Shown here: in pieces, positions 1 through 64,000 of the stretch
Position numbering within the stretch: position 1 is the first letter of the stretch
Layout of the letters: each line of letters begins with the position of its first letter
Assembly (NCBI RefSeq): GCF_014750655.1
Contig: NZ_JABBXD010000005.1
Span: 124,001-188,000, forward strand
Origin: Salinimonas profundi
Lineage (GTDB): Bacteria; Pseudomonadota; Gammaproteobacteria; Enterobacterales; Alteromonadaceae
DNA: 64,000 nucleotides
Reading direction: 5' to 3'
Translations under genes and position numbers: made by a program
The notes under the pieces: model-generated
The model's database searches: none
Told to the model about the DNA's origin: nothing
The model's input: only the letters and a program-made list of their open reading frames with translations

Positions 1-720
1 CTTGGCCTCAGTCACACCGCACAATCAAAAGGCGCTGCCATTTACAGTGCCACGCCTGCACTGAAAATTACACGCGGAGAGTCCAATCATGTGGTTGAGA
101 CGCCGCAGGGTGTCATAACAGCGCGTACTCTGCTCATAGCCAGTAACGCTTACACCAGCAAAGTGTTGCACCCGGCAGTCAACAAACGACAATTCCCGGT
201 GCAATCCAGCATTCTGGTCACACAGCCGCTAAGCAAAACGCAGTTGGCCGCTATCGGTTTTAATGGGCCGGTGTCTATGATGGATACCCGCATGATGAAG
301 TATTATTACCGTCTGCTCCCCGATAACCGGCTATTATTTGGCGGCCGTGGCGAAGTCAGTGCCAGGCAGGCCCATGCCGGCAAAGCAAGACTCTATGACG
401 CAATGCTGACCAGCTTTCCCGTACTGCGCGGGATTGATATCAGCCACTTCTGGAGTGGCTGGGTGTCGGTGTCGCTGGATAACCTGCCAAGGGTTAATTT
501 TGATAACAGAACACAAACTGGCTATGCCATGGGATATTGTGGTGCTGGTGTGTCGTTTGCCAATTTTGCCGGGCGGCGTCTGGCGCAGCGGGCCATGAAC
601 CAGCCCGTTGATCTTAACCTGCCTTTATACAGCACACCGCTGCGACGCTTTCCTTTTGCAGGCCTGCGTCGCAGCGCGTTACGCGCCCTGTATGGCTGGG
701 CGCGCGTGATTGAGCGTTAA
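1..720 (+). CDS. FAD-dependent oxidoreductase (DAO/OrdL-like), C-terminal part
   Basis: The reading frame is open from the first base, so the N-terminal FAD-binding Rossmann segment lies outside the window and 239 residues are visible. They resemble the C-terminal half of the D-amino-acid oxidase family, especially the gamma-glutamylputrescine oxidase (OrdL/PuuB) type: a strand ending in [10 protein letters not shown], a substrate-domain segment with [10 protein letters not shown], and a C-terminal FAD-contact region around [16 protein letters not shown]. Such enzymes oxidise amines or amino acids to imines with release of peroxide; the substrate cannot be read here. The stop TAA overlaps the stop of the convergent tyrS gene by four bases (TTAA). 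Family confidence is good; specificity is unknown. Confidence 0.8.
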
Positions 721-1919
721 GCGCTGACGGTGACTCTGGCAAACTTCCGTTTGCCAACCTGATAAACCGCCTCACCCGGTTCAGTGATTTGCAAGCGGGT
801 ATCGGTGACCTTCTCACCATCAATTTTCACCGCGCCCTGTTTAATCATACGGATCGCATCAGACGTTGAGCCGACCAGATTAGCCTGCTTTAGCAGGTTT
901 CCAATCGCCAGAGCGCCTTCTTCCAGTGCCACAGACACCTCAGGCATTTCATCGGGAATAGCATTTTTCTGAAAACGCTGTACAAAATCCTGATAGGCCG
1001 ATTCAGCGGCCTCATCACTGTGAAAACGCGCGATGATTTCTCTGGCCAGTTGAATTTTGATATCTCTGGGGTTTGCCCCCTGCTCGACCTGGGCTTTAAG
1101 ATCCGCTAACTCTTCCAACGGACGGAAGCTGAGTAGCTCAAAATAACGCCACATCAGGTCATCGGATATCGACATGATTTTGCCAAACATTTCATTGGGC
1201 GTATCAGTAATACCGATGTAGTTATTCAACGATTTCGACATTTTCTGAACGCCGTCCAACCCTTCCAGTAACGGCACCATGACGGTGGTCTGAGGCTTCT
1301 GGCCGTTTTCTTTTTGCAGTTCACGGCCCATCAGCAGGTTAAATCGCTGGTCTGTACCGCCCAGTTCGACGTCTGCCTCTAATGCGACAGAATCCCAGCC
1401 CTGCACTAATGGATACAGAAACTCGTGAATAGCAATCGCCTGGCCGTTATTGTAGCGCTTTTTAAAGTCATCGCGTTCCAGCATTCGTGCTACTGTCTGG
1501 CTGGCGGCCAGCTTAATCATGCCAGCAGCGCCCAGCTCATCCATCCATTCAGAATTAAACCGAATCTCAGTGCGCTCAGGATCCAGAATTTTGAACACTT
1601 GTTCCTGATACGTTTGCGCGTTTTCCAATACCTGTTCTTTGCTCAGGGGCTTGCGTGTCACATTTTTACCTGTAGGATCGCCAATAAGCCCGGTGAAATC
1701 ACCGATCAGAAAAACGACTTTGTGACCAAACTGCTGGAACACGCGCAGCTTGTTGATTAGCACAGTGTGACCAAGGTGCAAATCAGGTGCAGTAGGATCA
1801 AAACCCGCTTTAATTGTCAGCGTTTTGCCCGATTTCAGCTTCTCAATCAGATCATCTTCGGGAAGTATTTCGTCTGTGCCTCTTTTTATTTCAGCAAAAG
1901 CGGTTTGCCAGTCACTCAT
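717..1919 (-). CDS. tyrS: Tyrosyl-tRNA synthetase
   Basis: Cytoplasmic class I aminoacyl-tRNA synthetase charging tRNA-Tyr. The protein is about 400 residues. The HIGH-type signature appears as HLGH near residue 50, the KMSKS loop as KMSKSLNN near residue 228, and an S4 RNA-binding domain occupies the last 60 residues ([16 protein letters not shown]). The length fits the TyrS form with the long S4 tail common in marine gammaproteobacteria. A GTG four codons upstream is in frame, but the ATG at 1919 gives the usual MSDW start and is preceded by GGAAAA, so it was chosen. It lies divergent from the M23 peptidase gene, which begins 190 bases away. Confidence 0.95.
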
Positions 1920-2109
1920 CGGTTTTTCCACACATTTGTCAGGTTCGGTTAAATCAGGGCGAGCATTTTACGCATGTGAGTGAACCATTGAAAGGTTTAC
2001 GCATCAAAATCAGGATTCGGGACTGGCGCTGCGCAAAAAAAACACTATTATTAGCCAGTCAAAGTAGAAACAAGGCGCTTTACACGATATTCTCGGGTCG
2101 AGCAGTTTG

Positions 2110-3429
2110 ATGAGAATGAAATTGAAAGATAACGTGGTTTATAAAACACTTCGCAATTTGCCCAGACCGCATCGGACTGGCCTGATTCTGGGCAGTCTGT
2201 TTCTGGGCAGTTTGATTCTGTTGCCTTCAGAGCCTGTTGAGGCCAGCCGTCATCAGGACGCGACCGTTCTGGATGCCGGTGTGCGCTATCCTATTGAGTT
2301 GTCAGTATCAGATTCACCGGACATCAATTTTAGTGAAGACGATACCGGCTGGCATCTTTATCAGGTGGGCTCAGGCGATACGCTGGCGAAAATATTCAAG
2401 CGTGCCGGTTTTTCTGCCCGAGACACCTACAATGTCACGCAGGCTGGCGAATTAGCTAAGACACTGGTGACCTTGGTCCCTGGCGATAAACTGCACTTAA
2501 AAGCTGACAGCACGGGCGCGTTTGCGGGTCTTCGCTATGCGATATCCCCAAAAGACACACTGGTAATCAGAGCGACTGATGCAAACGGCAAGATGCAGGC
2601 TGACCTGGAAAGCAAAGAAGTAGAAACTCGCTACAATTTTGCGCAAGGCAATATCGACACCAGCTTCTGGAAAGCCGCGGTAACCGCCGGACTGAGTAAC
2701 AACCAGATTATGAATCTGGCCGGTATTTTCGGCTGGGACATCGATTTTGCGATGGAACTGCGTCATGGCGATACATTCAGTATTGTGTTTGAAGAGCAGT
2801 ATATTGACGGTGAGTTTGTTGGTTACGGTGATATCGTGGCCGCAGAGTTTGTCAATCAGGGCGAAACATTCACCGCAATCCAGCATACCGACGGTAACTA
2901 CTATACGCCGGAAGGCCGAAGCATGCGTAAAAGCTTTTTACGTGCGCCTATTAACTTCAAGTATGTCAGTTCCAACTTCACCAAAAAGCGGTTTCACCCC
3001 GTTCAGAAACGGTGGAAATCTCACAATGGGACGGACTACGTAGCAGCTACCGGCACGCCGGTTATGGCAGCGGGTGACGGTCGGGTGATCAAAGCATCCT
3101 ATAACCGCTTTAACGGTAACTATGTATTTGTTCAGCATGGCGAAAAGTACGTAACCAAATATCTGCACTTTAAGAGTAAAGCGGTAAAAACCGGCGAAAC
3201 GGTGAAGCAGGGGCAGGTCATCGGCTATCTTGGCAGCACTGGTATGGTGACTGGCGCGCATCTGCATTACGAATTCCTGGTTGATGGTGTGCATCGTAAT
3301 CCACGTACGGTTGAGTTGCCCAAAGCAGAACCTATTGCCTCATCGCAACGTGAAGCATTTATGCAAATTGCAGATAATCGTCTGGCCCAGCTTAAAAACA
3401 ATAAGCGGGTTATGCTGGCGATGCAGTAA
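2110..3429 (+). CDS. mepM: M23 peptidoglycan DD-metalloendopeptidase (MepM-like)
   Basis: Predicted inner-membrane-anchored or periplasmic endopeptidase that cleaves peptide crosslinks in murein to allow insertion of new strands. About 439 residues, the size of E. coli MepM. In order: a basic N-terminus followed by a hydrophobic anchor (residues ~20-40), an OapA/LysM-like murein-binding segment starting at WHLYQVGSGDTL (~80-150), a linker, and the M23 catalytic domain. The zinc ligands appear as HNGTDY (~His306) and HLHYEF (~residue 384). A TTG lies directly before the ATG at 2110; the ATG was preferred, and a second ATG at 2116 is also possible. The stop is only five bases before anmK, so the two are probably co-transcribed, linking crosslink cleavage with muropeptide recycling. 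Confidence 0.88.
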   Translation: MRMKLKDNVVYKTLRNLPRPHRTGLILGSLFLGSLILLPSEPVEASRHQDATVLDAGVRYPIELSVSDSPDINFSEDDTGWHLYQVGSGDTLAKIFKRAGFSARDTYNVTQAGELAKTLVTLVPGDKLHLKADSTGAFAGLRYAISPKDTLVIRATDANGKMQADLESKEVETRYNFAQGNIDTSFWKAAVTAGLSNNQIMNLAGIFGWDIDFAMELRHGDTFSIVFEEQYIDGEFVGYGDIVAAEFVNQGETFTAIQHTDGNYYTPEGRSMRKSFLRAPINFKYVSSNFTKKRFHPVQKRWKSHNGTDYVAATGTPVMAAGDGRVIKASYNRFNGNYVFVQHGEKYVTKYLHFKSKAVKTGETVKQGQVIGYLGSTGMVTGAHLHYEFLVDGVHRNPRTVELPKAEPIASSQREAFMQIADNRLAQLKNNKRVMLAMQ

Positions 3430-3434
3430 CTACC

Positions 3435-4535
3435 ATGAGCCTGTATATTGGGCTGATGTCTGGTACCAGTATGGACGGCGTGGACGCCGTCCTATGCCGT
3501 ATACAAGACCAACAGTTAACGACATTATCGCAGGTTTCCCTGCCCTTCCCCGCCCCATTACTTAAAATCCTGCACCAACTATGTACACCGGGTGAGAACG
3601 AGCTCGTTCTGGCTGGCCAGGCGGACAGAGAAATTGCCTTTTTGTACCGCGACGCGGTGAAAACTCTGCTTAAAAACAATAATCTTAGGCCGGCTGATAT
3701 TACGGCGTTGGGAAGCCACGGACAAACCGTACGTCATCATCCCGATGTGGATCCGCCCTTCACATTGCAGCTTGGCGATCCGAACACCCTGGCAGCAAGC
3801 ACAAATATTGCCGTTGTTGCCGACTTTCGTCGCAAGGATATTGCGCTTGGCGGTCAGGGCGCACCACTGGTACCGGCATTTCATCAGTTTCAGTTTGGCT
3901 CGCAATGCCCTGCGGTCATTGTAAACATTGGCGGTATTGCCAATATTTCAGTGCTCAGAACCAACCTTGCGCCGCTGGGCTTCGATACCGGTCCGGGTAA
4001 TACGCTGATGGACGCGTGGATACGCCGTCATCAGGGAATTGACTACGATGCTGACGGTCGCTGGGCTGCCTCAGGAACCGTTAATGAGCCTTTGCTGAAA
4101 GCGCTGTTGGCTGACCCCTATTTTGACCAGCCAGGGCCTAAGAGTACCGGCAGAGAATATTTTAATCTTGCCTGGCTCGATGCAATATTGGCAAAAATGG
4201 CTGTGCCGGTGGAAAAAACGGATGTTCAGGCTACGCTGTGTGCGCTGACAGCCCAGAGTATTAGCCACGCCATTGGCGCGTTTGACGATGTAAAGCATGT
4301 TTATATCTGTGGCGGAGGGGCCTTTAATCAACATTTGATGCAGATGCTGTCGGCGCAGATGGCACCATTATCTGTTAGCACCACCAAGGCGCTGGGTATC
4401 CACCCGCAATGGGTAGAGGGCGCAGCCTTTGCCTGGCTCGCGCATGCGAACATTGCGCGCATCCAGGGCAGTGTGTCGAGTGTGACCGGGGCATCGCGGC
4501 CGGCAGTACTCGGTGGCTTATTTCTGCCCGATTAG
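3435..4535 (+). CDS. anmK: Anhydro-N-acetylmuramic acid kinase
   Basis: Cytoplasmic kinase that hydrolyses the 1,6-anhydro ring of anhydroMurNAc and phosphorylates it to MurNAc-6-P in cell-wall recycling. The 366-residue length fits AnmK. Visible signatures are GLMSGTSMDGVDAV at the N-terminus, GSHGQTVRHHP, DFRRKDIALGGQGAPLVP, the catalytic-Asp region DTGPGNTLMDAW, and the ATP-binding CGGGAFN. It follows the M23 peptidase by five bases, an arrangement that makes functional sense. The last four bases overlap the stop of the convergent SRPBCC gene. Confidence 0.95.
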   Translation: MSLYIGLMSGTSMDGVDAVLCRIQDQQLTTLSQVSLPFPAPLLKILHQLCTPGENELVLAGQADREIAFLYRDAVKTLLKNNNLRPADITALGSHGQTVRHHPDVDPPFTLQLGDPNTLAASTNIAVVADFRRKDIALGGQGAPLVPAFHQFQFGSQCPAVIVNIGGIANISVLRTNLAPLGFDTGPGNTLMDAWIRRHQGIDYDADGRWAASGTVNEPLLKALLADPYFDQPGPKSTGREYFNLAWLDAILAKMAVPVEKTDVQATLCALTAQSISHAIGAFDDVKHVYICGGGAFNQHLMQMLSAQMAPLSVSTTKALGIHPQWVEGAAFAWLAHANIARIQGSVSSVTGASRPAVLGGLFLPD

Positions 4536-4960
4536 CGTTTTATTTCCGGCAGCTTCTCCAGACGCGCAAAACGCTCGTGCCAGAGCCTCGCCGTTTTCTC
4601 CAGCATAGCCGGTGAGCTCAAGCCACTGTGAGTAAGATGTAGCTCGCTATGATTATCACCATCCTGCTCGAACCGGACATCCACCGAGGTTTCGTGCTCA
4701 TCATTCGCCTTTAGCGTGAAGATAATTTCCTCATTGGCAAAAATTTCCGCAATCTGGCCGCTGTATTTCTCGACCGTTTCGTGATCATGGTTCACAAATT
4801 CCATTTCAAACTCGGCCCCTTTTTGCAGATTCATCACAATCTTTTTGAGTCGCATGTGCGAGCCTGCGAACCACTGTACCAGCAGTTCTGTTTTGCAAAA
4901 GCAGTTATAGAGCCGGCTAACCGGCATGTTAAACGTATGATGTAAGGAGAGTTCCTGCAT
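4532..4960 (-). CDS. SRPBCC / AHSA1-like domain protein
   Basis: A 142-residue protein formed by a single START/SRPBCC fold of the AHSA1 (activator of Hsp90 ATPase homologue) type. The N-terminus LHHTFNMPVSRLYNCF and the WFAG segment resemble the 'F.aP...VW.alt....l..W' opening of this family, and the C-terminal helix KTARLWHERFARLEKL is typical. Members bind small hydrophobic ligands or act as minor stress factors; no ligand can be inferred. It stands alone, convergent with anmK (four-base stop overlap). No strong ribosome-binding site precedes the ATG. Confidence 0.7.
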   Translation of the reverse strand: MQELSLHHTFNMPVSRLYNCFCKTELLVQWFAGSHMRLKKIVMNLQKGAEFEMEFVNHDHETVEKYSGQIAEIFANEEIIFTLKANDEHETSVDVRFEQDGDNHSELHLTHSGLSSPAMLEKTARLWHERFARLEKLPEIKR

Positions 4961-5049
4961 AGTCGCCAGTAATGTATTTATTGTTAATCAGATTAAGTGT
5001 ATACGTTACTGGCGAATGCTGCGATTACATCGCCCGAACTACCGGCGGG

Positions 5050-6828
5050 TTACTCCTGCATAATAGTCGCCATAGTGGGCGCTGAGCCGTAATACTGACC
5101 GGCGATCTCTCTGGCCGTATTTTCGTACAGAGAATCAACCTCGTCAGCAGCCATGAATTTGTCACAAAACCCCGGATATTCCGGCTCAATGTAATGCCTG
5201 GCCGCCAGAATAAAGTGACCGATGAGCTGCTTCACGTTATCGGTCCCCATGGCAATGCGCATGGTAGTTAATTCTATACCGGCCCGCTTTTGCTCTTCGG
5301 TACTAAGCTCAGAATGTGAAGTAAGTGCCGGGCACAACACAATGGTGTTATTCTGTCCGATACTTACCTGGTGACTGAAGGCGGGCTCAAGTGCATCAAA
5401 AAAGCGCGTAAAGATCTCGCGGCTAAGCCCAGCCCCCGCCATATCAACAGTAAACAAAGTACATGGCCAGCCGTGGTTATGCTGCTTTTGTTTGAGCTTT
5501 GCGTTAGCGTGGGTTTCAACAGCGTGGCTGTTGACGCGTATATCTTTGTGATGATTCAAAAAGGCTGTAAACACTTGCGTATTAATCACTTTGTTCATAA
5601 TGCGCGGTTCCAGGGTCTTCATGCCATTTAGCACATCAAAGGCTTTTTCTGAGTCCAGAAACGCCCCTTTGATGTAATACACATCCCAGAATAATGTTTG
5701 CGACCAGTCAACACCGTTCATGCTCGAGCCTTTGGGCTGGAACATCCGGTATCCCGGTCCGATAACCACCCCGGCGGTTGTCGCTCCGCTACCGCATAAA
5801 TCTTTGGTATAGCTATGAATCAGATAATCAGGGCGACTGCTGATGTCCTTATGCTGCAAAGGCTGATGTAAAACGGGGGTTGCCAGCGTAGAATCAAGCA
5901 TCACCAATGCGTCGTGCTGGTGCGCATAATCACAAATTCCCGGAACATCAAGCACGTAGCCGTGAGGGTTACAGGGCGACTCTATGTAAACATGCATCCG
6001 GGCACCGTTATCCAGTCGCTGTGCATGGGCTTTTTTGGTTTCATCGAAAAAGATTTCAAACTCGTCAGTGGTATAACCGTCAAACCAGGCAATCTGGATA
6101 TCCATGCGGTTCTCACGAGCGTAGTAGTCGTGCAGTAACTGATAAACACCACCATACACATTGCGTGACACCACCAGTACATCGCCATGCTGCAGTACAT
6201 TGGCCAGCACGGCATCAATGGCAGCCATGCCGGAGTTAAAGTTCCAGGCAAGATAATCTGCGCTGTATGGTCCGGCTTCCATATCCACAATCGCATTGGC
6301 CAGTGAAATATTGGTCGGGTTCAGCAAGCGTGAATAAATCTGGTGGGTAAACTCTTTACCCTGAAATGCATCATCCACCCATTCGGTACAGGCGTAAACG
6401 TAGGTGGCAGTGCGCACCACAACAGGAGTAGCTGAAAATAAGGCTGTAACATTATCAAACAGCGGGTAATGATGCTGACTGGAATTGCCCGAAGACAGGC
6501 TTTGCCAGGTTTTTCTGAATGGGTTTTGCAGGGTATCCAGCACTTTCGCTAACTGAAAGGATAAAAATTTCTTTGCGTTAAACCAGGCTACCCGATCTTC
6601 TTTATCCAGGTCAGCTAACGTTTGATTAGTAATTTCCCACAACCGGGAGACATCGGACTGAGCGTGATACAGGTGACTGGCGGTGCTGGCCAGAGCCTGG
6701 CCGTAATCAGATTGCTTATCAATACCAAAATGGGCAAGCTGTTCATCAACAAGTGCCTCAATAGAGGTGGCCTTTGTGGTGTTACGGCGAGGAGAAAGAC
6801 AACGCGCGTGATCTAATTCTTGTGACAT
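5050..6828 (-). CDS. Large Cys/Met-metabolism PLP-dependent enzyme (cystathionine gamma-synthase-like)
   Basis: A fold-type I PLP enzyme of the trans-sulfuration family. The core runs from about residue 120 to 560: YSRLLNPTN at the start, NFNSGMAAIDAVL as the phosphate-binding segment, ESPCNPHGYVLDVP, the cofactor-Asp segment VMLDSTLATP, and the Schiff-base lysine in HSYTKDLCGSG (~Lys341). At 592 residues it is some 200 longer than usual CGS/MGL enzymes (~390), with an extra N-terminal helical domain of about 120 residues and a C-terminal tail. Canonical cystathionine synthesis is therefore not assured. It is divergent from a 2-hydroxyacid dehydrogenase across 105 bases that must hold both promoters. 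Confidence 0.8.
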   Translation of the reverse strand: MSQELDHARCLSPRRNTTKATSIEALVDEQLAHFGIDKQSDYGQALASTASHLYHAQSDVSRLWEITNQTLADLDKEDRVAWFNAKKFLSFQLAKVLDTLQNPFRKTWQSLSSGNSSQHHYPLFDNVTALFSATPVVVRTATYVYACTEWVDDAFQGKEFTHQIYSRLLNPTNISLANAIVDMEAGPYSADYLAWNFNSGMAAIDAVLANVLQHGDVLVVSRNVYGGVYQLLHDYYARENRMDIQIAWFDGYTTDEFEIFFDETKKAHAQRLDNGARMHVYIESPCNPHGYVLDVPGICDYAHQHDALVMLDSTLATPVLHQPLQHKDISSRPDYLIHSYTKDLCGSGATTAGVVIGPGYRMFQPKGSSMNGVDWSQTLFWDVYYIKGAFLDSEKAFDVLNGMKTLEPRIMNKVINTQVFTAFLNHHKDIRVNSHAVETHANAKLKQKQHNHGWPCTLFTVDMAGAGLSREIFTRFFDALEPAFSHQVSIGQNNTIVLCPALTSHSELSTEEQKRAGIELTTMRIAMGTDNVKQLIGHFILAARHYIEPEYPGFCDKFMAADEVDSLYENTAREIAGQYYGSAPTMATIMQE

Positions 6829-6933
6829 CGTTCGTACTCATAATGGAAAACACCAAAATTTAAACGCTTTGTTAACATTTAATAAACCTGTTGGTGTGAA
6901 TCAGATAAAACCGGAAGGAAAGATAACTTTACT

Positions 6934-7893
6934 ATGTCGGAAAATACTCACTCACTGGATGTCGTGATCCTCAGTAAAGAGCACGCTGCTTACAAAGCCG
7001 CGCTTGAAAAGTATGAGCAACCTGCTTTCAATATTATTCAGGCAACCGATGACCCATCAGCGATAGATCAGAAGCAGGTTCGCGTTATGCTTGCTGATCC
7101 CGGTCTGGCCGCGGATATCGTAAATGATTGTGACAGGCTTCAGTGGATACAGTCAGGATGGGCCGGCAACACGCCACTGCTTGAGCAGCAGAAACGCAAT
7201 TATGTCCTGACGGGTGTAAAAGACGTTTTTGGCCGACAAATGCGTGAATATGTGTTTGCCTATTTACTTTATTTTTCCCGGAATATTCATGCCTTTTACG
7301 AGGCTCAGAAAAATGACGGCTATAACAAGTGGAATAAACCTGACTATCAGTACTTAGCCGGAAAAACCCTGGGAATTTGTGGCGCAGGATCAATTGCCAC
7401 CAGTTTATTACCGGTAGCGAACATCTTCGGGATGCGGGTAATCGGCCTGTCACGCTCGGGAGCGCCTAAGTCGGGATACGATGACATGTACGCACCGTCG
7501 CAAAAAATTGCTTTTGCCCGAAACAGTGATTTTATTATCAATTTACTGCCGGACACACCAGATACCCACAACTTTTTTGATGCATCGCTTTTCAGCGCGA
7601 TGGGCAAAAACAGTGTATTAATAAATGCCGGACGTGGCAGCGCAATTGATGAGCAAGCGTTAACAGAAGCACTCAATCATGAACATCTTCGGGCCGCGGT
7701 ACTGGATGTTTTCAGGCAAGAGCCGCTGCCAGACCATCATCCGTTCTGGCATCACGAAAAGATTATTGTTACGCAACATACAGCCGCTGAATCCGATCCG
7801 GAGGATATCGCGGCACTGTTTCATGACAATGCACAGCGATTCCTAAACGGGGAGACGCTTAAGTACGTGTTCAATTTTGAAAAAGGCTATTAA
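6934..7893 (+). CDS. D-isomer-specific 2-hydroxyacid dehydrogenase
   Basis: NAD(P)-dependent reductase of 2-keto acids (GhrA/glyoxylate-reductase-like), cytoplasmic, 319 residues. The Rossmann motif is LGICGAGSIATSLLP (~residue 149). The catalytic triad is visible as Arg in NAGRGSAID (~231), Glu in RQEPLPD (~263) and His in TQHTAAE (~281). The N-terminal substrate lobe is divergent, so the substrate is unknown. A purine-rich GGAAGGAAAG lies upstream of the ATG. It is divergently arranged with the large PLP enzyme, which may hint at shared amino-acid/keto-acid metabolism (inference). A strong hairpin follows the stop. Confidence 0.88.
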   Translation: MSENTHSLDVVILSKEHAAYKAALEKYEQPAFNIIQATDDPSAIDQKQVRVMLADPGLAADIVNDCDRLQWIQSGWAGNTPLLEQQKRNYVLTGVKDVFGRQMREYVFAYLLYFSRNIHAFYEAQKNDGYNKWNKPDYQYLAGKTLGICGAGSIATSLLPVANIFGMRVIGLSRSGAPKSGYDDMYAPSQKIAFARNSDFIINLLPDTPDTHNFFDASLFSAMGKNSVLINAGRGSAIDEQALTEALNHEHLRAAVLDVFRQEPLPDHHPFWHHEKIIVTQHTAAESDPEDIAALFHDNAQRFLNGETLKYVFNFEKGY

Positions 7894-7936
7894 GCGCCCT
7901 CCCTTGATGGCGTGGTTCGCCTCAGGGGGCGCTTTA
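7892..7936 (+). terminator. Rho-independent-type hairpin after the 2-hydroxyacid dehydrogenase gene
   Basis: AAGCGCCC at 7892-7899 pairs with GGGCGCTT at 7927-7934, beginning at the stop codon, with a TTTAT tail. It probably ends the dehydrogenase transcript. Confidence 0.65.
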
Positions 7937-7972
7937 TCGGAAGACCGCGCGGCAGCGCACGAGTCTCATACG

Positions 7973-8545
7973 TTACTTGCGCGGATCAGTTGCAGTCAGC
8001 TCGATTCTGTCGGTGTGCCGTTCTCGAAATGATTTTAGCGCATCCATTTCTTTAAGGCTGTGTAACTGACGAAACTCAATCCAGTCGATAAGTGTGTACA
8101 AACAGATGGACGGATAGTGCCAGCTGTCGAAGTATCCATCTTCCACCTGCTGATTAAGCGCCCGCAGACTTGCATCAATTCGCTCACGCTGATTACGAAC
8201 AATCATCGCGTCACGGTCAGCCTCAATGCCCGACTGTTTCATCTGGAATAGAATAACCAGCGAATCATTCACCGCATCGATGGTGGTGAGCTGATTTTCC
8301 TGCTCCCAGCTCAGCGCAGCATACTGGAATTTTTCAGTGAGATAATTGTGGATGACCCGGGAGTCAAAAATGAGATGACCATCATCTTCAAGGCAAGGAA
8401 CCCGTAGGACCGGCGTTTTACTGGCCAGCGTTTCTCTGTCCTCGCCTTCGTAAATATTCAGGCTGACAAAATCATGGGGAGTTTGTGATAGTAATACTCT
8501 GATCCGCCGCACATACGGCGAAGTGGTTGAACCATAAAGCTTCAT
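7973..8545 (-). CDS. Glutathione S-transferase family protein
   Basis: A 190-residue GST-fold protein. The thioredoxin-like N-terminal domain opens MKLYGSTTSPYVRRIRV; the Ser/Tyr-Pro-Tyr-Val-Arg arrangement is typical of YibF/YfcG-like bacterial GSTs. VLRVPCLEDDGHLIFDS contains the cis-Pro and the DS pair that binds the glutathione gamma-glutamyl group. The C-terminal half is helical. The start at 8545 was chosen over an upstream in-frame ATG at 8575 because AGGAG lies six bases before it and the thioredoxin strand begins there. It lies downstream of erpA on the same strand, possibly in the same transcript. The substrate is unknown. Confidence 0.85.
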   Translation of the reverse strand: MKLYGSTTSPYVRRIRVLLSQTPHDFVSLNIYEGEDRETLASKTPVLRVPCLEDDGHLIFDSRVIHNYLTEKFQYAALSWEQENQLTTIDAVNDSLVILFQMKQSGIEADRDAMIVRNQRERIDASLRALNQQVEDGYFDSWHYPSICLYTLIDWIEFRQLHSLKEMDALKSFRERHTDRIELTATDPRK

Positions 8546-8655
8546 TATTACTCCTGACCAATCGTACTTGCTCATTCTTTACGCGATCAGTTATGGAGCA
8601 GACCACTTTTACTCGCCCGGCCTGTTGAGACCGGGGTCCTGCGACAGCTTGGCCT

Positions 8656-9000
8656 TCAGATGCTGAAACTTGCGCCACACCCACACGTCGTGGTGGCGTT
8701 CGGGTTTTCGACTAAAAACCGAGCACCCTCTAGATTTTCGACATAATCGACAATGCCGCCAACCAGATATTGCAGGCTCATCGGATCAACCACCAGCGTG
8801 ACATCCCCTTTTTCAATGGTCATATCGCCTTCGTTTACCTTTTCGTCAAAGGTAAAACCGTACTGAAAGCCTGAACAGCCGCCACCGGTGACATAAACAC
8901 GAAGCTTAAGCTCAGGGTTTTCTTCTTCGCTCACCAGCTCTTTTACTTTCATTGCTGCCGCATCGGAAAATTCGATGGGCATTGCTGCTTCTACAGACAT
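8656..9000 (-). CDS. erpA: Iron-sulfur cluster insertion protein ErpA
   Basis: A-type carrier that hands [4Fe-4S]/[2Fe-2S] clusters to apoproteins such as IspG/IspH. The protein is 114 residues from the ATG at 9000, the same length as E. coli ErpA. That start carries AGAGG six bases upstream, unlike the in-frame alternative 30 bases earlier. The three cluster-ligand cysteines are in [10 protein letters not shown] (~42) and the C-terminal CGCGASF (~106/108). Confidence is very high. Confidence 0.96.
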
Positions 9001-9087
9001 AAAAACCTCTTTGCATACGCTATCCGGCAAGACCGGATTGCGTTAATTATCTTACATCAGGCCGGTGCAATCAATGTTGTTGATTCG

Positions 9088-9804
9088 TTAGCCATTACTT
9101 ATCGCAGCGCCCGACAGCGCCTCGGTCCAATCCACAACCCAGTCAAAATCCTGTTGCTTAGTGGTGTACCGAAATACCTCACTAGCGAAAGTAAGTACCT
9201 GCGGTGTAAAACCTTCGGGCAACGTGATCGACACGGTCACCGCCTGAAAAAATTTAAACCGGTATTTGAGCGGCCCTTCCGGCAAAATATGTGACGTACC
9301 AGGACACAACGTTTTTGACACTCCGCCCTGCTGGCCTTCGATACAAATCTGCATATTACCTTTGACCACAGCACGGCGGGCAAAATTCTGCATTAATACA
9401 AACTGTAATCGAAACTGGCCAGCTACCTTACCCGCTTCAAGGGCCAAACCATCGACCACCAATCCATCATTCACTTTTTCCGGCGCCACCACCCTCTGGT
9501 AAAACGCAACGGTTTCCTGCAAATCAGCCAAATCATTAAGCGTCTGGCCATACATATCCTGTAATGAGGCGTGCTCCATCTCAAGCAAGGCAAAACGGGT
9601 TTGCAGCTGGTGCGACTGGCGAATCAGGTCCGCATTTTCCTGTCTTAACGAAATCAGGGTAGATTGTGCATTTTCAAGCAGCAGCGCGCGATTTTCATCG
9701 GCGACCTCGCCCCACTTCATTCCAACTGTGAATGTGAGCATCAATACACCGGCCGCAATCAACACACGCCATGGACCGGCTAAATTAGTCGTAGTTTTCT
9801 TCAT
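9088..9804 (-). CDS. Membrane-anchored coiled-coil protein (DUF6776-like)
   Basis: A 238-residue protein with a short cytoplasmic N-terminus, one transmembrane helix (~13-30), a coiled coil (~35-105, rich in Q/L/E heptads such as LRQENADLIRQSHQLQ) and a beta-rich periplasmic domain ending near residue 230. It resembles the DUF6776 family found in gammaproteobacteria next to erpA or bactofilin genes; no biochemical function is known to me. It lies 87 bases upstream of erpA on the same strand. Confidence 0.65.
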   Translation of the reverse strand: MKKTTTNLAGPWRVLIAAGVLMLTFTVGMKWGEVADENRALLLENAQSTLISLRQENADLIRQSHQLQTRFALLEMEHASLQDMYGQTLNDLADLQETVAFYQRVVAPEKVNDGLVVDGLALEAGKVAGQFRLQFVLMQNFARRAVVKGNMQICIEGQQGGVSKTLCPGTSHILPEGPLKYRFKFFQAVTVSITLPEGFTPQVLTFASEVFRYTTKQQDFDWVVDWTEALSGAAISNG

Positions 9805-9913
9805 AGAAATGTGGCACTACACGAAAATTTATAGACATCATCAGCTTAGGAAATCAATAAGCCTGTGATAAGCTATCTGCATTCTTATTTACTTCCTTCC
9901 AGCCGGTCAATAC

Positions 9914-11590
9914 ATGCAGCTTAACGGGTTACGTCAGGAACTTGCCCACCCCCGAACATCAGTTTTAGTCTGCCTGTTAGGTATTTGTGGTGGAAGTATC
10001 GCTGCTGGCCTGATCATTTTGTTCCGGCTTTGCTATGAGTGGCTGCACCTGCACGCCCTGCAAACGCTAAACGACCTGTTTACCCATCAGTGGATGGGCC
10101 GGTTTCTGTTGCCTCTTCTGGCAGTCGCCCTTATTTTGCTCGTCGCATTTCTCACCGGTTTTAAACATTATCGCATGGGAATCCCGTTTGTTATACACCG
10201 GGTTAAGATGTTCTACGGGTATGTGCCATTCAGAACCACCATTAATCAGTTTTTTGGTGGCATGTTCGCCCTTGCCGGCGGCTTTGTGGTTGGCCGGGAA
10301 GGCCCGTCAGTCCATATCGGCGCGTCTGGCAGCAGCTACTTAGGTCAATGGCTGCGTCTGCCTTATAACAGTATTCGTATTCTGGCCGGATGCGGCATTG
10401 CGGCGGGCATATCGGCATCTTTTAATACGCCCTTCGCCGCCGTCATTTTTGTCATGGAAGTTGTACTGCGTGAATACAAAATTCACATCTTTGTACCGGT
10501 AATGCTGGCAGCCGCCTGTGGCACCGTACTGACGAGGATGGTCTTTGGTGAGATTAACGAGCTCTCTTTTCTGACCTTTGCGGTATTCAGTCAATGGATG
10601 TATCTGTATCTGGTTTTGCTGGGCATTGTGCTGGGCGCGCTGGCTGCGTTATTTAATAATCAGCTGATGCGGGTGATGGCACTGTTTCGTCCGTTCAGTA
10701 TGATTTGGCGGTTGATACTGGCAGCGGTAATTACTGGTGGTATCAGTATTCTGTTGCCTGATGCTACTGGCTCAAGCTTTGAAAGTATTGAGGTTATTTT
10801 TACCGAACAGCCCGACACCCTCTTTTTACTGGCACTACTGGCAGCAAAATTTATACTGGCGGTGTTTGCCATTGGCCTGGGTGTGCCTGGCGGCATTATG
10901 GGGCCTGTTATCATTATTGGTATGCTCGCCGGCGCAGTCTTGCTGTATCCGTTAAGCGGGGTTATCGATACCCAGAATTATGTCAGCAGCTTTGCTTTGC
11001 TAGGGGTAGCCGGTATGCTTACGGCGTCATTGCATGCGCCACTGGCTGCTTTATCGGCAGTGATGGAATTATCGTACAGTCCGCAGATTATTCTGCCAGC
11101 AATGCTGGTCATTGTGCCGGCCTACGTCACCTCAACACAGTTTCTGGGCAACCGCTCTATATTTATCCGCCAGCTGGATTACCAGAATCTGCCCTATGCC
11201 ATTACATCTATTCGTGAGGCCCTCGAAAAAACCGGGGTTCTGGCAGCCATGACCACACAGTACAAACTGTTTATTGACGCCCCTAAAGACATAATCGAAG
11301 ACTATCTGTCTGAACATCCATCCTCGGTAGTCCTGCAGCAAATTCAGCACGAGCGGGAGGTTGAATTTAAACTGATTGAGTATGATGTCAGTCTGGAGCA
11401 CGATGCACAGGCACTTGATTATAGCTCGATAGAGGGGCTCAATAGTCAGTCCACACTGCATGAGGTATATGAAAAACTAAAAAATGCCCGCGATGGTGCG
11501 GTTTATATTTATGATTCTGAACCTGATAACATCGTTGGTGTAATCACCTGGAATATTCTGCAAAGTTTTCTGCAGCGTACTCAGTACTAA
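9914..11590 (+). CDS. ClC-family chloride transporter/channel with altered coupling residues
   Basis: A 558-residue integral membrane protein of the ClC family: about 430 residues of membrane domain followed by a ~130-residue cytoplasmic tail resembling a degenerate CBS pair. The gating-glutamate motif GREGPSVHIG (~Glu129) and the GVPGGIMGP motif are conserved. Against E. coli ClcA by eye, the GSGIP motif reads RMGIP, the internal proton glutamate (Glu203) is Val (FVMEVV, ~183), and the central Tyr445 aligns with Phe (NRSIFIRQL, ~415). These changes are seen in channel-type or uncoupled ClCs, so H+/Cl- antiport should not be assumed. Upstream of hemJ, possibly co-transcribed. Confidence 0.85.
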   Translation: MQLNGLRQELAHPRTSVLVCLLGICGGSIAAGLIILFRLCYEWLHLHALQTLNDLFTHQWMGRFLLPLLAVALILLVAFLTGFKHYRMGIPFVIHRVKMFYGYVPFRTTINQFFGGMFALAGGFVVGREGPSVHIGASGSSYLGQWLRLPYNSIRILAGCGIAAGISASFNTPFAAVIFVMEVVLREYKIHIFVPVMLAAACGTVLTRMVFGEINELSFLTFAVFSQWMYLYLVLLGIVLGALAALFNNQLMRVMALFRPFSMIWRLILAAVITGGISILLPDATGSSFESIEVIFTEQPDTLFLLALLAAKFILAVFAIGLGVPGGIMGPVIIIGMLAGAVLLYPLSGVIDTQNYVSSFALLGVAGMLTASLHAPLAALSAVMELSYSPQIILPAMLVIVPAYVTSTQFLGNRSIFIRQLDYQNLPYAITSIREALEKTGVLAAMTTQYKLFIDAPKDIIEDYLSEHPSSVVLQQIQHEREVEFKLIEYDVSLEHDAQALDYSSIEGLNSQSTLHEVYEKLKNARDGAVYIYDSEPDNIVGVITWNILQSFLQRTQY

Positions 11591-11684
11591 ATCTGAGAGC
11601 ATACCCTGTAAAAGAAGCATGACGAAGCAGGTGCGTATAATGACACTAACGGGCAACACCCATTAATAATAAGTGGTAATAACG

Positions 11685-12113
11685 ATGACGATCCTCTGGC
11701 TTAAAGCACTGCATATCTTTTTTATGGTGGCCTGGTTTGCGGGTATTTTCTATTTGCCCAGACTGTTTGTTTACCATGCGCAAACTACTGACTCTGCCGT
11801 TAAGGAACAATTTAAGATAATGGAACGGCGGCTATGGTTTTTTGTTACGCCATTTGCCTTGCTCACCGCCGTATTTGGAATCTGGCTCATCACCATTTAT
11901 GACACGCAATGGCTGGCTGCATCAGGGTGGCTGCACGCCAAGCTGACACTCGTAACCGCGCTGTATATCTACCATTTTTATCTGTACCGGCTGGTAAAAC
12001 AGTTTGCCCGGGATGCAAATACCCATTCCGCTAAATTTTATCGCATCATTAATGAAGTGCCGGTTTTAGTGTTGTTGGCGGTAATTATTTTGGCAGTGGT
12101 TAAACCTTTTTGA
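11685..12113 (+). CDS. hemJ: Protoporphyrinogen IX oxidase HemJ
   Basis: Inner-membrane haem-biosynthesis enzyme oxidising protoporphyrinogen IX to protoporphyrin IX. 142 residues with four predicted membrane helices. The conserved N-terminal helix with His (LWLKALHIFFMVAWFAG), the YLPRLFVYHA segment, and the conserved Lys in WLHAKLTLV mark HemJ (UPF0093). The start was placed at ATG 11685 because the family begins with this helix; a GTG four codons upstream is also in frame. It follows the ClC gene by 94 bases. Confidence 0.92.
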   Translation: MTILWLKALHIFFMVAWFAGIFYLPRLFVYHAQTTDSAVKEQFKIMERRLWFFVTPFALLTAVFGIWLITIYDTQWLAASGWLHAKLTLVTALYIYHFYLYRLVKQFARDANTHSAKFYRIINEVPVLVLLAVIILAVVKPF

Positions 12114-12208
12114 CGCTTGCAACGAATTATAATCTCAACTATAAATAGTTTTTCGCTATCAGCCTCAACGATAAGAAGGAACTATCGTCGCTATGCCGGA
12201 GAGTCTAC

Positions 12209-12394
12209 ATGGATGTTAATAACGAGCGTCTTAAATTACTGTTACACCAGACCGATAACGCATTTGAAGCGCTTATGCAGGAGCCGGATTCAGTGGAGCG
12301 CAATCACGCTTATGAGTCAGCAAAACAGGAGCTTGATACCTATATCGCTTCCGTTCGCAAAACGCTGATTCAGCGTACTTCCAATCACGTCTGA
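12209..12394 (+). CDS. Small conserved-type hypothetical protein
   Basis: A 61-residue soluble, helix-rich acidic protein (MDVNNERLKLLLHQTD to the end) with no cysteines, signal peptide or membrane segment. GGAG lies seven bases before the ATG, and the gene sits snugly between hemJ and the convergent UPF0149 gene, which supports real coding. A second, out-of-phase reading of the same stretch lacks a ribosome-binding site. I do not recognise a family. Confidence 0.55.
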   Translation: MDVNNERLKLLLHQTDNAFEALMQEPDSVERNHAYESAKQELDTYIASVRKTLIQRTSNHV

Positions 12395-12404
12395 TATGGG
12401 TCTT

Positions 12405-13061
12405 TCATTTTTCAAGTTTGCCATCGTACATCTCAAACTGATTGGGTAAAAACGCAGCGAGTTCTCCGGCCAGTTTTATATATTCATCCACTATAGACGG
12501 TAGCTGCTTCACCAGGGTATGCAGACTTTGCTGCAGCTGTGCCTGTTGCGCAGCGTCCCGAATCTTCATTGCTGTATCAATATCCGCCAACGTGGAAAAA
12601 AATTTCAGGCACCGGCGTAAACGGCGGGCCGGATCCTCATTATCCAGACCGCTATCCTGCGCAGGATTATCTTGCGCACGCTTCCACGCGTTCTGCCAGG
12701 TTTGCTCCAGATGCTGATGACCGCGAAGCAGGCCAGTAAGCCAAAGCTGCAACGCGCTGCCGGGTTGCTCGTCGTGTAGCAAGGCATCCGGAATGAGCGG
12801 TGCCTCCAGACGCATCAGATTCAGCGTATCGCGCAAACAATACATCAGCCGTTGAGCCAGTTCATCAATTTGTGTCTGAGACAGCCGCGGCGCATCAGGG
12901 TCCTGGCGGATAAACCAGGGCATCCACTGCTCGGGAAGCGGGATTTCAGGCGCAGCGCACACGGCTATCATCAGTCCTCTTGATTCTGCCTGTGGAGCGA
13001 TTGCACTGCATAAGCGCGGCTGACTGTATAACTTTTCAAAAGCATCAGCGGATTGCGTCAC
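12405..13061 (-). CDS. UPF0149 (YgfB/YecA-like) family protein
   Basis: A 218-residue, mostly alpha-helical cytoplasmic protein. The pattern of an N-terminal SRGLMIAVCAAPEIPLPEQW block, a W-x-P-W-F-like segment and a later LWLTGLLRGHQHLEQTW block follows the UPF0149 architecture. Some YecA proteins carry a C-terminal SEC-C zinc motif; this one does not. The start is a GTG with GAGG five bases upstream. Function unknown; assignment moderate. Confidence 0.6.
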   Translation of the reverse strand: MTQSADAFEKLYSQPRLCSAIAPQAESRGLMIAVCAAPEIPLPEQWMPWFIRQDPDAPRLSQTQIDELAQRLMYCLRDTLNLMRLEAPLIPDALLHDEQPGSALQLWLTGLLRGHQHLEQTWQNAWKRAQDNPAQDSGLDNEDPARRLRRCLKFFSTLADIDTAMKIRDAAQQAQLQQSLHTLVKQLPSIVDEYIKLAGELAAFLPNQFEMYDGKLEK

Positions 13062-13320
13062 ACTTACCTCATCATCGTGTTTTTTCGTTAGCCTACCCTC
13101 TCATGCACCGGTTTGCACATTTTGTTTAATGTCAGCTGACCTGTTTACGCTAACGCGTTAAAAGTTGACGAAAATACCTTTAAAAAATGCCAGTATAAGA
13201 AAAAAGTTTTTATTACCTCTTGGCGTGACTGTTCGATTTACGTACCATTCGCGCCCCAAAAATCAGACAGCGTTTTAATAAAGGCTGACATTCACCGTTC
13301 TTGATACAGGCAGGCCTATT

Positions 13321-14514
13321 ATGGCAAAAGACAAATCCGGATTTATCATTGCTGCGGCATTCATTGGACCGGGCACGGTAACAACGGCAAGTATCGCGGG
13401 TGCGAACTTCGGGTTTCACCTGATGTGGGCACTGCTGTTTTCTATTGTTGCGACCATGGTGTTACAGGACATGGCGGCGCGCCTGGGTATTGCCACCGGC
13501 AATGGCTTAGCGGCAGGACTGAAAGATATCAGCGACAATCGCGGGCTCAAAATATTTTTCTCTGCGCTGGTCATCGCCGCAGTAGGACTTGGCAACGCAG
13601 CCTATGAATCAGGCAATCTGACCGGTGCTGCCATTGGGCTGGATGCCTTTTTGCAGATAGGTACAGGAAACTGGGCGATGATTCTGGGAGGAATTTCTGC
13701 TGCATTACTGTACAGCGGTAAATACAAGATGATTGAGTCGGTGCTGGTCATACTGGTGATTGCGATGGCGCTGGTATTCTTTGTTACGTTGTTTGCTGCA
13801 AGCCCAGACTGGTCTGCCATGCTTGACCAGGCACTGTCGCCCAGGCTGGACGCCAAGGCCATCACCATGATACTGGCATTAATCGGCACCACCATTGTTC
13901 CTTATAACCTGTTCTTACATGCCAGCCTGACAGCTCAGAATTACGCAGGTGAAGATAAGGCAGCAGCCATTGATGCATCCAGAAAGCAGTCGATCTTTGC
14001 TATCGGTTTTGGTGGTCTCATCACCTTGGTTGTTATGGCAACAGCCATGCTGGCTTTCTTTGGTCAGCAAGCACAAATGGATGCGTCTAACATGGGCAAA
14101 CAACTGGAGCCTGTGCTGGGAGAGTCTGCACAATGGTTTTTCGCCGCCGGCCTCTTTGCTGCCGGGCTAACCAGCTCGATAACCGCACCTTTGGCCGCCA
14201 GCTACGCGGTATGCGGCGCTCTCAACTGGTCTACCGATCTGAACAGCCGCGCTTTCAAGGGAGTGTGGATGACGATCATTGCTACAGGTGTGGTGATCGC
14301 CGGAGCCGGATTTAAGCCACTTGCGGCCATCTTATTTGCGCAGGCAGCCAATGGCTTATTATTACCCATTGTTGCAATCTTTTTGCTGGTAGTGATGAAT
14401 AAGGGAAAAACACTGGGTGAATTTAAAAATAAAATGCCCAGTAACGCGCTGGGCATTGTTGTGGTTGGATTTGTCGTGTGTCTGGGCTTTTATAAGCTGG
14501 CTTCGTTATTCTGA
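13321..14514 (+). CDS. Nramp-superfamily transporter lacking canonical metal-site residues
   Basis: A 397-residue polytopic membrane protein with the Nramp (MntH) inverted-repeat layout; the segment LQDMAARLGIATGNGLA is characteristic. However, the TM1 metal motif DPGN reads GPGT (residues 16-19) and the TM6 motif MPHN reads VPYN (~193-196), so both the Asp/Asn and the Met ligands of Mn/Fe transporters are gone. It may carry another ion (Mg-transporting and Al-transporting Nramp relatives exist) or small organic solutes. The 260-base upstream gap holds a perfect palindrome TAACGCGTTA at 13151-13160. The 3' end overlaps the convergent aminotransferase gene by nine bases. Confidence 0.8.
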   Translation: MAKDKSGFIIAAAFIGPGTVTTASIAGANFGFHLMWALLFSIVATMVLQDMAARLGIATGNGLAAGLKDISDNRGLKIFFSALVIAAVGLGNAAYESGNLTGAAIGLDAFLQIGTGNWAMILGGISAALLYSGKYKMIESVLVILVIAMALVFFVTLFAASPDWSAMLDQALSPRLDAKAITMILALIGTTIVPYNLFLHASLTAQNYAGEDKAAAIDASRKQSIFAIGFGGLITLVVMATAMLAFFGQQAQMDASNMGKQLEPVLGESAQWFFAAGLFAAGLTSSITAPLAASYAVCGALNWSTDLNSRAFKGVWMTIIATGVVIAGAGFKPLAAILFAQAANGLLLPIVAIFLLVVMNKGKTLGEFKNKMPSNALGIVVVGFVVCLGFYKLASLF

Positions 14515-15642
14515 AGCCAGTCGATCCAGAATGTCGGTCAGCATCTTCCGGCTACAGCCAAAATTAATCCGAAAATGCTGCGGTGCACCAAAATCCGCGC
14601 CGGGAGAAGGGCCAACGCCCTTTTTCTCGGCCCAGCGCTGCACGTTTTCTACACCCAGCCCAGAGGCATCCACCCACGCCAGAAATGTCGCTTCCTGGTG
14701 GTGCATCGATAATCCCTCAATAGCATTGATTCGATTATAAACAAGCGCGCGGTTCTCACGCAGATAATTCAGTTGGTCCTGATGCCAGTCATCGCATCGG
14801 GTAAATGCGGCTTCGGTGGCCAACAGCCCTAGCTGATTAACCCATGGCACGATGCCCGCCGCCGCCTTTACAAACTTCTGACGCAGACCAGCATCGGGAA
14901 TGATGGCAAAAGAAGCGCCCAGCCCTGCAATATTAAACGTTTTACTGGCCGCCATGAGTGTCACACTATTATCTTTAAGCTTTGCGTCACGCCCGGCAGG
15001 CAAATGCGTTTTATCCTCATCAAGGATCAGGTCGCAGTGGATTTCATCCGAGCACAATACAACGTCATTTTCATTACAAATACGGGCTATCTCAGAAAGT
15101 TCGGATTGGTTAAGTACCGAGCCCACCGGATTCATCGGATTACAGAGTATCAGTAATTTACAGGCCGGATCGCTGGCTGCCTGCGCGAGTTGCGCCAGAT
15201 CTAACGTGGCGCGACCATCATTCTCGATGGTATCGATGCTGACTCGCTCCAGGCCGTTAAGCTTCGGTGCGGCCAGTAAGGGCGGATAATTAGGTACCTG
15301 AACCATGACCTTATCGCCCGGATTACAGTATGCTTTGCAGGTTGCGTTGAAAGCAGGCACTACGCCGGGTGTCCAGACCAACCAGAGTGGATCAATCTGC
15401 CAGTCGTGTTTATCCTTAAGCCATCTCACCACGGCATCAATGGCAGGCTGATACTGTCCGGGCAGAACATAGCCCAGATTACCGTGCTCCACCCTGCCCT
15501 GCAGTGCTTCCAATATAGGATCAGCACAGCGAAACTCGGTATCGGCTACCCAGGCCGGAATAATATCCTGTCCTTTGTATTTTTCCCATTTGAACGAATA
15601 GGTTCCTTCTCTGGAAGGGGTATTATCAAAACTATAGGTCAC
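14506..15642 (-). CDS. MalY/PatB-family PLP-dependent cystathionine beta-lyase/aminotransferase
   Basis: Fold-type I PLP enzyme of the MalY/PatB group (C-S beta-lyase with aminotransferase fold), about 378 residues. Family marks: PAWVADTEF near the N-terminus, CNPMNPVGSVL, CSDEIHCDLI (cofactor Asp) and MAASKTFNIAGLG with the Schiff-base Lys; the C-terminal substrate Arg is in HFRINFGCSR. The start is taken as GTG 15642 because AAGGA lies nine bases upstream, while the in-frame TTG at 15651 touches that ribosome-binding site. Probable role is cleavage of cystathionine or other S-conjugates to homocysteine/thiol, pyruvate and ammonia. Confidence 0.88.
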   Translation of the reverse strand: MTYSFDNTPSREGTYSFKWEKYKGQDIIPAWVADTEFRCADPILEALQGRVEHGNLGYVLPGQYQPAIDAVVRWLKDKHDWQIDPLWLVWTPGVVPAFNATCKAYCNPGDKVMVQVPNYPPLLAAPKLNGLERVSIDTIENDGRATLDLAQLAQAASDPACKLLILCNPMNPVGSVLNQSELSEIARICNENDVVLCSDEIHCDLILDEDKTHLPAGRDAKLKDNSVTLMAASKTFNIAGLGASFAIIPDAGLRQKFVKAAAGIVPWVNQLGLLATEAAFTRCDDWHQDQLNYLRENRALVYNRINAIEGLSMHHQEATFLAWVDASGLGVENVQRWAEKKGVGPSPGADFGAPQHFRINFGCSRKMLTDILDRLASE

Positions 15643-15756
15643 GACTGGCAATCCTTGGTTAATAATTACTGTTAAGGCAGTGTAACCAAGTCCTTATGAT
15701 GCTATCCAGTATAGCGTTAGATGATTTAGGAATGAGATGGACGCGACACGCAGTGA

Positions 15757-16131
15757 TTAGCGCAGCAGTGTATGAACCTTATTCAGAAGCTCAGCTATCG
15801 CGAAGGGCTTAGCAACAAACTGTGTCACGCCGTGCTGTCTGGCACTGATAACAGTAGAACGGGTTGCATCAGCCGTTAGCAACAAAAAAGGCGTCTGCAT
15901 GCCTTTGTTGCGCCACAGTGTTAATAGTGAAATGCCGTCATAGTCTGGCATACACTGATCACTGATTATCAACGCGACGGAGTCGTCTGACTGTTTGAGC
16001 AGAAAGTCACGTGCCTGTTTACTTCGGGTAAAGCTGTAAACATCTATATTGCCGCACTGGTGTAATGCTTCAGATATGATTTGAACAGTGACAGGATCAT
16101 CATCAATGATCACGACGGGCAGACTGGACAT
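15757..16131 (-). CDS. Stand-alone response-regulator receiver protein
   Basis: A 124-residue single CheY-like receiver with no output domain. The acidic pocket is IIDDDPVT, the phospho-acceptor Asp lies in LIISDQCMPDYDG (~57), the switch Thr in LLLTADATRS and the conserved Lys in FVAKPFAIAEL. No kinase is adjacent, so it probably takes phosphate from a distant hybrid kinase or acts through protein contact. It lies downstream of typA on the same strand but beyond a strong terminator, so it is expected to have its own promoter. Confidence 0.85.
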   Translation of the reverse strand: MSSLPVVIIDDDPVTVQIISEALHQCGNIDVYSFTRSKQARDFLLKQSDDSVALIISDQCMPDYDGISLLTLWRNKGMQTPFLLLTADATRSTVISARQHGVTQFVAKPFAIAELLNKVHTLLR

Positions 16132-16250
16132 AACAACTCAACAGAACGCTGGTTGCCAGAGTATAGACCTATGTTATTGATTTTTCCTCAGCCGCAGGAA
16201 AATCTTCACAAAATGCCAACCACTCTGAAAGATTGGGGATACAAAAAACA

Positions 16251-16279
16251 AAAACGCCGGCATAAAGCCGGCGTTTTTT
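16251..16279 (-). terminator. Rho-independent terminator of typA
   Basis: AAAACGCCGGC (16251-16261) pairs with GCCGGCGTTTT (16267-16277) around a five-base loop. The typA transcript (minus strand) reads into a T-rich run formed by the A tract at 16243-16254. The stem also has a T run on the plus strand, so it may act both ways. Confidence 0.85.
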
Positions 16280-16301
16280 CATTTCGAACTACAGGCTTTG
16301 A

Positions 16302-18137
16302 TTAGCCTTTCGCTTCACGCGAAGCACGTTTACGCTCGTTTTCTGTCAGAAAACGCTTACGAATACGGATGCTCTGAGGCGTAACTTCTACCAGTTCATC
16401 ATCGTCGATAAACTCAAGCGCCTGCTCCAGCGACATTCTCACAGGTGGAACCAGTGTCTGCGCTTCATCAGTACCAGATGCCCGGACATTTGTCAGCTGC
16501 TTACCTTTAAGCGCATTAACGGTCAGGTCATTTTCACGACTGTGAATACCGATAACCATGCCTTCGTAAACCTCAACACCGTGCCCGATGAACAGACGAC
16601 CACGCTCCTGCAGGTTAAACAGCGCGTTTGTCAACGCCTTGCCTGCTGCGTTGGCAATCAGTACACCATTTTTACGCTGACCAATCTTGCCACCTTTATG
16701 CGGGCCGTAATGATCAAACGCATGGTACATAAGCCCTGAGCCTGAGGTCAGCGTCATGAACTCAGTCTGGAAGCCAATCAACCCACGGCTTGGAATTATA
16801 AAGTCCATACGAACACGACCTTTACCGTCAGGCGACATATCAGTCAGCTCGGCTTTACGGTAGCCAAGTTGCTCCATGATTGAGCCCTGGTCTTCGTCTT
16901 CACAGTCGATGGTCAGTGTTTCAAATGGCTCTTCGATATTGCCGTTTTCGTCTTCTTTTAAGATTACTTCAGGGCGTGATACCGCCAGTTCGTAACCTTC
17001 GCGACGCATGTTTTCAATCAGGATACCCAGGTGAAGCTCACCACGTCCTGATACGCGGAATTTATCCGGGTTGTCGGTTTCTTCAACACGCAGGGCCACG
17101 TTGTGAACCAACTCATCATTCAGACGATCCAGAATATTCCGTGAGGTTACATATTTACCTTCGCGACCAGAAAATGGCGAGGTGTTAACCTGGAATGTCA
17201 TGGTAACTGTAGGTTCATCGACTGTCAGTGCTGGCAGTGCTTCTACATTATTAACATCACAGATAGTATCTGAGATTTTCAGCTCGCCCAGACCCGTTAC
17301 CGCAATAATGTCACCGGCACTGGCCACTTCCGCCTCAAAACGCTGAAGACCAAGATACGTCAGTACCTGCCCAACTTTACCGTTGCGAGTTTTGCCATCT
17401 TTATCGATGATCGTGACCTGCTGGTTAGTTTTAACCGAACCACGCTTAACACGGCCAACACCGATAACGCCAACGTATGAGTTATAGTCCAGCTGAGAAA
17501 TCTGCATCTGGAACGGGCCTTCCGGATCAGTATTTGGCGCGTTAACCTTTTCAATGATGGTTTCAAACAGCGGGTTCATATCTGTACCCACAGTATCGGC
17601 ATCCAGTGACGCCCAACCATTAATCGCAGAAGCGTAAACGACATCGAAATCCAGTTGCTCGTCAGTGGCACCCAGGTTGTCGAACAAATCGAAGACCTGA
17701 TCCATGACCCAGTCAGGACGTGCACCTGGCTTATCAATCTTGTTAATAACGACGATCGGCTTCAGTCCCTGCGCAAACGCTTTTTGCGTTACAAAGCGTG
17801 TTTGCGGCATTGGGCCTTCCTGCGCATCAACCAATAGCAATACAGAATCAGCCATCGACATTACACGCTCTACCTCACCACCGAAGTCGGCGTGTCCGGG
17901 AGTATCCACGATATTAATGTGGTAGTCTTTCCAGTTGATGGCCGTGTTTTTCGCCAGAATGGTAATGCCACGTTCTTTCTCGATATCATTCGAGTCCATA
18001 ACGCGTTCTTCTGCTTCGCCACGGCTTTCTAATGTACCGGACTGCTGCAACAGCTTATCAACCAACGTTGTTTTACCATGGTCAACGTGCGCAATAATCG
18101 CGATGTTGCGTAACTTTGAAATATCGTAAGTATTCAT
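16302..18137 (-). CDS. typA: Ribosome-associated GTPase TypA/BipA
   Basis: Translational GTPase of the EF-G/LepA group that binds ribosomes, helps 50S assembly and is needed at low temperature and under stress. 611 residues. The G1 motif is [15 protein letters not shown], followed by G2 ([11 protein letters not shown]), G3 ([12 protein letters not shown]) and G4 ([12 protein letters not shown]). A beta-barrel domain II, an EF-G domain III-like and domain V-like region, and the TypA-specific C-terminal domain ending RASREAKG follow. It is divergent from glnA across 459 bases. Confidence 0.97.
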
Positions 18138-18431
18138 TAAATAGAGCCTGTATTACCTGCCCGGTACTACCCAGAGGGACCGGTTTTGGAAGTGAAAAAT
18201 TTTGCAGAGATGAAATGTGCGCGGATTGTACAGAAATTCTCAAGGCTTTTCGCCTGTTTTTTCGTTTATTTTCCATCACTCAGGTAATCTCAATGAGAAA
18301 AACAGGTGTATGAACGCCTGTAGAGAAGAAAATAACACTTAGTGCGCTGTTGAACGCGTGGTTGCCGCACCAGCATAACGCACGCTGAGTGAGTCGAGCG
18401 GTCATGATATTGCACCACAAAGAAGCGTCAC

Positions 18432-18448
18432 TGCACTTTAGTGGTGCA
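18432..18448 (+). promoter_or_regulatory. NtrC (GlnG) binding site upstream of glnA
   Basis: TGCACTTTAGTGGTGCA is a 17-bp dyad matching the NtrC consensus TGCAC-N7-GTGCA. Its centre lies about 97 bases before the predicted sigma54 start site, an enhancer position. A TGCACC half-site without a good partner occurs at 18411-18416. The rest of the 459-base typA-glnA gap shows no gene. Confidence 0.85.
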
Positions 18449-18510
18449 CTAAATCATCCGTTTTTTCCGTGAACATTTGTCTATCCCGCGAATTTGCGGA
18501 TGTCGACAAA

Positions 18511-18526
18511 TGGCATGAATATCGCT
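18511..18526 (+). promoter_or_regulatory. Sigma54 promoter of glnA
   Basis: TGGCATGAATATCGCT carries GG at 18512-18513 and GC at 18524-18525, exactly 12 bases apart as required for -24/-12 elements. The predicted start is near 18537, leaving a leader of ~60 bases before glnA. The -12 element (TCGCT) deviates from TTGCA, so the promoter is not perfect. Confidence 0.75.
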
Positions 18527-18596
18527 TCGACGTTTTTAACTTAAGACAGGAAACATTGTTTTTCCTGCGCTAATACATCAAAACCTGGAGGACACG

Positions 18597-20006
18597 ATGT
18601 CAATAGAAAAGGCATTAGAGCTGATTCAAGAAAGTGAAGCGAAATTTGTCGATTTACGTTTTACTGATACAAAAGGTAAAGAGCAACACGTATCTATTCC
18701 GGCAGCTCTGGTCGACGACGAATTTTTTGAAGAAGGCAAGATGTTCGACGGGTCTTCAATCAGCGGCTGGAAAGGTATTAATGAGTCAGACATGATTCTG
18801 ATGCCTGATTCAACGTCTGCTGTGCTTGACCCGTTTGCTGAAGAGACACAGGTCAACATTCGTTGTGACATCGTTGAGCCTACTACGCTTGAAGGTTACG
18901 AGCGTGACCCGCGTTCAGTGGCTCGCCGTGCCGAGGAATTCCTGAAATCAACAGGTATCGGTGATACGGCTTTCTTTGGTCCGGAGCCAGAATTCTTTCT
19001 CTTTGATGATGTTCGCTTCCACACAGACATGAGTGGCTCGTTCTACAAAATCGATTCATCTGAAGCGAAGTGGAACTCAGGTGAAGACTTTGAAGGCGGT
19101 AACCTGGCTCACCGTCCAGGCGTGAAAGGCGGATACTTCCCGGTTCCACCGGTAGATTCTGCCCATGATACACGTGCTGCAATGTGTCTGGTCATGGAAG
19201 AAATGGGTCTGCGTATCGAGGCGCACCACCACGAAGTTGCTACCGCAGGTCAGAACGAAATCGCCTGTGAGTTTAATACACTGGTGAAAAAAGCGGATGA
19301 GCTTCAGATTTACAAGTATGTTGTACACAATGTGGCGCATGCTTACGGCCAGACTGCGACGTTCATGCCTAAGCCACTTGTAGGTGACAACGGTTCTGGT
19401 ATGCACGTGCACCAGTCAATTTCTAAAGACGGCAAGAACATTTTTGCCGGCGATAAATATGCAGGTCTGTCAGAAGAAGCACTGTATTATGTAGGTGGTA
19501 TCATTAAGCACGCCCGCGCAATCAATGCCTTTACCAATGCTTCTACAAACTCGTACAAGCGTCTGGTACCTGGGTTTGAGGCGCCGGTAATGCTGGCTTA
19601 TTCAGCCCGTAACCGTTCTGCGTCAATCCGTATACCTTATGTAACAAGTGATAAGGCACGCCGTATTGAAGTTCGCTTCCCTGACCCGACTGGTAACCCT
19701 TATCTGGCGTTCACCGCGATGTTGATGGCAGGTATCGATGGCATCAAGAATAAGATTCACCCTGGCGATGCCATGGATAAAGATCTGTATGATCTGCCAG
19801 CTGAAGAAGCCAAAGACATCCCAACTGTCGCAAGCTCGCTGGAAATGGCACTTGAGGCGCTGGACAACGACCGTGAATTCCTTAAGGCCGGTGGTGTTAT
19901 GACAGACGATATGATCGATGCTTACATCGATCTTAAGTCTGAAGAAGTCACCACACTGCGTATGACAACGCACCCGGTTGAGTTCGATATGTATTACAGC
20001 GTGTAA
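18597..20006 (+). CDS. glnA: Glutamine synthetase type I
   Basis: Dodecameric cytoplasmic enzyme making glutamine from glutamate, ammonia and ATP. 469 residues, the same length as E. coli GlnA. Marks include [12 protein letters not shown], the metal-binding [30 protein letters not shown], and the adenylylation site Tyr398 in [11 protein letters not shown], showing the GSI-beta type regulated by GlnE. GGAGG lies five bases before the ATG. Expression is predicted to be NtrC/sigma54-controlled from the sites upstream, and glnL-glnG lie 0.9 kb downstream. Confidence 0.98.
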
Positions 20007-20021
20007 ATCTTCACGCTTATC

Positions 20022-20048
20022 AAAAGCCCGCATCATGCGGGCTTTTTT
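20022..20048 (+). terminator. Rho-independent terminator of glnA
   Basis: AAAAGCCCGCA and TGCGGGCTTTTTT form a tight hairpin with a run of six T, 16 bases after the glnA stop. Confidence 0.92.
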
Positions 20049-20215
20049 GTGCATAACGCACTATCCCGGGCAACAGAACAGGCTGCCAGCAACAGCGCCG
20101 CTACAGACAGATAAGGTGTTACTATTAACGCAATAAATCATACGTATTTATTAACTAAACTGTGTTCTTTCAGGCCTGAATACGTACTATGTTTATAACT
20201 GAAAAGGAGTGAACG

Positions 20216-20767
20216 ATGAAAATATCAGTGCTTTTGGCAGGAATAAGCATCAGCGTAATGCTGGGTACCGTGCACGGACAAGAGGTCTATAAAATAGAAA
20301 AGGAAGACGGTACGGTGGTTTACACGGACACACCATCGAAGCAAAGTGAGCCGGTGACCTTTGAAGCTAAGACGTCTAATGTCGCACAAAGCCTGCCCGT
20401 TAGTTCTCCCAAGCCAGTTTCCCCTCAAGACAATGCTGCGAAGCGACAGGCACAACCGACGCCCGATTACCAGGTCTCAGTATCGCACCCGGCGCCTGAG
20501 GCGACCGTCAGGGACAATAGCGGCTCCATGACCATCAGGGCATCTTCGCAACCCAAATCGTCAGGCCCCTATCAGTTGACGATGAACGGCGAGATCGTTA
20601 AAACCAGCGCCAATGGCGAGTTTTCACTCACCGGTGTTAATCGTGGAACGCATACCTTTAGTATTCAGCTACTGGACAAGTCGGGCAAGACTCTTGCATC
20701 GAGCAACGAACAAACATTTTATATGCACCAAGCCTCAGCGCTGATTAACACACAAAACAGTCAGTAG
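20216..20767 (+). CDS. Periplasmic DUF4124-domain protein
   Basis: A 183-residue exported protein: signal peptide (~1-21, ending VHG-Q), then a DUF4124 module (QEVYKIEKEDGTVVYTDTP), a Pro/Ser/Gln-rich linker and a C-terminal beta-sandwich-like domain (~90-170) resembling an Ig/carbohydrate-like fold. AAGGAG precedes the ATG by seven bases. It sits between glnA and glnL, as DUF4124 genes often do in gammaproteobacteria. Its role is unknown; the hydrophilic linker and fold suggest an envelope-binding protein. Confidence 0.8.
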   Translation: MKISVLLAGISISVMLGTVHGQEVYKIEKEDGTVVYTDTPSKQSEPVTFEAKTSNVAQSLPVSSPKPVSPQDNAAKRQAQPTPDYQVSVSHPAPEATVRDNSGSMTIRASSQPKSSGPYQLTMNGEIVKTSANGEFSLTGVNRGTHTFSIQLLDKSGKTLASSNEQTFYMHQASALINTQNSQ

Positions 20768-20852
20768 CGCTTAACCCCCTGCCATAACGGGCTTTCATGA
20801 TGAAGGTTTTGGTGCATAGGCAACATTGCGCTGTTAAAACGACAGTGTACAA

Positions 20853-20869
20853 TGCACCAGGATAGTGCA
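20853..20869 (+). promoter_or_regulatory. NtrC-type site overlapping the glnL leader
   Basis: TGCACCAGGATAGTGCA repeats the TGCAC-N7-GTGCA architecture of the glnA site. It ends at the glnL ribosome-binding region (AAAGGAG at 20869-20875), 17 bases before the ATG. Such a position fits repression of a glnL promoter by phosphorylated NtrC, as at E. coli glnLp (established there, inferred here). Confidence 0.75.
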
Positions 20870-20886
20870 AAGGAGTATTTGCAATC

Positions 20887-21975
20887 ATGCATGGCTTCGC
20901 TCAGGCGCCATTTAATCTGCTCGATAATCTGAATACCGCACTGGTCATGGTTGATGATCAGCTCAATATCGTTTACGCCAATCATGCTGGTGAGGCGCTA
21001 TTTGAAACCGGCACCAAGCAACTTTACGGTCATCCGCTTTACGATTTTTTCTTACCCGGCGCGATCAAGCAGTCCCGCTTAAAAGCGGCCATGCGCCGGG
21101 GCGAGGACTTTACCGAAAATGAAGTCAGGTTAGTGTTTAAAGACAATCGCTTCGTGATGGCTGACCTGACCGTCACGAACCTGCAAATTGAGTCTCGGGC
21201 GCGCCTGTTATTCGAAGTACGCCAGATAGACCAGCAAAAGCGTATTTCCCGTGAAAATCTGCAAAATGCCCAGCACTATGCAGCCAGAGAGCTGGTTCGC
21301 GGTCTTGCACATGAAATTAAAAACCCGCTTGGCGGTATCCGGGGCGCCGCCCAGCTTTTGGAAAAAGAGCTCAACAGTGAGGCGCTCAAAGAGTTTACGC
21401 AGATGATCATTGAACAGTCTGATCGGCTGCGCAATCTGGTGGATCGGCTGCTTGGGCCTAACGCCCTGCCCCGCTTACAATGGAGTAATCTCCATCAGGC
21501 GCTGGAGAAAGTCCGTAGTCTGATGCGGATGGACTCAGACAACCCCATCACAATTATTCGTGACTATGATCCGAGCATTCCGGATATTCATGTCGATCAG
21601 GACATGATACAGCAGGCCGTACTGAATATTCTGCGTAACAGTGTACAGGCGCTGACGGAGGCAGCAATCGAGAACCCGCGCATTCGTTTGCAGACGCGTG
21701 TAGAACGGCAGATGACAATACAGGGAAAGCGCCACCCGCTGGTTGCTAAAATTATCATCGCTGATAACGGTCCGGGCATTCCGGATGAAATAAAAGATAC
21801 GCTGTTTTACCCCATGGTAAGCAGTAAGAAACATGGCAGCGGGCTGGGATTATCCATTGCACAGACTTTGATTAATCACCATGGCGGACGCATCGATGTT
21901 GATAGTCATGCCGGATATACCGAATTTGCCCTCTATCTTCCTATAGACCGAAAGGAGTTAATTGATGAACAGTGA
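20887..21975 (+). CDS. glnL: Nitrogen-regulation histidine kinase GlnL (NtrB)
   Basis: Cytoplasmic kinase/phosphatase that phosphorylates NtrC when nitrogen is scarce and is switched by PII. 362 residues: PAS domain (~10-115), HisKA with His142 in GLAHEIKNPLGG, and a GHKL ATPase with the N box (LNILRNSVQAL), G1 (DNGPGIP) and G2 (GSGLGLSIAQ). No transmembrane segment. The spacing from AAAGGAG to the ATG is rather long (11 bases), and an NtrC-type site abuts it. The stop overlaps the glnG start by 11 bases. Confidence 0.95.
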   Translation: MHGFAQAPFNLLDNLNTALVMVDDQLNIVYANHAGEALFETGTKQLYGHPLYDFFLPGAIKQSRLKAAMRRGEDFTENEVRLVFKDNRFVMADLTVTNLQIESRARLLFEVRQIDQQKRISRENLQNAQHYAARELVRGLAHEIKNPLGGIRGAAQLLEKELNSEALKEFTQMIIEQSDRLRNLVDRLLGPNALPRLQWSNLHQALEKVRSLMRMDSDNPITIIRDYDPSIPDIHVDQDMIQQAVLNILRNSVQALTEAAIENPRIRLQTRVERQMTIQGKRHPLVAKIIIADNGPGIPDEIKDTLFYPMVSSKKHGSGLGLSIAQTLINHHGGRIDVDSHAGYTEFALYLPIDRKELIDEQ

Positions 21976-23377
21976 ATCCGTCTGGATTGTAGACGACGAC
22001 AGCTCTATTCGCTGGGTCATTCAAAAAGCCCTTCAGGCTGCCAACATCAGCTGTATCTGCTTTGAAAACCCGGAAGATCTGTTACGCCAGCTGCACAGTG
22101 GCCAGTCTCCTGAGGTCGTCATTTCAGATATTCGTATGCCTCAGATGGACGGTATGGCACTGCTTCAGGAAGTGCACGACGTAAATACAATGATACCGGT
22201 CATCATAATGACGGCACACTCCGATTTGGATAGCGCAGTCAATGCCTACCAAAGCGGTGCTTTTGAGTACCTGCCCAAACCTTTCGATATTGACGAGGCG
22301 GTCACCCTTACCCAGCGAGCGTTAGCTCACGCCAGAGAGCAAAAGCGGCACCAGGAAGCGCCGCCCGTCGAATCAGCTACTGAGATTATCGGCGAGGCGC
22401 CGGCGATGCAGGAAGTATTTCGTGCCATTGGACGACTTTCCCGCTCATCGATCAGTGTATTAATCAATGGTCAGTCAGGAACCGGTAAGGAGCTGGTGGC
22501 CCAGGCGTTACATCGCCATAGCCCGCGGGCAGCCAATCCGTTCATTGCACTGAACATGGCAGCCATCCCCGCCGATCTGGTGGAGTCGGAGTTATTTGGC
22601 CATGAAAAGGGCGCATTTACAGGCGCTCAAAATGCTCGCCAGGGCCGGTTTGAACAAGCTAACGGCGGTACGCTTTTTCTTGACGAAATCGGAGATATGC
22701 CGCTGGATGTGCAAACCCGCCTTTTGCGTGTCCTGGCAGACGGGCAGTTTTATCGGGTTGGCGGTCATCAGTCTGTTACCGTAGACGTTCGCATTATTGC
22801 GGCGACACACCAAAACCTTGAGCAGCGCGTAGCACAGGGCAAGTTCCGCGAAGATTTGTTTCACCGTCTCAACGTGATTCGTATCCACCTTCCCTCATTG
22901 GCAGAGCGCCGTGAAGATATCGGTTTACTGGCCAAGCATTTTCTTCGCCAGGCCGCCATTGAACTTGATGTGGAAACCAAAACCCTGAGCAAAGAAACTG
23001 AAAAATTGATGGCGCGTCTGCCCTGGCCCGGAAACGTCAGGCAACTGGAAAATGTCTGCCGCTGGCTGACGGTGATGGCCAGTGGGCAAGAGGTGCTTCC
23101 TCACGATTTACCTCCCGAGATCCATAACGAGGGAAGCCGCGACGCCGAAGGTAAAAACGCCGGTGACTGGCCTGAATTACTGGCAAGATGGACAGATGCC
23201 CAGCTCAATGCCGGACAATTCGATATTTTGAATGATGCTATGCATACGTTTGAAAAAATAATGCTTGAACGTGCCTTACATTTTACTCATGGGCATAAGC
23301 AAGATGCGGCACGCCGACTGGGCTGGGGACGTAATACTCTGACCAGGAAACTCAAAGAGCTGGATATTTCTCTTTAA
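21965..23377 (+). CDS. glnG: Nitrogen regulator GlnG (NtrC), sigma54 activator
   Basis: Enhancer-binding response regulator that drives glnA and other nitrogen genes with sigma54. 470 residues: receiver (phospho-acceptor Asp55 in [13 protein letters not shown]), AAA+ domain with Walker [12 protein letters not shown] (~170), the sigma54-contact loop [10 protein letters not shown], Walker [11 protein letters not shown], and a C-terminal Fis-type helix-turn-helix ([19 protein letters not shown]). ATG 21965 was chosen over the adjacent TTG because AGGAG lies seven bases upstream; it overlaps glnL, so translation is likely coupled. Confidence 0.96.
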
Positions 23378-23388
23378 CCCCCATAAAT

Positions 23389-23425
23389 GCGGGCGAATTC
23401 GATTTACAATTGCGCCCGCGTCTTT
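23389..23425 (+). terminator. Possible terminator after glnG
   Basis: GCGGGCG (23389-23395) pairs with CGCCCGC (23413-23419) across a 17-base loop, followed by a short GTCTTTATCT stretch. The T run is weak, so termination is only probable. Confidence 0.45.
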
Positions 23426-23487
23426 ATCTATTAAGTAAAAAAACACAACCACCACATAAACCTTTCATAACCCCCATTTATAATACA

Positions 23488-23503
23488 ACTTAATCAATTA
23501 AGT
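23488..23503. promoter_or_regulatory. Inverted repeat upstream of the TonB receptor gene
   Basis: ACTTAAT-CA-ATTAAGT is a perfect 7+7 dyad in an AT-rich promoter region, 100 bases before the receptor start, directly followed by a T6 run. It could be an operator, or less likely a weak terminator for glnG. Confidence 0.4.
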
Positions 23504-23557
23504 TTTTTCTTGTTTTTTTCTTGAGCAAACTTTAAATTGTGTCTATTGTTAATGCTA

Positions 23558-23573
23558 TGTAACGAATGTTACA
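23558..23573. promoter_or_regulatory. Candidate operator at the TonB receptor gene start
   Basis: TGTAAC-GAAT-GTTACA is a perfect 6+6 dyad 30 bases before the receptor ATG, well placed for a repressor. The regulator is unknown; it is two bases too short for a TyrR box, and no repressor gene is adjacent. Confidence 0.5.
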
Positions 23574-23603
23574 AACTATAAGACGCAACAGGGCACGCAA
23601 AAA

Positions 23604-26522
23604 ATGATGAGAAAACAACTATTTAAACCAGCCTTACTGTCAATTGCTGTCAGTTCGGCCATGTATTCCGCTCACGCCTTTTCTCAGGACACACTCACGT
23701 CAAATCCTGATGAAGATGTTGAAGTCATTGCGGTAAAAGGTATCAGGGGCTCGTTAATTCGTGCTCAGGCAGTAAAAATGGATAACACATCCATCGTTGA
23801 AGCCATTTCTGCTGAAGACATCGGTAAACTCCCCGACTCGTCTATCGCAGAATCACTTGCCCGCTTGCCTGGCCTTGCCGGTGAGCGTGTTGGCGGGCGA
23901 ACCTCCGGTATATCGGTTCGCGGCTTTAAAGAAGACTTCACCGGCACCTCGTTAAATGGTCGCGAGCTTATTGGTATCGGCGACAACCGTGGCGTTGAAT
24001 ACGATCTTTATCCTTCTGAGATAATGACGGGTGCAACGATTTACAAAACCACCGATGCGTCTCTGCTGGTTCAGGGGATTGGTGGTACCGTTGACTTGCA
24101 GACAGTACGTCCGCTGGCAGCACAGGAAACCCTGACGCTAACAGGTACACTGGAGCGTGGTGGCAATGACTCTGACAACCCAGAATTCGATAACGAAGGT
24201 CACCGCTATGCATTGTCTTTCGTAGAAAAGCTCGCCGACGATACTCTCGGTGTTGCGCTGGCTATTGCCTCAACCGAATCACCACGTAACGAACGTAAGT
24301 ACGGAGTATGGGGCTACGGTGACAATAATGGCGCGCTGTTACCCTTCGGTCTTGATACCCAGGCTATCAGTCGCGTACTGGAGCGTGACACGATTTCAGG
24401 TATTGTTCAGTGGCGTCCGGGTGACAACTGGGACATCGTGGTCGATGTACTGGATATCGATTATTCTGACTCGGGCGTTATTCGTGGGTTTATCGAACCC
24501 TTTGAGCTGGATGCGGCCTCGCTGAGCGGTAGCGGCGCTAACTCCACAGGTACACAAATAAACGCCAATCCGGTGCTGCGTACTGACCCGGCGCAAAAAG
24601 ACGGTGAGCTTTCTACCTACGGCATTAATCTTACCTACCACCTGAACGACAGCTGGTCTGTTGAACTGGATGTGGCGGACAGCGAATCGTCCAAGCGCGA
24701 TCTGCGTGGTGAATCCTATGCTGGTCTGGCGCGAAATGGTGCTGCACTGGCGCCGGCTGAAGCGCGTTCCCGCGACTTCGTTATGAGTCCGGACGGCATT
24801 GTATTTACCGGTTCTAATGGTCTTGGCGCATTTGCCGATCCATCAATGTTGCAGCTGGCTGGTCCACAACCCTGGGGTGGTGGTATGGCAAGTCTTGCCG
24901 ATCAGTTTGCCACCGATGTACAACGCGCCGATGGTGAAACGTACAATTATATCAATGCTCAGGACGGCTTTCTTAACTTCGCCGACTTCGAGGAAGAGCT
25001 TACTACAGCGCGACTGGAAACCTTTGGTTTAGTCGACTGGGGAATTATCAGTAAAGTAAACGTTGGTATCGCTTACTCTGACCGCTATAAGAGTAAAGAT
25101 AACAAAGGCTTCTTTGCCACAGCGTCTTCTTATCCTCAATCAGAAGCGATTCCTGAACAATACCTCTACAACGGCCTTGCTGATTTGAGCTGGGCGGGAT
25201 TTGGTCAGGTTGTGGCATACGACGGCTTTGCCCCTTACAACGATGGTGAGTACACACTTAATGATGCAGGCTTACTGGAGCCGGATCGTCTTGGAGACAC
25301 GTTTGAAGTTAATGAAGAAGTGACGACTCTGTTTGCCAAGTTTGACTTTGAAACTGATCTGGCCGGTTTCTTTGTGACGGGTAACGTGGGTGCGCAGTAT
25401 GTGCAGACGGATCAAAGCTCTACCGGTTATATCGGCATCGTCGGCGCTAAGTTCAAAGTGTGTGATGCTGATGGTGATGGCCAGGTAGATGAATCTTGCG
25501 TTCAAAGCATTTCAGATGATTACTCTCATTTTCTGCCCAGCCTGAATATCAATGTTGAAATTGCGGAAAATCAGTATGTGCGCTTTGCTGCGTCTAAAAC
25601 GATCAGCCGCGCGCGTATCGATCAGATGAAAGCCTCAGGTTTTGTGAAGTTCGATCAGAACATCAACCTCATTGCCATACCCAATACACCTGAAGCGGTG
25701 GCGGAGTACGGCTCCCCGTGGTCTAAATTCCAGGGTAACCCGACACTGCGTCCCTTAGAGGCTAATAACTTCGATTTGTCTTTTGAAAATTACTTTAAAG
25801 ACGAAGGTTATGTGTCACTGGCCCTGTTCTATAAAGACCTGGTGAACTGGACCAGAGACGGTAATCAGACTATCGACTTTACTAACGATCCAACCAATGA
25901 TGGCGCAAATTACTTCATTCCCGGATTCCACGATCGCACTGTGGGCGCTGATGGGCTGGTAGGTCCGGATGGCACTCAATACGCGCCGGGTACTTATCTG
26001 ATGCCGCCGGATCTGGGCACCTTCTCGTTCTTCGAAGATGGCCTTGAAGGTGAGGTGAAAGGCGCTGAGTTCACCGCACAAATACCGTTGTCGATGCTGG
26101 CAGATATGCTCGAGGGCTTTGGTATCGCCGGTTCAGCAACGATCATTGACGCTGAGCTAAGTGATGGCACGGCAATACCGGGACAATCGGATCGCGTATA
26201 CTCACTAACTGCCTACTATGAAACAGGTGGTTTTGAAGTTCGGGTTGCAGCAACGGATCGTTCTGAGTATCTGACCTATCAGCGCGGCGGTTCAAACAAA
26301 ATTGAACAGGCAACACGCGACGGGATCACGCAGGTCGATGCACAAATCAGCTACGATTTTGCAGACAGTGGTATTGATTACCTGAAAGGTCTGCGCGTGT
26401 CGCTACAGGGCACTAACCTGACCGACGAGGATGAAGAGACCCGCGATGGTAACGGGTTGGTCACGCTGCGTCGCGAGTTTGGCCCATCGTATATGCTTAA
26501 CTTCAACTACAATTTCTACTAA
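23604..26522 (+). CDS. TonB-dependent outer-membrane receptor
   Basis: A 972-residue outer-membrane transporter. Signal peptide ~1-28; a short N-terminal segment with EDVEVIAVKGIRGS that may serve as TonB box/plug entry; plug domain ~50-170 (AESLARLPGLAGERV, SGISVRGF); then a long 22-strand beta-barrel ending with the aromatic terminus NFNYNFY. The insertion FKVCDADGDGQVDESC resembles an EF-hand-like calcium loop in an extracellular loop. The style matches the large oligosaccharide/unknown-substrate receptors of Xanthomonadales, Caulobacter and Alteromonas. The two halogenase-like genes follow at 115 bases, suggesting a common substrate pathway. The ligand cannot be read. Confidence 0.93.
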   Translation: MMRKQLFKPALLSIAVSSAMYSAHAFSQDTLTSNPDEDVEVIAVKGIRGSLIRAQAVKMDNTSIVEAISAEDIGKLPDSSIAESLARLPGLAGERVGGRTSGISVRGFKEDFTGTSLNGRELIGIGDNRGVEYDLYPSEIMTGATIYKTTDASLLVQGIGGTVDLQTVRPLAAQETLTLTGTLERGGNDSDNPEFDNEGHRYALSFVEKLADDTLGVALAIASTESPRNERKYGVWGYGDNNGALLPFGLDTQAISRVLERDTISGIVQWRPGDNWDIVVDVLDIDYSDSGVIRGFIEPFELDAASLSGSGANSTGTQINANPVLRTDPAQKDGELSTYGINLTYHLNDSWSVELDVADSESSKRDLRGESYAGLARNGAALAPAEARSRDFVMSPDGIVFTGSNGLGAFADPSMLQLAGPQPWGGGMASLADQFATDVQRADGETYNYINAQDGFLNFADFEEELTTARLETFGLVDWGIISKVNVGIAYSDRYKSKDNKGFFATASSYPQSEAIPEQYLYNGLADLSWAGFGQVVAYDGFAPYNDGEYTLNDAGLLEPDRLGDTFEVNEEVTTLFAKFDFETDLAGFFVTGNVGAQYVQTDQSSTGYIGIVGAKFKVCDADGDGQVDESCVQSISDDYSHFLPSLNINVEIAENQYVRFAASKTISRARIDQMKASGFVKFDQNINLIAIPNTPEAVAEYGSPWSKFQGNPTLRPLEANNFDLSFENYFKDEGYVSLALFYKDLVNWTRDGNQTIDFTNDPTNDGANYFIPGFHDRTVGADGLVGPDGTQYAPGTYLMPPDLGTFSFFEDGLEGEVKGAEFTAQIPLSMLADMLEGFGIAGSATIIDAELSDGTAIPGQSDRVYSLTAYYETGGFEVRVAATDRSEYLTYQRGGSNKIEQATRDGITQVDAQISYDFADSGIDYLKGLRVSLQGTNLTDEDEETRDGNGLVTLRREFGPSYMLNFNYNFY

Positions 26523-26530
26523 CCCTCCGT

Positions 26531-26560
26531 GAAGCGGCTTTGCTCTGGCAGGGCCGCTTC
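26531..26560 (+). terminator. Intercistronic hairpin between receptor and halogenase genes
   Basis: GAAGCGGC (26531-26538) pairs with GCCGCTTC (26553-26560), starting nine bases after the receptor stop. No T run follows, so it may slow transcription or protect the receptor mRNA 3' end rather than fully terminate. Confidence 0.5.
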
Positions 26561-26637
26561 ATTAATCTGTTGCTTTTATGTATTTTTTCACTAGAGTCAG
26601 CCTTTTAGTAAATTGTTTGAACTATAAGGATTAGCCC

Positions 26638-28131
26638 ATGCAACAATCCGTTCGCAAAGTCATTATCGCCGGCGGCGGTACAGCAGGATGGATGGCGGCG
26701 GCTTTGCTGAAAAAAGTCCTTCAGGCACAGGTCGATATAGAGCTGATTGAATCAAAAGACATCGGTACTATCGGCGTTGGTGAAGCCACTATCCCTCCCA
26801 TTCAGACATTCAACCAGTTTCTCGGTCTGGATGAAAAAGCATTTTTAAGAGAAACCAACGGTACAATAAAGCTGGCAATTGCGTTTGAAAACTGGCGTAA
26901 ACAGGGCGAGAGCTACTTTCACACCTTCGGCGCGCCGGGCGCTACGCTAGGCTTTTGTGGCTTTCAGCATTATTGGCTGCGGGCGAAAAAAGCAGGGCTT
27001 GAAAAATCATTATGGGACTTCGATTTAAACTACCTTAGCTGTAAAGCCGGTAAGTTCAATAAAATTCAGACTGAAAACCCTGTTTACACCATGGGCTATG
27101 CGTACCATTTTGACTCCACGTTATATGGCCAGTTTCTGCGCCGTCTGGCCGAACAGGCTGGCGTTAAGCGTACCGAAGGGACCATCGAACATGTGGCGGT
27201 TGATAATGAATCCGGCTTTGTAAAAGCGCTGCAGTTAACCGACGGACGCCAGATAAACGGTGACTTTTTTATTGATTGCACCGGGATGCGGGCGCTGTTG
27301 CTGCAAAAAGCGTTAGGCGTTGAATATGAGGACTGGTCGCACTGGCTGGCCGCAGACTCTGCCCTGGCCGTGCCCTCACAGCCTCATGCGCAAACGGCCC
27401 CCTACACACGCAGCATCGCGCGCGAAGTCGGCTGGCAATGGCGGATCCCTCTTACTCATCGCAACGGCAATGGTCTTGTTTACAGTTCATCGTACATGGA
27501 TGATGAAAAAGCGACCAATATGCTAATGGGTAACCTCGACACCGATGCATTGGATGAGCCCAGAAAAATCAGCTTTAAAACCGGACGTGCGCACAAGCAG
27601 TGGCATAAAAATGTTGTGGGTATTGGTCTTTCAAGCGGCTTTCTGGAGCCGCTCGAGTCCACCAGTATTCACCTGATTCAGTCAGGCATAGTCAGGCTGC
27701 TGAAAATGTTCCCTAATGGTGCGGTAACCCCCTCGATGGAAGCGCTGTACAACACAGAGTCCAAAGACGAGTTTGAAACCATCCGTGATTTCATCATTCT
27801 TCACTACTATCTGAACGAACGGGATGATTCTGACTTCTGGCAGGATATGCAGCGCTTATCGCTACCGGTTCGCCTTGAGCAAAAGATAAATGCTTTTCGC
27901 GACACCGCCACTATTTTTAATGAACAAAATGACATTTTCCGCGATGCGTCCTGGGTGCAGGTCATGATGGGACAAGGCATTATGCCACAGGACTATCATC
28001 CTTCAGCCGATGTTCACAGCGATCAGGCAATACTTGATATCATGAATAAGATTTATGAGGCCAAGCAAAAACCACTCGGCCAGATGCTCTCCCATGATGA
28101 CTTTTTAGCCAGGTTTACCCAGATACAATGA
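26638..28131 (+). CDS. Flavin-dependent tryptophan-halogenase-like protein 1
   Basis: A 497-residue PF04820-type flavoprotein. FAD-binding VIIAGGGTAGWMAAALL lies at the N-terminus. The catalytic lysine is present (Lys78 in GTIKLAIAF, equivalent to PrnA Lys79). The halogenase W-x-W-x-I-P motif is GWQWRIP, and the Glu-Ser pair of PrnA/RebH is retained in LEPLESTSIHL (Glu340, Ser341). It is therefore a plausible active halogenase needing FADH2 from a separate reductase. AAGGA precedes the ATG by eight bases. Cytoplasmic (no signal). Relatives next to TonB receptors, such as BrvH of Brevundimonas, halogenate indole in vitro with unknown natural substrates. Confidence 0.9.
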   Translation: MQQSVRKVIIAGGGTAGWMAAALLKKVLQAQVDIELIESKDIGTIGVGEATIPPIQTFNQFLGLDEKAFLRETNGTIKLAIAFENWRKQGESYFHTFGAPGATLGFCGFQHYWLRAKKAGLEKSLWDFDLNYLSCKAGKFNKIQTENPVYTMGYAYHFDSTLYGQFLRRLAEQAGVKRTEGTIEHVAVDNESGFVKALQLTDGRQINGDFFIDCTGMRALLLQKALGVEYEDWSHWLAADSALAVPSQPHAQTAPYTRSIAREVGWQWRIPLTHRNGNGLVYSSSYMDDEKATNMLMGNLDTDALDEPRKISFKTGRAHKQWHKNVVGIGLSSGFLEPLESTSIHLIQSGIVRLLKMFPNGAVTPSMEALYNTESKDEFETIRDFIILHYYLNERDDSDFWQDMQRLSLPVRLEQKINAFRDTATIFNEQNDIFRDASWVQVMMGQGIMPQDYHPSADVHSDQAILDIMNKIYEAKQKPLGQMLSHDDFLARFTQIQ

Positions 28132-29618
28132 GCCAGCCGCATCGCATCGTCATTGTAGGAGGTGGTACCGCTGGCTGGATGGCGGCGAATCTGATCGCCC
28201 ACCACTTCAGTAAGCACCCGGTCACCGTCACGCTGGTTGAGTCGGATAAGGTACCCACAGTAGGCGTTGGCGAAGGCTCAACGCCGTCACTGAAACAATT
28301 TTTTCGTGACCTGGAGATCGAGGACTCGCAGTGGATGCCGCGCTGTCAGGCAACCTATAAAGTGGCCATTCAGTTCAACGGCTGGAGCCCTGCATCGGGT
28401 AATTCGAGCTATCGCCATCCGTTTATCTCGCAGCTTGATACCTTCAGTGAGCGTGCATTTTACGTCAACTCACAAACCCGCCGGCTGGGATTGGATGTCA
28501 CCACCCGCCCGGATGCGTTTCTGTTTAACAGCTATCTGGCCGAGCATAAGCGAAGCCCGCTAACACCGGCTAACTTCCCGTTCCGTATGGAGTACGGGTA
28601 CCATTTTGATGCCGGTTTGCTCGGCGAATTTTTAAAAGAGCATGCCCTGTCGCTGGGTGTACAGCATACTGTGTGTGACATTCAGGATGTGGCATTACAC
28701 CCCAACGGGGATATTCGCGCGGTTACCGATACGCAAGGCAATCAGATTGAGGCCGAACTGTTTGTCGATTGCACAGGCTTTAACAGCTTGCTGCTACAAA
28801 AAGCGCTCGGTGTGCGATTTTCGTCATTTAGCGAAAACCTTTTCAATGACCGTGCAGTTGTGCTGCCAACGCCAGCCGATACGAGCGCGCCGGTAGAAAC
28901 GCAGGCAACGGCACTTAGCGCCGGCTGGGCATGGTCCATTCCGCTGCAGAACCGAACCGGGAATGGTTATGTGTATAGCAGTCAGTATATTAACGATGAT
29001 CAGGCTGAAACCGAACTGCGCTCGCATCTGGGAATGCTGGACAACGACACGCCTGCTCGCTTTTTATCGATGAAAGTTGGTCAGGTAGAGCAGCACTGGC
29101 ATCGGAATTGTCTGGCGCTTGGCCTTTCTCAGGGATTTATTGAACCGCTGGAAGCTACCGCATTGCATCTGATTCAGCTATCCATCCGATTTTTCTGCGA
29201 TGCCTACATCAGTGGGCATTTTACCTCACAGCACCAGGTGGCGTTTAACCTGAAAATCGCTGAACACTTCAGCAACGTGCGAGACTATATCGTTGCCCAT
29301 TATAAACTAAATACCCGTAACGATAGTGACTACTGGCGGGACAACCGCAATAACAGGCACCTTTCAGAAAACCTGCTGCAAATTCTTGATACCTGGTACC
29401 GGCGCGAGGATCTTGCCCGCTTTCTGAGTGATAAGTCACAGGCAACGCATTTCGGCGCGACCTCCTGGCACTGTCTGCTGGCAGGTTACGGTGCATTTCC
29501 GGGACTTGCGCCTGATCAGCCCGGCACCGGCGACTTGTTTGAAGCGCACCAGTTAGCGGACTTCTTCAACGGCTGCTTGCTGAACTTTAGCCCTTCGGCC
29601 CATCACCAGTCTGATTAA
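28128..29618 (+). CDS. Flavin-dependent tryptophan-halogenase-like protein 2
   Basis: A second, diverged PF04820-type protein of 496 residues whose ATG overlaps the stop of the first (ATGA), so the two are translationally coupled. FAD motif VIVGGGTAGWMAANL, catalytic Lys78 (ATYKVAIQF) and the motif GWAWSIP are kept. In the active-site segment IEPLEATALHL, Ser is replaced by Ala after Glu342. Substrate loops differ strongly from copy 1, so the pair may act on different positions or as partners. The stop overlaps the convergent TolC-like gene by four bases. Confidence 0.88.
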   Translation: MSQPHRIVIVGGGTAGWMAANLIAHHFSKHPVTVTLVESDKVPTVGVGEGSTPSLKQFFRDLEIEDSQWMPRCQATYKVAIQFNGWSPASGNSSYRHPFISQLDTFSERAFYVNSQTRRLGLDVTTRPDAFLFNSYLAEHKRSPLTPANFPFRMEYGYHFDAGLLGEFLKEHALSLGVQHTVCDIQDVALHPNGDIRAVTDTQGNQIEAELFVDCTGFNSLLLQKALGVRFSSFSENLFNDRAVVLPTPADTSAPVETQATALSAGWAWSIPLQNRTGNGYVYSSQYINDDQAETELRSHLGMLDNDTPARFLSMKVGQVEQHWHRNCLALGLSQGFIEPLEATALHLIQLSIRFFCDAYISGHFTSQHQVAFNLKIAEHFSNVRDYIVAHYKLNTRNDSDYWRDNRNNRHLSENLLQILDTWYRREDLARFLSDKSQATHFGATSWHCLLAGYGAFPGLAPDQPGTGDLFEAHQLADFFNGCLLNFSPSAHHQSD

Positions 29619-31006
29619 TTTGCCTGTGTAGCCACAGAAACCGGAAGTGCGCCCACCGCATAATAAAGAGAAAGCTGTGCCCGGCGCTCATCAATTTTTG
29701 CAGCAATCAACTTTAGCTGTGCTTTTATAAATGCGATTTGACGGGCATTAAGTACGAATATATCCGTATCCCCCGCATCAAAACGTGTTTTTTCTACTGC
29801 CTGTAGCCGATCGGCCAGCGTGGCCGCCTGCGCATTCAGCGTGCTGAGCTTCGTGCTTTGCTGCCACTGCGCGACGGCGGTTTCAAATTGCTGATTCAAC
29901 TTTTGTTCTGTATCCAGCAATTTGAATTCCAGCTCTTTGTACTTGGCCTGCGCACTGGCTTCTTTGGCTCTGGCCTGACGGTTGCCAAGCGGATAAGAAA
30001 AGCTCAGGCCAACTTTTGTATCTGTCTGCGCCAGTGAATCAGGGCCGGTACCCATGTCTCTGGCCAGTTCCGCTTTCACATCCAGTTTAGGCAACAAGTT
30101 ATTGCTGGCCAGTCGCTGTTTATTTCTTTGTTGCTCAAGCGCCAGCGAGAGATCATTGGCAAGCGGATGACGCGACAGCTGACCTTTTAAATCGGTAAGG
30201 CGGGTAGGATTTACCTGAAATGGCCAGCTGTCGTTTGCCAGCGCCGGTTTAAAGCGCGCTATCCACTGAGGCGGCACGTAGTAATACAGCTTGGTGGTTG
30301 ATGACTGCAACTTTTGCTGCTCTGCCGCATGAAGCAGATCAATCTCGAGTAAGTTTGCCTCAAAAGCCTGTAAAGTGACCCTGGCTTCATCCCCCTGCTC
30401 GACTTTCTTTGCCAGTGCGGCCTCCTGCTTTTCCAGGGTTCTGCGCAGCTCTTCCAGCCGCTCAATTTTCAGATAGCTTTCATACCAATCCAAAAACGTC
30501 ATACTGGCAGAGTAAAGTAGCTTATTGACTCCCAACAGATAATCGGTTTCCCAGCGTTCAATATCAAGCCGCGCATTGCGTAGTGCCGTGCGTCGTTTAT
30601 CGGTGTCGCGCCCTTTCAGCAAGGACAGCTTGACTCCAATAGACGCTTCCCCTGCTGACAGCGTATCGTACTGGCCGTCATACACAGGAAAATCGCCATC
30701 GGCAATACGGTATCGGGTATAAATTTCACCGTTCATATCCCGTAATGGCTGCGCAAATTCACTGGTCGCTACATCGCCTGAGTAATAACCGGACAAGCGG
30801 CTATCCGCGCTTTGCGCGATATACGGGTCAAAAGCGGCATCGGCATTCTCCAGTGCATACTGTTGCTGGCGTCCCTGCTGCTCCAGAACCTGCAGATATG
30901 GGTGTGACACCATCACATGCTCAAGAAGTTGCGTCAGGGTGAGTGATGAGGCATGAGCAACACCGCTGAACAGTGACAAGCAAAGACACATCACCAGCGT
31001 CCTCAT
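29615..31006 (-). CDS. TolC-family outer-membrane efflux protein
   Basis: A 463-residue exported protein: signal peptide (~1-19, VAHA-S), then two repeats of long alpha-helical coiled coil with intervening strands typical of TolC/OEP trimers (LTLTQLLEHVMVSHPYLQV at the start; second repeat with LANDLSLALEQQRNKQ). It forms the outer-membrane exit duct for the HlyD/ABC pair encoded just upstream; its start overlaps the HlyD stop by four bases. Cargo unknown. Confidence 0.85.
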   Translation of the reverse strand: MRTLVMCLCLSLFSGVAHASSLTLTQLLEHVMVSHPYLQVLEQQGRQQQYALENADAAFDPYIAQSADSRLSGYYSGDVATSEFAQPLRDMNGEIYTRYRIADGDFPVYDGQYDTLSAGEASIGVKLSLLKGRDTDKRRTALRNARLDIERWETDYLLGVNKLLYSASMTFLDWYESYLKIERLEELRRTLEKQEAALAKKVEQGDEARVTLQAFEANLLEIDLLHAAEQQKLQSSTTKLYYYVPPQWIARFKPALANDSWPFQVNPTRLTDLKGQLSRHPLANDLSLALEQQRNKQRLASNNLLPKLDVKAELARDMGTGPDSLAQTDTKVGLSFSYPLGNRQARAKEASAQAKYKELEFKLLDTEQKLNQQFETAVAQWQQSTKLSTLNAQAATLADRLQAVEKTRFDAGDTDIFVLNARQIAFIKAQLKLIAAKIDERRAQLSLYYAVGALPVSVATQAN

Positions 31007-32040
31007 TTGCCACCGCCCTGCGTGCTGTCTTTAGCCACCACCGGTTTTGGCGGGAAATTATTCAGCTGACGCCACAGCTCGTAACCCAGTCGTACCTCTT
31101 CAAGTAAAATCCACGCTTTCACCCGGCTGCCGTAACGCACGACCTGCTCTTGCGGCCAGGGCGTGCCGTCCGGATCCGGAGCAATCCAAACGGTGAAGTT
31201 ACCGGTATTATCCGCAACCGGCTCAACGTAAATGACTTCGCCGCCAAAGGTACCAATGGCGGCATCAGGCCAGCCACTAAACTGAAACACCGGCCACCCC
31301 TCAAACTGAAGTCGCGCTTTTCTACCCTTTTCAATAAGTGGAGCATCCATACCGCTGACCATCACCCGCACCGTGCGACGCACCACCTGAGGAATAAACT
31401 CGCCCAGCACCTCACCGGCTTTGACATAGGTAGATGGTCCGCCGGACTTAAGATGTACAATGACACCGTCAGAAGGGGCGACTTTGGTCTGAGTGCGCTG
31501 ACGCGACAGCGCAACACTGGCTTTGTTGATATCCGACTGGGACTTGGCTGCTTTTGCGATAAGCTCCTGCAATTTTATCTGTGCCGCCTCCACAGTTTTG
31601 GTTGACGCCACCCCCGCTTCAAGCAATGCCTGTTGTCGTGTCAGGTTGTTGCGGGCGTTGGCGACCGCGCTTTGGTTTGCAGCATGCACGGCCTGAGCGG
31701 CATCCAATTGCCCCTGAAGTTTGGTAACCAGCTCCTCATCAACATCTATCAACGTGACAATTGGCTGGCCTTTTTCCACCGGCATCCCTTCTTTCACATG
31801 CCACTGTTTAATTTGTCCCGACACCAGCGCGGAGATAGCCTGTGTGCGCTCAGACGGATCCAGAGAGTCCACATAACCTGTTCCGTAAGCTGTCTGGATC
31901 CATGGCGTAAACCACAGAATGGATGCACAAACCAACACCAGGACCAGTACGACCCAGCAAAGGATGCGATAAGCACTGGGCAAATAATCATTTCTCAGGG
32001 CCGATATTTTTTCAAGATAGCGTGACTCATTATGATGCAT
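31003..32040 (-). CDS. HlyD-type membrane-fusion (adaptor) protein
   Basis: A 345-residue inner-membrane adaptor. One TM helix (~residues 20-45), a biotinyl-lipoyl-like segment (VSGQIKQWHVKEGMPVEKGQ), a long coiled-coil hairpin (~90-180, KLQGQLDAAQAVHAANQSAV) and the second half-lipoyl VAPSDGVIVHLKSGG. The start at 32040 was chosen over one 123 bases upstream because GGAG lies seven bases before it and the upstream part merely runs inside the ABC gene. It overlaps the ABC gene end by 11 bases and the TolC gene start by four. Confidence 0.88.
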   Translation of the reverse strand: MHHNESRYLEKISALRNDYLPSAYRILCWVVLVLVLVCASILWFTPWIQTAYGTGYVDSLDPSERTQAISALVSGQIKQWHVKEGMPVEKGQPIVTLIDVDEELVTKLQGQLDAAQAVHAANQSAVANARNNLTRQQALLEAGVASTKTVEAAQIKLQELIAKAAKSQSDINKASVALSRQRTQTKVAPSDGVIVHLKSGGPSTYVKAGEVLGEFIPQVVRRTVRVMVSGMDAPLIEKGRKARLQFEGWPVFQFSGWPDAAIGTFGGEVIYVEPVADNTGNFTVWIAPDPDGTPWPQEQVVRYGSRVKAWILLEEVRLGYELWRQLNNFPPKPVVAKDSTQGGGK

Positions 32041-33703
32041 GTTCAGCTCCGCTTCCTGGTGACCGCACCCTGTCCGCAATCTCCTCAAGGGTAACGGTCC
32101 GATCAAAATAACGGGAGTCTGGCGCATTGGTGAAATACAGCACCGTGGCATCCAGCCCCTCAATGACTTTCAGCAACCGGGTTCGGGTTGCCGCGGGTAT
32201 CGCATCAAAGTGTTGATTTATCAGAACAATGCGCGGTTTAGATAACAGTGTGGCTGCCAGCTTCAGCAAGAGCAACTCAATGGGCTGCAGGGGGCTCCCC
32301 ATGACGGATAAGGTGGTATCCAGTCCCTGTGGAAGGCCTTCGATGGTGTCATACAACCCGGTTTCGCGCAGTGCCGAGTAGATGTCGCCACTACCAGCAT
32401 CGGGGGCTGCCATGCGGAAATACTCTTTGACTGTGCACTCAACCATAAGCGCCCTGTCCAGGGTTGTAATGCTCTGGCGAAGCTCGAAGATATCGTAATC
32501 CTGTAACGCTTTTTCGCCCAGAAAGATAACGCCGTGCAACGGCTTTTCATGGCGTTTGATAAAACTGAGCAGTTGCTTTTGCATCCATCCGTGTGTGGTC
32601 ATCACATAGCATTTTTGTCCCGGAGAGACTGACCAGGATAGTGAGTAGGCAATGTGGTTATGTTGCAGGCCTATCTGGTCAAATCGCACGGCCGAGGATG
32701 CCGGCACGGCCTGCTGCGTCTGATCCATGTCTTCCTGTGGCATTTCCAGCGCGCCACTGAGTTTTTCTGCCGCCCCGTAAAGCTCATAATAAAGCTTCAG
32801 ATAAATTGAGAACCGAGAGATACCGATGAATACAGCCGACATAATAAGTTCTGCGGCGACCAGTTGTCCCAGTGACAACTGCCCGTTCACCACCAGGTAT
32901 CCACCGATACCCAATAACAACGCACTGGCTGCAGCGTAAAGCAGTAAAAACATAACGGCCTGGGTAAAGGTGAACCGGAAATGCTGTCGGTGAGCGCTCA
33001 GATAGCCCTCAATATGCTTTTGAGTATTGTTCGATGCATAATCCAAGTGACGGCTTGATTTGAAAAACTCGTGGGCAGACGCAATGTCGTTAAGCCATTT
33101 TGCTGAATCATACTTGGCCTGCGATAACTGCACCGCAGAGCGCTTCGCGCCCTTGCCCCACAACTTCCAGATCCCTAGCATAATCAACAAAATAAAGAGG
33201 TTAAATGCAAAGAATGCCGGGTGATAAAAACTTACCAGTGTGAATCCCACCAGCATCTGTAACACCAGCGCAAAGCCGTCAATCATCAGTGATGGGATAT
33301 TTTTTTGTAGCGTCATTATGTCGAAATAACGCTGGGTGATGGCCACGTTTCGTCTGCCTTCAAAAAAGCGATGCGGGGCAAAGATGGTTTTCAGACTTAG
33401 CTGTGATGTCAGGCGCGAATAGACTTTCCGCTCATAAAACTCCATAACCCGCATGCGAAGCGCACTGAAAATACCGGATATGAGCAAGATAATGAATAAC
33501 ACCACACCTAACGTGACGACAGCCTGCACGGAGGCAGTATTCACCACGCTGTTGATCAGCGTTTGAACCGCCAGGGGGACTGCCAGTGTGAGCAGACCAA
33601 TGGCCACGCCGTAGACAATGGCAGCCGTGAAAAATTGCCGGTCTGGCTTTAACAGAGCAAACAGTTTTTTTCTAACAGATTTAAGCGCTATGTGTTTAGC
33701 CAT
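32030..33703 (-). CDS. ABC-exporter-like protein with a degenerate (pseudo-ATPase) NBD
   Basis: A 557-residue half-transporter: six-helix exporter membrane domain (~25-315) fused to an NBD-sized domain (~330-540). The NBD keeps the fold landmarks but not the chemistry. The Walker A position reads TTHGWMQKQ (~369), the Q-loop Gln is replaced (TTLDRAL), the LSGGQ signature reads LQPIE, Walker B ends LINQ instead of LLDE, and the switch His position reads FTNAP. The frame is fully intact and the gene overlaps hlyD, so it is not an obvious pseudogene. It may be a structural half needing another ATPase, or export may be driven otherwise. No C39 peptidase domain. Confidence 0.85.
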   Translation of the reverse strand: MAKHIALKSVRKKLFALLKPDRQFFTAAIVYGVAIGLLTLAVPLAVQTLINSVVNTASVQAVVTLGVVLFIILLISGIFSALRMRVMEFYERKVYSRLTSQLSLKTIFAPHRFFEGRRNVAITQRYFDIMTLQKNIPSLMIDGFALVLQMLVGFTLVSFYHPAFFAFNLFILLIMLGIWKLWGKGAKRSAVQLSQAKYDSAKWLNDIASAHEFFKSSRHLDYASNNTQKHIEGYLSAHRQHFRFTFTQAVMFLLLYAAASALLLGIGGYLVVNGQLSLGQLVAAELIMSAVFIGISRFSIYLKLYYELYGAAEKLSGALEMPQEDMDQTQQAVPASSAVRFDQIGLQHNHIAYSLSWSVSPGQKCYVMTTHGWMQKQLLSFIKRHEKPLHGVIFLGEKALQDYDIFELRQSITTLDRALMVECTVKEYFRMAAPDAGSGDIYSALRETGLYDTIEGLPQGLDTTLSVMGSPLQPIELLLLKLAATLLSKPRIVLINQHFDAIPAATRTRLLKVIEGLDATVLYFTNAPDSRYFDRTVTLEEIADRVRSPGSGAEHAS

Positions 33704-33802
33704 TACGTCATCGCAGATAAAAAGTGAAAACAGAGTGTAGCGATCTTTATCATCAGCGTAAAACTGATAATATCGAGATATAACATCGAAAAAACCTTAG
33801 CT

Positions 33803-34711
33803 ATGCTGCAGCTCAATTATCGCCACCTTTATTATTTTTACATGACGGCAAAACTTGGCAGTATCGCCAGTGCAGCCAAAGCCATGCATGTTACGCCGCA
33901 GACAGTCAGCGGATTGCTGAGTACCTTTGAGTCACAGTGCGGTCAACGTTTGTTTGATCGATCCGGCAAGCGGTTACAGCTTAATGCGCTGGGTAAACAG
34001 GTATATCAGCATGCACAGGACATTTTTAAAAAAGGAAACCAGCTGGCAGAGATGCTTAATGCAGGCACTGAGCATGCGGTCAGTCACTATACCGTTGGCC
34101 TGACCGATGCCATACCCAAAGTGCTTGCTTATGACTTCATGCACCAGACAATGCTATCTAATCCTAAGGTACGCTTTGTATTTAAAGAAGGTTTATTTGA
34201 TGACCTGCTCAGCGAAATGGCTGTTAACCGGATTGATATTGTTCTGGCCGACCGGGGAGTAGCGCCCGGCGCTGCAGTAAGCGCCGTCAGTCAGTCACTG
34301 GGGACCAGCGCGGTCAGCTTTTTTGCCAGCCCTGATATCGCGGATACCCTGAAAGCCGGCTTCCCCGAATCGTTAAGCCATACACCCATGCTGATGCCGG
34401 GCGTACGCTCTGGTATTGCTTACGGGCTGAGTGCATGGCTTGAAGATCGTCAGATATTTCCCCAGCAGATCGCAGAATTTGATGACAGTGCACTACTTAA
34501 ACTATTTGGCGCAGAAGGCTTTGGCGTATTCTGCGCGCCCTCCTGTATCGCCCGGCATGTTGAGCAACAGTATCAGGTGAAATGGATTGGCCAGGCCGAT
34601 GCGCTGCAGGAGCAGTTTTTCGCACTGACCCGACACAACCAGCGCGATAATGTCATTGCCCGTCAGGTGATAGAGCAGGCAGCATTGCTGTTAGCTAAAG
34701 CGCACATCTAA
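33803..34711 (+). CDS. LysR-family regulator, NhaR-like
   Basis: A 302-residue LTTR. The N-terminal winged helix (LNYRHLYYFYMTAKLGSIAS ... MHVTPQTVSGLLSTFE) resembles NhaR, including the HLYYF opening and the TPQTVSG recognition helix. The effector domain covers ~90-300. It is divergent from the export operon, with 99 bases between starts, which is the standard LTTR layout for controlling the adjacent operon. Na+ sensing is known for NhaR but is not implied here. The stop overlaps the convergent HPt-HD-GYP gene by four bases. Confidence 0.88.
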   Translation: MLQLNYRHLYYFYMTAKLGSIASAAKAMHVTPQTVSGLLSTFESQCGQRLFDRSGKRLQLNALGKQVYQHAQDIFKKGNQLAEMLNAGTEHAVSHYTVGLTDAIPKVLAYDFMHQTMLSNPKVRFVFKEGLFDDLLSEMAVNRIDIVLADRGVAPGAAVSAVSQSLGTSAVSFFASPDIADTLKAGFPESLSHTPMLMPGVRSGIAYGLSAWLEDRQIFPQQIAEFDDSALLKLFGAEGFGVFCAPSCIARHVEQQYQVKWIGQADALQEQFFALTRHNQRDNVIARQVIEQAALLLAKAHI

Positions 34712-35868
34712 GCACCTTGTTTAGTCAGCAATGCAGTCATGACGGCATTAAAATGACGCATCCATTCCGGGCTGAACTGGCCTTTTACTTGCCGGTTCAT
34801 TTCTATTACTGCCTGCTTTTTCGGAATGCGTGAGGATTTATTATGGGCCCGGGAGTGGGTCATGGCATCGTAGGTATCCAGAATTGCCAGTAGCTTAGCA
34901 CCATCACAAATATCAGCATCTTTCAGGCCTAATGGGTAGCCACTGCCATCAGGGCGTTCGTGATGCTGCATCACAATCTTGCGGGCGTGGTCCCACTGCT
35001 CGAGATGCTCCAAAAGGCGTGAGCTTTTATACACATGAGACCGCATCAGATTAAATTCGTTATCACTTAGCGGCTCTGTCTTATTCAACAGGTGTAATGG
35101 CATAAAAGCCATACCAAAGTCGTGAACATAACAGGCCACAGCAAGCTGATCATCGTCAATCGGGCTGCCTGCCTTGTGATTAATATAAAGCGCCAGCTTG
35201 GCAATACGGTCGCCTCTTCCTGCCCAGTAGTTTGAACGATGTTCGATGGTTTTCATCAGCTCACGAAAGAACAACATGTCCATCTGACGCTCAGCGCTCA
35301 TTGCTTTGGGAATACCGGTATTGGAAAGCGTGGCTGGCAATGCCTGCCCTTCCGGCAAAAATTCAGCACGATGCTGTGCATCACTGCCAATCAGCGCGTC
35401 AAGTGCAGGGTTTAGTAGCAGTACCGCCTCGTGTAATAAACGCTCATGATCCGCCTGATTATCCGGTCTAATGCGTGACACGGCCAACACCAGCTTATGA
35501 TGTAAATCCTCATCGTACTGCGTTTTCCCCTGATTCATCACATCCTGCACGAACACTTTAACGCGATCCATGGTTAACAGCACCAGATCGCTCATCGTAC
35601 TGGTGTACTGCACCTGGCCTTTTCTGAGAAAATCGAGAAGATCTTCAACATGCTGGAGTAGCGGAATCATCGGCGTGAAGTTTACCAGTCCCAGGTCACC
35701 TTTAATGGTATGAATGGACCGGAATAGCGCGCGCTGCAACTCGTTATCCTGGGGGCGCAGCTCAAGCTCAATCAGTGTTTGCTCACTGGCTTCGTACAAT
35801 TCGTTAATTTCCTCCATTAAATCGGTGAGGATATCGTCTTCAAGGTCTTCGGGAACAAAAGTTTGCAT
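34708..35868 (-). CDS. HPt-HD-GYP protein (putative c-di-GMP phosphodiesterase)
   Basis: A 386-residue two-module protein. N-terminal histidine phosphotransfer domain with the acceptor His in RSIHTIKGDLGLVN (~51); C-terminal HD-GYP domain with CYVHDFGMAF (HD ~247) and HHERPDGSGYPLGL (GYP ~306). HD-GYP enzymes hydrolyse c-di-GMP to pGpG/GMP. Direct fusion to HPt suggests control by a phosphorelay rather than by a receiver. No membrane segment. ATG 35868 was chosen over the adjacent TTG. A hybrid kinase lacking an HPt lies 3.7 kb away and is a conceivable partner (inference). Confidence 0.87.
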   Translation of the reverse strand: MQTFVPEDLEDDILTDLMEEINELYEASEQTLIELELRPQDNELQRALFRSIHTIKGDLGLVNFTPMIPLLQHVEDLLDFLRKGQVQYTSTMSDLVLLTMDRVKVFVQDVMNQGKTQYDEDLHHKLVLAVSRIRPDNQADHERLLHEAVLLLNPALDALIGSDAQHRAEFLPEGQALPATLSNTGIPKAMSAERQMDMLFFRELMKTIEHRSNYWAGRGDRIAKLALYINHKAGSPIDDDQLAVACYVHDFGMAFMPLHLLNKTEPLSDNEFNLMRSHVYKSSRLLEHLEQWDHARKIVMQHHERPDGSGYPLGLKDADICDGAKLLAILDTYDAMTHSRAHNKSSRIPKKQAVIEMNRQVKGQFSPEWMRHFNAVMTALLTKQGA

Positions 35869-36038
35869 CAAATCAGTACCACATACATGAAAAAGCGCGA
35901 ATTCGCATAATAGGCTATCGGTTTGAACCCCGATGCGCTTTAGTTCTTTAGATTAAATTTAGGATAATATACTGATCGGACATCTATCTGGCGGCGAATA
36001 ATTTATACTGCGCCGCAAATGCTTTTACAGGATCCTAA

Positions 36039-36764
36039 GTGCTCGCAATTTTAAGAATTTTTTTGCTGTTTCTTGCCTTCGTTCTTATCAATTTAGTGGT
36101 TTTCGCCGTTTGTATACTAAGACCATTTAATCGCAACAATGTGCATTTTGCCGGTAGTGCTTATGCACTGATGGCGCCCATCGTAGGTCTAAAGCTGAAA
36201 ATGCGCATTGATGCGTCACACCGCATCGACACGCCATATGTGTATATTGCAAACCATCAAAACAGCTTTGACATTATTACAATCTGTAAAGCAGCAATGC
36301 CCGGTGTCGTCACTGTGGGTAAAAAGAGTCTCAAATGGATCCCGATTTTTGGTCAGATTTACTGGTTGTCCGGCAATATTATGATTGATCGGAAAAATAC
36401 CGGTAAAGCGCGCGATACGTTAATGTTAGCGGGCAAAAAAATCAGAGAGCGTCGTACCTCCGTATGGGTTTTTCCTGAAGGAACGCGCAGTTATGGTCGT
36501 GGCATGCTGCCGTTTAAATCGGGTGCATTCAGACTGGCTCAGGCTGTTAACGAGCCAGTGGTTATGGTCACAGCGAGCGAACTCCACAACAAGGTGAAGT
36601 GGAATCGTTGGAATAACGGCACGGTGTTGATAGACATTTCCGGCCCCATTTCTGTGGATCAGAGCAAAAGTGTCAGAGAATGGGCGGAATACTTTCGCAC
36701 TGCGATGGAAAAAAGAAAGCAAGAACTGGATACTGAAGTCGCTGAGCTGGATAAAAAGCGGTAA
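36039..36764 (+). CDS. plsC: 1-acyl-sn-glycerol-3-phosphate acyltransferase
   Basis: Inner-membrane enzyme forming phosphatidic acid from lysophosphatidic acid. 241 residues with an N-terminal membrane helix. The catalytic HX4D box is NHQNSFD (~His73), and the phosphate-binding motif is FPEGTRSYG (~147). The start is GTG with AGGA about eight bases upstream. It is followed by rraB at 34 bases. Confidence 0.93.
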   Translation: MLAILRIFLLFLAFVLINLVVFAVCILRPFNRNNVHFAGSAYALMAPIVGLKLKMRIDASHRIDTPYVYIANHQNSFDIITICKAAMPGVVTVGKKSLKWIPIFGQIYWLSGNIMIDRKNTGKARDTLMLAGKKIRERRTSVWVFPEGTRSYGRGMLPFKSGAFRLAQAVNEPVVMVTASELHNKVKWNRWNNGTVLIDISGPISVDQSKSVREWAEYFRTAMEKRKQELDTEVAELDKKR

Positions 36765-36798
36765 ACTCGCCACAAATACGTAGCTGAGAGCTTGAACT

Positions 36799-37197
36799 AT
36801 GAAACAAATTGATGAGTTAGCTGAATGGCACGCTTTCAATCAGGAAACAGTGGATGCCCTGTTGGAAGATGGTAGTCAGGCCGACGCCGACTACTCTATC
36901 GAGCACCATTTTGCCGGCCAGGACTTTGACCAGCTTGAAAAAGCGGCGGTCGACGCGTTTAAAGCTGGCTTTGAAGTGTCTGATGCCGAAGAGGTTTATC
37001 TCGATGATGGCAGCACAGCGTTTTGCTTCGACGCCATTGTGGAAAGAAAACTACAACGGGAGTTTCTGGATAAAGATGTGGAGGCCCTGCTTCAAATCGC
37101 CGATAAACACGATGTAGTGTACGACGGCTGGGGCACGTATTTCATGCCCCGGGGCGAAGAATCCGATGCATTTTCGGATGAAGATTTTGACGAGTAA
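36799..37197 (+). CDS. rraB: Regulator of ribonuclease E activity B
   Basis: A 132-residue, very acidic cytoplasmic protein that binds RNase E and alters degradosome activity in E. coli. The family core includes [20 protein letters not shown], the DAIVERKL strand and YDGWGTYF. The C-terminus is a short acidic tail (SDEDFDE). A terminator follows the stop. Confidence 0.9.
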
Positions 37198-37201
37198 TAA
37201 C

Positions 37202-37227
37202 AAAGGCTGCATTTGCGGCCTTTTTTT
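37202..37227 (+). terminator. Terminator of rraB
   Basis: AAAGGC...GCCTTT hairpin with a TGCATTTGCG top and a run of seven T, five bases after the rraB stop. Confidence 0.8.
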
Positions 37228-37528
37228 AATTCCGATCATCCCCCCTTATGCAAAGTAAACCCGTAACCCTACCGTGTGATGCCCTTTTATTAATGTAACG
37301 AAAATGCACCGTCATCTCAGGTTCGTGCCCGGGAAGCTCCGTCTCCCGCCAAAACGGGCCACCGTTATTTCTATTGATACCTGTTACTGCTGCCTTGTTT
37401 TTTGAAAAACAGTCTCTCTGGGCGGTTACAGTTAAATCAGTTCTTCTTGTTAGTTCACTTTCGCTTCAGCTTTTGTTCATTTTCTGTGATTCATCCTGTA
37501 ACCCTGATTGAAAATGAAGAGCAACATT
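37228..37528 (+). other. 300-base leader region without a gene
   Basis: No credible ORF. It contains a GC-rich stretch at about 37325-37365 in which GTGCCCG can pair with CGGGCCAC around an inner GGGA...TCCC hairpin, suggesting a structured leader for the downstream surface-protein gene. I recognise no known riboswitch. Confidence 0.35.
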
Positions 37529-38224
37529 ATGAAACGCACGATGCTTTTTCTGCTGCCACTATTAAGCATGCCGACTTTTGCTGCATCACAGACGCAGACC
37601 ACCGAGCCGGTGATGGTAACAGTCAGCCAGTCACAGAATCTGCCGCCTGATACTAAAAAACATAAACCGGGACCGGCTCGCTCAACGTCGGCTTTTGCTT
37701 CTCAAAAAGTAGATCAGCATAATTCAGTGGTGAATCAGGATTTCTGGATTTACGACAGCTGGCTGACATTAAATACCGATGAAGACTACGATGGCTACTA
37801 TTCGTCATTTTCACTATCGTTTGACGCTGACACATTTTTCCAGGCGCATGAGCTCTATGCGGTTATCTATCTGGGTGATGCTGTGGAATATAAGTCAGTC
37901 TATGTGACGTCTGTTTTCACCATTTTCGGCGAAAACAGTGATGACTATCTGACCCTGGATATTGAACTGGTAAGCGGCTTTATGCCCTATGACTACGACA
38001 TCCGCATTGAATTATATGATGCTCATAATGATGAACGCGTTGCCATTCATGACGCGTTTGATGATGCTGATCTGGCTTTAGTCAGTCTGGAAAGTCGTTC
38101 AAATGATCAGCCTTATCATGACGCGCATCATGATTCCTCGCGACATGGCGGAAGTATCGGGGTGGTCGGATTATTTTTGCTACTAGTTGCGATAATCAGA
38201 AGATGTACCAGACTTAAGCTTTAG
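37529..38224 (+). CDS. GlyGly-CTERM surface protein (choice-of-anchor H-like)
   Basis: A 231-residue secreted protein. Signal peptide MKRTMLFLLPLLSMPTFA, a low-complexity linker, a beta-sandwich-like acidic domain with DFWIYDSWLTLNTDEDYDGY and SLSFDADTFF (calcium-style Asp-rich loops), a His/Asp-rich spacer, and a C-terminal Gly-Gly, hydrophobic helix and basic tail (GGSIGVVGLFLLLVAIIRR). That tail is the GlyGly-CTERM signal recognised by rhombosortase and usually linked to type II secretion. In-frame TTG 37508 and ATG 37514 are possible starts; 37529 gives the clean signal peptide. The domain resembles the family called choice-of-anchor H (moderate). Confidence 0.75.
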   Translation: MKRTMLFLLPLLSMPTFAASQTQTTEPVMVTVSQSQNLPPDTKKHKPGPARSTSAFASQKVDQHNSVVNQDFWIYDSWLTLNTDEDYDGYYSSFSLSFDADTFFQAHELYAVIYLGDAVEYKSVYVTSVFTIFGENSDDYLTLDIELVSGFMPYDYDIRIELYDAHNDERVAIHDAFDDADLALVSLESRSNDQPYHDAHHDSSRHGGSIGVVGLFLLLVAIIRRCTRLKL

Positions 38225-38309
38225 TATAAGTAAGCGGATATATTTGGTTTATTTACCAAATATAAGGCAGAATAAATGTATGGATGCCAAGAGTTTGCGT
38301 AAAAAATAA

Positions 38310-39578
38310 ATGGATAACGCCACTTTATCATCTGGCCGTCGAAAATTTCTGAAGGGTGCGCTGGCCTCCACCTTTACTGCAGGGATCGCGCCGTTTGCAA
38401 TTGGTCGCGAGAAGCCACTTGTCAGAGTCATGGGCACACATGTTACGTTGCAGGAGGCACTGCGCCAGCGTGCGATGGAAGATCTCGGCATCCGTCTGCA
38501 TTTCTCACCTGGAGGTTCTGCTGCAGTCTTACAAAAGGCTTCGATGAATCCGCAAAGCTTCGATCTTTATGAGCAGTGGTCGAACAGTATCAACGTACTG
38601 TGGCAAGCCAAGGCCATAGCGCCAATAGAGGTAAACCGGCTGACATACTGGGATGAGATCAATGCGCTGACTAAAACCGGTCGCCTGCAACCCCACGCCA
38701 GTCTCGGGGCTGGTGACGCCCCCTATAAAATTATTAATGTCCAGCAAAACGGTACACTGGGCAGTGAGCCCACAGGACAAATCAGCTTTTTACCTTATGT
38801 CCACAATGTCGACTCTTTTGGCTATAATCGCAGTCTGATTGATACCGGATTAATGCAGGAACAGGAAAGCTGGGGCTGGCTGCTGGATTCCCGCGTGTCT
38901 GGTAAAGTGGCTATCGTCAACGACCCGACCATCGGCCTGTTCGATTTGGCGCTGGCGGCACAGGCCAAAGGGCTAATGCGTTTTAATGATATCGGTGCCA
39001 TCACCAAGCAGGAACTGGATGAGCTGTTTGGTATGCTTATCGAATTAAAACAGCTGGGGCATTTTGCCGGATTCTGGACGTCCGTTCCAGAATCTGTTCA
39101 ATTTATGCAAAACGAACGATGTGTGGTGGAAAGCATGTTTTCACCGGCAGTCTCTGCATTGAATGCCAGCAATGTGCCGGTCACCTTTGCAGCACCAAAG
39201 GAAGGTTACCGCGGTTGGCATGGGGTAATGTGTTTATCCTCTGCCACAGCAGGGCGCCAGAAAGATGCAGCTTACGAATATATGAACTGGTGGCTGTCTG
39301 GCTGGCCTGGTGCATTTATCGCGCGCCAGGGTTATTACATCAGCAACCCTGAGCGATCTGCCAATTACCTGAGCGACGCGGAATGGGACTACTGGTATCG
39401 GGGCAAGCCAGCGGCTATCGACCTTAAAGGTACAGATGGGCGCATAAGCGTGAAACAGGGTCAGCAGCGCACAGGCGGCAGTTACACAGACAGATTCAGC
39501 AATGTTGCTGTGTGGAATACTGTTATGCCAACGTACGAGTATAGCCTGCAAAAATGGTATGAATTCCTCACCTCATGA
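38310..39578 (+). CDS. Tat-exported periplasmic solute-binding protein (PotD-like)
   Basis: A 422-residue binding protein with a twin-arginine signal (SSGRRKFLKGALAS, Arg10-Arg11) and the two-lobe fold of spermidine/putrescine-type ABC binding proteins (FLPYVHNVDSFGYNRS, GKVAIVNDPTIGLFDLAL). No permease or ATPase genes follow. Instead its TGA overlaps the ATG of a hybrid histidine kinase, so it probably serves as the ligand-sensing partner of that kinase, as TorT does for TorS. Ligand unknown. No strong ribosome-binding site precedes the ATG. Confidence 0.85.
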   Translation: MDNATLSSGRRKFLKGALASTFTAGIAPFAIGREKPLVRVMGTHVTLQEALRQRAMEDLGIRLHFSPGGSAAVLQKASMNPQSFDLYEQWSNSINVLWQAKAIAPIEVNRLTYWDEINALTKTGRLQPHASLGAGDAPYKIINVQQNGTLGSEPTGQISFLPYVHNVDSFGYNRSLIDTGLMQEQESWGWLLDSRVSGKVAIVNDPTIGLFDLALAAQAKGLMRFNDIGAITKQELDELFGMLIELKQLGHFAGFWTSVPESVQFMQNERCVVESMFSPAVSALNASNVPVTFAAPKEGYRGWHGVMCLSSATAGRQKDAAYEYMNWWLSGWPGAFIARQGYYISNPERSANYLSDAEWDYWYRGKPAAIDLKGTDGRISVKQGQQRTGGSYTDRFSNVAVWNTVMPTYEYSLQKWYEFLTS

Positions 39579-42249
39579 AAATCCATACTTCGCTTTTCTC
39601 ACTCTCATCCATCCGCGCTCAAATCATTTTGGTTCTGGCAGCGTTGGTTATCCTGCTGTTGCTCCAGGGGGTCATCGCTCGGGCCAACCAGGCAGTATTA
39701 TTTGAAGGTGTCAGTGCATCGGGTCAGGCCATCACTGATATCGGCCAGGTCCGTGCATTGCAGCGTGACATTCTCGACTTGCAGCGAAATGTACTGATTT
39801 TCCGAGAGACGGCCAGTGATTCAGCGGTCAGCCGCTTCGAACGGTTGATGCAGGCGATTGAACAAAAACTGGAGAATCTGGAATCCTCCCGGCTGGCCAG
39901 ACTGCCCATGCAGCAAACCAGAGAGATGCTTAACAGTATGCGGCATCATCTCCAGGCGTATCAAAATAATTTTAAAGATGTCGTCGATGCCCGGGCCCGA
40001 CGTGATGATACATTAAGCACCGCATCACTTTTCAATCAGTTTGAAGACAGTCGCCTGATTCCTGCCTCGTTGTCCGGCGCGCAGGAAAACGCAATAAGGC
40101 TCCAGCTCAGTCAGGCACGCAGTGCTGCCTTAGAATACCGGCTTCAGCCAGATAGTATCCACCGTCAGGCTTTTATCACTGCTATTTCAAAAGCCAGAAA
40201 TATGGTTGAGCAGGCTGCATCCGAGGATGCATCGCCGCTGCTGGACGCACTGGACGACACCCGCGCGCGCTTCCTGACACTGACACAGCTGATTCAGGGC
40301 AACCTGTTTCTGGTAAATGTCGTGATGGCCGGTTCGGCAAATGAGTTTCTGTATTTAAGTAACGAGTTGGTCAAGCAGGTGAATAACCAGTACGCGACCA
40401 TTAGCTCAACCACGCAAGAGCAGGCGTTGCAGGCTCAGCAGAGTCTCAATATTGCTTCCTTTCTGGCCATTCTGCTTGCAATCGCGGCTGCAGGCTACAC
40501 GATTTACCGTATCCTAAGTCCGGTCAAAACACTGACCGACGTTTTTCGCCGGCTTGCACGGGATGAAAATATCAGTGAAATTCCCGGTCTCAAACGAGAA
40601 GATGAGATTGGCCAGCTTGCAAATGCCGCCCAGGTGTTTAATAACAAAAACCAGCAAACCCGTGCCCTGCTTGATGAGGCCCGCGATCTCAACAAACGTC
40701 AGCGGGCACTTAATGACGAGCTTGCCGCCTCAAAAGAAAAAGCAGAGCGCGCGACGGCATCCAAGAGTATTTTTCTGGCAAATATGAGCCATGAGTTGCG
40801 AACGCCCCTCAACGGTATTGTCGGGCTTATTGAACTGGCGCAGCAACAACCTATGTCATCCGTGCTTAAAAGGTATCTTGATAAAGCGGCCTATTCCAGT
40901 CAAGTACTGATGAGCGTTATAAATGATGTGCTTGATTTTTCAAAGATAGAAGCGGGCAAACTGGAATTAGAAGAAACCAGCTTTTCTATGCACTCGCTGT
41001 TTAACAACCTGCTTTCCGTCGTCACGCTCAAAGCACAGGAAAAAAATCTCAGTATTCGCCTGATTGTCTCTCCTGGTTTACCTTCTCAGGCTGTCGGGGA
41101 TGCATTACGTATTTCACAAGTTCTGATGAACCTTTGTAGTAATGCTATCAAGTTTACCGAACAGGGCGAGGTCGTCATTCGCTTCGACGGCGAATTTCAT
41201 CCCAAAAGCGAACATTTCACTCTGAATATTGAAGTGAAAGATACCGGTATCGGCATGAGCGACGAGCAGTTAAAACGCGTATTTTCACCGTTCTCGCAGG
41301 CTGATGAAGCGACCAACCGAAAATATGGCGGATCCGGACTGGGACTGGCTATTGTCAGACAGCTTATTGATTTAATGGGTGGCGAGCTTGCCGTCAGCTC
41401 TACGCCGGGATGTGGTTCGGTCTTTAATGCTGCCATTCCCCTTAAGCCCGTTGAACAACCGCTCCCCGGGATTCTTTCACACACACCCGCCTTGCCAACC
41501 GGTAGTATGTATTACACCAATCACGCGCTGCTCCCTGACGAATACCGTCAGCTTCTTCGTGTAAAAAGTCAGCCCCGCCCTCTAGAAGCGCTGTCTGAAG
41601 ATATTGGCGCTCCGCCCTGTATGGTGGTGGATATTGAGGATTTCAGCACCTTCAAAGCGCTGCTACCCCGACTTGATGAATGCGTTAACCGCGGTATAAA
41701 AACCGGTCTGGTGGTAAATACGCTACCCGGCAAGCTTATTGAAAAAATGATGTTCTGTTGGCCGCACGGCTTGCTTTGCCATCCATTTACGCCGATACAG
41801 TTAGAAGCCTTTATTGGCGAGCTTACCGGTATCAGTACCACACTCTCGCCCGACGAAACCCAGCGCGATGAGCCACCGGCCATTGATGGTCATATCTTGT
41901 TAGTCGAAGATAATGCGATCAATCAGGTTGTGACCGGAGAAATGCTCAGCTCACTGGGACTGAGCTACGATGTTGCCGAAGATGGTAAACAGGCGGTAAC
42001 TAAGTTTGAAAACTCGCCGCAATACGATCTGGTTCTTATGGATGTGCAAATGCCGGTTATGGATGGTTATGAAGCCACCCGCCTGTTACGAAAAAAAGCT
42101 TTGATACGATTCCGATCATTGGGTTGTCCGCCAACGCCATGCAGGAAGATAAAAATCAGGCACTGGAAGCAGGAATGAGCAGTTATATAACCAAACCGGT
42201 CAAGCGCGAAGTGCTGGCCAGTGCCATTGCCAGTTACCTTGTGAATTAG
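39575..42249 (+). CDS. Hybrid histidine kinase, receiver domain frameshifted at an A7 run
   Basis: Sensor kinase coupled to the preceding binding protein (ATGA overlap). TM1 ~10-30, a helical periplasmic sensor ~30-290, TM2 ~291-313, HAMP, HisKA with His in NMSHELRTPLNG (~406), GHKL ATPase (NLCSNAIKF, DTGIGMSDEQ, GGSGLGLAIVRQ), then a C-terminal receiver with Asp in VLMDVQMPVMDGYEA (~822). The frame breaks at seven A (42091-42097): read straight, it stops at 42178. Re-reading one A gives KSFDTIPIIGLSANAMQED and the receiver Lys in YITKPVKRE, ending at TAG 42247-42249. It is a mutation, a sequence error, or -1 slippage on A AAA AAA. No HPt domain. Confidence 0.85.
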
Positions 42250-42381
42250 CATCAAGCGAGATTTTACGCTAACGTCATTGTCAGTCACCCTGCAATGTAA
42301 CACGTTATTCGCAAAGCAGTTGGCGCATACTGGCGCGCTCGCTACACTACCTCAACTCGTATTCACCCGTTTGTGACAGGC

Positions 42382-42606
42382 ATGACTCAGCGCATAATAT
42401 TTTCTTTTTTGATGTCCCTGGTACTTAGTTTTCTGATGTCAGCATGGGTAACTTATCTGAATCTGGGATTTGTTGATGCATTCCTGCAGCGCTGGATGCA
42501 GGCATGGCTAAAGGCATGGCCGGCGGCTGCAATCATATCGTTTGTTTTCGGGCCAGCGGTAAATCGTACCTCGCTGTTACTGACACGGCTCGTTATCAGG
42601 CGCTAA
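42382..42606 (+). CDS. DUF2798 family small membrane protein
   Basis: A 74-residue protein with two predicted membrane helices (RIIFSFLMSLVLSFLMSAW and AWPAAAIISFVFGPAV) and the connecting N-L-G-F motif plus W-rich amphipathic stretch typical of DUF2798. Function unknown. A GTG nine bases upstream is also in frame; the ATG gives the usual family start. Confidence 0.75.
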   Translation: MTQRIIFSFLMSLVLSFLMSAWVTYLNLGFVDAFLQRWMQAWLKAWPAAAIISFVFGPAVNRTSLLLTRLVIRR

Positions 42607-42659
42607 GGTGACTTAGCTGTGACGTCTTACGCGTTTTGACTTATTCCCTGACTCTTAAC

Positions 42660-42696
42660 AAAAAAGCCCTGCAGAGACTATCTGCAGGGCTTTTTT
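42660..42696. terminator. Strong bidirectional terminator between DUF2798 gene and valS
   Basis: GCCCTGCAGA (42666-42675) pairs perfectly with TCTGCAGGGC (42681-42690), flanked by A6 and T6 runs, so it can end both converging transcripts. Confidence 0.92.
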
Positions 42697-42709
42697 AGTC
42701 GTTGATGAC

Positions 42710-45481
42710 TTAAAGCGCACTTATCGTTTGATATTGCTCTTTAAGTTTAGACAGCTGTTTTTCAGCCTCATCTAATTTACTGCGCTCTTTTTCAATAACC
42801 GCATCAGGTGCATTGCTGACAAACTTTTCATTCGCCAGTTTGCCCTGTACGCGTGATAAGTCTTTTTCCGTTTTATCAATGGCTTTGGTCAATCGGGTTA
42901 GCTCTGCATCCTTATCAATAAGGCCAGCCATCGGGATAAGAATTTCCATATCGCCGACAATTGCTGTTGCACTCGGCGGCGCTTGTTCGCCCTGTGCCAG
43001 AATATCGATAGACTCCAGGCGCGCTAGTCTGTCGATGAACACCCGCGCACTGTCAATTCGACGCTTGTCTTCGTCAGACACATTGCGAAGCTTGGCTTGC
43101 AATGGCTTATTCGGAGAAATGTCCATCTCGCCGCGGATATTACGGATACCGACAATAAAGCGTTTTACCCACTCAATATCTGCCAGTACCTGCTCATCCT
43201 GTAATGCGGTATCCTGTACCGGGAAAGGCTGAACCATGATGCTTTGTGTTTCGCCTTTAACCGCACTCAATGGCGCAACTTTCTGCCAGATTTCTTCTGT
43301 GATAAAAGGCATAAACGGGTGCAACAGACGCAACATGCTTTCAAGCATATTGATCAGCGTATGGCGTGTTCCGCGTTTTTGCGCGTCGGTACTTGCTTCA
43401 TTGTTAAGCACCGGCTTGGTAAGCTCCAGATACCAGTCGCAGAACTGATTCCAGGTAAACTCGTACGCAGTTTGCGCCGCAATATCGAAACGGTAATCAG
43501 CCAGCGCCTGTTCAAACTCTTTAAGCGTTTGCTGGAACTTGGCGAGGATCCAGTTATCAGCCAGGCTAAGCGTCATTTCGCCACCGTCGCGCCCGGTGTC
43601 TTCTGTTTCTGTGTTCATCAGCACAAAGCGTGACGCGTTCCAGATTTTATTACAGAAGTTGCGATACCCTTCTACACGACCCATGTCAAAATTGATATCA
43701 CGGCTGGTTGATGCCATCGCTGCAAACGTGAAGCGAAGTGCATCGGTGCCATAAGCCTGAATACCGTCAGGGAATTGCTGGCGGGTGCGCTTCGCGATTT
43801 TCTCTGCCAGTTGCGGCTGCATCATGCCAGAGGTACGCTTATTGACCAGATCTTCTAAGTCGATGCCGTCAATCAAATCAATGGGATCAAGCACGTTCCC
43901 TTTTGATTTTGACATTTTATCACCGCTCTCATCACGAATAAGTCCTGTGATATAAATGTCTTTAAACGGTATCTTGCCGGTAAATTTTTTCGTCATCATG
44001 ATCATTCTGGCCACCCAGAAGAAGATGATGTCAAAACCTGTCACCAACACAGACGAGGGCAAAAAGGTTTCCAGTTCCGGGGTTTCCTTCGGCCATCCCA
44101 GTGTCGCGAAAGGCCAGAGCGCTGAAGAAAACCAGGTATCCAGCACATCATCATCCTGCGTCAGAGCCACGCTGTCATCCAGGCCATGCTTAGCACGGAC
44201 TTCTGCTTCATCACGCCCGACAAAAACATTACCTTCATTATCGTACCAGGCAGGAATACGGTGTCCCCACCACAACTGACGTGAAATACACCAGTCCTGA
44301 ATATTGTGCATCCACTGGTAATAAGTTTTGTTCCAGTTTTCAGGGACAAAACGGATCTCACCGGATTCAACAGCATCAATAGCAGGCTTAGCCAGAGACT
44401 CAACCGCCACATACCACTGATCGGTCAAAAACGGTTCGATAACCGCCCCTGTGCGATCGCCCCGTGGCACTTTTAACTTATGATCGTCGATTTTTACCAG
44501 TAATCCGGCATCGTCAAGATCGGAGACGATTTGCTTACGCGCATCAAACCGGTCCATTCCGCGATACGCTTCCGGTGCCTCATCGTTGATTTTGGCATCC
44601 GGCGTAAGGACGTTAATCATCGGCAAGTCGTGACGTTTACCCATTTCATAATCGTTGAAATCATGCGCGGGTGTAATTTTCACGCAGCCCGTACCGAATT
44701 CAGGATCAACATAATCATCTGCGATGATAGGAATCAGTCGTCCGGTAATGGGTAGCCTGATTTCTTTGCCGACCAGATCAGCGTAGCGCTCATCTTCAGG
44801 GTGCACGGCAACCGCGGTATCACCCAACATCGTTTCAGGGCGCGTTGTGGCTACCACCAGCTCACCACTGCCATCAGCCAGCGGATAGCGCATATGCCAC
44901 ATGAAACCGGCTTCTTCTTCGTTAAGTACTTCCAGGTCTGAAACAGCGGTATGCAGTACCGGATCCCAGTTTACCAGGCGCTTGCCGCGGTAAATAAGCC
45001 CCTCTTCATGCAGCTTAACGAATACTTCGGTGACAGCCTCAGAAAGGTTGTCGTCCATGGTAAACACTTCACGGTCCCAGTCCGGGGAGGTACCCATACG
45101 GCGCATCTGCTGGGTAATTGTGCCACCGCTCTGCGCTTTCCAGTCCCAGATTTTTTCTACAAATTCTTCACGGCCCAGATCGTGGCGCGTTTTGCCCTGA
45201 GCGTTTAACTGACGTTCCACCACCATTTGTGTAGCAATACCAGCATGGTCGGTTCCCACCTGCCACAGTGTGTTATCACCTTTCATCCGGTGATAGCGGG
45301 TCAGCACATCCATAATGGTCTGCTGAAAACCATGCCCCATGTGCAGGCTACCGGTAACATTCGGCGGCGGAAGCAAAATACAATAAGGCTCGCCCTCTCC
45401 GGATGCTTTAAACATGCCGGAAGATTCCCACGACTGATAACATTGCTGTTCAATGGATTTGGGTTCGAAGGTTTTATCCAT
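42710..45481 (-). CDS. valS: Valyl-tRNA synthetase
   Basis: Class Ia synthetase charging tRNA-Val, with an editing domain. 923 residues from ATG 45481 (the family start [15 protein letters not shown]); the longer in-frame version runs into holC. HIGH motif [13 protein letters not shown] (~44), the CP1 editing domain (~200-400, with [17 protein letters not shown]), KMSKS as [14 protein letters not shown] (~524), anticodon-binding domain, and a C-terminal coiled-coil arm rich in K/E/L. Last gene of a pepA-holC-valS operon, closed by a strong terminator. Confidence 0.97.
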
Positions 45482-45489
45482 ACTTACTC

Positions 45490-45918
45490 TCAAGATTGTG
45501 CAGACTGGAATTTCATTTGACAACCAGCCTGCTGGAATTGCTTATAACGGACTCGTGCCGCCTGTTTGGCGTCTTCTTCACCGGGTACAAAGTCGATAAT
45601 GTACTGATAATGCCCGATGGCATCAGGCATCGCGTTGCTTAAATTTACCAGCAGGTGCCGACGACTGATCTGCGTCGGCGCCCAGCAAATTTCTACAGGG
45701 GTACCGGAAGGTGGCCCCTCGCCACTCATATTATGGGGAACAAAGCGTTTGGCCGGTAGCTGCCAGAGCAAATCATCCAGCGCTTCAGCCTGTGCTTTGT
45801 CCTGACAAAGCACGACCACGCGCTGTTTGGATGCATAGGCATCAGCAATCAGCGAGCAGGCCACTTCCTGACCTGCCTGCTGAGCATCCGGTAATTGATA
45901 AAAAGTGACCTGCGGCAT
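45490..45918 (-). CDS. holC: DNA polymerase III chi subunit
   Basis: A 142-residue clamp-loader accessory protein that binds SSB and links it to psi. Opening VTFYQLPDA, the [19 protein letters not shown] block, [11 protein letters not shown] and PVEICWAP follow the HolC pattern. It sits six bases after pepA and eight before valS, the conserved gammaproteobacterial order. Confidence 0.93.
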
Positions 45919-45924
45919 GCCGCG

Positions 45925-47430
45925 TTAGTCCTCGTCGTTGATACCAGCGCGATTCATAAGAAACTGCGTCAGCATCGGAACGGGTCGGCCTGTGGCACCT
46001 TTATTTTTGCCGCTGCGCCATGCAGTACCGGCAATATCCATGTGTGCCCAGGTATATTTTTTCGTGAATCGTGACAGGAAGCAGCCAGCGGTAATAGAGC
46101 CTGCGGCACGACCGCCAAGGTTTGTCATATCTGCGAACGGGCTTTCCAGCAATTCCTGATACTCATCCCACAGCGGCAGGCGCCAAGCACGGTCTGAGCT
46201 TTGCTCCGATGCGTTTAACAATTCGTGCGCCAGTGGATTGTGCTGACTCATAATCGCCGAAGCATGGTGACCCAGCGCGATAATACACGCACCAGTCAAC
46301 GTGGCGATATCAATAACCAGTTCAGGTTCAAAACGCTCAACATAGGTCAGTGCATCACACAAGACCAGACGCCCTTCGGCATCAGTGTTAAGCACTTCAA
46401 CAGTCTGGCCTGACATGGTGGTCAGAATGTCGCCGGGGCGATATGCATTGGCATCAGGCATGTTTTCACACCCGGCCAGCACACCGATAACATTAAGCGG
46501 CAGGTTCATCTCTGCAATAGTGTGCATGGTCCCCAGCACACCGGCTGCGCCACCCATGTCATACTTCATTTCATCCATTGACTCACCGGGCTTGATGGAT
46601 ATACCGCCTGAGTCAAAGGTTAAGCCTTTGCCCACCAGAACAATCGGAGATTGATCTGCCGGCCCACCGCGATGATGGATGATACTCATCATCGATTCGT
46701 TGGCGGAGCCCCGGCCAACAGCCAGATACGCCTGCATGCCCAGCTCGGCCATTTGCGCTTCATCGACCACTTCTGCTGACACAGAGTCATAGTCTGTTGC
46801 CAGCTTCTGCGCCTGCTCCCACAAGTAGGCAGGATTACAGATATTGGGTGGCATGTTAGCGACGTCACGCGTCGTTTTAGCCCCGGCACTGATCGCCAGG
46901 CCATGTTCAACCGCCTTTTCACCCACTGTCAGTTCGCGACGTGTAGGTACATTGAAAACAATTTTACGAAGCGGTCTGCGCGGCTCGCCTTTTTTGGTTT
47001 TAAGATGCAAAAAGGTATACAGAGAATCCTGCGTTGCTTCTACCGCCTGGCGGACTTTCCAGTAGGTATCACGCCCTTTGACGTGCAGTTCGGTTAAAAA
47101 GCAAACCGCTTCCATTGAACCGGTTTCATTCAGCGTTTTGATGGTTTTGGCAATAATCTGCTTATACTGACGCTCGTCCAGTTCGCGCTCTTTACCGCAG
47201 CCTACCAATAGAACTCGTTCACTAAGGACATTAGGCACATGGTGCAACAGCAACATCTGGCCGGCTTTACCTTCCAAGTCGCCACGGCGCAGCAAATTGC
47301 TGATATAGCCGTCACTGATTTCATCCAGTTGCTCAGCTACCGCTGTCAGGCGTCGTGGCTCAAACACCCCGACGACGATACATGCGCTACGTTGTTTTTC
47401 AGGGCTACCACTTTTTACACTAAACTCCAC
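45925..47430 (-). CDS. pepA: Leucyl aminopeptidase PepA
   Basis: Hexameric M17 zinc/manganese aminopeptidase (A in E. coli also binds DNA for Xer recombination). 501 residues from GTG 47430, which gives the canonical [15 protein letters not shown] start and has GAGG seven bases upstream; the in-frame alternative 36 bases earlier is less likely. Catalytic and metal residues are in [16 protein letters not shown] and the family signature [10 protein letters not shown]. First gene of the pepA-holC-valS operon, divergent from lptF across 267 bases. Confidence 0.97.
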
Positions 47431-47697
47431 GATGACACCTCGCTTTTCTTCATGATGTGATTGCACAAATACAAAATCACATAACGATTTACGCCGTATT
47501 TATGTTTTAATACTTAGCCAAACTTGCAGGGTTATCACCGATGGCGCAAAGTGGCTGAGGTTTCTTTGTTACCATAATTATGGTCAAAATCCACGCAAAC
47601 AGGTAACACAAATACAGGTAAAACTTGTAAAAACGGTTAGTTTACTCAAAATTGTGCGCTCTTTCACTATAAATCCAATTATTCCAGTAGGACAGAC

Positions 47698-48798
47698 ATG
47701 CTCATATTTCGCTACCTGATTAAGGAAACGCTGAAATCTCAGCTGGCGATATTCCTCATCCTAATGGCAATTTTCATCACATTACGCTTTGTACGCGTTT
47801 TGGGTGATGCGTCTGATGGTGACATCCCGGCCGGACTGGTGTTGGGATTCTTAGGTCTGTATGCCCCTATCCTTTCTTCACTGGTACTGCCAATCAGTGC
47901 CTATCTGGGGATAATGCTGGCTCACGGCCGTTTTTATGTTGATAGCGAAATGACCATTATGCGCGCCTGCGGGATCAGCGAATGGTATATCGCCAGAGTG
48001 ATGCTGTTTCTGTCGCTGTTTATTATGTGTATTACCGGCTTTATTACTCTCTACCTGGCTCCCTCTGCGGCAGAAAGTGAATATTTATTGCGGGAAAAGG
48101 CCAGAAATGAAGCGGGTATTTCCGCGCTTATACCGGGGCGTTTCCAGCAAACCGGCAATGAGAAAGCCGTCATTTTTGTTCACGATATTGGTCAGAATGA
48201 CCGATTAGATCGAGTCTTTTTATCGCAGAATCAGCCTGACGATGAAACCTCCGAAGTACGGGTGGTTTATGCTGATGAAGGTTATATTCAAAATAATGAC
48301 GATGGTACCCGAAGCCTGGTATTGCAGGACGGTGTGCAATACGAGGGCGAACAAAAAGCCCTGAATTACCGAAAAGTTGAGTTTGACCAGTATCAGATTC
48401 AGATTGCTGATGAGCCAGCGGAGGAACCGCGGCGAAAAGTCAGTGTATTGCCAACGTCTGAACTGTGGGGCGATGACTCTATTGAAGCCAGGGCCGAGTT
48501 GCAATGGCGTTTCGCTATACCGCTGTCGATTCCCTTTTTGACCCTGATTGCGGTGCCTCTGGCAGCGGTTGATCCACGTCAGGGCCGCTTCGGTAAAATG
48601 TTTCCGGCCATTTTATTGTATCTGGGATACTTCCTGTTGCTACTGGCCAGCCGCCGGGTACTGGCCGATGGCAAGATGCCTATTCAGCTGGGGCTCTGGT
48701 GGGTGCATGGCATCATGCTGGTTATCGGTATTGGCCTGATATTCCGTGACAGAAAGACCGGCACTGAATTTCGTGCCTGGCTGTTGAGGAAGAAGTGA
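47698..48798 (+). CDS. lptF: LPS export permease LptF
   Basis: One of the two membrane subunits of the LptB2FG ATP-driven complex that extracts lipopolysaccharide and sends it over the LptC-A-D bridge. 366 residues: three N-terminal helices, a periplasmic beta-jellyroll (~100-265), three C-terminal helices. LIFRYLIKETLKSQLAIF and AVDPRQGRFGKMFPAIL are typical. AGGA lies six bases before the ATG. The stop overlaps the lptG start. Confidence 0.95.
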   Translation: MLIFRYLIKETLKSQLAIFLILMAIFITLRFVRVLGDASDGDIPAGLVLGFLGLYAPILSSLVLPISAYLGIMLAHGRFYVDSEMTIMRACGISEWYIARVMLFLSLFIMCITGFITLYLAPSAAESEYLLREKARNEAGISALIPGRFQQTGNEKAVIFVHDIGQNDRLDRVFLSQNQPDDETSEVRVVYADEGYIQNNDDGTRSLVLQDGVQYEGEQKALNYRKVEFDQYQIQIADEPAEEPRRKVSVLPTSELWGDDSIEARAELQWRFAIPLSIPFLTLIAVPLAAVDPRQGRFGKMFPAILLYLGYFLLLLASRRVLADGKMPIQLGLWWVHGIMLVIGIGLIFRDRKTGTEFRAWLLRKK

Positions 48799-49859
48799 TG
48801 TTTAAAATACTCGACTGGTATATCGCCAGAACGCTGGTTGGCACAATCTCTGTCACGTTATCAGTGCTTATCGGCTTAAGTGCACTGATTAAATTTGTAG
48901 AGCAACTTCGTAAGCTGGGTGAAGGCGAATACGATGTCATTCTTGCGGCTGTTTATGTTGTTCTGAGTTTACCAAGGGAATTAGAGCTCTTTTTCCCCAT
49001 GGCTACGCTTCTCGGTGGTCTGGTGGGCATGGGCGTGCTGGCCAGCAACAGCGAACTGGTGGTGATGCAGGCATCTGGCTTAAGCCGCTGGAACATTATC
49101 AGTTCGGCGATGAAATCCGCCGTGGTAATGATTCTGGTGGTCATGGCAGTGGGTGAATGGGTGACACCGTTTGCCGAGTCAAAAGCCAAAGAAGTCCGCA
49201 CCGAGGCCATTTCAGGCGGTTCGCTGTTTTCTTCAGATCAGCTGGTGTGGGCGAAGGATGGCGAGCATTTTGTCAGTATTGGCCAGGTCGTTACCCGCGA
49301 GCAACTGCGTGATATTACTATCTACAATTTTGATGATGCGCTCAAACTTAAAGATATTACCTTCGCACATGAAGGTTACTTTGAAGACAATGTGTGGTTT
49401 CTCAGCGATGTATCCCTGACACAATTTACCGATAAACAGGTTTCCGTGGAACATCAGGACAAGCAGCGCTGGGACTCCAGCCTGACCCCGGACAAACTGG
49501 GTATCGTGGCAGTGAAACCAGAAGCACTATCCATTCAGGGCCTGGATGATTATATTCAGTATCTGGATAACAACGACCAGGATAGCAGCCGGTATCAGCT
49601 GGCCTTCTGGCGTAAAGTTCTGCAGCCGGTCTCTATCAGCGTAATGCTGCTTACCGCATTGTCATTTATATTTGGCCCGCTGCGCAGTGTTACAATGGGC
49701 GCACGGGTGATACTGGGTGTGCTGACAGGCTTTGGCTTTTTCATTACCAATGAAGTATTCGGGCCGCTGAGTCTGGTGTATAGCTTTCCGCCGTTTGTGG
49801 GTGCTCTGCTACCCAGTTTACTGTTCGCAGCGATTGCTGCATTTTTGCTGCGTAAATAG
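48798..49859 (+). CDS. lptG: LPS export permease LptG
   Basis: Partner of LptF in the LptB2FG transporter. 353 residues with the same 3 TM - jellyroll - 3 TM plan; DWYIARTLVGTISVTL and SFIFGPLRSVTMGARVILG are characteristic. ATG 48798 was chosen (GAGG eight bases upstream) over the adjacent GTG; it shares its A with the lptF TGA, so the two are coupled. Confidence 0.95.
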   Translation: MFKILDWYIARTLVGTISVTLSVLIGLSALIKFVEQLRKLGEGEYDVILAAVYVVLSLPRELELFFPMATLLGGLVGMGVLASNSELVVMQASGLSRWNIISSAMKSAVVMILVVMAVGEWVTPFAESKAKEVRTEAISGGSLFSSDQLVWAKDGEHFVSIGQVVTREQLRDITIYNFDDALKLKDITFAHEGYFEDNVWFLSDVSLTQFTDKQVSVEHQDKQRWDSSLTPDKLGIVAVKPEALSIQGLDDYIQYLDNNDQDSSRYQLAFWRKVLQPVSISVMLLTALSFIFGPLRSVTMGARVILGVLTGFGFFITNEVFGPLSLVYSFPPFVGALLPSLLFAAIAAFLLRK

Positions 49860-49875
49860 ATAAAACAGGAAGCCG

Positions 49876-50421
49876 CTACCAGTTCTTATGGTGGTTGGCT
49901 TCTTTTGTTAACAGCAGCACTTCCGTGTTGGCTACCCTGTCCTGCAACGACTGCTTATTTTTAAAATCAATAAGCACCAGCAGGGTACCCAGACCACCTA
50001 AAGCACAAATCAGCCGCAGGACCAGCCTGCTCCAGGTCATTGGTGCGTCGGTGGTTGAGTAAATGCGCAGTCGCCATGCGCGCATGCCCAGGGTTTGCCC
50101 CCCTTTTTTCCAGAACCAGAGGAAGAATCCGGCTATCCACGCCCCAACCCACAATTGAATCACCAATTTGTAGCCCAAAGAAGCCTGGATCAGGTCTGCT
50201 GGTTCAGCGTATCCCCGCAGGTCAAGGATGCCATTTTTCAGCAAGATGACCAATGTAACGATTAACACAATGGCCGCGCACATTCCTACCGCTGTTGCGA
50301 CCAGCGTGTCATATACCATTGCCAGCAACCGGCGAAAGAAGGTCGCCCTTGGCATTATCTGCGGTTCGCTATCGTTAACCTGTTGTTTCTTTTGCTTATG
50401 TTTTTTCACAGCGCGTTCCAT
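49876..50421 (-). CDS. RDD family membrane protein
   Basis: A 181-residue inner-membrane protein with a lysine-rich N-terminus (KKHKQKKQQ) and three helices. The RDD landmarks are FFRRLLAMVYDTLVA, GQTLGMRAWRLRI and KQSLQDRVANTEVLLL. Convergent with lptG at 16 bases. RDD proteins are of unknown or varied function (some act as Na+/H+ antiporters). Confidence 0.85.
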   Translation of the reverse strand: MERAVKKHKQKKQQVNDSEPQIMPRATFFRRLLAMVYDTLVATAVGMCAAIVLIVTLVILLKNGILDLRGYAEPADLIQASLGYKLVIQLWVGAWIAGFFLWFWKKGGQTLGMRAWRLRIYSTTDAPMTWSRLVLRLICALGGLGTLLVLIDFKNKQSLQDRVANTEVLLLTKEANHHKNW

Positions 50422-50685
50422 TTAGTGGCGCTCATAGAATGACACAACTTAAAGCAGTCTGAAACAAACTTAGCGCAGTCAGCAATAAATACCATTTTCA
50501 TCATAACGTAAGCAATTTGTTATGCTTTTTCATTTTTTGCCTGCAGTTTACTGGCAAAGAGTTTGAAATAGCCAACTAGTGGCAGCGGGTAAGTTTTGAT
50601 AGCAGTTTATACACGGTAGGCAGCAATAATTCGGCGCCAGTTGCGCATCAATTAATCGAAAGGTGTGCTACACACCAAAAAAAGC

Positions 50686-50713
50686 TTGAGTGTCATTCGC
50701 ACATCGCTATAAT
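50686..50713 (+). promoter_or_regulatory. Sigma70-type promoter of tRNA-Leu
   Basis: TTGAGT (50686-50691), a 16-base spacer and a perfect TATAAT (50708-50713), 28 bases before the tRNA. The rest of 50422-50685 shows no gene. Confidence 0.8.
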
Positions 50714-50741
50714 GCAAAGCACATCGACCCACGTCGACAAT

Positions 50742-50826
50742 GCCAGTGTGATGGAATTGGTAGACATGACGGATTCAAAATCCGTTGCCTTCGGGCGTGG
50801 CGGTTCAAGTCCGCCCACTGGTACCA
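50742..50826 (+). tRNA. tRNA-Leu (anticodon CAA)
   Basis: An 85-base type II tRNA with encoded CCA. The acceptor GCCAGTG pairs with CACTGGT (one G-U), the D-loop region is AATTGGTAGACA, the anticodon loop is TTCAAAA with CAA at 50776-50778, there is a long variable arm (GCCTTCGGGC), and the T arm has GGTTCAAGTCC. It reads UUG codons. Its 3' part is repeated 5.3 kb downstream, marking it as an integration site. Confidence 0.97.
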
Positions 50827-50859
50827 CTCTTTTCACGTCTACAGAAAAGAGAAAAATAA

Positions 50860-50882
50860 GCCGACGCAAGTCGGTTTTTTTG
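50860..50882 (+). terminator. Terminator of tRNA-Leu
   Basis: CCGAC-GCAA-GTCGG followed by seven T, 34 bases after the tRNA CCA end. Confidence 0.85.
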
Positions 50883-50898
50883 TGACTGCTTATACGAA

Positions 50899-50950
50899 AA
50901 TCGCCACACCCCGGCGTGACGCTCGAGTGTCGGGCCAGCGGCTGGCGATT
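50899..50950. repeat. Palindromic (REP-like) element beside the tRNA
   Basis: AATCGCCA (50899-50906) is the inverse of TGGCGATT (50943-50950) around an imperfect GC-rich dyad. A variant of its right arm (CGAGTGTCGGGCCAGCGGCTGG here, CGAGTGTCGGCCC... there) interrupts the downstream tRNA copy at 56063-56097. Confidence 0.55.
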
Positions 50951-51005
50951 CAATATGCCGTATTTTAAGGACACAGAAAGTGTTTAGGTAATTCAGGCCT
51001 TTCCG

Positions 51006-53573
51006 CTAAGCGCTTAAGCTCGCTTTTAAAAATGTAGCTGTGGCGCTGTCCTTAGCATTAGCAACTTTCTCTGGTGTACCTTGAGCAACTATCCGGCCTC
51101 CCTCACCGCCCGCGCCCGGCCCCATGTCTATAATGTGGTCGCAAGCTGCAGCCACCTGCATATTATGCTCAACCATCACAACCGTGTTTCCACCTTCAAC
51201 TAACTTTGCTAAATGCTGCATAAGTAACGCTGTGTCTGAAAGATGCAAACCTGTTGTAGGCTCATCGAGCACGTAAAGGGTGTTGGAGTTTTGCGCGCGT
51301 TTAAGTTCTGACGCCAGTTTAATTCGTTGCGCCTCACCGCCCGACAACTCGGTAGCACTTTGACCCAAGGTTAGATAGCCAAGCCCTACGTTCATTACTG
51401 TTTGAAGTCCGCGTGTAATAACCTGATTAGTTTCAAATACGGGTATTGCCTGTTCAACTGTAAGCGACAATATATCGGCGATGGAGCGCTCGTTGTAGCG
51501 AACTTCCAATACTTCATTGTTATAACGCTTACCGTTACAAACGGTGCAGGGTGAATAAACGCTCGGCATAAACAGTAGTTCTACTGATACCACACCCAAC
51601 CCTTCACAATTAGAGCACCGCCCTTTTGCGACGTTGAATGAGAAGTGACCTGCATCGTATCCACGAGTCTTTGCTTCCTGTGTTGATGCAAATAAGCTTC
51701 TGATCTGATCATATATTCCGGTATAGGTTGCCAAAGTTGAGCGCGGGGTTCTACCTATGGGCGATTGATCTACCACAACTATTCGGCTTAACTGATCAAT
51801 CCCAGCATCGATAAAACCTTGTTTCGGTGTCGTGTCTTGTGCAAAAAGCGAGCTGGCGTCAGTGAGCACCTCCTTAGCATCTCTTGTTTTTTTTGTTTCT
51901 TTCGCTTTTTTCTCATCTTTCACAGCAGTGTTTAAACCGTCTTTAACTAGTTCAACCAGCGCTTGGCTAATCAAACTCGATTTTCCTGAACCAGAAACCC
52001 CAGTTACACACGTCATCACACCAAGAGGAATATCCACAGAGACATGATTGACATTATTTATCGACACATCATTAAGGCGCAATAACTCAATTGGCTTACG
52101 CTTAGAGCGAGTACAAAGTGCTCTGTTGTTAAAAACATATTCTGCAGTAGCTGAGCTTTTCTCGCCTACCAATTTATTAGCTGGACCACTGTAAACAAGC
52201 TCTCCTCCGTTAATACCTGCTCCAGGTCCAACGTCCACTACCCAATTCGCGCCTTTGATGACGTAAGGGTTGTGCTCAACAACAAGCAGCGAATTTCCAG
52301 AAGCAGTAATATTGTGAAGCGCGTCAATAAGTGCTTCTACATCGCGAGGATGAAGCCCTGATGAAGGTTCATCCATGACAAACATCACACCAAACAACTT
52401 TGATTTTAGCTGCGTTGCCAGGCGCAGTCGCTGCAGCTCACCTACAGAGGTACTTGTAGTGCTTCTATCTAACGAAAGGTAATGAAGACCCAGCGCAATT
52501 ATCGGCTTTAGTCTTTCAACAATGTCGCCCGTTATACTTTGTATAACTTTGCCCCGCTCTGAGGTATCGCCTTCGACCGAGTGTTGCAACGCCTTAAGCT
52601 TTTCATAAACACTTTGTAGTGACAGCCTTGAAAAATCGATAATATCTAAACCATCAATTTTAACAGCCAGTGCCTTTTGCTTAAGCTTTTTACCCCGACA
52701 AACCGGGCATGTTTCAACAGAAATGAAAGGGGTTATTCGTTGCTTCATTTTCTCATTTTGAGACGTTTTGAAAGTATCGAGTACATGACGTCGTGCGCTT
52801 ATAAACTTCCCATTGTAACTTGCAGGTTCTTTCTCTTTTCGTGCTTTACGAGTTTGCTCTAGATTATAATTTCGATATGCTGGCACCTGTGGCATTTCAT
52901 CAGTAAATAAGATCCAATCTCGTGTTTTTTTCGGTAGCTCTCGCCACGGAATATCAACGTCGATATCAAGGGAAAGCAGCACCCTAACGAGGTTTTTCCC
53001 TTGCCATGCTCCAGGCCACGCAGCTACAGCTCCTTCACGTATAGTAAGGTTAGCGTCGGGCACTAAGCGATGGGCTTGAGTGTCAAAAACTTTGCCAATA
53101 CCGTCACAGTGTTTGCATGCACCGTCAGGCGTATTAGGAGAAAACCCGTCTGCATAGACAATACTTTGACCTTCGGGATAATCGCCGGCACGTGAATACA
53201 GCATGCGCAGACTGTTAGAAAGCGTAGTGATACTTCCAACTGACGAGCGAACAGAAGGGGCACCGCGACGTTGATGAAGACCTACCGCGGGCGGTAGACT
53301 CTCAATAGCATCTACATCAGGCTTTTCTACCTGCTCTATTAAGCGCCTGGCATAGGGAGATATAGAATCTAAATAGCGATGCTGAGCTTCCGCATATAGC
53401 GTACCGAAAGCCAAAGAAGACTTACCGGAACCAGACACCCCCGTAAATACCACCACTTCATTTCGAGGTATATCAATATTGATGTTTTTTAAGTTGTGTA
53501 CACGAGCTCCGCGTACCTGAATATGTCCTTCGTTTTCTTGCCCTTGATTCTTTTGCCTTTCACTATTTTGCAC
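51006..53573 (-). CDS. UvrA-like ABC ATPase (UvrA2 / drug-resistance type)
   Basis: An 855-residue tandem ABC ATPase of the UvrA superfamily, shorter than UvrA1 (~940). Two Walker A motifs (VFTGVSGSGKSSLAFG ~46; TCVTGVSGSGKSSLISQ ~530), zinc modules with CKHCDGIGK, CPVCRGKKLKQ and CSNCEGLGV/CTVCNGKRY, and a canonical second signature ELSGGEAQRIKLA; the first is TSVGELQRLRLA. The reduced N-terminal insertion suggests loss of the UvrB-binding domain, as in UvrA2 and the DrrC proteins that protect against DNA-intercalating drugs. The start is GTG. It lies inside the tRNA-Leu-flanked segment and is visibly more AT-rich than the core genes. Confidence 0.85.
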   Translation of the reverse strand: MQNSERQKNQGQENEGHIQVRGARVHNLKNINIDIPRNEVVVFTGVSGSGKSSLAFGTLYAEAQHRYLDSISPYARRLIEQVEKPDVDAIESLPPAVGLHQRRGAPSVRSSVGSITTLSNSLRMLYSRAGDYPEGQSIVYADGFSPNTPDGACKHCDGIGKVFDTQAHRLVPDANLTIREGAVAAWPGAWQGKNLVRVLLSLDIDVDIPWRELPKKTRDWILFTDEMPQVPAYRNYNLEQTRKARKEKEPASYNGKFISARRHVLDTFKTSQNEKMKQRITPFISVETCPVCRGKKLKQKALAVKIDGLDIIDFSRLSLQSVYEKLKALQHSVEGDTSERGKVIQSITGDIVERLKPIIALGLHYLSLDRSTTSTSVGELQRLRLATQLKSKLFGVMFVMDEPSSGLHPRDVEALIDALHNITASGNSLLVVEHNPYVIKGANWVVDVGPGAGINGGELVYSGPANKLVGEKSSATAEYVFNNRALCTRSKRKPIELLRLNDVSINNVNHVSVDIPLGVMTCVTGVSGSGKSSLISQALVELVKDGLNTAVKDEKKAKETKKTRDAKEVLTDASSLFAQDTTPKQGFIDAGIDQLSRIVVVDQSPIGRTPRSTLATYTGIYDQIRSLFASTQEAKTRGYDAGHFSFNVAKGRCSNCEGLGVVSVELLFMPSVYSPCTVCNGKRYNNEVLEVRYNERSIADILSLTVEQAIPVFETNQVITRGLQTVMNVGLGYLTLGQSATELSGGEAQRIKLASELKRAQNSNTLYVLDEPTTGLHLSDTALLMQHLAKLVEGGNTVVMVEHNMQVAAACDHIIDMGPGAGGEGGRIVAQGTPEKVANAKDSATATFLKASLSA

Positions 53574-53843
53574 CTATTCACCTATTTCGTTTTGGGATTG
53601 CAATTAGCAGTCCTACCTTATTGCATAAAAAGCCATGGGATGTATCAATATGTGAATACTAGGGCTTTTTTTCGATCAATTATTGACGCTGCGACTGGCT
53701 TCACTCTTAAAGCGATACTATTTATGGTGCTAAACACTTCAGTATTTCGCCTTCGATGTGCTCTCAACCCAATGGTTTGGTTCTGATGATTTCAATACGG
53801 CTATCTCGGCAATAGGCCACTTTGTCGGAGTCATGCTCGTTAC

Positions 53844-55541
53844 TTAAGAAGAACAGCTATAATGAACGACACCCCCTGCGTGCATAAATTCATCAGGCCG
53901 CAAGCAGTAGTATTTTTCTTCCATAGCTTGTGATTGTTCATCATAAGGTGCACAAAGCACCTGCTGTAATTCACCAAGTAGCGATGTATCCTGCTTTTCT
54001 GCCTGCTGATAAGCTGGCACCACTAGCCACTCTCGCATGGTGTATTTAGGATTTACACGCTTCATTTTTGTAGCAACACTGTTGCTGTCTGGGGTATGAA
54101 GAGCACGTTTGCGCCAAGTTGCTAACCAGCCATTCCAGTCACTAAGAAGAGCCTTGCTGACGGGTTTGTAAAAACTCTTGCTTGTAGCTGCGATGTCGTC
54201 GGGCAGTTGGGACAGTTCACGAAAGAATATCGTATAATCTACAGGCGTGCGCGCCATAAGCTGCCAAAGAGACATCAGCAATTCGCTATCGTATTCAGCG
54301 AGTCCAAGTTTCGCTGCCCACATGGTATTGAGCTTTTCTTCCATGATAGCTGGAAACCCATTAAGCACCGCCTCGAGCGCTGATATGTCTTCATTGGATT
54401 TTGACAATAGTGGAGCCACCGCTTGGCAGAACATCTCAAAATTTTTAAAAGCTGCGGCTGGTTGATTGAAAAACGAAAAGTGCTGGCCACCACCGGTCCA
54501 TGGCTGAAACTTCGGGTCAAAGATTTCACAAAAACCGAATGGGCCGTAATCCAACGTAAACCCACCCACAGCACAATTGTCACTATTGAAATTCCCCTGG
54601 CAATACCCTACGCGGATCCAGTTAGTTACCAACGACGTCAGGCGATCGCAAAAGGCTTCGGCCAGTTGCAGAACCTGTGCTGCTAAAGGTTGGGTAATAT
54701 CAATCTCATTTATGTATTCACGCTCTATAAGATGACGGACAATCTGTTCCAGCTCTTTCATAGCATCAGGATGCTCATGACTGCGAGCGCGACGGCCAAA
54801 CAGCTCTAGTTGCCCCACCCGTAAAAATGAAGGCGCGACTCGGGTTGTTATGGCAACCGGATTAGACACCAGAATTTCAGGATCAACAGATGTTGAGCCT
54901 TCCAGATACCATGGCCGTTCCACTGTGTCGGTTTTTGACATGATCAAGCTCAGTGAACGCGAAGTGGGCACCCCAAGCGCATGCATAAACTCTTGGGCCA
55001 GAAATTCGCGCACGCTGGAGCGCAATACTGCACGACCGTCGGCACCGCGGCAATAGGGTGTACGTCCGCCGCCTTTAAGCTGCATTTCCCAGCGCTGTCC
55101 ATTAGCCACCAGCTCTACAACCGACATCGCCCGGCCGTCACCATAGCCATTACCGGTCTGAAACGGACACTGCTGAATATACTCTGTCCCATAAATTGAC
55201 AACGCATAGCCTGTTGCCCAGCCCACCCGTTTCATTGGCTCAGGCAGCTGCGTCATATCCCCCGAAAAAAGCCGGATAAATGCACCGGAATGCGCCAGTT
55301 CATTGCTTAGCCCCAGTTCATCAAACAAAGTTTGACTGTGAGAAAGGTAGACCGGATTATTCAGGGGAGTCGGAGTTACAGGAACATAGTGGCCAGAAAA
55401 CACCTGCCTTGCATTGTGGTCAGCGCCGTCCTCGGTAGACTGAGGATCGGGGGTTAACGCTGTTAACAGGGAATAATCTGTTAGGCGCGCAAAGTCATGA
55501 AGATCAGATATCTCAGCTGTGTTTGATTGTGTCTCTGTCAT
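53844..55541 (-). CDS. selO: Protein adenylyltransferase SelO (YdiU)
   Basis: Pseudokinase-fold enzyme that transfers AMP to Ser/Thr/Tyr of target proteins in redox homeostasis. 565 residues. Landmarks: [20 protein letters not shown] (inverted nucleotide-binding site), [39 protein letters not shown], and the C-terminal SCSS, where the selenocysteine of animal homologues is Cys. The ATG overlaps the stop of a short upstream ORF (ATGA). It is the second gene of the tRNA-Leu-bounded segment. Confidence 0.93.
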
Positions 55542-55810
55542 CGTGGATACTCTTTATGTTCTACACATTGTTGGATAGATACGGAACATCCTCCCTCGAA
55601 GACGTTATCGATTAACGAGTGTATTTTCCAGCCCTGAGCAGATTGAATTAATTGGAAGCTGTTGGGTACCGCAATGGCTGATGTGGTTATCCCGTTAAAA
55701 CACATAAGGCATTCATACGGCAGTAGGACCCATAGTCCGCTTACTCCCGTTAGCCTGAGCCCGGTGTAACTGCGTTGACGCGGTAAACTGAGACAACAAC
55801 TCAGCACCAT
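55538..55810 (-). pseudogene. Possible remnant of an NTF2-like domain gene upstream of selO
   Basis: A 90-codon ORF whose last ~45 residues (NSFQLIQSAQGWKIHSLID) match the C-terminal strand-turn-strand of nuclear-transport-factor-2-like proteins, while the N-terminal half does not look like the rest of such a fold. It overlaps the selO start codon, so an upstream coupled gene may have been truncated. Weak: one short segment supports it. Confidence 0.35.
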
Positions 55811-55920
55811 CGTTGGCCCATTATGCCTCTTTATGGATGTGACCGTACAATCTGGGTAGAACCCGTGTGAGGTGAGTTAGACTCACTTCCCAGGTTAAAT
55901 TGCAACCAAGCTATTGCTAT

Positions 55921-55960
55921 CAAGCACATTGTATTTGCAACATCAAAAACAATGTGCTTG
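55921..55960. repeat. Perfect 12-bp inverted repeat near the island scar
   Basis: CAAGCACATTGT (55921-55932) is the exact inverse of ACAATGTGCTTG (55949-55960), loop 16 bases. A smaller dyad GTGAGT-TAG-ACTCAC lies at 55872-55886. They could be recombinase sites, a small RNA or a terminator; no gene overlaps them. Confidence 0.6.
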
Positions 55961-56033
55961 CGAAGAATTTGCAAAGTTTTTTAAAAAAAGAATTAACATA
56001 CTGATTTTGAGCAATAAAAATGCACACTAACTT

Positions 56034-56177
56034 TTCAAAATCCGTTGCCTTCGGGCGTGGCGTCCGAGTGTCGGCCCATCGCGTGGCGACCAGCCTAAAG
56101 TCCGCCCACTGGTATCACTCTTTTCACGTCTACAGAAAAGAGAAACAATAAGCCCACGCAAGTCGGTTTTTTTGTGT
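56034..56177 (+). repeat. Interrupted copy of tRNA-Leu 3' part and flank (attachment-site-like)
   Basis: Repeats 50774-50885. From the anticodon loop (TTCAAAATCCGTTGCC) to the end of the variable arm it is identical (56034-56062). A 35-base foreign piece then replaces GTTC (56063-56097), and identity resumes at AAGTCCGCCCACTGGTA, through the CACTCTTTTCACG flank to the terminator T run. CCA reads TCA and the terminator stem is broken, so no tRNA is made. Starting in the anticodon loop and running to the 3' flank is how tyrosine integrases leave att repeats. Confidence 0.85.
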
Positions 56178-56240
56178 CTGGACTTTATTGCTAAAGATGC
56201 GAAAAATGATTGTTCAATATTTGCTTATAAGACTTAGCCA

Positions 56241-57227
56241 CTACATAAATCGACGTTTAAATTCTGTTTTCCTGGCCTCAGGCTCCGCCTCTTTTAAGCC
56301 TTTGCACTTGTGTGCAGCATGCGCGTCCCATCCAAACGGCCATCGCTTGAATAGGTGCTGGTGACAGGCTGGGCAAGGCCGTTGATGGCTTGTTGCTGAG
56401 GCTTGCTCTATCGTCTTGGGCTGAAACGTTGTTCGTATATGTGCTGCTGGACGTCGTATTGGCTCAACATTTGGTATCCATATGGCATCCCCCTTCTGTG
56501 CATCACCAAAACAGATTCGGTCCTGCTCGGGCAAACTTGCTACCCAGGCTGCACTGTAGGCATCCACTTTGTCGTGCATCGGTCCCAGACATATCTTATC
56601 TACCTGCGCCCAATCACTCTCTGCCTTGGGCCAACCGGTGCAATGCGACATCGCAGACAGTTGACACTCTGCCTGATTCTTTTTGGTTTTGTGGATATTC
56701 GCCACACCTAACTGCTTGACTGTGGCGTGCGGGTAAACTTCTATGCATTCAGCTACTTTGCTCAGCCTTTCATTCAAAGCAAAACCTAGCAGCATAAATA
56801 TTTGGTGAGCATGTGGCAGATTCTGTATCGGCTTATTCGCTTCAAGATGAGCAATACCTTTTGCCTTAATCTTTTCAAAATCGTCTGAAGATGGTGTGGT
56901 ATAACAACTGATGCCGGCTTTATCTAGTGCCTGCTCTGCGACTCTGCGCTTTAGAAGGTTGTCTCGGGGATGAAGTGGTGAGTCGATGCCTATCCGAATA
57001 GGGTTCAAGTGAAATTCATCGCATATCGTTTCGATGTAGTTCGCGACATCGTTTGAAAACGCCATATTCACTTCGTCGTGCAGTGTTAAGACATTACCCA
57101 AACCTTTAGGGGGTTTTATTTGGTGATTAGCTAAGGGTATTGGCAACAGTCGCCCCTTTTCCTGACGACAAATCACTAATGGCAGATGCTTGCCTTTCGC
57201 ACAAGCGACATCAATACCAATAAACAC
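56241..57227 (-). CDS. DUF429 family protein with C-terminal zinc-finger-like tail
   Basis: A 328-residue protein. The N-terminal FIGIDVACAKGKHLPLVI and later GIDSPLHPR and KVDAYSAAWVA carry the spaced acidic residues of the DUF429 RNase H-like fold (predicted nuclease). The C-terminus adds CPACHQHLF...HAAHKCKG, a possible C2HC zinc finger. GTG start at 57227. It lies next to a restriction-type endonuclease gene in the accessory region; a role in defence or mobile-element biology is inference only. Confidence 0.7.
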   Translation of the reverse strand: MFIGIDVACAKGKHLPLVICRQEKGRLLPIPLANHQIKPPKGLGNVLTLHDEVNMAFSNDVANYIETICDEFHLNPIRIGIDSPLHPRDNLLKRRVAEQALDKAGISCYTTPSSDDFEKIKAKGIAHLEANKPIQNLPHAHQIFMLLGFALNERLSKVAECIEVYPHATVKQLGVANIHKTKKNQAECQLSAMSHCTGWPKAESDWAQVDKICLGPMHDKVDAYSAAWVASLPEQDRICFGDAQKGDAIWIPNVEPIRRPAAHIRTTFQPKTIEQASATSHQRPCPACHQHLFKRWPFGWDAHAAHKCKGLKEAEPEARKTEFKRRFM

Positions 57228-57360
57228 ATCCGTGTTTTCCTCGCCTCTCGCTCTATAGTTTGCACCACGCTACAAACAATACTACACAATTGGAATTAAT
57301 ACCCAATCAGGACATTGACTGAGTTAATATCAAATCATTATTGAACAAGGATGTTTGATT

Positions 57361-58119
57361 GTGCCTAGAAAGAATCCATCTTTTGCTGACCTTCTGCTTC
57401 AAGCGCCGTGGTGGGTATCCATTGTAACTGCAGCAATCACCTATTTTGTGATGGGCCATTTACTCCCCTCTACTGAGACCGACAACCCGATTATCAATAT
57501 GGTGTTTAAGGCGCTTGCTGTTCCTGCACCGCTTTTCACACTTTTCATATTACTCATCGCGCCTTTTTCGTTTTTCAATTCACGACGAAAGGCCAAGCAA
57601 CTAGATTCTCAAAAGAGTATTGAGACCATTCGACAACTGCACTGGCGCAATTTTGAAGAGCTAGTCGCAGAAGCATTTCGCAGACAAGGCTATCGAGTGG
57701 CAGAAGGCGGATTTGGTGCAGACGGTGGTATCGACCTTGAGTTGAGAAAAAACAAAGAATGGGTACTTGTTCAGTGTAAACAATGGAAAGCTCAAAAGGT
57801 AGGCGTGAGTGTAGTGCGTGAGATGTTTGGTGTACTGATAGCAAGTCATGCAGATAAGGTAATTGTTATTAGTTCAGGCCACTTTACTCAGCAGGCAATC
57901 GACTTCGCAGCTGGTAAATCTATCGTTTTACTTAGTGGAAAGGAGCTATTGTCTTTGGTTTATGACGTGCAAACGAAGCCCAAAATAGAACCTGAAAAAC
58001 AGATATCCTGTCCGCGTTGTGGTAGTGAGCTTGTAGAACGGCAAGCGAAGCGTGGCAACAAAGCGGGCAATATTTTCTTGGGCTGTGCTAACTTTCCCAA
58101 GTGCCGTTACACTAATTAG
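57361..58119 (+). CDS. Membrane-anchored Mrr-type restriction endonuclease with topoisomerase zinc ribbon
   Basis: About 252 residues: two N-terminal TM helices (WWVSIVTAAITYFVMGHLL; APLFTLFILLIAPFSFF), a PD-(D/E)XK nuclease domain of the Mrr_cat type (GADGGIDLELRKN ... VLVQCKQWK, with the D and QxK catalytic residues), and a C-terminal C4 zinc ribbon like that of topoisomerase I (CPRCGSELVERQ ... FLGCANFPKCRYTN). GTG 57361 is preferred, with AAGGA nine bases upstream; a TTG six bases earlier is in frame. Nineteen bases before the NYN gene, so likely co-transcribed. It probably cuts foreign or damaged DNA at the membrane. Confidence 0.85.
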   Translation: MPRKNPSFADLLLQAPWWVSIVTAAITYFVMGHLLPSTETDNPIINMVFKALAVPAPLFTLFILLIAPFSFFNSRRKAKQLDSQKSIETIRQLHWRNFEELVAEAFRRQGYRVAEGGFGADGGIDLELRKNKEWVLVQCKQWKAQKVGVSVVREMFGVLIASHADKVIVISSGHFTQQAIDFAAGKSIVLLSGKELLSLVYDVQTKPKIEPEKQISCPRCGSELVERQAKRGNKAGNIFLGCANFPKCRYTN

Positions 58120-58138
58120 TGTTATTAAGGAAAAAACA

Positions 58139-58894
58139 ATGAAAGACTTGGATGTTCATAAAAAAGTTGCTGTACTTATAGATGCCGATAATGCCCAGCT
58201 AGCGAGGCTTTCTGCAATTCTGGATGAGATTTCTGCCCACGGACACGTATTGATCAAACGAGCCTATGGTGATTGGTCGGCCGATACACTTAAAAACTGG
58301 AAGAAACCATTGAATGAGCTGGCGATTCAGCCCATACAACAGTTTGCCTATACCACCGGAAAAAATGCGACCGATGCATCGATGATAATTGATGCAATGG
58401 ATTTACTGTATACCGACCGCATTGATGCCTTTGCTCTCGTAAGCAGCGACAGCGATTTTACTAAGCTAGCATCCAGGCTTAGAGAGTCTGAGAAATTTGT
58501 ATTCGGTGTAGGAGAAAAGAAAACACCGGTATCCTTCAGAAACGCTTGTGATGATTTCGTTTTTACCGAAAACCTGGAAACAGCTCAGGCAAATAAAACA
58601 GAAAAAGCAGTGCCAGGTCCTGCTTCGGCCAGCTCTACAAATGGTGCTGAAGAGCTTATCCCGGCTTTTCTTAAAGCTTGGGAACTCTATCAGAACGAAG
58701 ATGGCTGGGTTAACGTTGGCCCTGCGGGTAGTTTCCTGAAACGCGCCAAGCCGGATTTCGACCCTCGCACTTATGGTGGAAAAAAGGTAACCGATGTCGT
58801 AGCTAGCTTACCGGTTGTATTTGAAATGTCTCGCCAGCGGGGAAAAGGAACGACAAGTATTGTGCGTTATCGTCCCAAAATGATTGCGATCTAA
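58139..58894 (+). CDS. NYN-domain RNase with OST-HTH/LOTUS domain (LabA-like)
   Basis: A 251-residue protein. N-terminal NYN (PIN-like) nuclease domain with the acidic residues spaced as in LabA/limkain: VLIDADNAQ (~13), TTGKNATDASMIIDAMDL, and SSDSDFTKLA. The C-terminal ~75 residues (LIPAFLKAWELYQ ... GGKKVTDVVASLP) form an OST-HTH/LOTUS RNA-binding domain. AAGGA lies about seven bases before ATG 58139, which was preferred over an in-frame ATG inside the previous gene. Probable RNA processing or degradation; with the Mrr-type neighbour it may form a defence module (inference). Confidence 0.87.
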   Translation: MKDLDVHKKVAVLIDADNAQLARLSAILDEISAHGHVLIKRAYGDWSADTLKNWKKPLNELAIQPIQQFAYTTGKNATDASMIIDAMDLLYTDRIDAFALVSSDSDFTKLASRLRESEKFVFGVGEKKTPVSFRNACDDFVFTENLETAQANKTEKAVPGPASASSTNGAEELIPAFLKAWELYQNEDGWVNVGPAGSFLKRAKPDFDPRTYGGKKVTDVVASLPVVFEMSRQRGKGTTSIVRYRPKMIAI

Positions 58895-59269
58895 CAGTTT
58901 CTTTTTAGCAGCTTTAAAAAAACATTACGTCTCCGCGGAAAATTATCGATTTCACTTGCAAGTTCCGATAGTTAAGGTAGTGCAACTTTCAAATCTGAGA
59001 ACGTTTTTGTAGTCTAAACAGGGGTGGCTTCAATAAAGCCCCGCGTCGCGGGATTATTTTCAGCGCCCGATAATCGTGCCCATGGCAATGCTTTTGTCTC
59101 AGTCGCTATTCAAAAGAGAATCCCGGTGCTTCAAAGGTGCCCGAGAACGGGTGTGGTGATATTGCGATGTATGTATAGAGCGATGCCCGGGCCAGTCATT
59201 AATTCAAACTTGAAAACTGAACCGGGCTGCGCTGTTACTTAGAGATTGAGCACATCCTAGATGTGACTT
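58895..59269. other. Gene-free stretch after the NYN gene
   Basis: I see no convincing gene. A hairpin at 59032-59060 (CCCGCG-T-CGCGGG inside AATAA...TTATT, with a T-rich tail) may terminate transcription from the left. Confidence 0.4.
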
Positions 59270-59566
59270 TCATATAACGTTATCCGTTATGTTTGACCAC
59301 ACTTCGTTATACTCAAATTGGTAAGTAAGGGGGACATCCAGGTCATGACGAGCCCTTGAAGGTATCTCATCATCTTGAATAAAAAGAGGGTCCTCATCCG
59401 TGATCCCCTCGGAGTCGTAATATAAAACCACCAGGACAAGTTCTAAATCTGTATCCCGATAGATTGATAAATCTTTTAAGTCAGTCGCTTCAGCTATTAC
59501 ACGACTGTCACCCGAAGCAAATACTTCTTCGACACGCCATATAAAGCGATGCCCCTCTCCGGCCAT
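59270..59566 (-). CDS. Hypothetical 98-residue acidic protein
   Basis: No signal peptide or membrane helix; acidic, beta-rich sequence (FIWRVEEVFASGDSRV, DLELVLVVLYYDSEG) with no family I recognise. It starts four bases after the stop of the preceding small secreted-protein gene and has no ribosome-binding site of its own, so it is probably coupled. Both are divergent from the ToxR-like regulator. Confidence 0.5.
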   Translation of the reverse strand: MAGEGHRFIWRVEEVFASGDSRVIAEATDLKDLSIYRDTDLELVLVVLYYDSEGITDEDPLFIQDDEIPSRARHDLDVPLTYQFEYNEVWSNITDNVI

Positions 59567-59569
59567 TAC

Positions 59570-59752
59570 TTAGTTACCGGCAAATCTTTTATTACACTCT
59601 GGATAGCTCGAACAGCGACCTATCGTTTCCATCCCACTTGTGGTTATAACCGTTTCAGACGAAGTCTTCTCTTTATCACCGGCTGCAAATGCAGGAAGGG
59701 AAAATACAGTTAAAAGAATTGCTATAGTAGGTGCTTTGATGAGTTTGGTCAT
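59570..59752 (-). CDS. Small secreted peptide with two cysteines
   Basis: 60 residues: a clear signal peptide (MTKLIKAPTIAILLTVFSLP, AFAA cleavage) and a ~36-residue mature part ending GRCSSYPECNKRFAGN, where two Cys could form a disulfide. AAGGAG lies eight bases before the ATG, which supports expression. Divergent from the ToxR/CadC-like regulator with 165 bases between, so it may be a target. Function unknown. Confidence 0.6.
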   Translation of the reverse strand: MTKLIKAPTIAILLTVFSLPAFAAGDKEKTSSETVITTSGMETIGRCSSYPECNKRFAGN

Positions 59753-59917
59753 TGGGACGCTCCTTAATTTTTATTTTGAGAGCGCAAGTTATACTATGGC
59801 TATGCAAACGCTGCTTGACGAAACCTTTACCAATTATTACAAAGTGATAATAAGTCCTGACAGCACATTACATTTTATTACGTAAAGCTTATTTATTCTC
59901 ATTGAGACAGGAATCGC

Positions 59918-61957
59918 ATGGAGCAGAAGTACATCATTGCCCATAATCTCACCTATATTCCCAAACGTGGAATCATCATTTATGAAGGTGGGAAAATTGA
60001 ACTGGCAAACCTCCAGCGACAGATTCTGGAGCTGTTTCTAACAAGTAACGGCGACCCCGTTACGAAAGAAACGCTATTTGAACTATGGCCAGCACAGAGT
60101 ATAGCGTCAGAACAACAACTCGCCACTGCAATATCAAGGCTTCGCAAAAATTTTAATCAGGCAACTGGCGAGCCGGGCGTGAACTTCATCAAAGCAGTTC
60201 AAAATGTTGGGTATGAGTTTATTGCACATGTTCAGATTGTCTCAGAAGCGCCTACAGTTGAGCGGGATGAGCCAAAACAAGAAAGCAATGCCTTAAGGGT
60301 AGTTCGATGGCTACTTTTGCCAATTGCCTGCGTCATTCTAACTGCAATAGTAAGCGCGTTTTATTTCGATAAAGATCTGTCAGAATTCACAGCCGGAGCC
60401 ACTGTCGGTTATGTTGACTCATCGAACGATAAGCGCGAACCTGCATTCTCATCATTTAGCGATGAGTATGCTTATGGCGTGAAAAGCGAGGGCGATGAAA
60501 ACTGGCACGTCCTCGCTTATGAATCTTCAAATGCTGGCAGTATAGAAATAACAGCCCCTAATGCAGATATTAGAGAACCCGTATGGCTTGACAAAAAGCA
60601 GCTACTATATGTCGAGAAAAGCGCAAAATCCTGTGAGATTATGCAGGCCAGCCTTGATTATGAGCAAGTCACTTACAGCAGCAAACCGATTATATCTTGT
60701 AACCCTGCAAGCATTACAATAGACATCGCTTATCTCAAAGGTGACCGTATTTTGCTGGCTCAGATTCCGCCCGGCAAAAGCCAATCTCAACTTGATGTTT
60801 ATGATTACTCGACTGGTGAGCTATTGTCTCAGCGAGTTCCAAGTAAACAAGGCATTGGCATTTATGCCGTATATACATCACCTGATGGTAAGTTTTTAAC
60901 AACACTGCGAACAGAGGATAATTTCTCCACTATCGTAGAGCTTTACGATGCAGATAACCTATACGACAGTCTTTGGCGAACTGATATCGACTATACGATG
61001 TTTAGTATAGCAATGCACAATACCTATCTTGTTTTTAAACACGACAACGGGGTATTTACGGGGCTGAAATACCACAACTTACAGCTTACTCCCCTGGTAA
61101 CGTTAACACACCCGGCCTATTATCCTACTTACCATCCGGATGGCTTCGCTTTTATTGATGGTAATTTCAGCGCCAGTAATCTATTAATGAGCGGTAATAA
61201 GAGAATCGCCCCGGTAAATCAACCTGTAACAACTGACGAATCATCGGCAAATTACCTTTTGGCTGTTCATAAAAGTGATGTTTTTTACAGTTCGGACAGA
61301 ACTGGCACAACGCAGATTTGGAAGTTCGATACTAACACCCACTCACACGTTCAACTCACTCGTGCACCGTTAGGCATTGATGCGCTTCAAATGTACATCA
61401 GCTCAGATGGCAACAAGTGCGCGCTCATCCGACGGGGCCGAATTACCCTCTGCGATCTGGAAAAGAATAAAATAACATTGGGCGAGCAGTTTGACGGCCG
61501 CTCACCTACGTTTGATTCACACTCTGTTTTATACATCAACGATCACGATGGTCAGGGTGTGGTTTTCAGAATGAACCCGCGGACTAATGAGCATCATAAA
61601 GTTGGTTTGCCACCTGCCCGTCGGATTGCAAACACCGAGCATGGCCTTTTTATACAAAAGCAAAACATAGACGGAATATGGCGGGTAAACGATAGTGATG
61701 AGGTAAGATTAATAGCCATAAATACCACCCCGCTTAGTTTTGAGTGGGAAATTGTTGGCGATAGTCTCTACACCCAAACAACATCGGACGCGCAGATAAG
61801 AAGGTTCGATATAATGAAGGGCCATCCGCTTCCTGTCGAGCTCAATCAACAGTGTAATGTTGTCTATGGCTTGGCCGAGGACTATTGCGTCAGAGTGGCG
61901 CGACAACGCCCTAAAAACCGATTAATGGCAATCAGTCTTGATTTGAATGAGCATTAA
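59918..61957 (+). CDS. ToxR/CadC-like transmembrane regulator with periplasmic propeller domain
   Basis: A 679-residue one-component regulator. The N-terminal OmpR/PhoB-type winged helix (~10-105: LQRQILELFLTSNGDPVTKE, LATAISRLRKNF, FIKAVQNVGYEF) has no receiver. A single TM helix (~127-150, VRWLLLPIACVILTAIVSA) leads to a ~500-residue periplasmic region with TolB/WD40-like repeats (DGKFLTTLRTEDN, SSDRTGTTQIWKF, SSDGNKCALIRRG), predicted to be a beta-propeller sensor. Like CadC it should bind DNA while in the membrane. Divergent from two small ORFs and upstream of the double-glycine peptide gene. Confidence 0.85.
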   Translation: MEQKYIIAHNLTYIPKRGIIIYEGGKIELANLQRQILELFLTSNGDPVTKETLFELWPAQSIASEQQLATAISRLRKNFNQATGEPGVNFIKAVQNVGYEFIAHVQIVSEAPTVERDEPKQESNALRVVRWLLLPIACVILTAIVSAFYFDKDLSEFTAGATVGYVDSSNDKREPAFSSFSDEYAYGVKSEGDENWHVLAYESSNAGSIEITAPNADIREPVWLDKKQLLYVEKSAKSCEIMQASLDYEQVTYSSKPIISCNPASITIDIAYLKGDRILLAQIPPGKSQSQLDVYDYSTGELLSQRVPSKQGIGIYAVYTSPDGKFLTTLRTEDNFSTIVELYDADNLYDSLWRTDIDYTMFSIAMHNTYLVFKHDNGVFTGLKYHNLQLTPLVTLTHPAYYPTYHPDGFAFIDGNFSASNLLMSGNKRIAPVNQPVTTDESSANYLLAVHKSDVFYSSDRTGTTQIWKFDTNTHSHVQLTRAPLGIDALQMYISSDGNKCALIRRGRITLCDLEKNKITLGEQFDGRSPTFDSHSVLYINDHDGQGVVFRMNPRTNEHHKVGLPPARRIANTEHGLFIQKQNIDGIWRVNDSDEVRLIAINTTPLSFEWEIVGDSLYTQTTSDAQIRRFDIMKGHPLPVELNQQCNVVYGLAEDYCVRVARQRPKNRLMAISLDLNEH

Positions 61958-62297
61958 TAACGTTCCGTGGTCAGGATGACTTGCTCGCGACTAATGCTTA
62001 CTGGTTTTTGCATTTTCTCTTTAATAACCATTCAGCTTTTTTGTCTAGGCATCGATTTGCACAAGCATTCCAACAGAACCACCATTTTCCTACTACTTTT
62101 CTGCAGACTATACAAATAAATACTGCACGCCAAAAAGTTTCTCTTACTTTAAGAAATTCAAGTTTAGCTGACTATCTACCTCATCTAAAAATATTGACCC
62201 AAAGTTCAGTTACTTTTGGCCTCAAGCACTTATAAGTTTATTCCGCTATCGTTCATCTGATTAGCAGAATATTGGGATCTATCAAAAGGAAAATTGA
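61958..62297 (+). other. AT-rich gap before the double-glycine peptide gene
   Basis: An open frame at 61981-62235 lacks a ribosome-binding site and looks non-coding (His/Phe/Asn-rich, no recognisable fold). The stretch most likely carries the promoter for the peptide gene; no clear -35/-10 pair was found. Confidence 0.35.
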
Positions 62298-62471
62298 ATG
62301 AGAGAACTTACTTTCGACGAAGCAAATAATGTCTGCGGTGGAATAGTGGCGCTTTATTGGGTAGGAGTAGGTGCAGTATGGGCTTATCGTTCATATAAAA
62401 CAGTGCGGTTTGTTTCGCAAGCAATGGCTGGAGACGCCTTGTACGGCGGTGCAAAGTCAATGATTCCATAA
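62298..62471 (+). CDS. Double-glycine-leader peptide (putative class II bacteriocin/microcin precursor)
   Basis: A 57-residue ORF, below common length cut-offs, with AAGGA about seven bases before its ATG. The first 15 residues, MRELTFDEANNVCGG, match the double-glycine leader pattern (M-R-E-L-T-x-x-E-...-V-x-G-G) removed by C39-peptidase ABC exporters. The 42-residue core begins IVALYWVGVGAVWAYRSY, is hydrophobic and glycine-rich with one later basic segment, and contains GxxxG-like spacings (AGDALYGGAK) seen in membrane-inserting class II bacteriocins. A membrane zinc-ribbon ORF follows 48 bases later and could be the immunity partner. No C39 exporter is in the window. Leader call strong; activity inferred. 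Confidence 0.7.
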   Translation: MRELTFDEANNVCGGIVALYWVGVGAVWAYRSYKTVRFVSQAMAGDALYGGAKSMIP

Positions 62472-62519
62472 TTGTACAAGCGTACGGCCAAATCCGTACG
62501 CGCTTTTTGGCGTGTAAAG

Positions 62520-62822
62520 ATGCGTATAAATGAGTGTCACTGTCCGTGCTGCGACAGTCAGGTAAGACTACGAGCAAAATTAAGGCTAATGGTACATGAA
62601 ACAATCACATGCCATTGCTGTGAAGCTACGTTAGTCGTTAGTATTTTTTCAGCTGTGCTCGCAACCTGCTTATTAGGTGTACCCGCCTGGCTGTTATTCG
62701 ATGAGCTCCTGACAGCTACTGATATCCACAAATATGTGAAGCTCTTTTTAGGCTTCAGCGTGTGTATGTGTGCGGCGCGACTTGGCTTTCCATTCTCCAC
62801 TCTTATCCAGGTCAGGCGCTGA
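62520..62822 (+). CDS. Small membrane protein with N-terminal zinc ribbon (immunity candidate)
   Basis: About 100 residues: CHCPCCDSQV and CHCCEATL form a four-cysteine zinc ribbon, followed by two membrane helices (VVSIFSAVLATCLLGVPAWLL; YVKLFLGFSVCMCAARLG) and a short basic tail. ATG 62520 is the likelier start; an in-frame TTG at 62472 directly abuts the peptide gene. No strong ribosome-binding site, so coupling to the upstream peptide gene is plausible. Its size, topology and position suit a bacteriocin immunity protein, but that is inference from context. Confidence 0.55.
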   Translation: MRINECHCPCCDSQVRLRAKLRLMVHETITCHCCEATLVVSIFSAVLATCLLGVPAWLLFDELLTATDIHKYVKLFLGFSVCMCAARLGFPFSTLIQVRR

Positions 62823-62978
62823 TATTCAAAATAAACAACTGTAGTTCCGTTCTCACTATCCTCTCAGGCTCTTTCAACCGACATCTTCCTGACTTAGTAC
62901 TTTTACCTGACTGACCGGGACTTTGTGTTATTTGCATTAACATAAGGTGTTATACGAAAATTATACGGAGGGAAAGCT

Positions 62979-63194
62979 TTGCTATGTAAGTCATCACTTC
63001 AGCGTAACGATAGAGCGAATATAGGATTGACTATAAAATTGTATTCACTACCATTGACGCTGCTTATTACTACACCTGCTCATGCTCGGAGAGACGCCAT
63101 GCTAGGTATGATTTTTACGGTCGTTTTTATTGTTATTATGCTGGTTTTATACTGGATAATCGTCGCCGAGGTAGGTAAAAAAGATAAAAGCTGA
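62979..63194 (+). CDS. Small hydrophobic peptide, signal-like segment plus TM helix
   Basis: A 71-residue ORF with TTG start and a strong GGAGGG six bases upstream. A first hydrophobic stretch ends in a signal-peptidase-like TTPAHA, then RRDAMLGMIFTVVFIVIMLV forms a TM helix with a short charged end (EVGKKDKS). An ATG five bases after the TTG is out of frame and meets a stop at once, which supports the TTG. Unknown function; possibly part of the peptide cluster. Confidence 0.5.
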   Translation: MLCKSSLQRNDRANIGLTIKLYSLPLTLLITTPAHARRDAMLGMIFTVVFIVIMLVLYWIIVAEVGKKDKS

Positions 63195-63389
63195 GCTATC
63201 TCCTGCTGTTAACGTTATTAACCCAGCCTCGTTAAGAGTATGCAGTCCGGCCGCGGCACTCACTCGAGAGCCCGGTCAGCGTGTAGAGTCATATACAACT
63301 GAAACTCACCGCTAACGTACCGTTCTTTTAATATTCCCAGCCCCCAGCTCTACAAAAAATTTACCATAATCCCGACCAGACATCGGCAA

Positions 63390-64000
63390 TTACCAACTCG
63401 CTTTAGCGTCGCTCTGATAGCCTCGCCAGACAAAGCCCACGCCCAGGCTGTAGGTAATATCTTTTTCGAACAACGGGCTTTCTTCATTGCTCGCGCCGTG
63501 GTGAAACTGCATTGAAGCGCCAACAAAGCCACGCAAATTTTTCATGACAGGAAAAGCCAGACTCGCTGACAGTTCAGCGCCAAGGTACCCTCCCCCGGCG
63601 TTATAAGCAGACCTGAATCCAGTCTCGTATTCGGGTGCAACCTAGTAAAAATAATCGTGTAATTTTTCAGTTGCCCATGTCATTCGGGCGGCAAGGTTAA
63701 AGCCGGTATCAGGCGTGAATACACCGCGCTGCTGATACCGTAATGTTGGCTCGAAGACGTAGCCTCTGGCATCGATATGACCAAAGTCTGTGGAAAATAC
63801 TGCTCTTGTCTGTAGCTGTGCATTGAGTCGCGCATTTCCCCCACCGTTAAACGAATAGTCTTTGATTTTATAGATCAGTTGCGGTCCTACCTCGAACAAG
63901 TAATCCAGTTCAGGCATGCCTTCGCGCACGGTGTTATCTTCGCTGTCTGCAGCAAATGCGCCACCAAAGCTGATATCAAGCTCCAGCTTCTGATTTTCTA
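63390..64000 (-). pseudogene. MipA/OmpV outer-membrane protein, interrupted by an in-frame amber codon
   Basis: The 5' part lies beyond the window. Reading in from 64000, the frame shows LELDISFGGAFAAD, EVGPQLIYKIKDYSF, FEPTLRYQQRGVFTPD and EKLHDYFY. It then meets TAG at 63642-63644, after which the same frame continues with typical MipA ending (APEYETGFRSAYNAGGGYLG, FHHGASNEESPLFEKDITYS, GVGFVWRGYQ) to TAA at 63390-63392. So one codon, probably a single-base change such as CAG to TAG, splits the gene. MipA/OmpV proteins are scaffold-type outer-membrane barrels; truncation would remove the last strands. Confidence 0.8.

Follow-up and report, generated by a model that had tools for sequence, protein, structure and literature searches.

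A conserved double-glycine peptide and zinc-ribbon-like protein pair of Salinimonas profundi as a candidate class II microcin-like cassette

Positions 62298-62822 of the window, by which is meant the whole 64,000-nucleotide stretch of Salinimonas profundi DNA analysed here, are read with reasonable though far from full confidence as a two-gene class II microcin-like cassette, in which a bacteriocin is encoded together with a zinc-ribbon membrane immunity protein and would be exported in trans. The cassette itself is real and conserved, as demonstrated by the conservation of both genes, by their coupling and by exporter linkage in relatives. The cassette family is probably undescribed: no description of it, or of zinc-ribbon bacteriocin immunity, was found in the open-licence literature, outside which lie most subscription papers and all preprints. 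The original prediction of a bacteriocin cluster with a double-glycine (GG) leader, which had named conservation in related strains and a C39 exporter in the genome as two of its three tests, is supported on both counts, with leader and core kept in relatives and the exporter found on contig C10; antibacterial activity would be the corollary. The features are collected in table 1.

Table 1. Features of the cassette, of its surroundings and of related loci (positions in the window unless a locus is given)
Feature	Position	Strand	Basis or remarks
Promoter-like hexamers TTGGCC - 17 nt - TATTCC, upstream of peptide gene	62216..62244	+	Sequence reading, alignment
Purine-rich ribosome-binding site AAAAGGAAAA of peptide gene	62284..62293	+	Sequence reading; similar purine-rich stretch in relatives
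Precursor peptide, 57 aa	62298..62471	+	Conserved in 7/59 genus genomes and Neiella marina; purifying selection
Double-glycine leader, 15 residues, GG at 14-15	62298-62342	+	Translation, relatives
Peptide core, 42 aa	62343-62468	+	Translation
Terminator-like hairpin between the genes, 8-bp stem, 6-nt loop, then T-run	62480..62501	+	Folding
Four-Cys (zinc-ribbon-like) two-TM protein, 100 aa, candidate immunity protein	62520..62822	+	Adjoins peptide gene in 7 genus genomes and Neiella; homologue starts
Third ORF, 71 aa	62979-63194		Independent of cassette
Putative graspetide-type operon, own genome, contig C10	L042:4974-9858, about 48974-53858		HlyD-type adaptor, C39 ABC exporter, HTH, precursor, ATP-grasp
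Neiella adaptor	L060:4508-5803		HlyD-type
Neiella C39 ABC exporter	L060:5800-7950		
Neiella peptide gene	L060:8001-8177		50 bases behind exporter
Neiella partner gene	L060:8235-8543		After peptide gene
GG-leader ORF near pair, G030	L046:16884-17099		
GG-leader ORF near pair, G025	L047:10958-11209		
GG-leader ORF near pair, G053	L049:15818-16069		
GG-leader ORF near pair, G012	L050:6290-6418		

The 57-residue ORF with the leader MRELTFDEANNVCGG is present as had been described; for its core, a charge of approximately +2.8 at pH 7 and, if unmodified, a mass of about 4554 Da were calculated. When 98 genomes were searched, 59 from the genus (that of the window among them) and 39 from the rest of the order, the peptide was recovered at E <= 1e-18 in seven, all within the genus, the remaining matches having E values of 0.03 or more. 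In a class-wide search of 369 genomes only the window genome was recovered, along with one chance-level match (E 0.009). Carriers that can be named are Alteromonas aquimaris, A. indica, Salinimonas chungwhensis, A. lipotrueiana (broken copy) and Neiella marina, the peptide of which shows 60% identity. The gene is intact in six of the seven carriers of the genus; the G053 copy has lost its start codon and contains an internal stop, and G025 has two copies, one intact and the other without a start codon and with a frameshifted partner gene. No credible match of the peptide was obtained in Pfam, NCBIfam or PHROGs, and the AlphaFold model, from five sequences, consists of one long helix (mean pLDDT 74).

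The peptide core is under strong purifying selection. Comparison with A. aquimaris (G012) gave 15.5 changes at 31 synonymous sites and 2.5 at 95 nonsynonymous sites, a contrast corresponding to a Fisher p of approximately 1.5e-8 with rounded counts and sites taken as independent, and dN/dS values of the window copy against its genus relatives are between 0.08 and 0.17. The leader was described by a pattern (ATG start, L/I/M at position 4, an acidic or polar residue at 8, V/I/M at 12, glycines at 14 and 15, 25-110 aa) that occurs once, in the window peptide, in a 182-kb control made of the window and six exporter stretches of the genus, which is no random sample of the family; the leader is thus more than a product of chance. 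A chance ORF is rejected in view of core conservation, of the excess of synonymous over nonsynonymous change and of the control for the leader pattern. The double-glycine leader model TIGR01847 has a single match in this genome, which is another ORF and not the window peptide: a second short double-glycine-leader ORF (MNKDISQKLKALTDKELKVVSGG...), above the TIGR01847 cut-off, is found at L072:1474-1641, near position 16405 of contig C3. In four relatives, other GG-leader ORFs, glycine-rich or short, are found no more than 10 kb from the peptide pair (table 1).

With respect to G012, the leader accumulated six nonsynonymous changes in 15 codons and the core 2.5 in 42. A core more conserved than its leader is unusual for an arms-race weapon and counts against the bacteriocin reading. 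It would instead suit a peptide acting on the producer's own kin, as a signal or autolysis factor, with the partner protein as a receptor or safety lock, and gonococcal Nap peptides, with GG leaders and a C39 peptidase, are reported in the excerpted text of PMC11798529 to mediate autolysis rather than to kill competitors. We consider this quite unlikely, by taking into account that the patchy spread (seven of 59 genus genomes) and the clusters in which a partner gene stands with several GG peptides of diverse sequence resemble bacteriocin loci, and that a receptor is not expected to outlast its peptide, yet the partner is kept in G053, where the peptide gene is broken.

The partner gene lies directly 3' of the peptide gene in all seven genus carriers and in Neiella, and the partner profile gives strong matches in the same seven of the 59 genus genomes as the peptide. 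A further, weak match in G054 (E 2.5e-4), where no GG peptide is found in the 3.3-kb stretch, was left out as a member. The small four-Cys protein had been correctly spotted behind the peptide gene, but its start had been placed at the TTG at 62472, which directly abuts the peptide stop. The start is assigned here to the ATG at 62520, because homologues begin there and because the intergenic hairpin would fall inside the stretch translated from the TTG. Hydropathy analysis indicates one clear and one borderline membrane segment, and the AlphaFold model (six sequences) shows strands followed by two long helices, with low confidence (mean pLDDT 60); the borderline segment and the poor model both weigh against the microcin-like reading, and neither AlphaFold model is strong enough for a fold comparison. 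Weak matches to the LysW-type zinc ribbon (PF21344) were found for four of the seven aligned members, with a best E value of 0.00036, the window protein itself having no Pfam match at E <= 1; from the spacing of its cysteines, we infer that the partner binds zinc. The one partner match in PADLOC, to GajB (E 0.014), is weak and was not believed, and matches to solved structures are at chance level only.

A wider survey was carried out on 395 genomes of the family, representing 52 genera. Matches at E <= 0.001 were obtained in 14 genomes (eight genera) with the peptide profile and in 22 genomes (11 genera) with the partner profile. Of the 20 genomes from which a stretch was examined, four had been selected by both profiles, four by that of the peptide alone and 12 by that of the partner alone. 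In G665, G597 and G516, VALYWV-type cores share one stretch with partner, adaptor and C39 exporter genes; in G474 such a core is accompanied by the partner alone. ORFs were confirmed in 11 of the 12 partner-only stretches; in G728 the profile matched with no ORF confirmed, which leaves 15 of 16 genomes outside the genus. Eight of the 11 confirmed partner-picked stretches contain a same-strand GG-leader ORF at most 1.4 kb upstream, with many different cores, compared with the single such ORF, that of the window, in the 182-kb control; the three without a GG peptide are those of G583, G609 and G822. Outside the genus, an upstream GG peptide is present in 12 of 15 ORF-confirmed partner stretches, and exporter genes are found in eight of these 12 (in stretch L114 the contig ends and the ABC gene alone is seen). 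Throughout the family, relatives of the four-Cys protein are encoded together with a wide variety of double-glycine peptides. The G516 stretch (L100:1186-10447) combines adaptor, exporter and partner genes with five different GG-leader ORFs.

The distribution of the two genes argues for a protective role of the partner. Close relatives were defined at E <= 1e-17 for the partner (11 genomes) and at E <= 1e-13 for the peptide (10 genomes, including G053). All ten close peptide relatives have a partner match at E <= 0.001, whereas a close partner without a recognisable working peptide is found in G053, in which the peptide is broken, in G583 and in G609. In the latter two stretches no GG-leader ORF lies beside the partner gene, and the direct search with the peptide profile gave E values of 0.018-0.23 for G583 and 0.011 for G609. 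Retention of the partner without a recognisable working peptide, and of no close peptide relative without the partner, is as expected of an immunity gene, in an asymmetry that rests on three genomes and therefore on a small sample. No C39 match was obtained in G609. G583 has six, the weak peptide matches beginning at the leader approximately 6 kb from one of them, so that this strain may make other GG peptides. At L105:6459-7151 of G583, a partner-type gene stands, without a GG peptide, beside a second small membrane protein gene (6819-7151), and the two look like an orphan immunity array. In G815, which encodes a remote peptide relative, a different small membrane protein takes the place of the partner; this, like the three partner-picked stretches with no GG peptide, counts against the cassette reading.

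A role of the partner as a helper or receptor is possible. That the four-Cys protein assists export or maturation rather than conferring immunity would fit its association with GG peptides of quite different cores, but is judged very unlikely, as the partner is absent from the exporter-bearing GG-peptide clusters L101 and L104, is kept in G609 with no C39 match, and varies widely in sequence among clusters (profile E 1e-55 to 1e-4).

The absence of a C39 exporter from the window, noted originally, is borne out by the whole genome: a single PF03412 match was obtained, which falls on contig C10, and the window belongs to contig C5. On C10, a 718-aa C39 ABC exporter, in the alignment of which the Cys, His and Asp expected of the C39 site are readable, is encoded with an HlyD-type adaptor, and TolC is found in the same genome above the curated cut-off. 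The exporter operon also encodes a small HTH protein, a 60-aa precursor with a VKGG leader and an ATP-grasp enzyme whose matches to maturases of the MvdC/MvdD type do not reach the respective cut-offs, and because of these three components it looks like a graspetide-type cluster. ATP-grasp homologues adjoin the exporter in G004, G012, G025 and G031, with none in the G030 stretch. C39 matches were obtained in 58 of the 59 genus genomes, so that their presence in peptide carriers is by itself weak evidence. A direct linkage is instead observed in Neiella, the exporter of which is 46% identical to that on C10 over 695 residues and is followed by the peptide and partner genes (table 1). In G030, the graspetide HTH gene is truncated, adaptor, exporter and peptide pair are intact, and a 20-kb stretch gave no match to an ATP-grasp enzyme or graspetide precursor.

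The location of the exporter on another contig, in an operon with its own VKGG-leader precursor and ATP-grasp enzyme, also agrees with the view that in Salinimonas profundi only a remnant of the cassette without its exporter is left, maintained perhaps because it confers immunity, the peptide being no longer secreted and the only C39 exporter serving the graspetide-type precursor. The broken G053 copy and the broken one of the two G025 copies point in the same direction, and so do the residues in which the window copy differs from its relatives, one in the leader (Cys at position 13) and two in the core. This explanation is nevertheless considered unlikely. The peptide ORF and its ribosome-binding site are intact in the window and the dN/dS values are low within the genus; in G030 exporter and adaptor are intact next to the truncated HTH gene, and neither an ATP-grasp enzyme nor a precursor was matched over 20 kb; and one export system can serve co-occurring microcins, according to the available portion of PMC9746304.

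The control signals are less well defined. The promoter-like hexamers are not reported by the consensus scan and are a weak assignment; the block aligns in the seven genus sequences and not in Neiella. For the intergenic hairpin, the consensus fold of the seven genus sequences has nine pairs, two of which are changed on both sides in one sequence each and some of which are broken. The folding energy in the window is modestly better than that of shuffled sequences (z -1.4), and the values across the genus are also modest (z -0.6 to -3.1 in one run, -1.4 to -2.8 in another). Stronger, unrelated hairpins occupy the same place in Neiella (z -5.1) and follow the second peptide gene of G665 (z -4.6 and -5.4 in the two runs), and some of the 16 folded places have none, as behind the first G665 peptide gene (z -1.0) and that of G597 (z -0.1). 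Hairpins behind genes are common, and the role of this one is therefore a guess. Upstream inverted repeats were considered as a shared operator and rejected, since they differ among the four stretches searched and none is present in the window.

The cassette is smaller than the cluster first drawn, which had included the 71-aa ORF and had been placed downstream of a ToxR-like regulator. Among the six other peptide carriers of the genus, G004 only has the 71-aa ORF, and relatives of it occur without the peptide in G057, G054 and G009, which rules it out as a second peptide of the cluster. Codons 41-72 of this ORF differ from those of G004 by five synonymous and no nonsynonymous changes, and codons 1-40 by five and 13, respectively, so that the real gene may encode a shorter, one-TM protein; the last approximately 31 residues, constrained with respect to G004 and related to sequences in G057, G054 and G009, contain one hydrophobic segment. 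The regulator, which stands next to the pair in G004 and in no other of the searched stretches of relatives, is likewise dropped. The AT-rich character ascribed to the region turned out to be weak, with a GC content of 39-44% at 62000-63249 compared with 41-46% at 57000-61999. Carriage as plasmid or phage cargo was discarded, with no match in plasmid or phage records; a viral-contig scan listed 83 candidate stretches, none of which was confirmed.

Processing, secretion, target, killing and immunity, as well as zinc binding and the role of the hairpin, are features that we infer for the cassette, and they can be arranged in the following scheme. The 57-aa precursor would be made first and cut behind the double glycine by the C39 peptidase domain of the ABC exporter, which in Salinimonas profundi would act in trans, so that a cationic, hydrophobic 42-aa peptide would be released via the HlyD-type adaptor and TolC. 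Its most likely target would be the inner membrane of related bacteria. Protection of the producer would fall to the zinc-ribbon-like two-TM protein encoded alongside, which would reside in the producer's inner membrane and either block the peptide or shield its target, and the intergenic hairpin may let the peptide message pile up above the immunity message.

If the microcin-like reading is correct, a marine family is added, with the recognisable core VALYWV...GxxxAYR and many sister peptides in like clusters. Immunity genes are otherwise hard to detect by homology, and a recurring candidate immunity protein would provide a handle for searches; a two-gene cassette borrowing a resident exporter is, moreover, directly testable. 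A broader and distinctly speculative proposal, which at present seems more doubtful than convincing, is that zinc-ribbon two-TM proteins form a family-wide class of immunity proteins, each paired with a different GG peptide. In these, the four-Cys ribbon, and not the helices alone, would capture the peptide or guard its target, immunity could depend on zinc or redox conditions, and the cassettes would move apart from a resident exporter borrowed from a graspetide operon.

Comparison with known families and systems places the two genes as follows. Partner relatives share with TIGR04104 (cxxc_20_cxxc putative zinc finger) and PF21344 the presence of Cys pairs approximately 20 residues apart and match these models weakly; they differ in that the Neiella homologue, with 20.5 bits, remains far below the curated TIGR04104 cut-off of 45 bits, and the window protein, in its 116-aa form, is not listed for this model at E <= 10. 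The Nap island of Neisseria gonorrhoeae, as far as described in the excerpts of PMC11798529, similarly combines small cationic GG peptides, a C39 peptidase and a putative immunity gene, but the Naps bring about autolysis and are associated with a FapF-like channel, whereas an HlyD/TolC-type route is expected for the cassette. For the McbABCI system of Moraxella catarrhalis, experiments have shown, according to the part of PMC2761928 at hand, that killing requires the peptide gene and that immunity is conferred by the small gene next to it. Its exporter genes, double-glycine peptide gene and small immunity gene are in the same order as in Neiella (PMC2761928, same excerpt), whereas the exporter is unlinked in the Salinimonas profundi genome; McbC has 101 aa and McbI 74 aa, McbI being described in that excerpt as unlike any known protein (PMC2761928), and the partner of the cassette is a four-Cys membrane protein of approximately 100 aa. 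A 2022 review puts the number of microcins, in the section available, at only 15, every one of them from Enterobacteriaceae (PMC10233263). For the class II microcins of Enterobacterales, the excerpted account of PMC9746304 lists a GG-leader precursor, a small nearby membrane protein, a C39 ABC exporter, an HlyD-type adaptor and TolC. The cassette differs from them in belonging to another bacterial order, in its zinc-ribbon-like partner and in a core outside Pfam, NCBIfam and PHROGs, and its antibacterial activity is a putative one. The likeness extends to a short precursor with an N-terminal double-glycine leader and, unlinked to the cassette in the same genome, to the C39 ABC exporter, the HlyD-type adaptor and TolC; the adjacent and co-conserved 100-aa partner, with one clear and one borderline membrane segment, is a candidate for the small immunity protein, usually with membrane helices, that class II microcins have encoded nearby.
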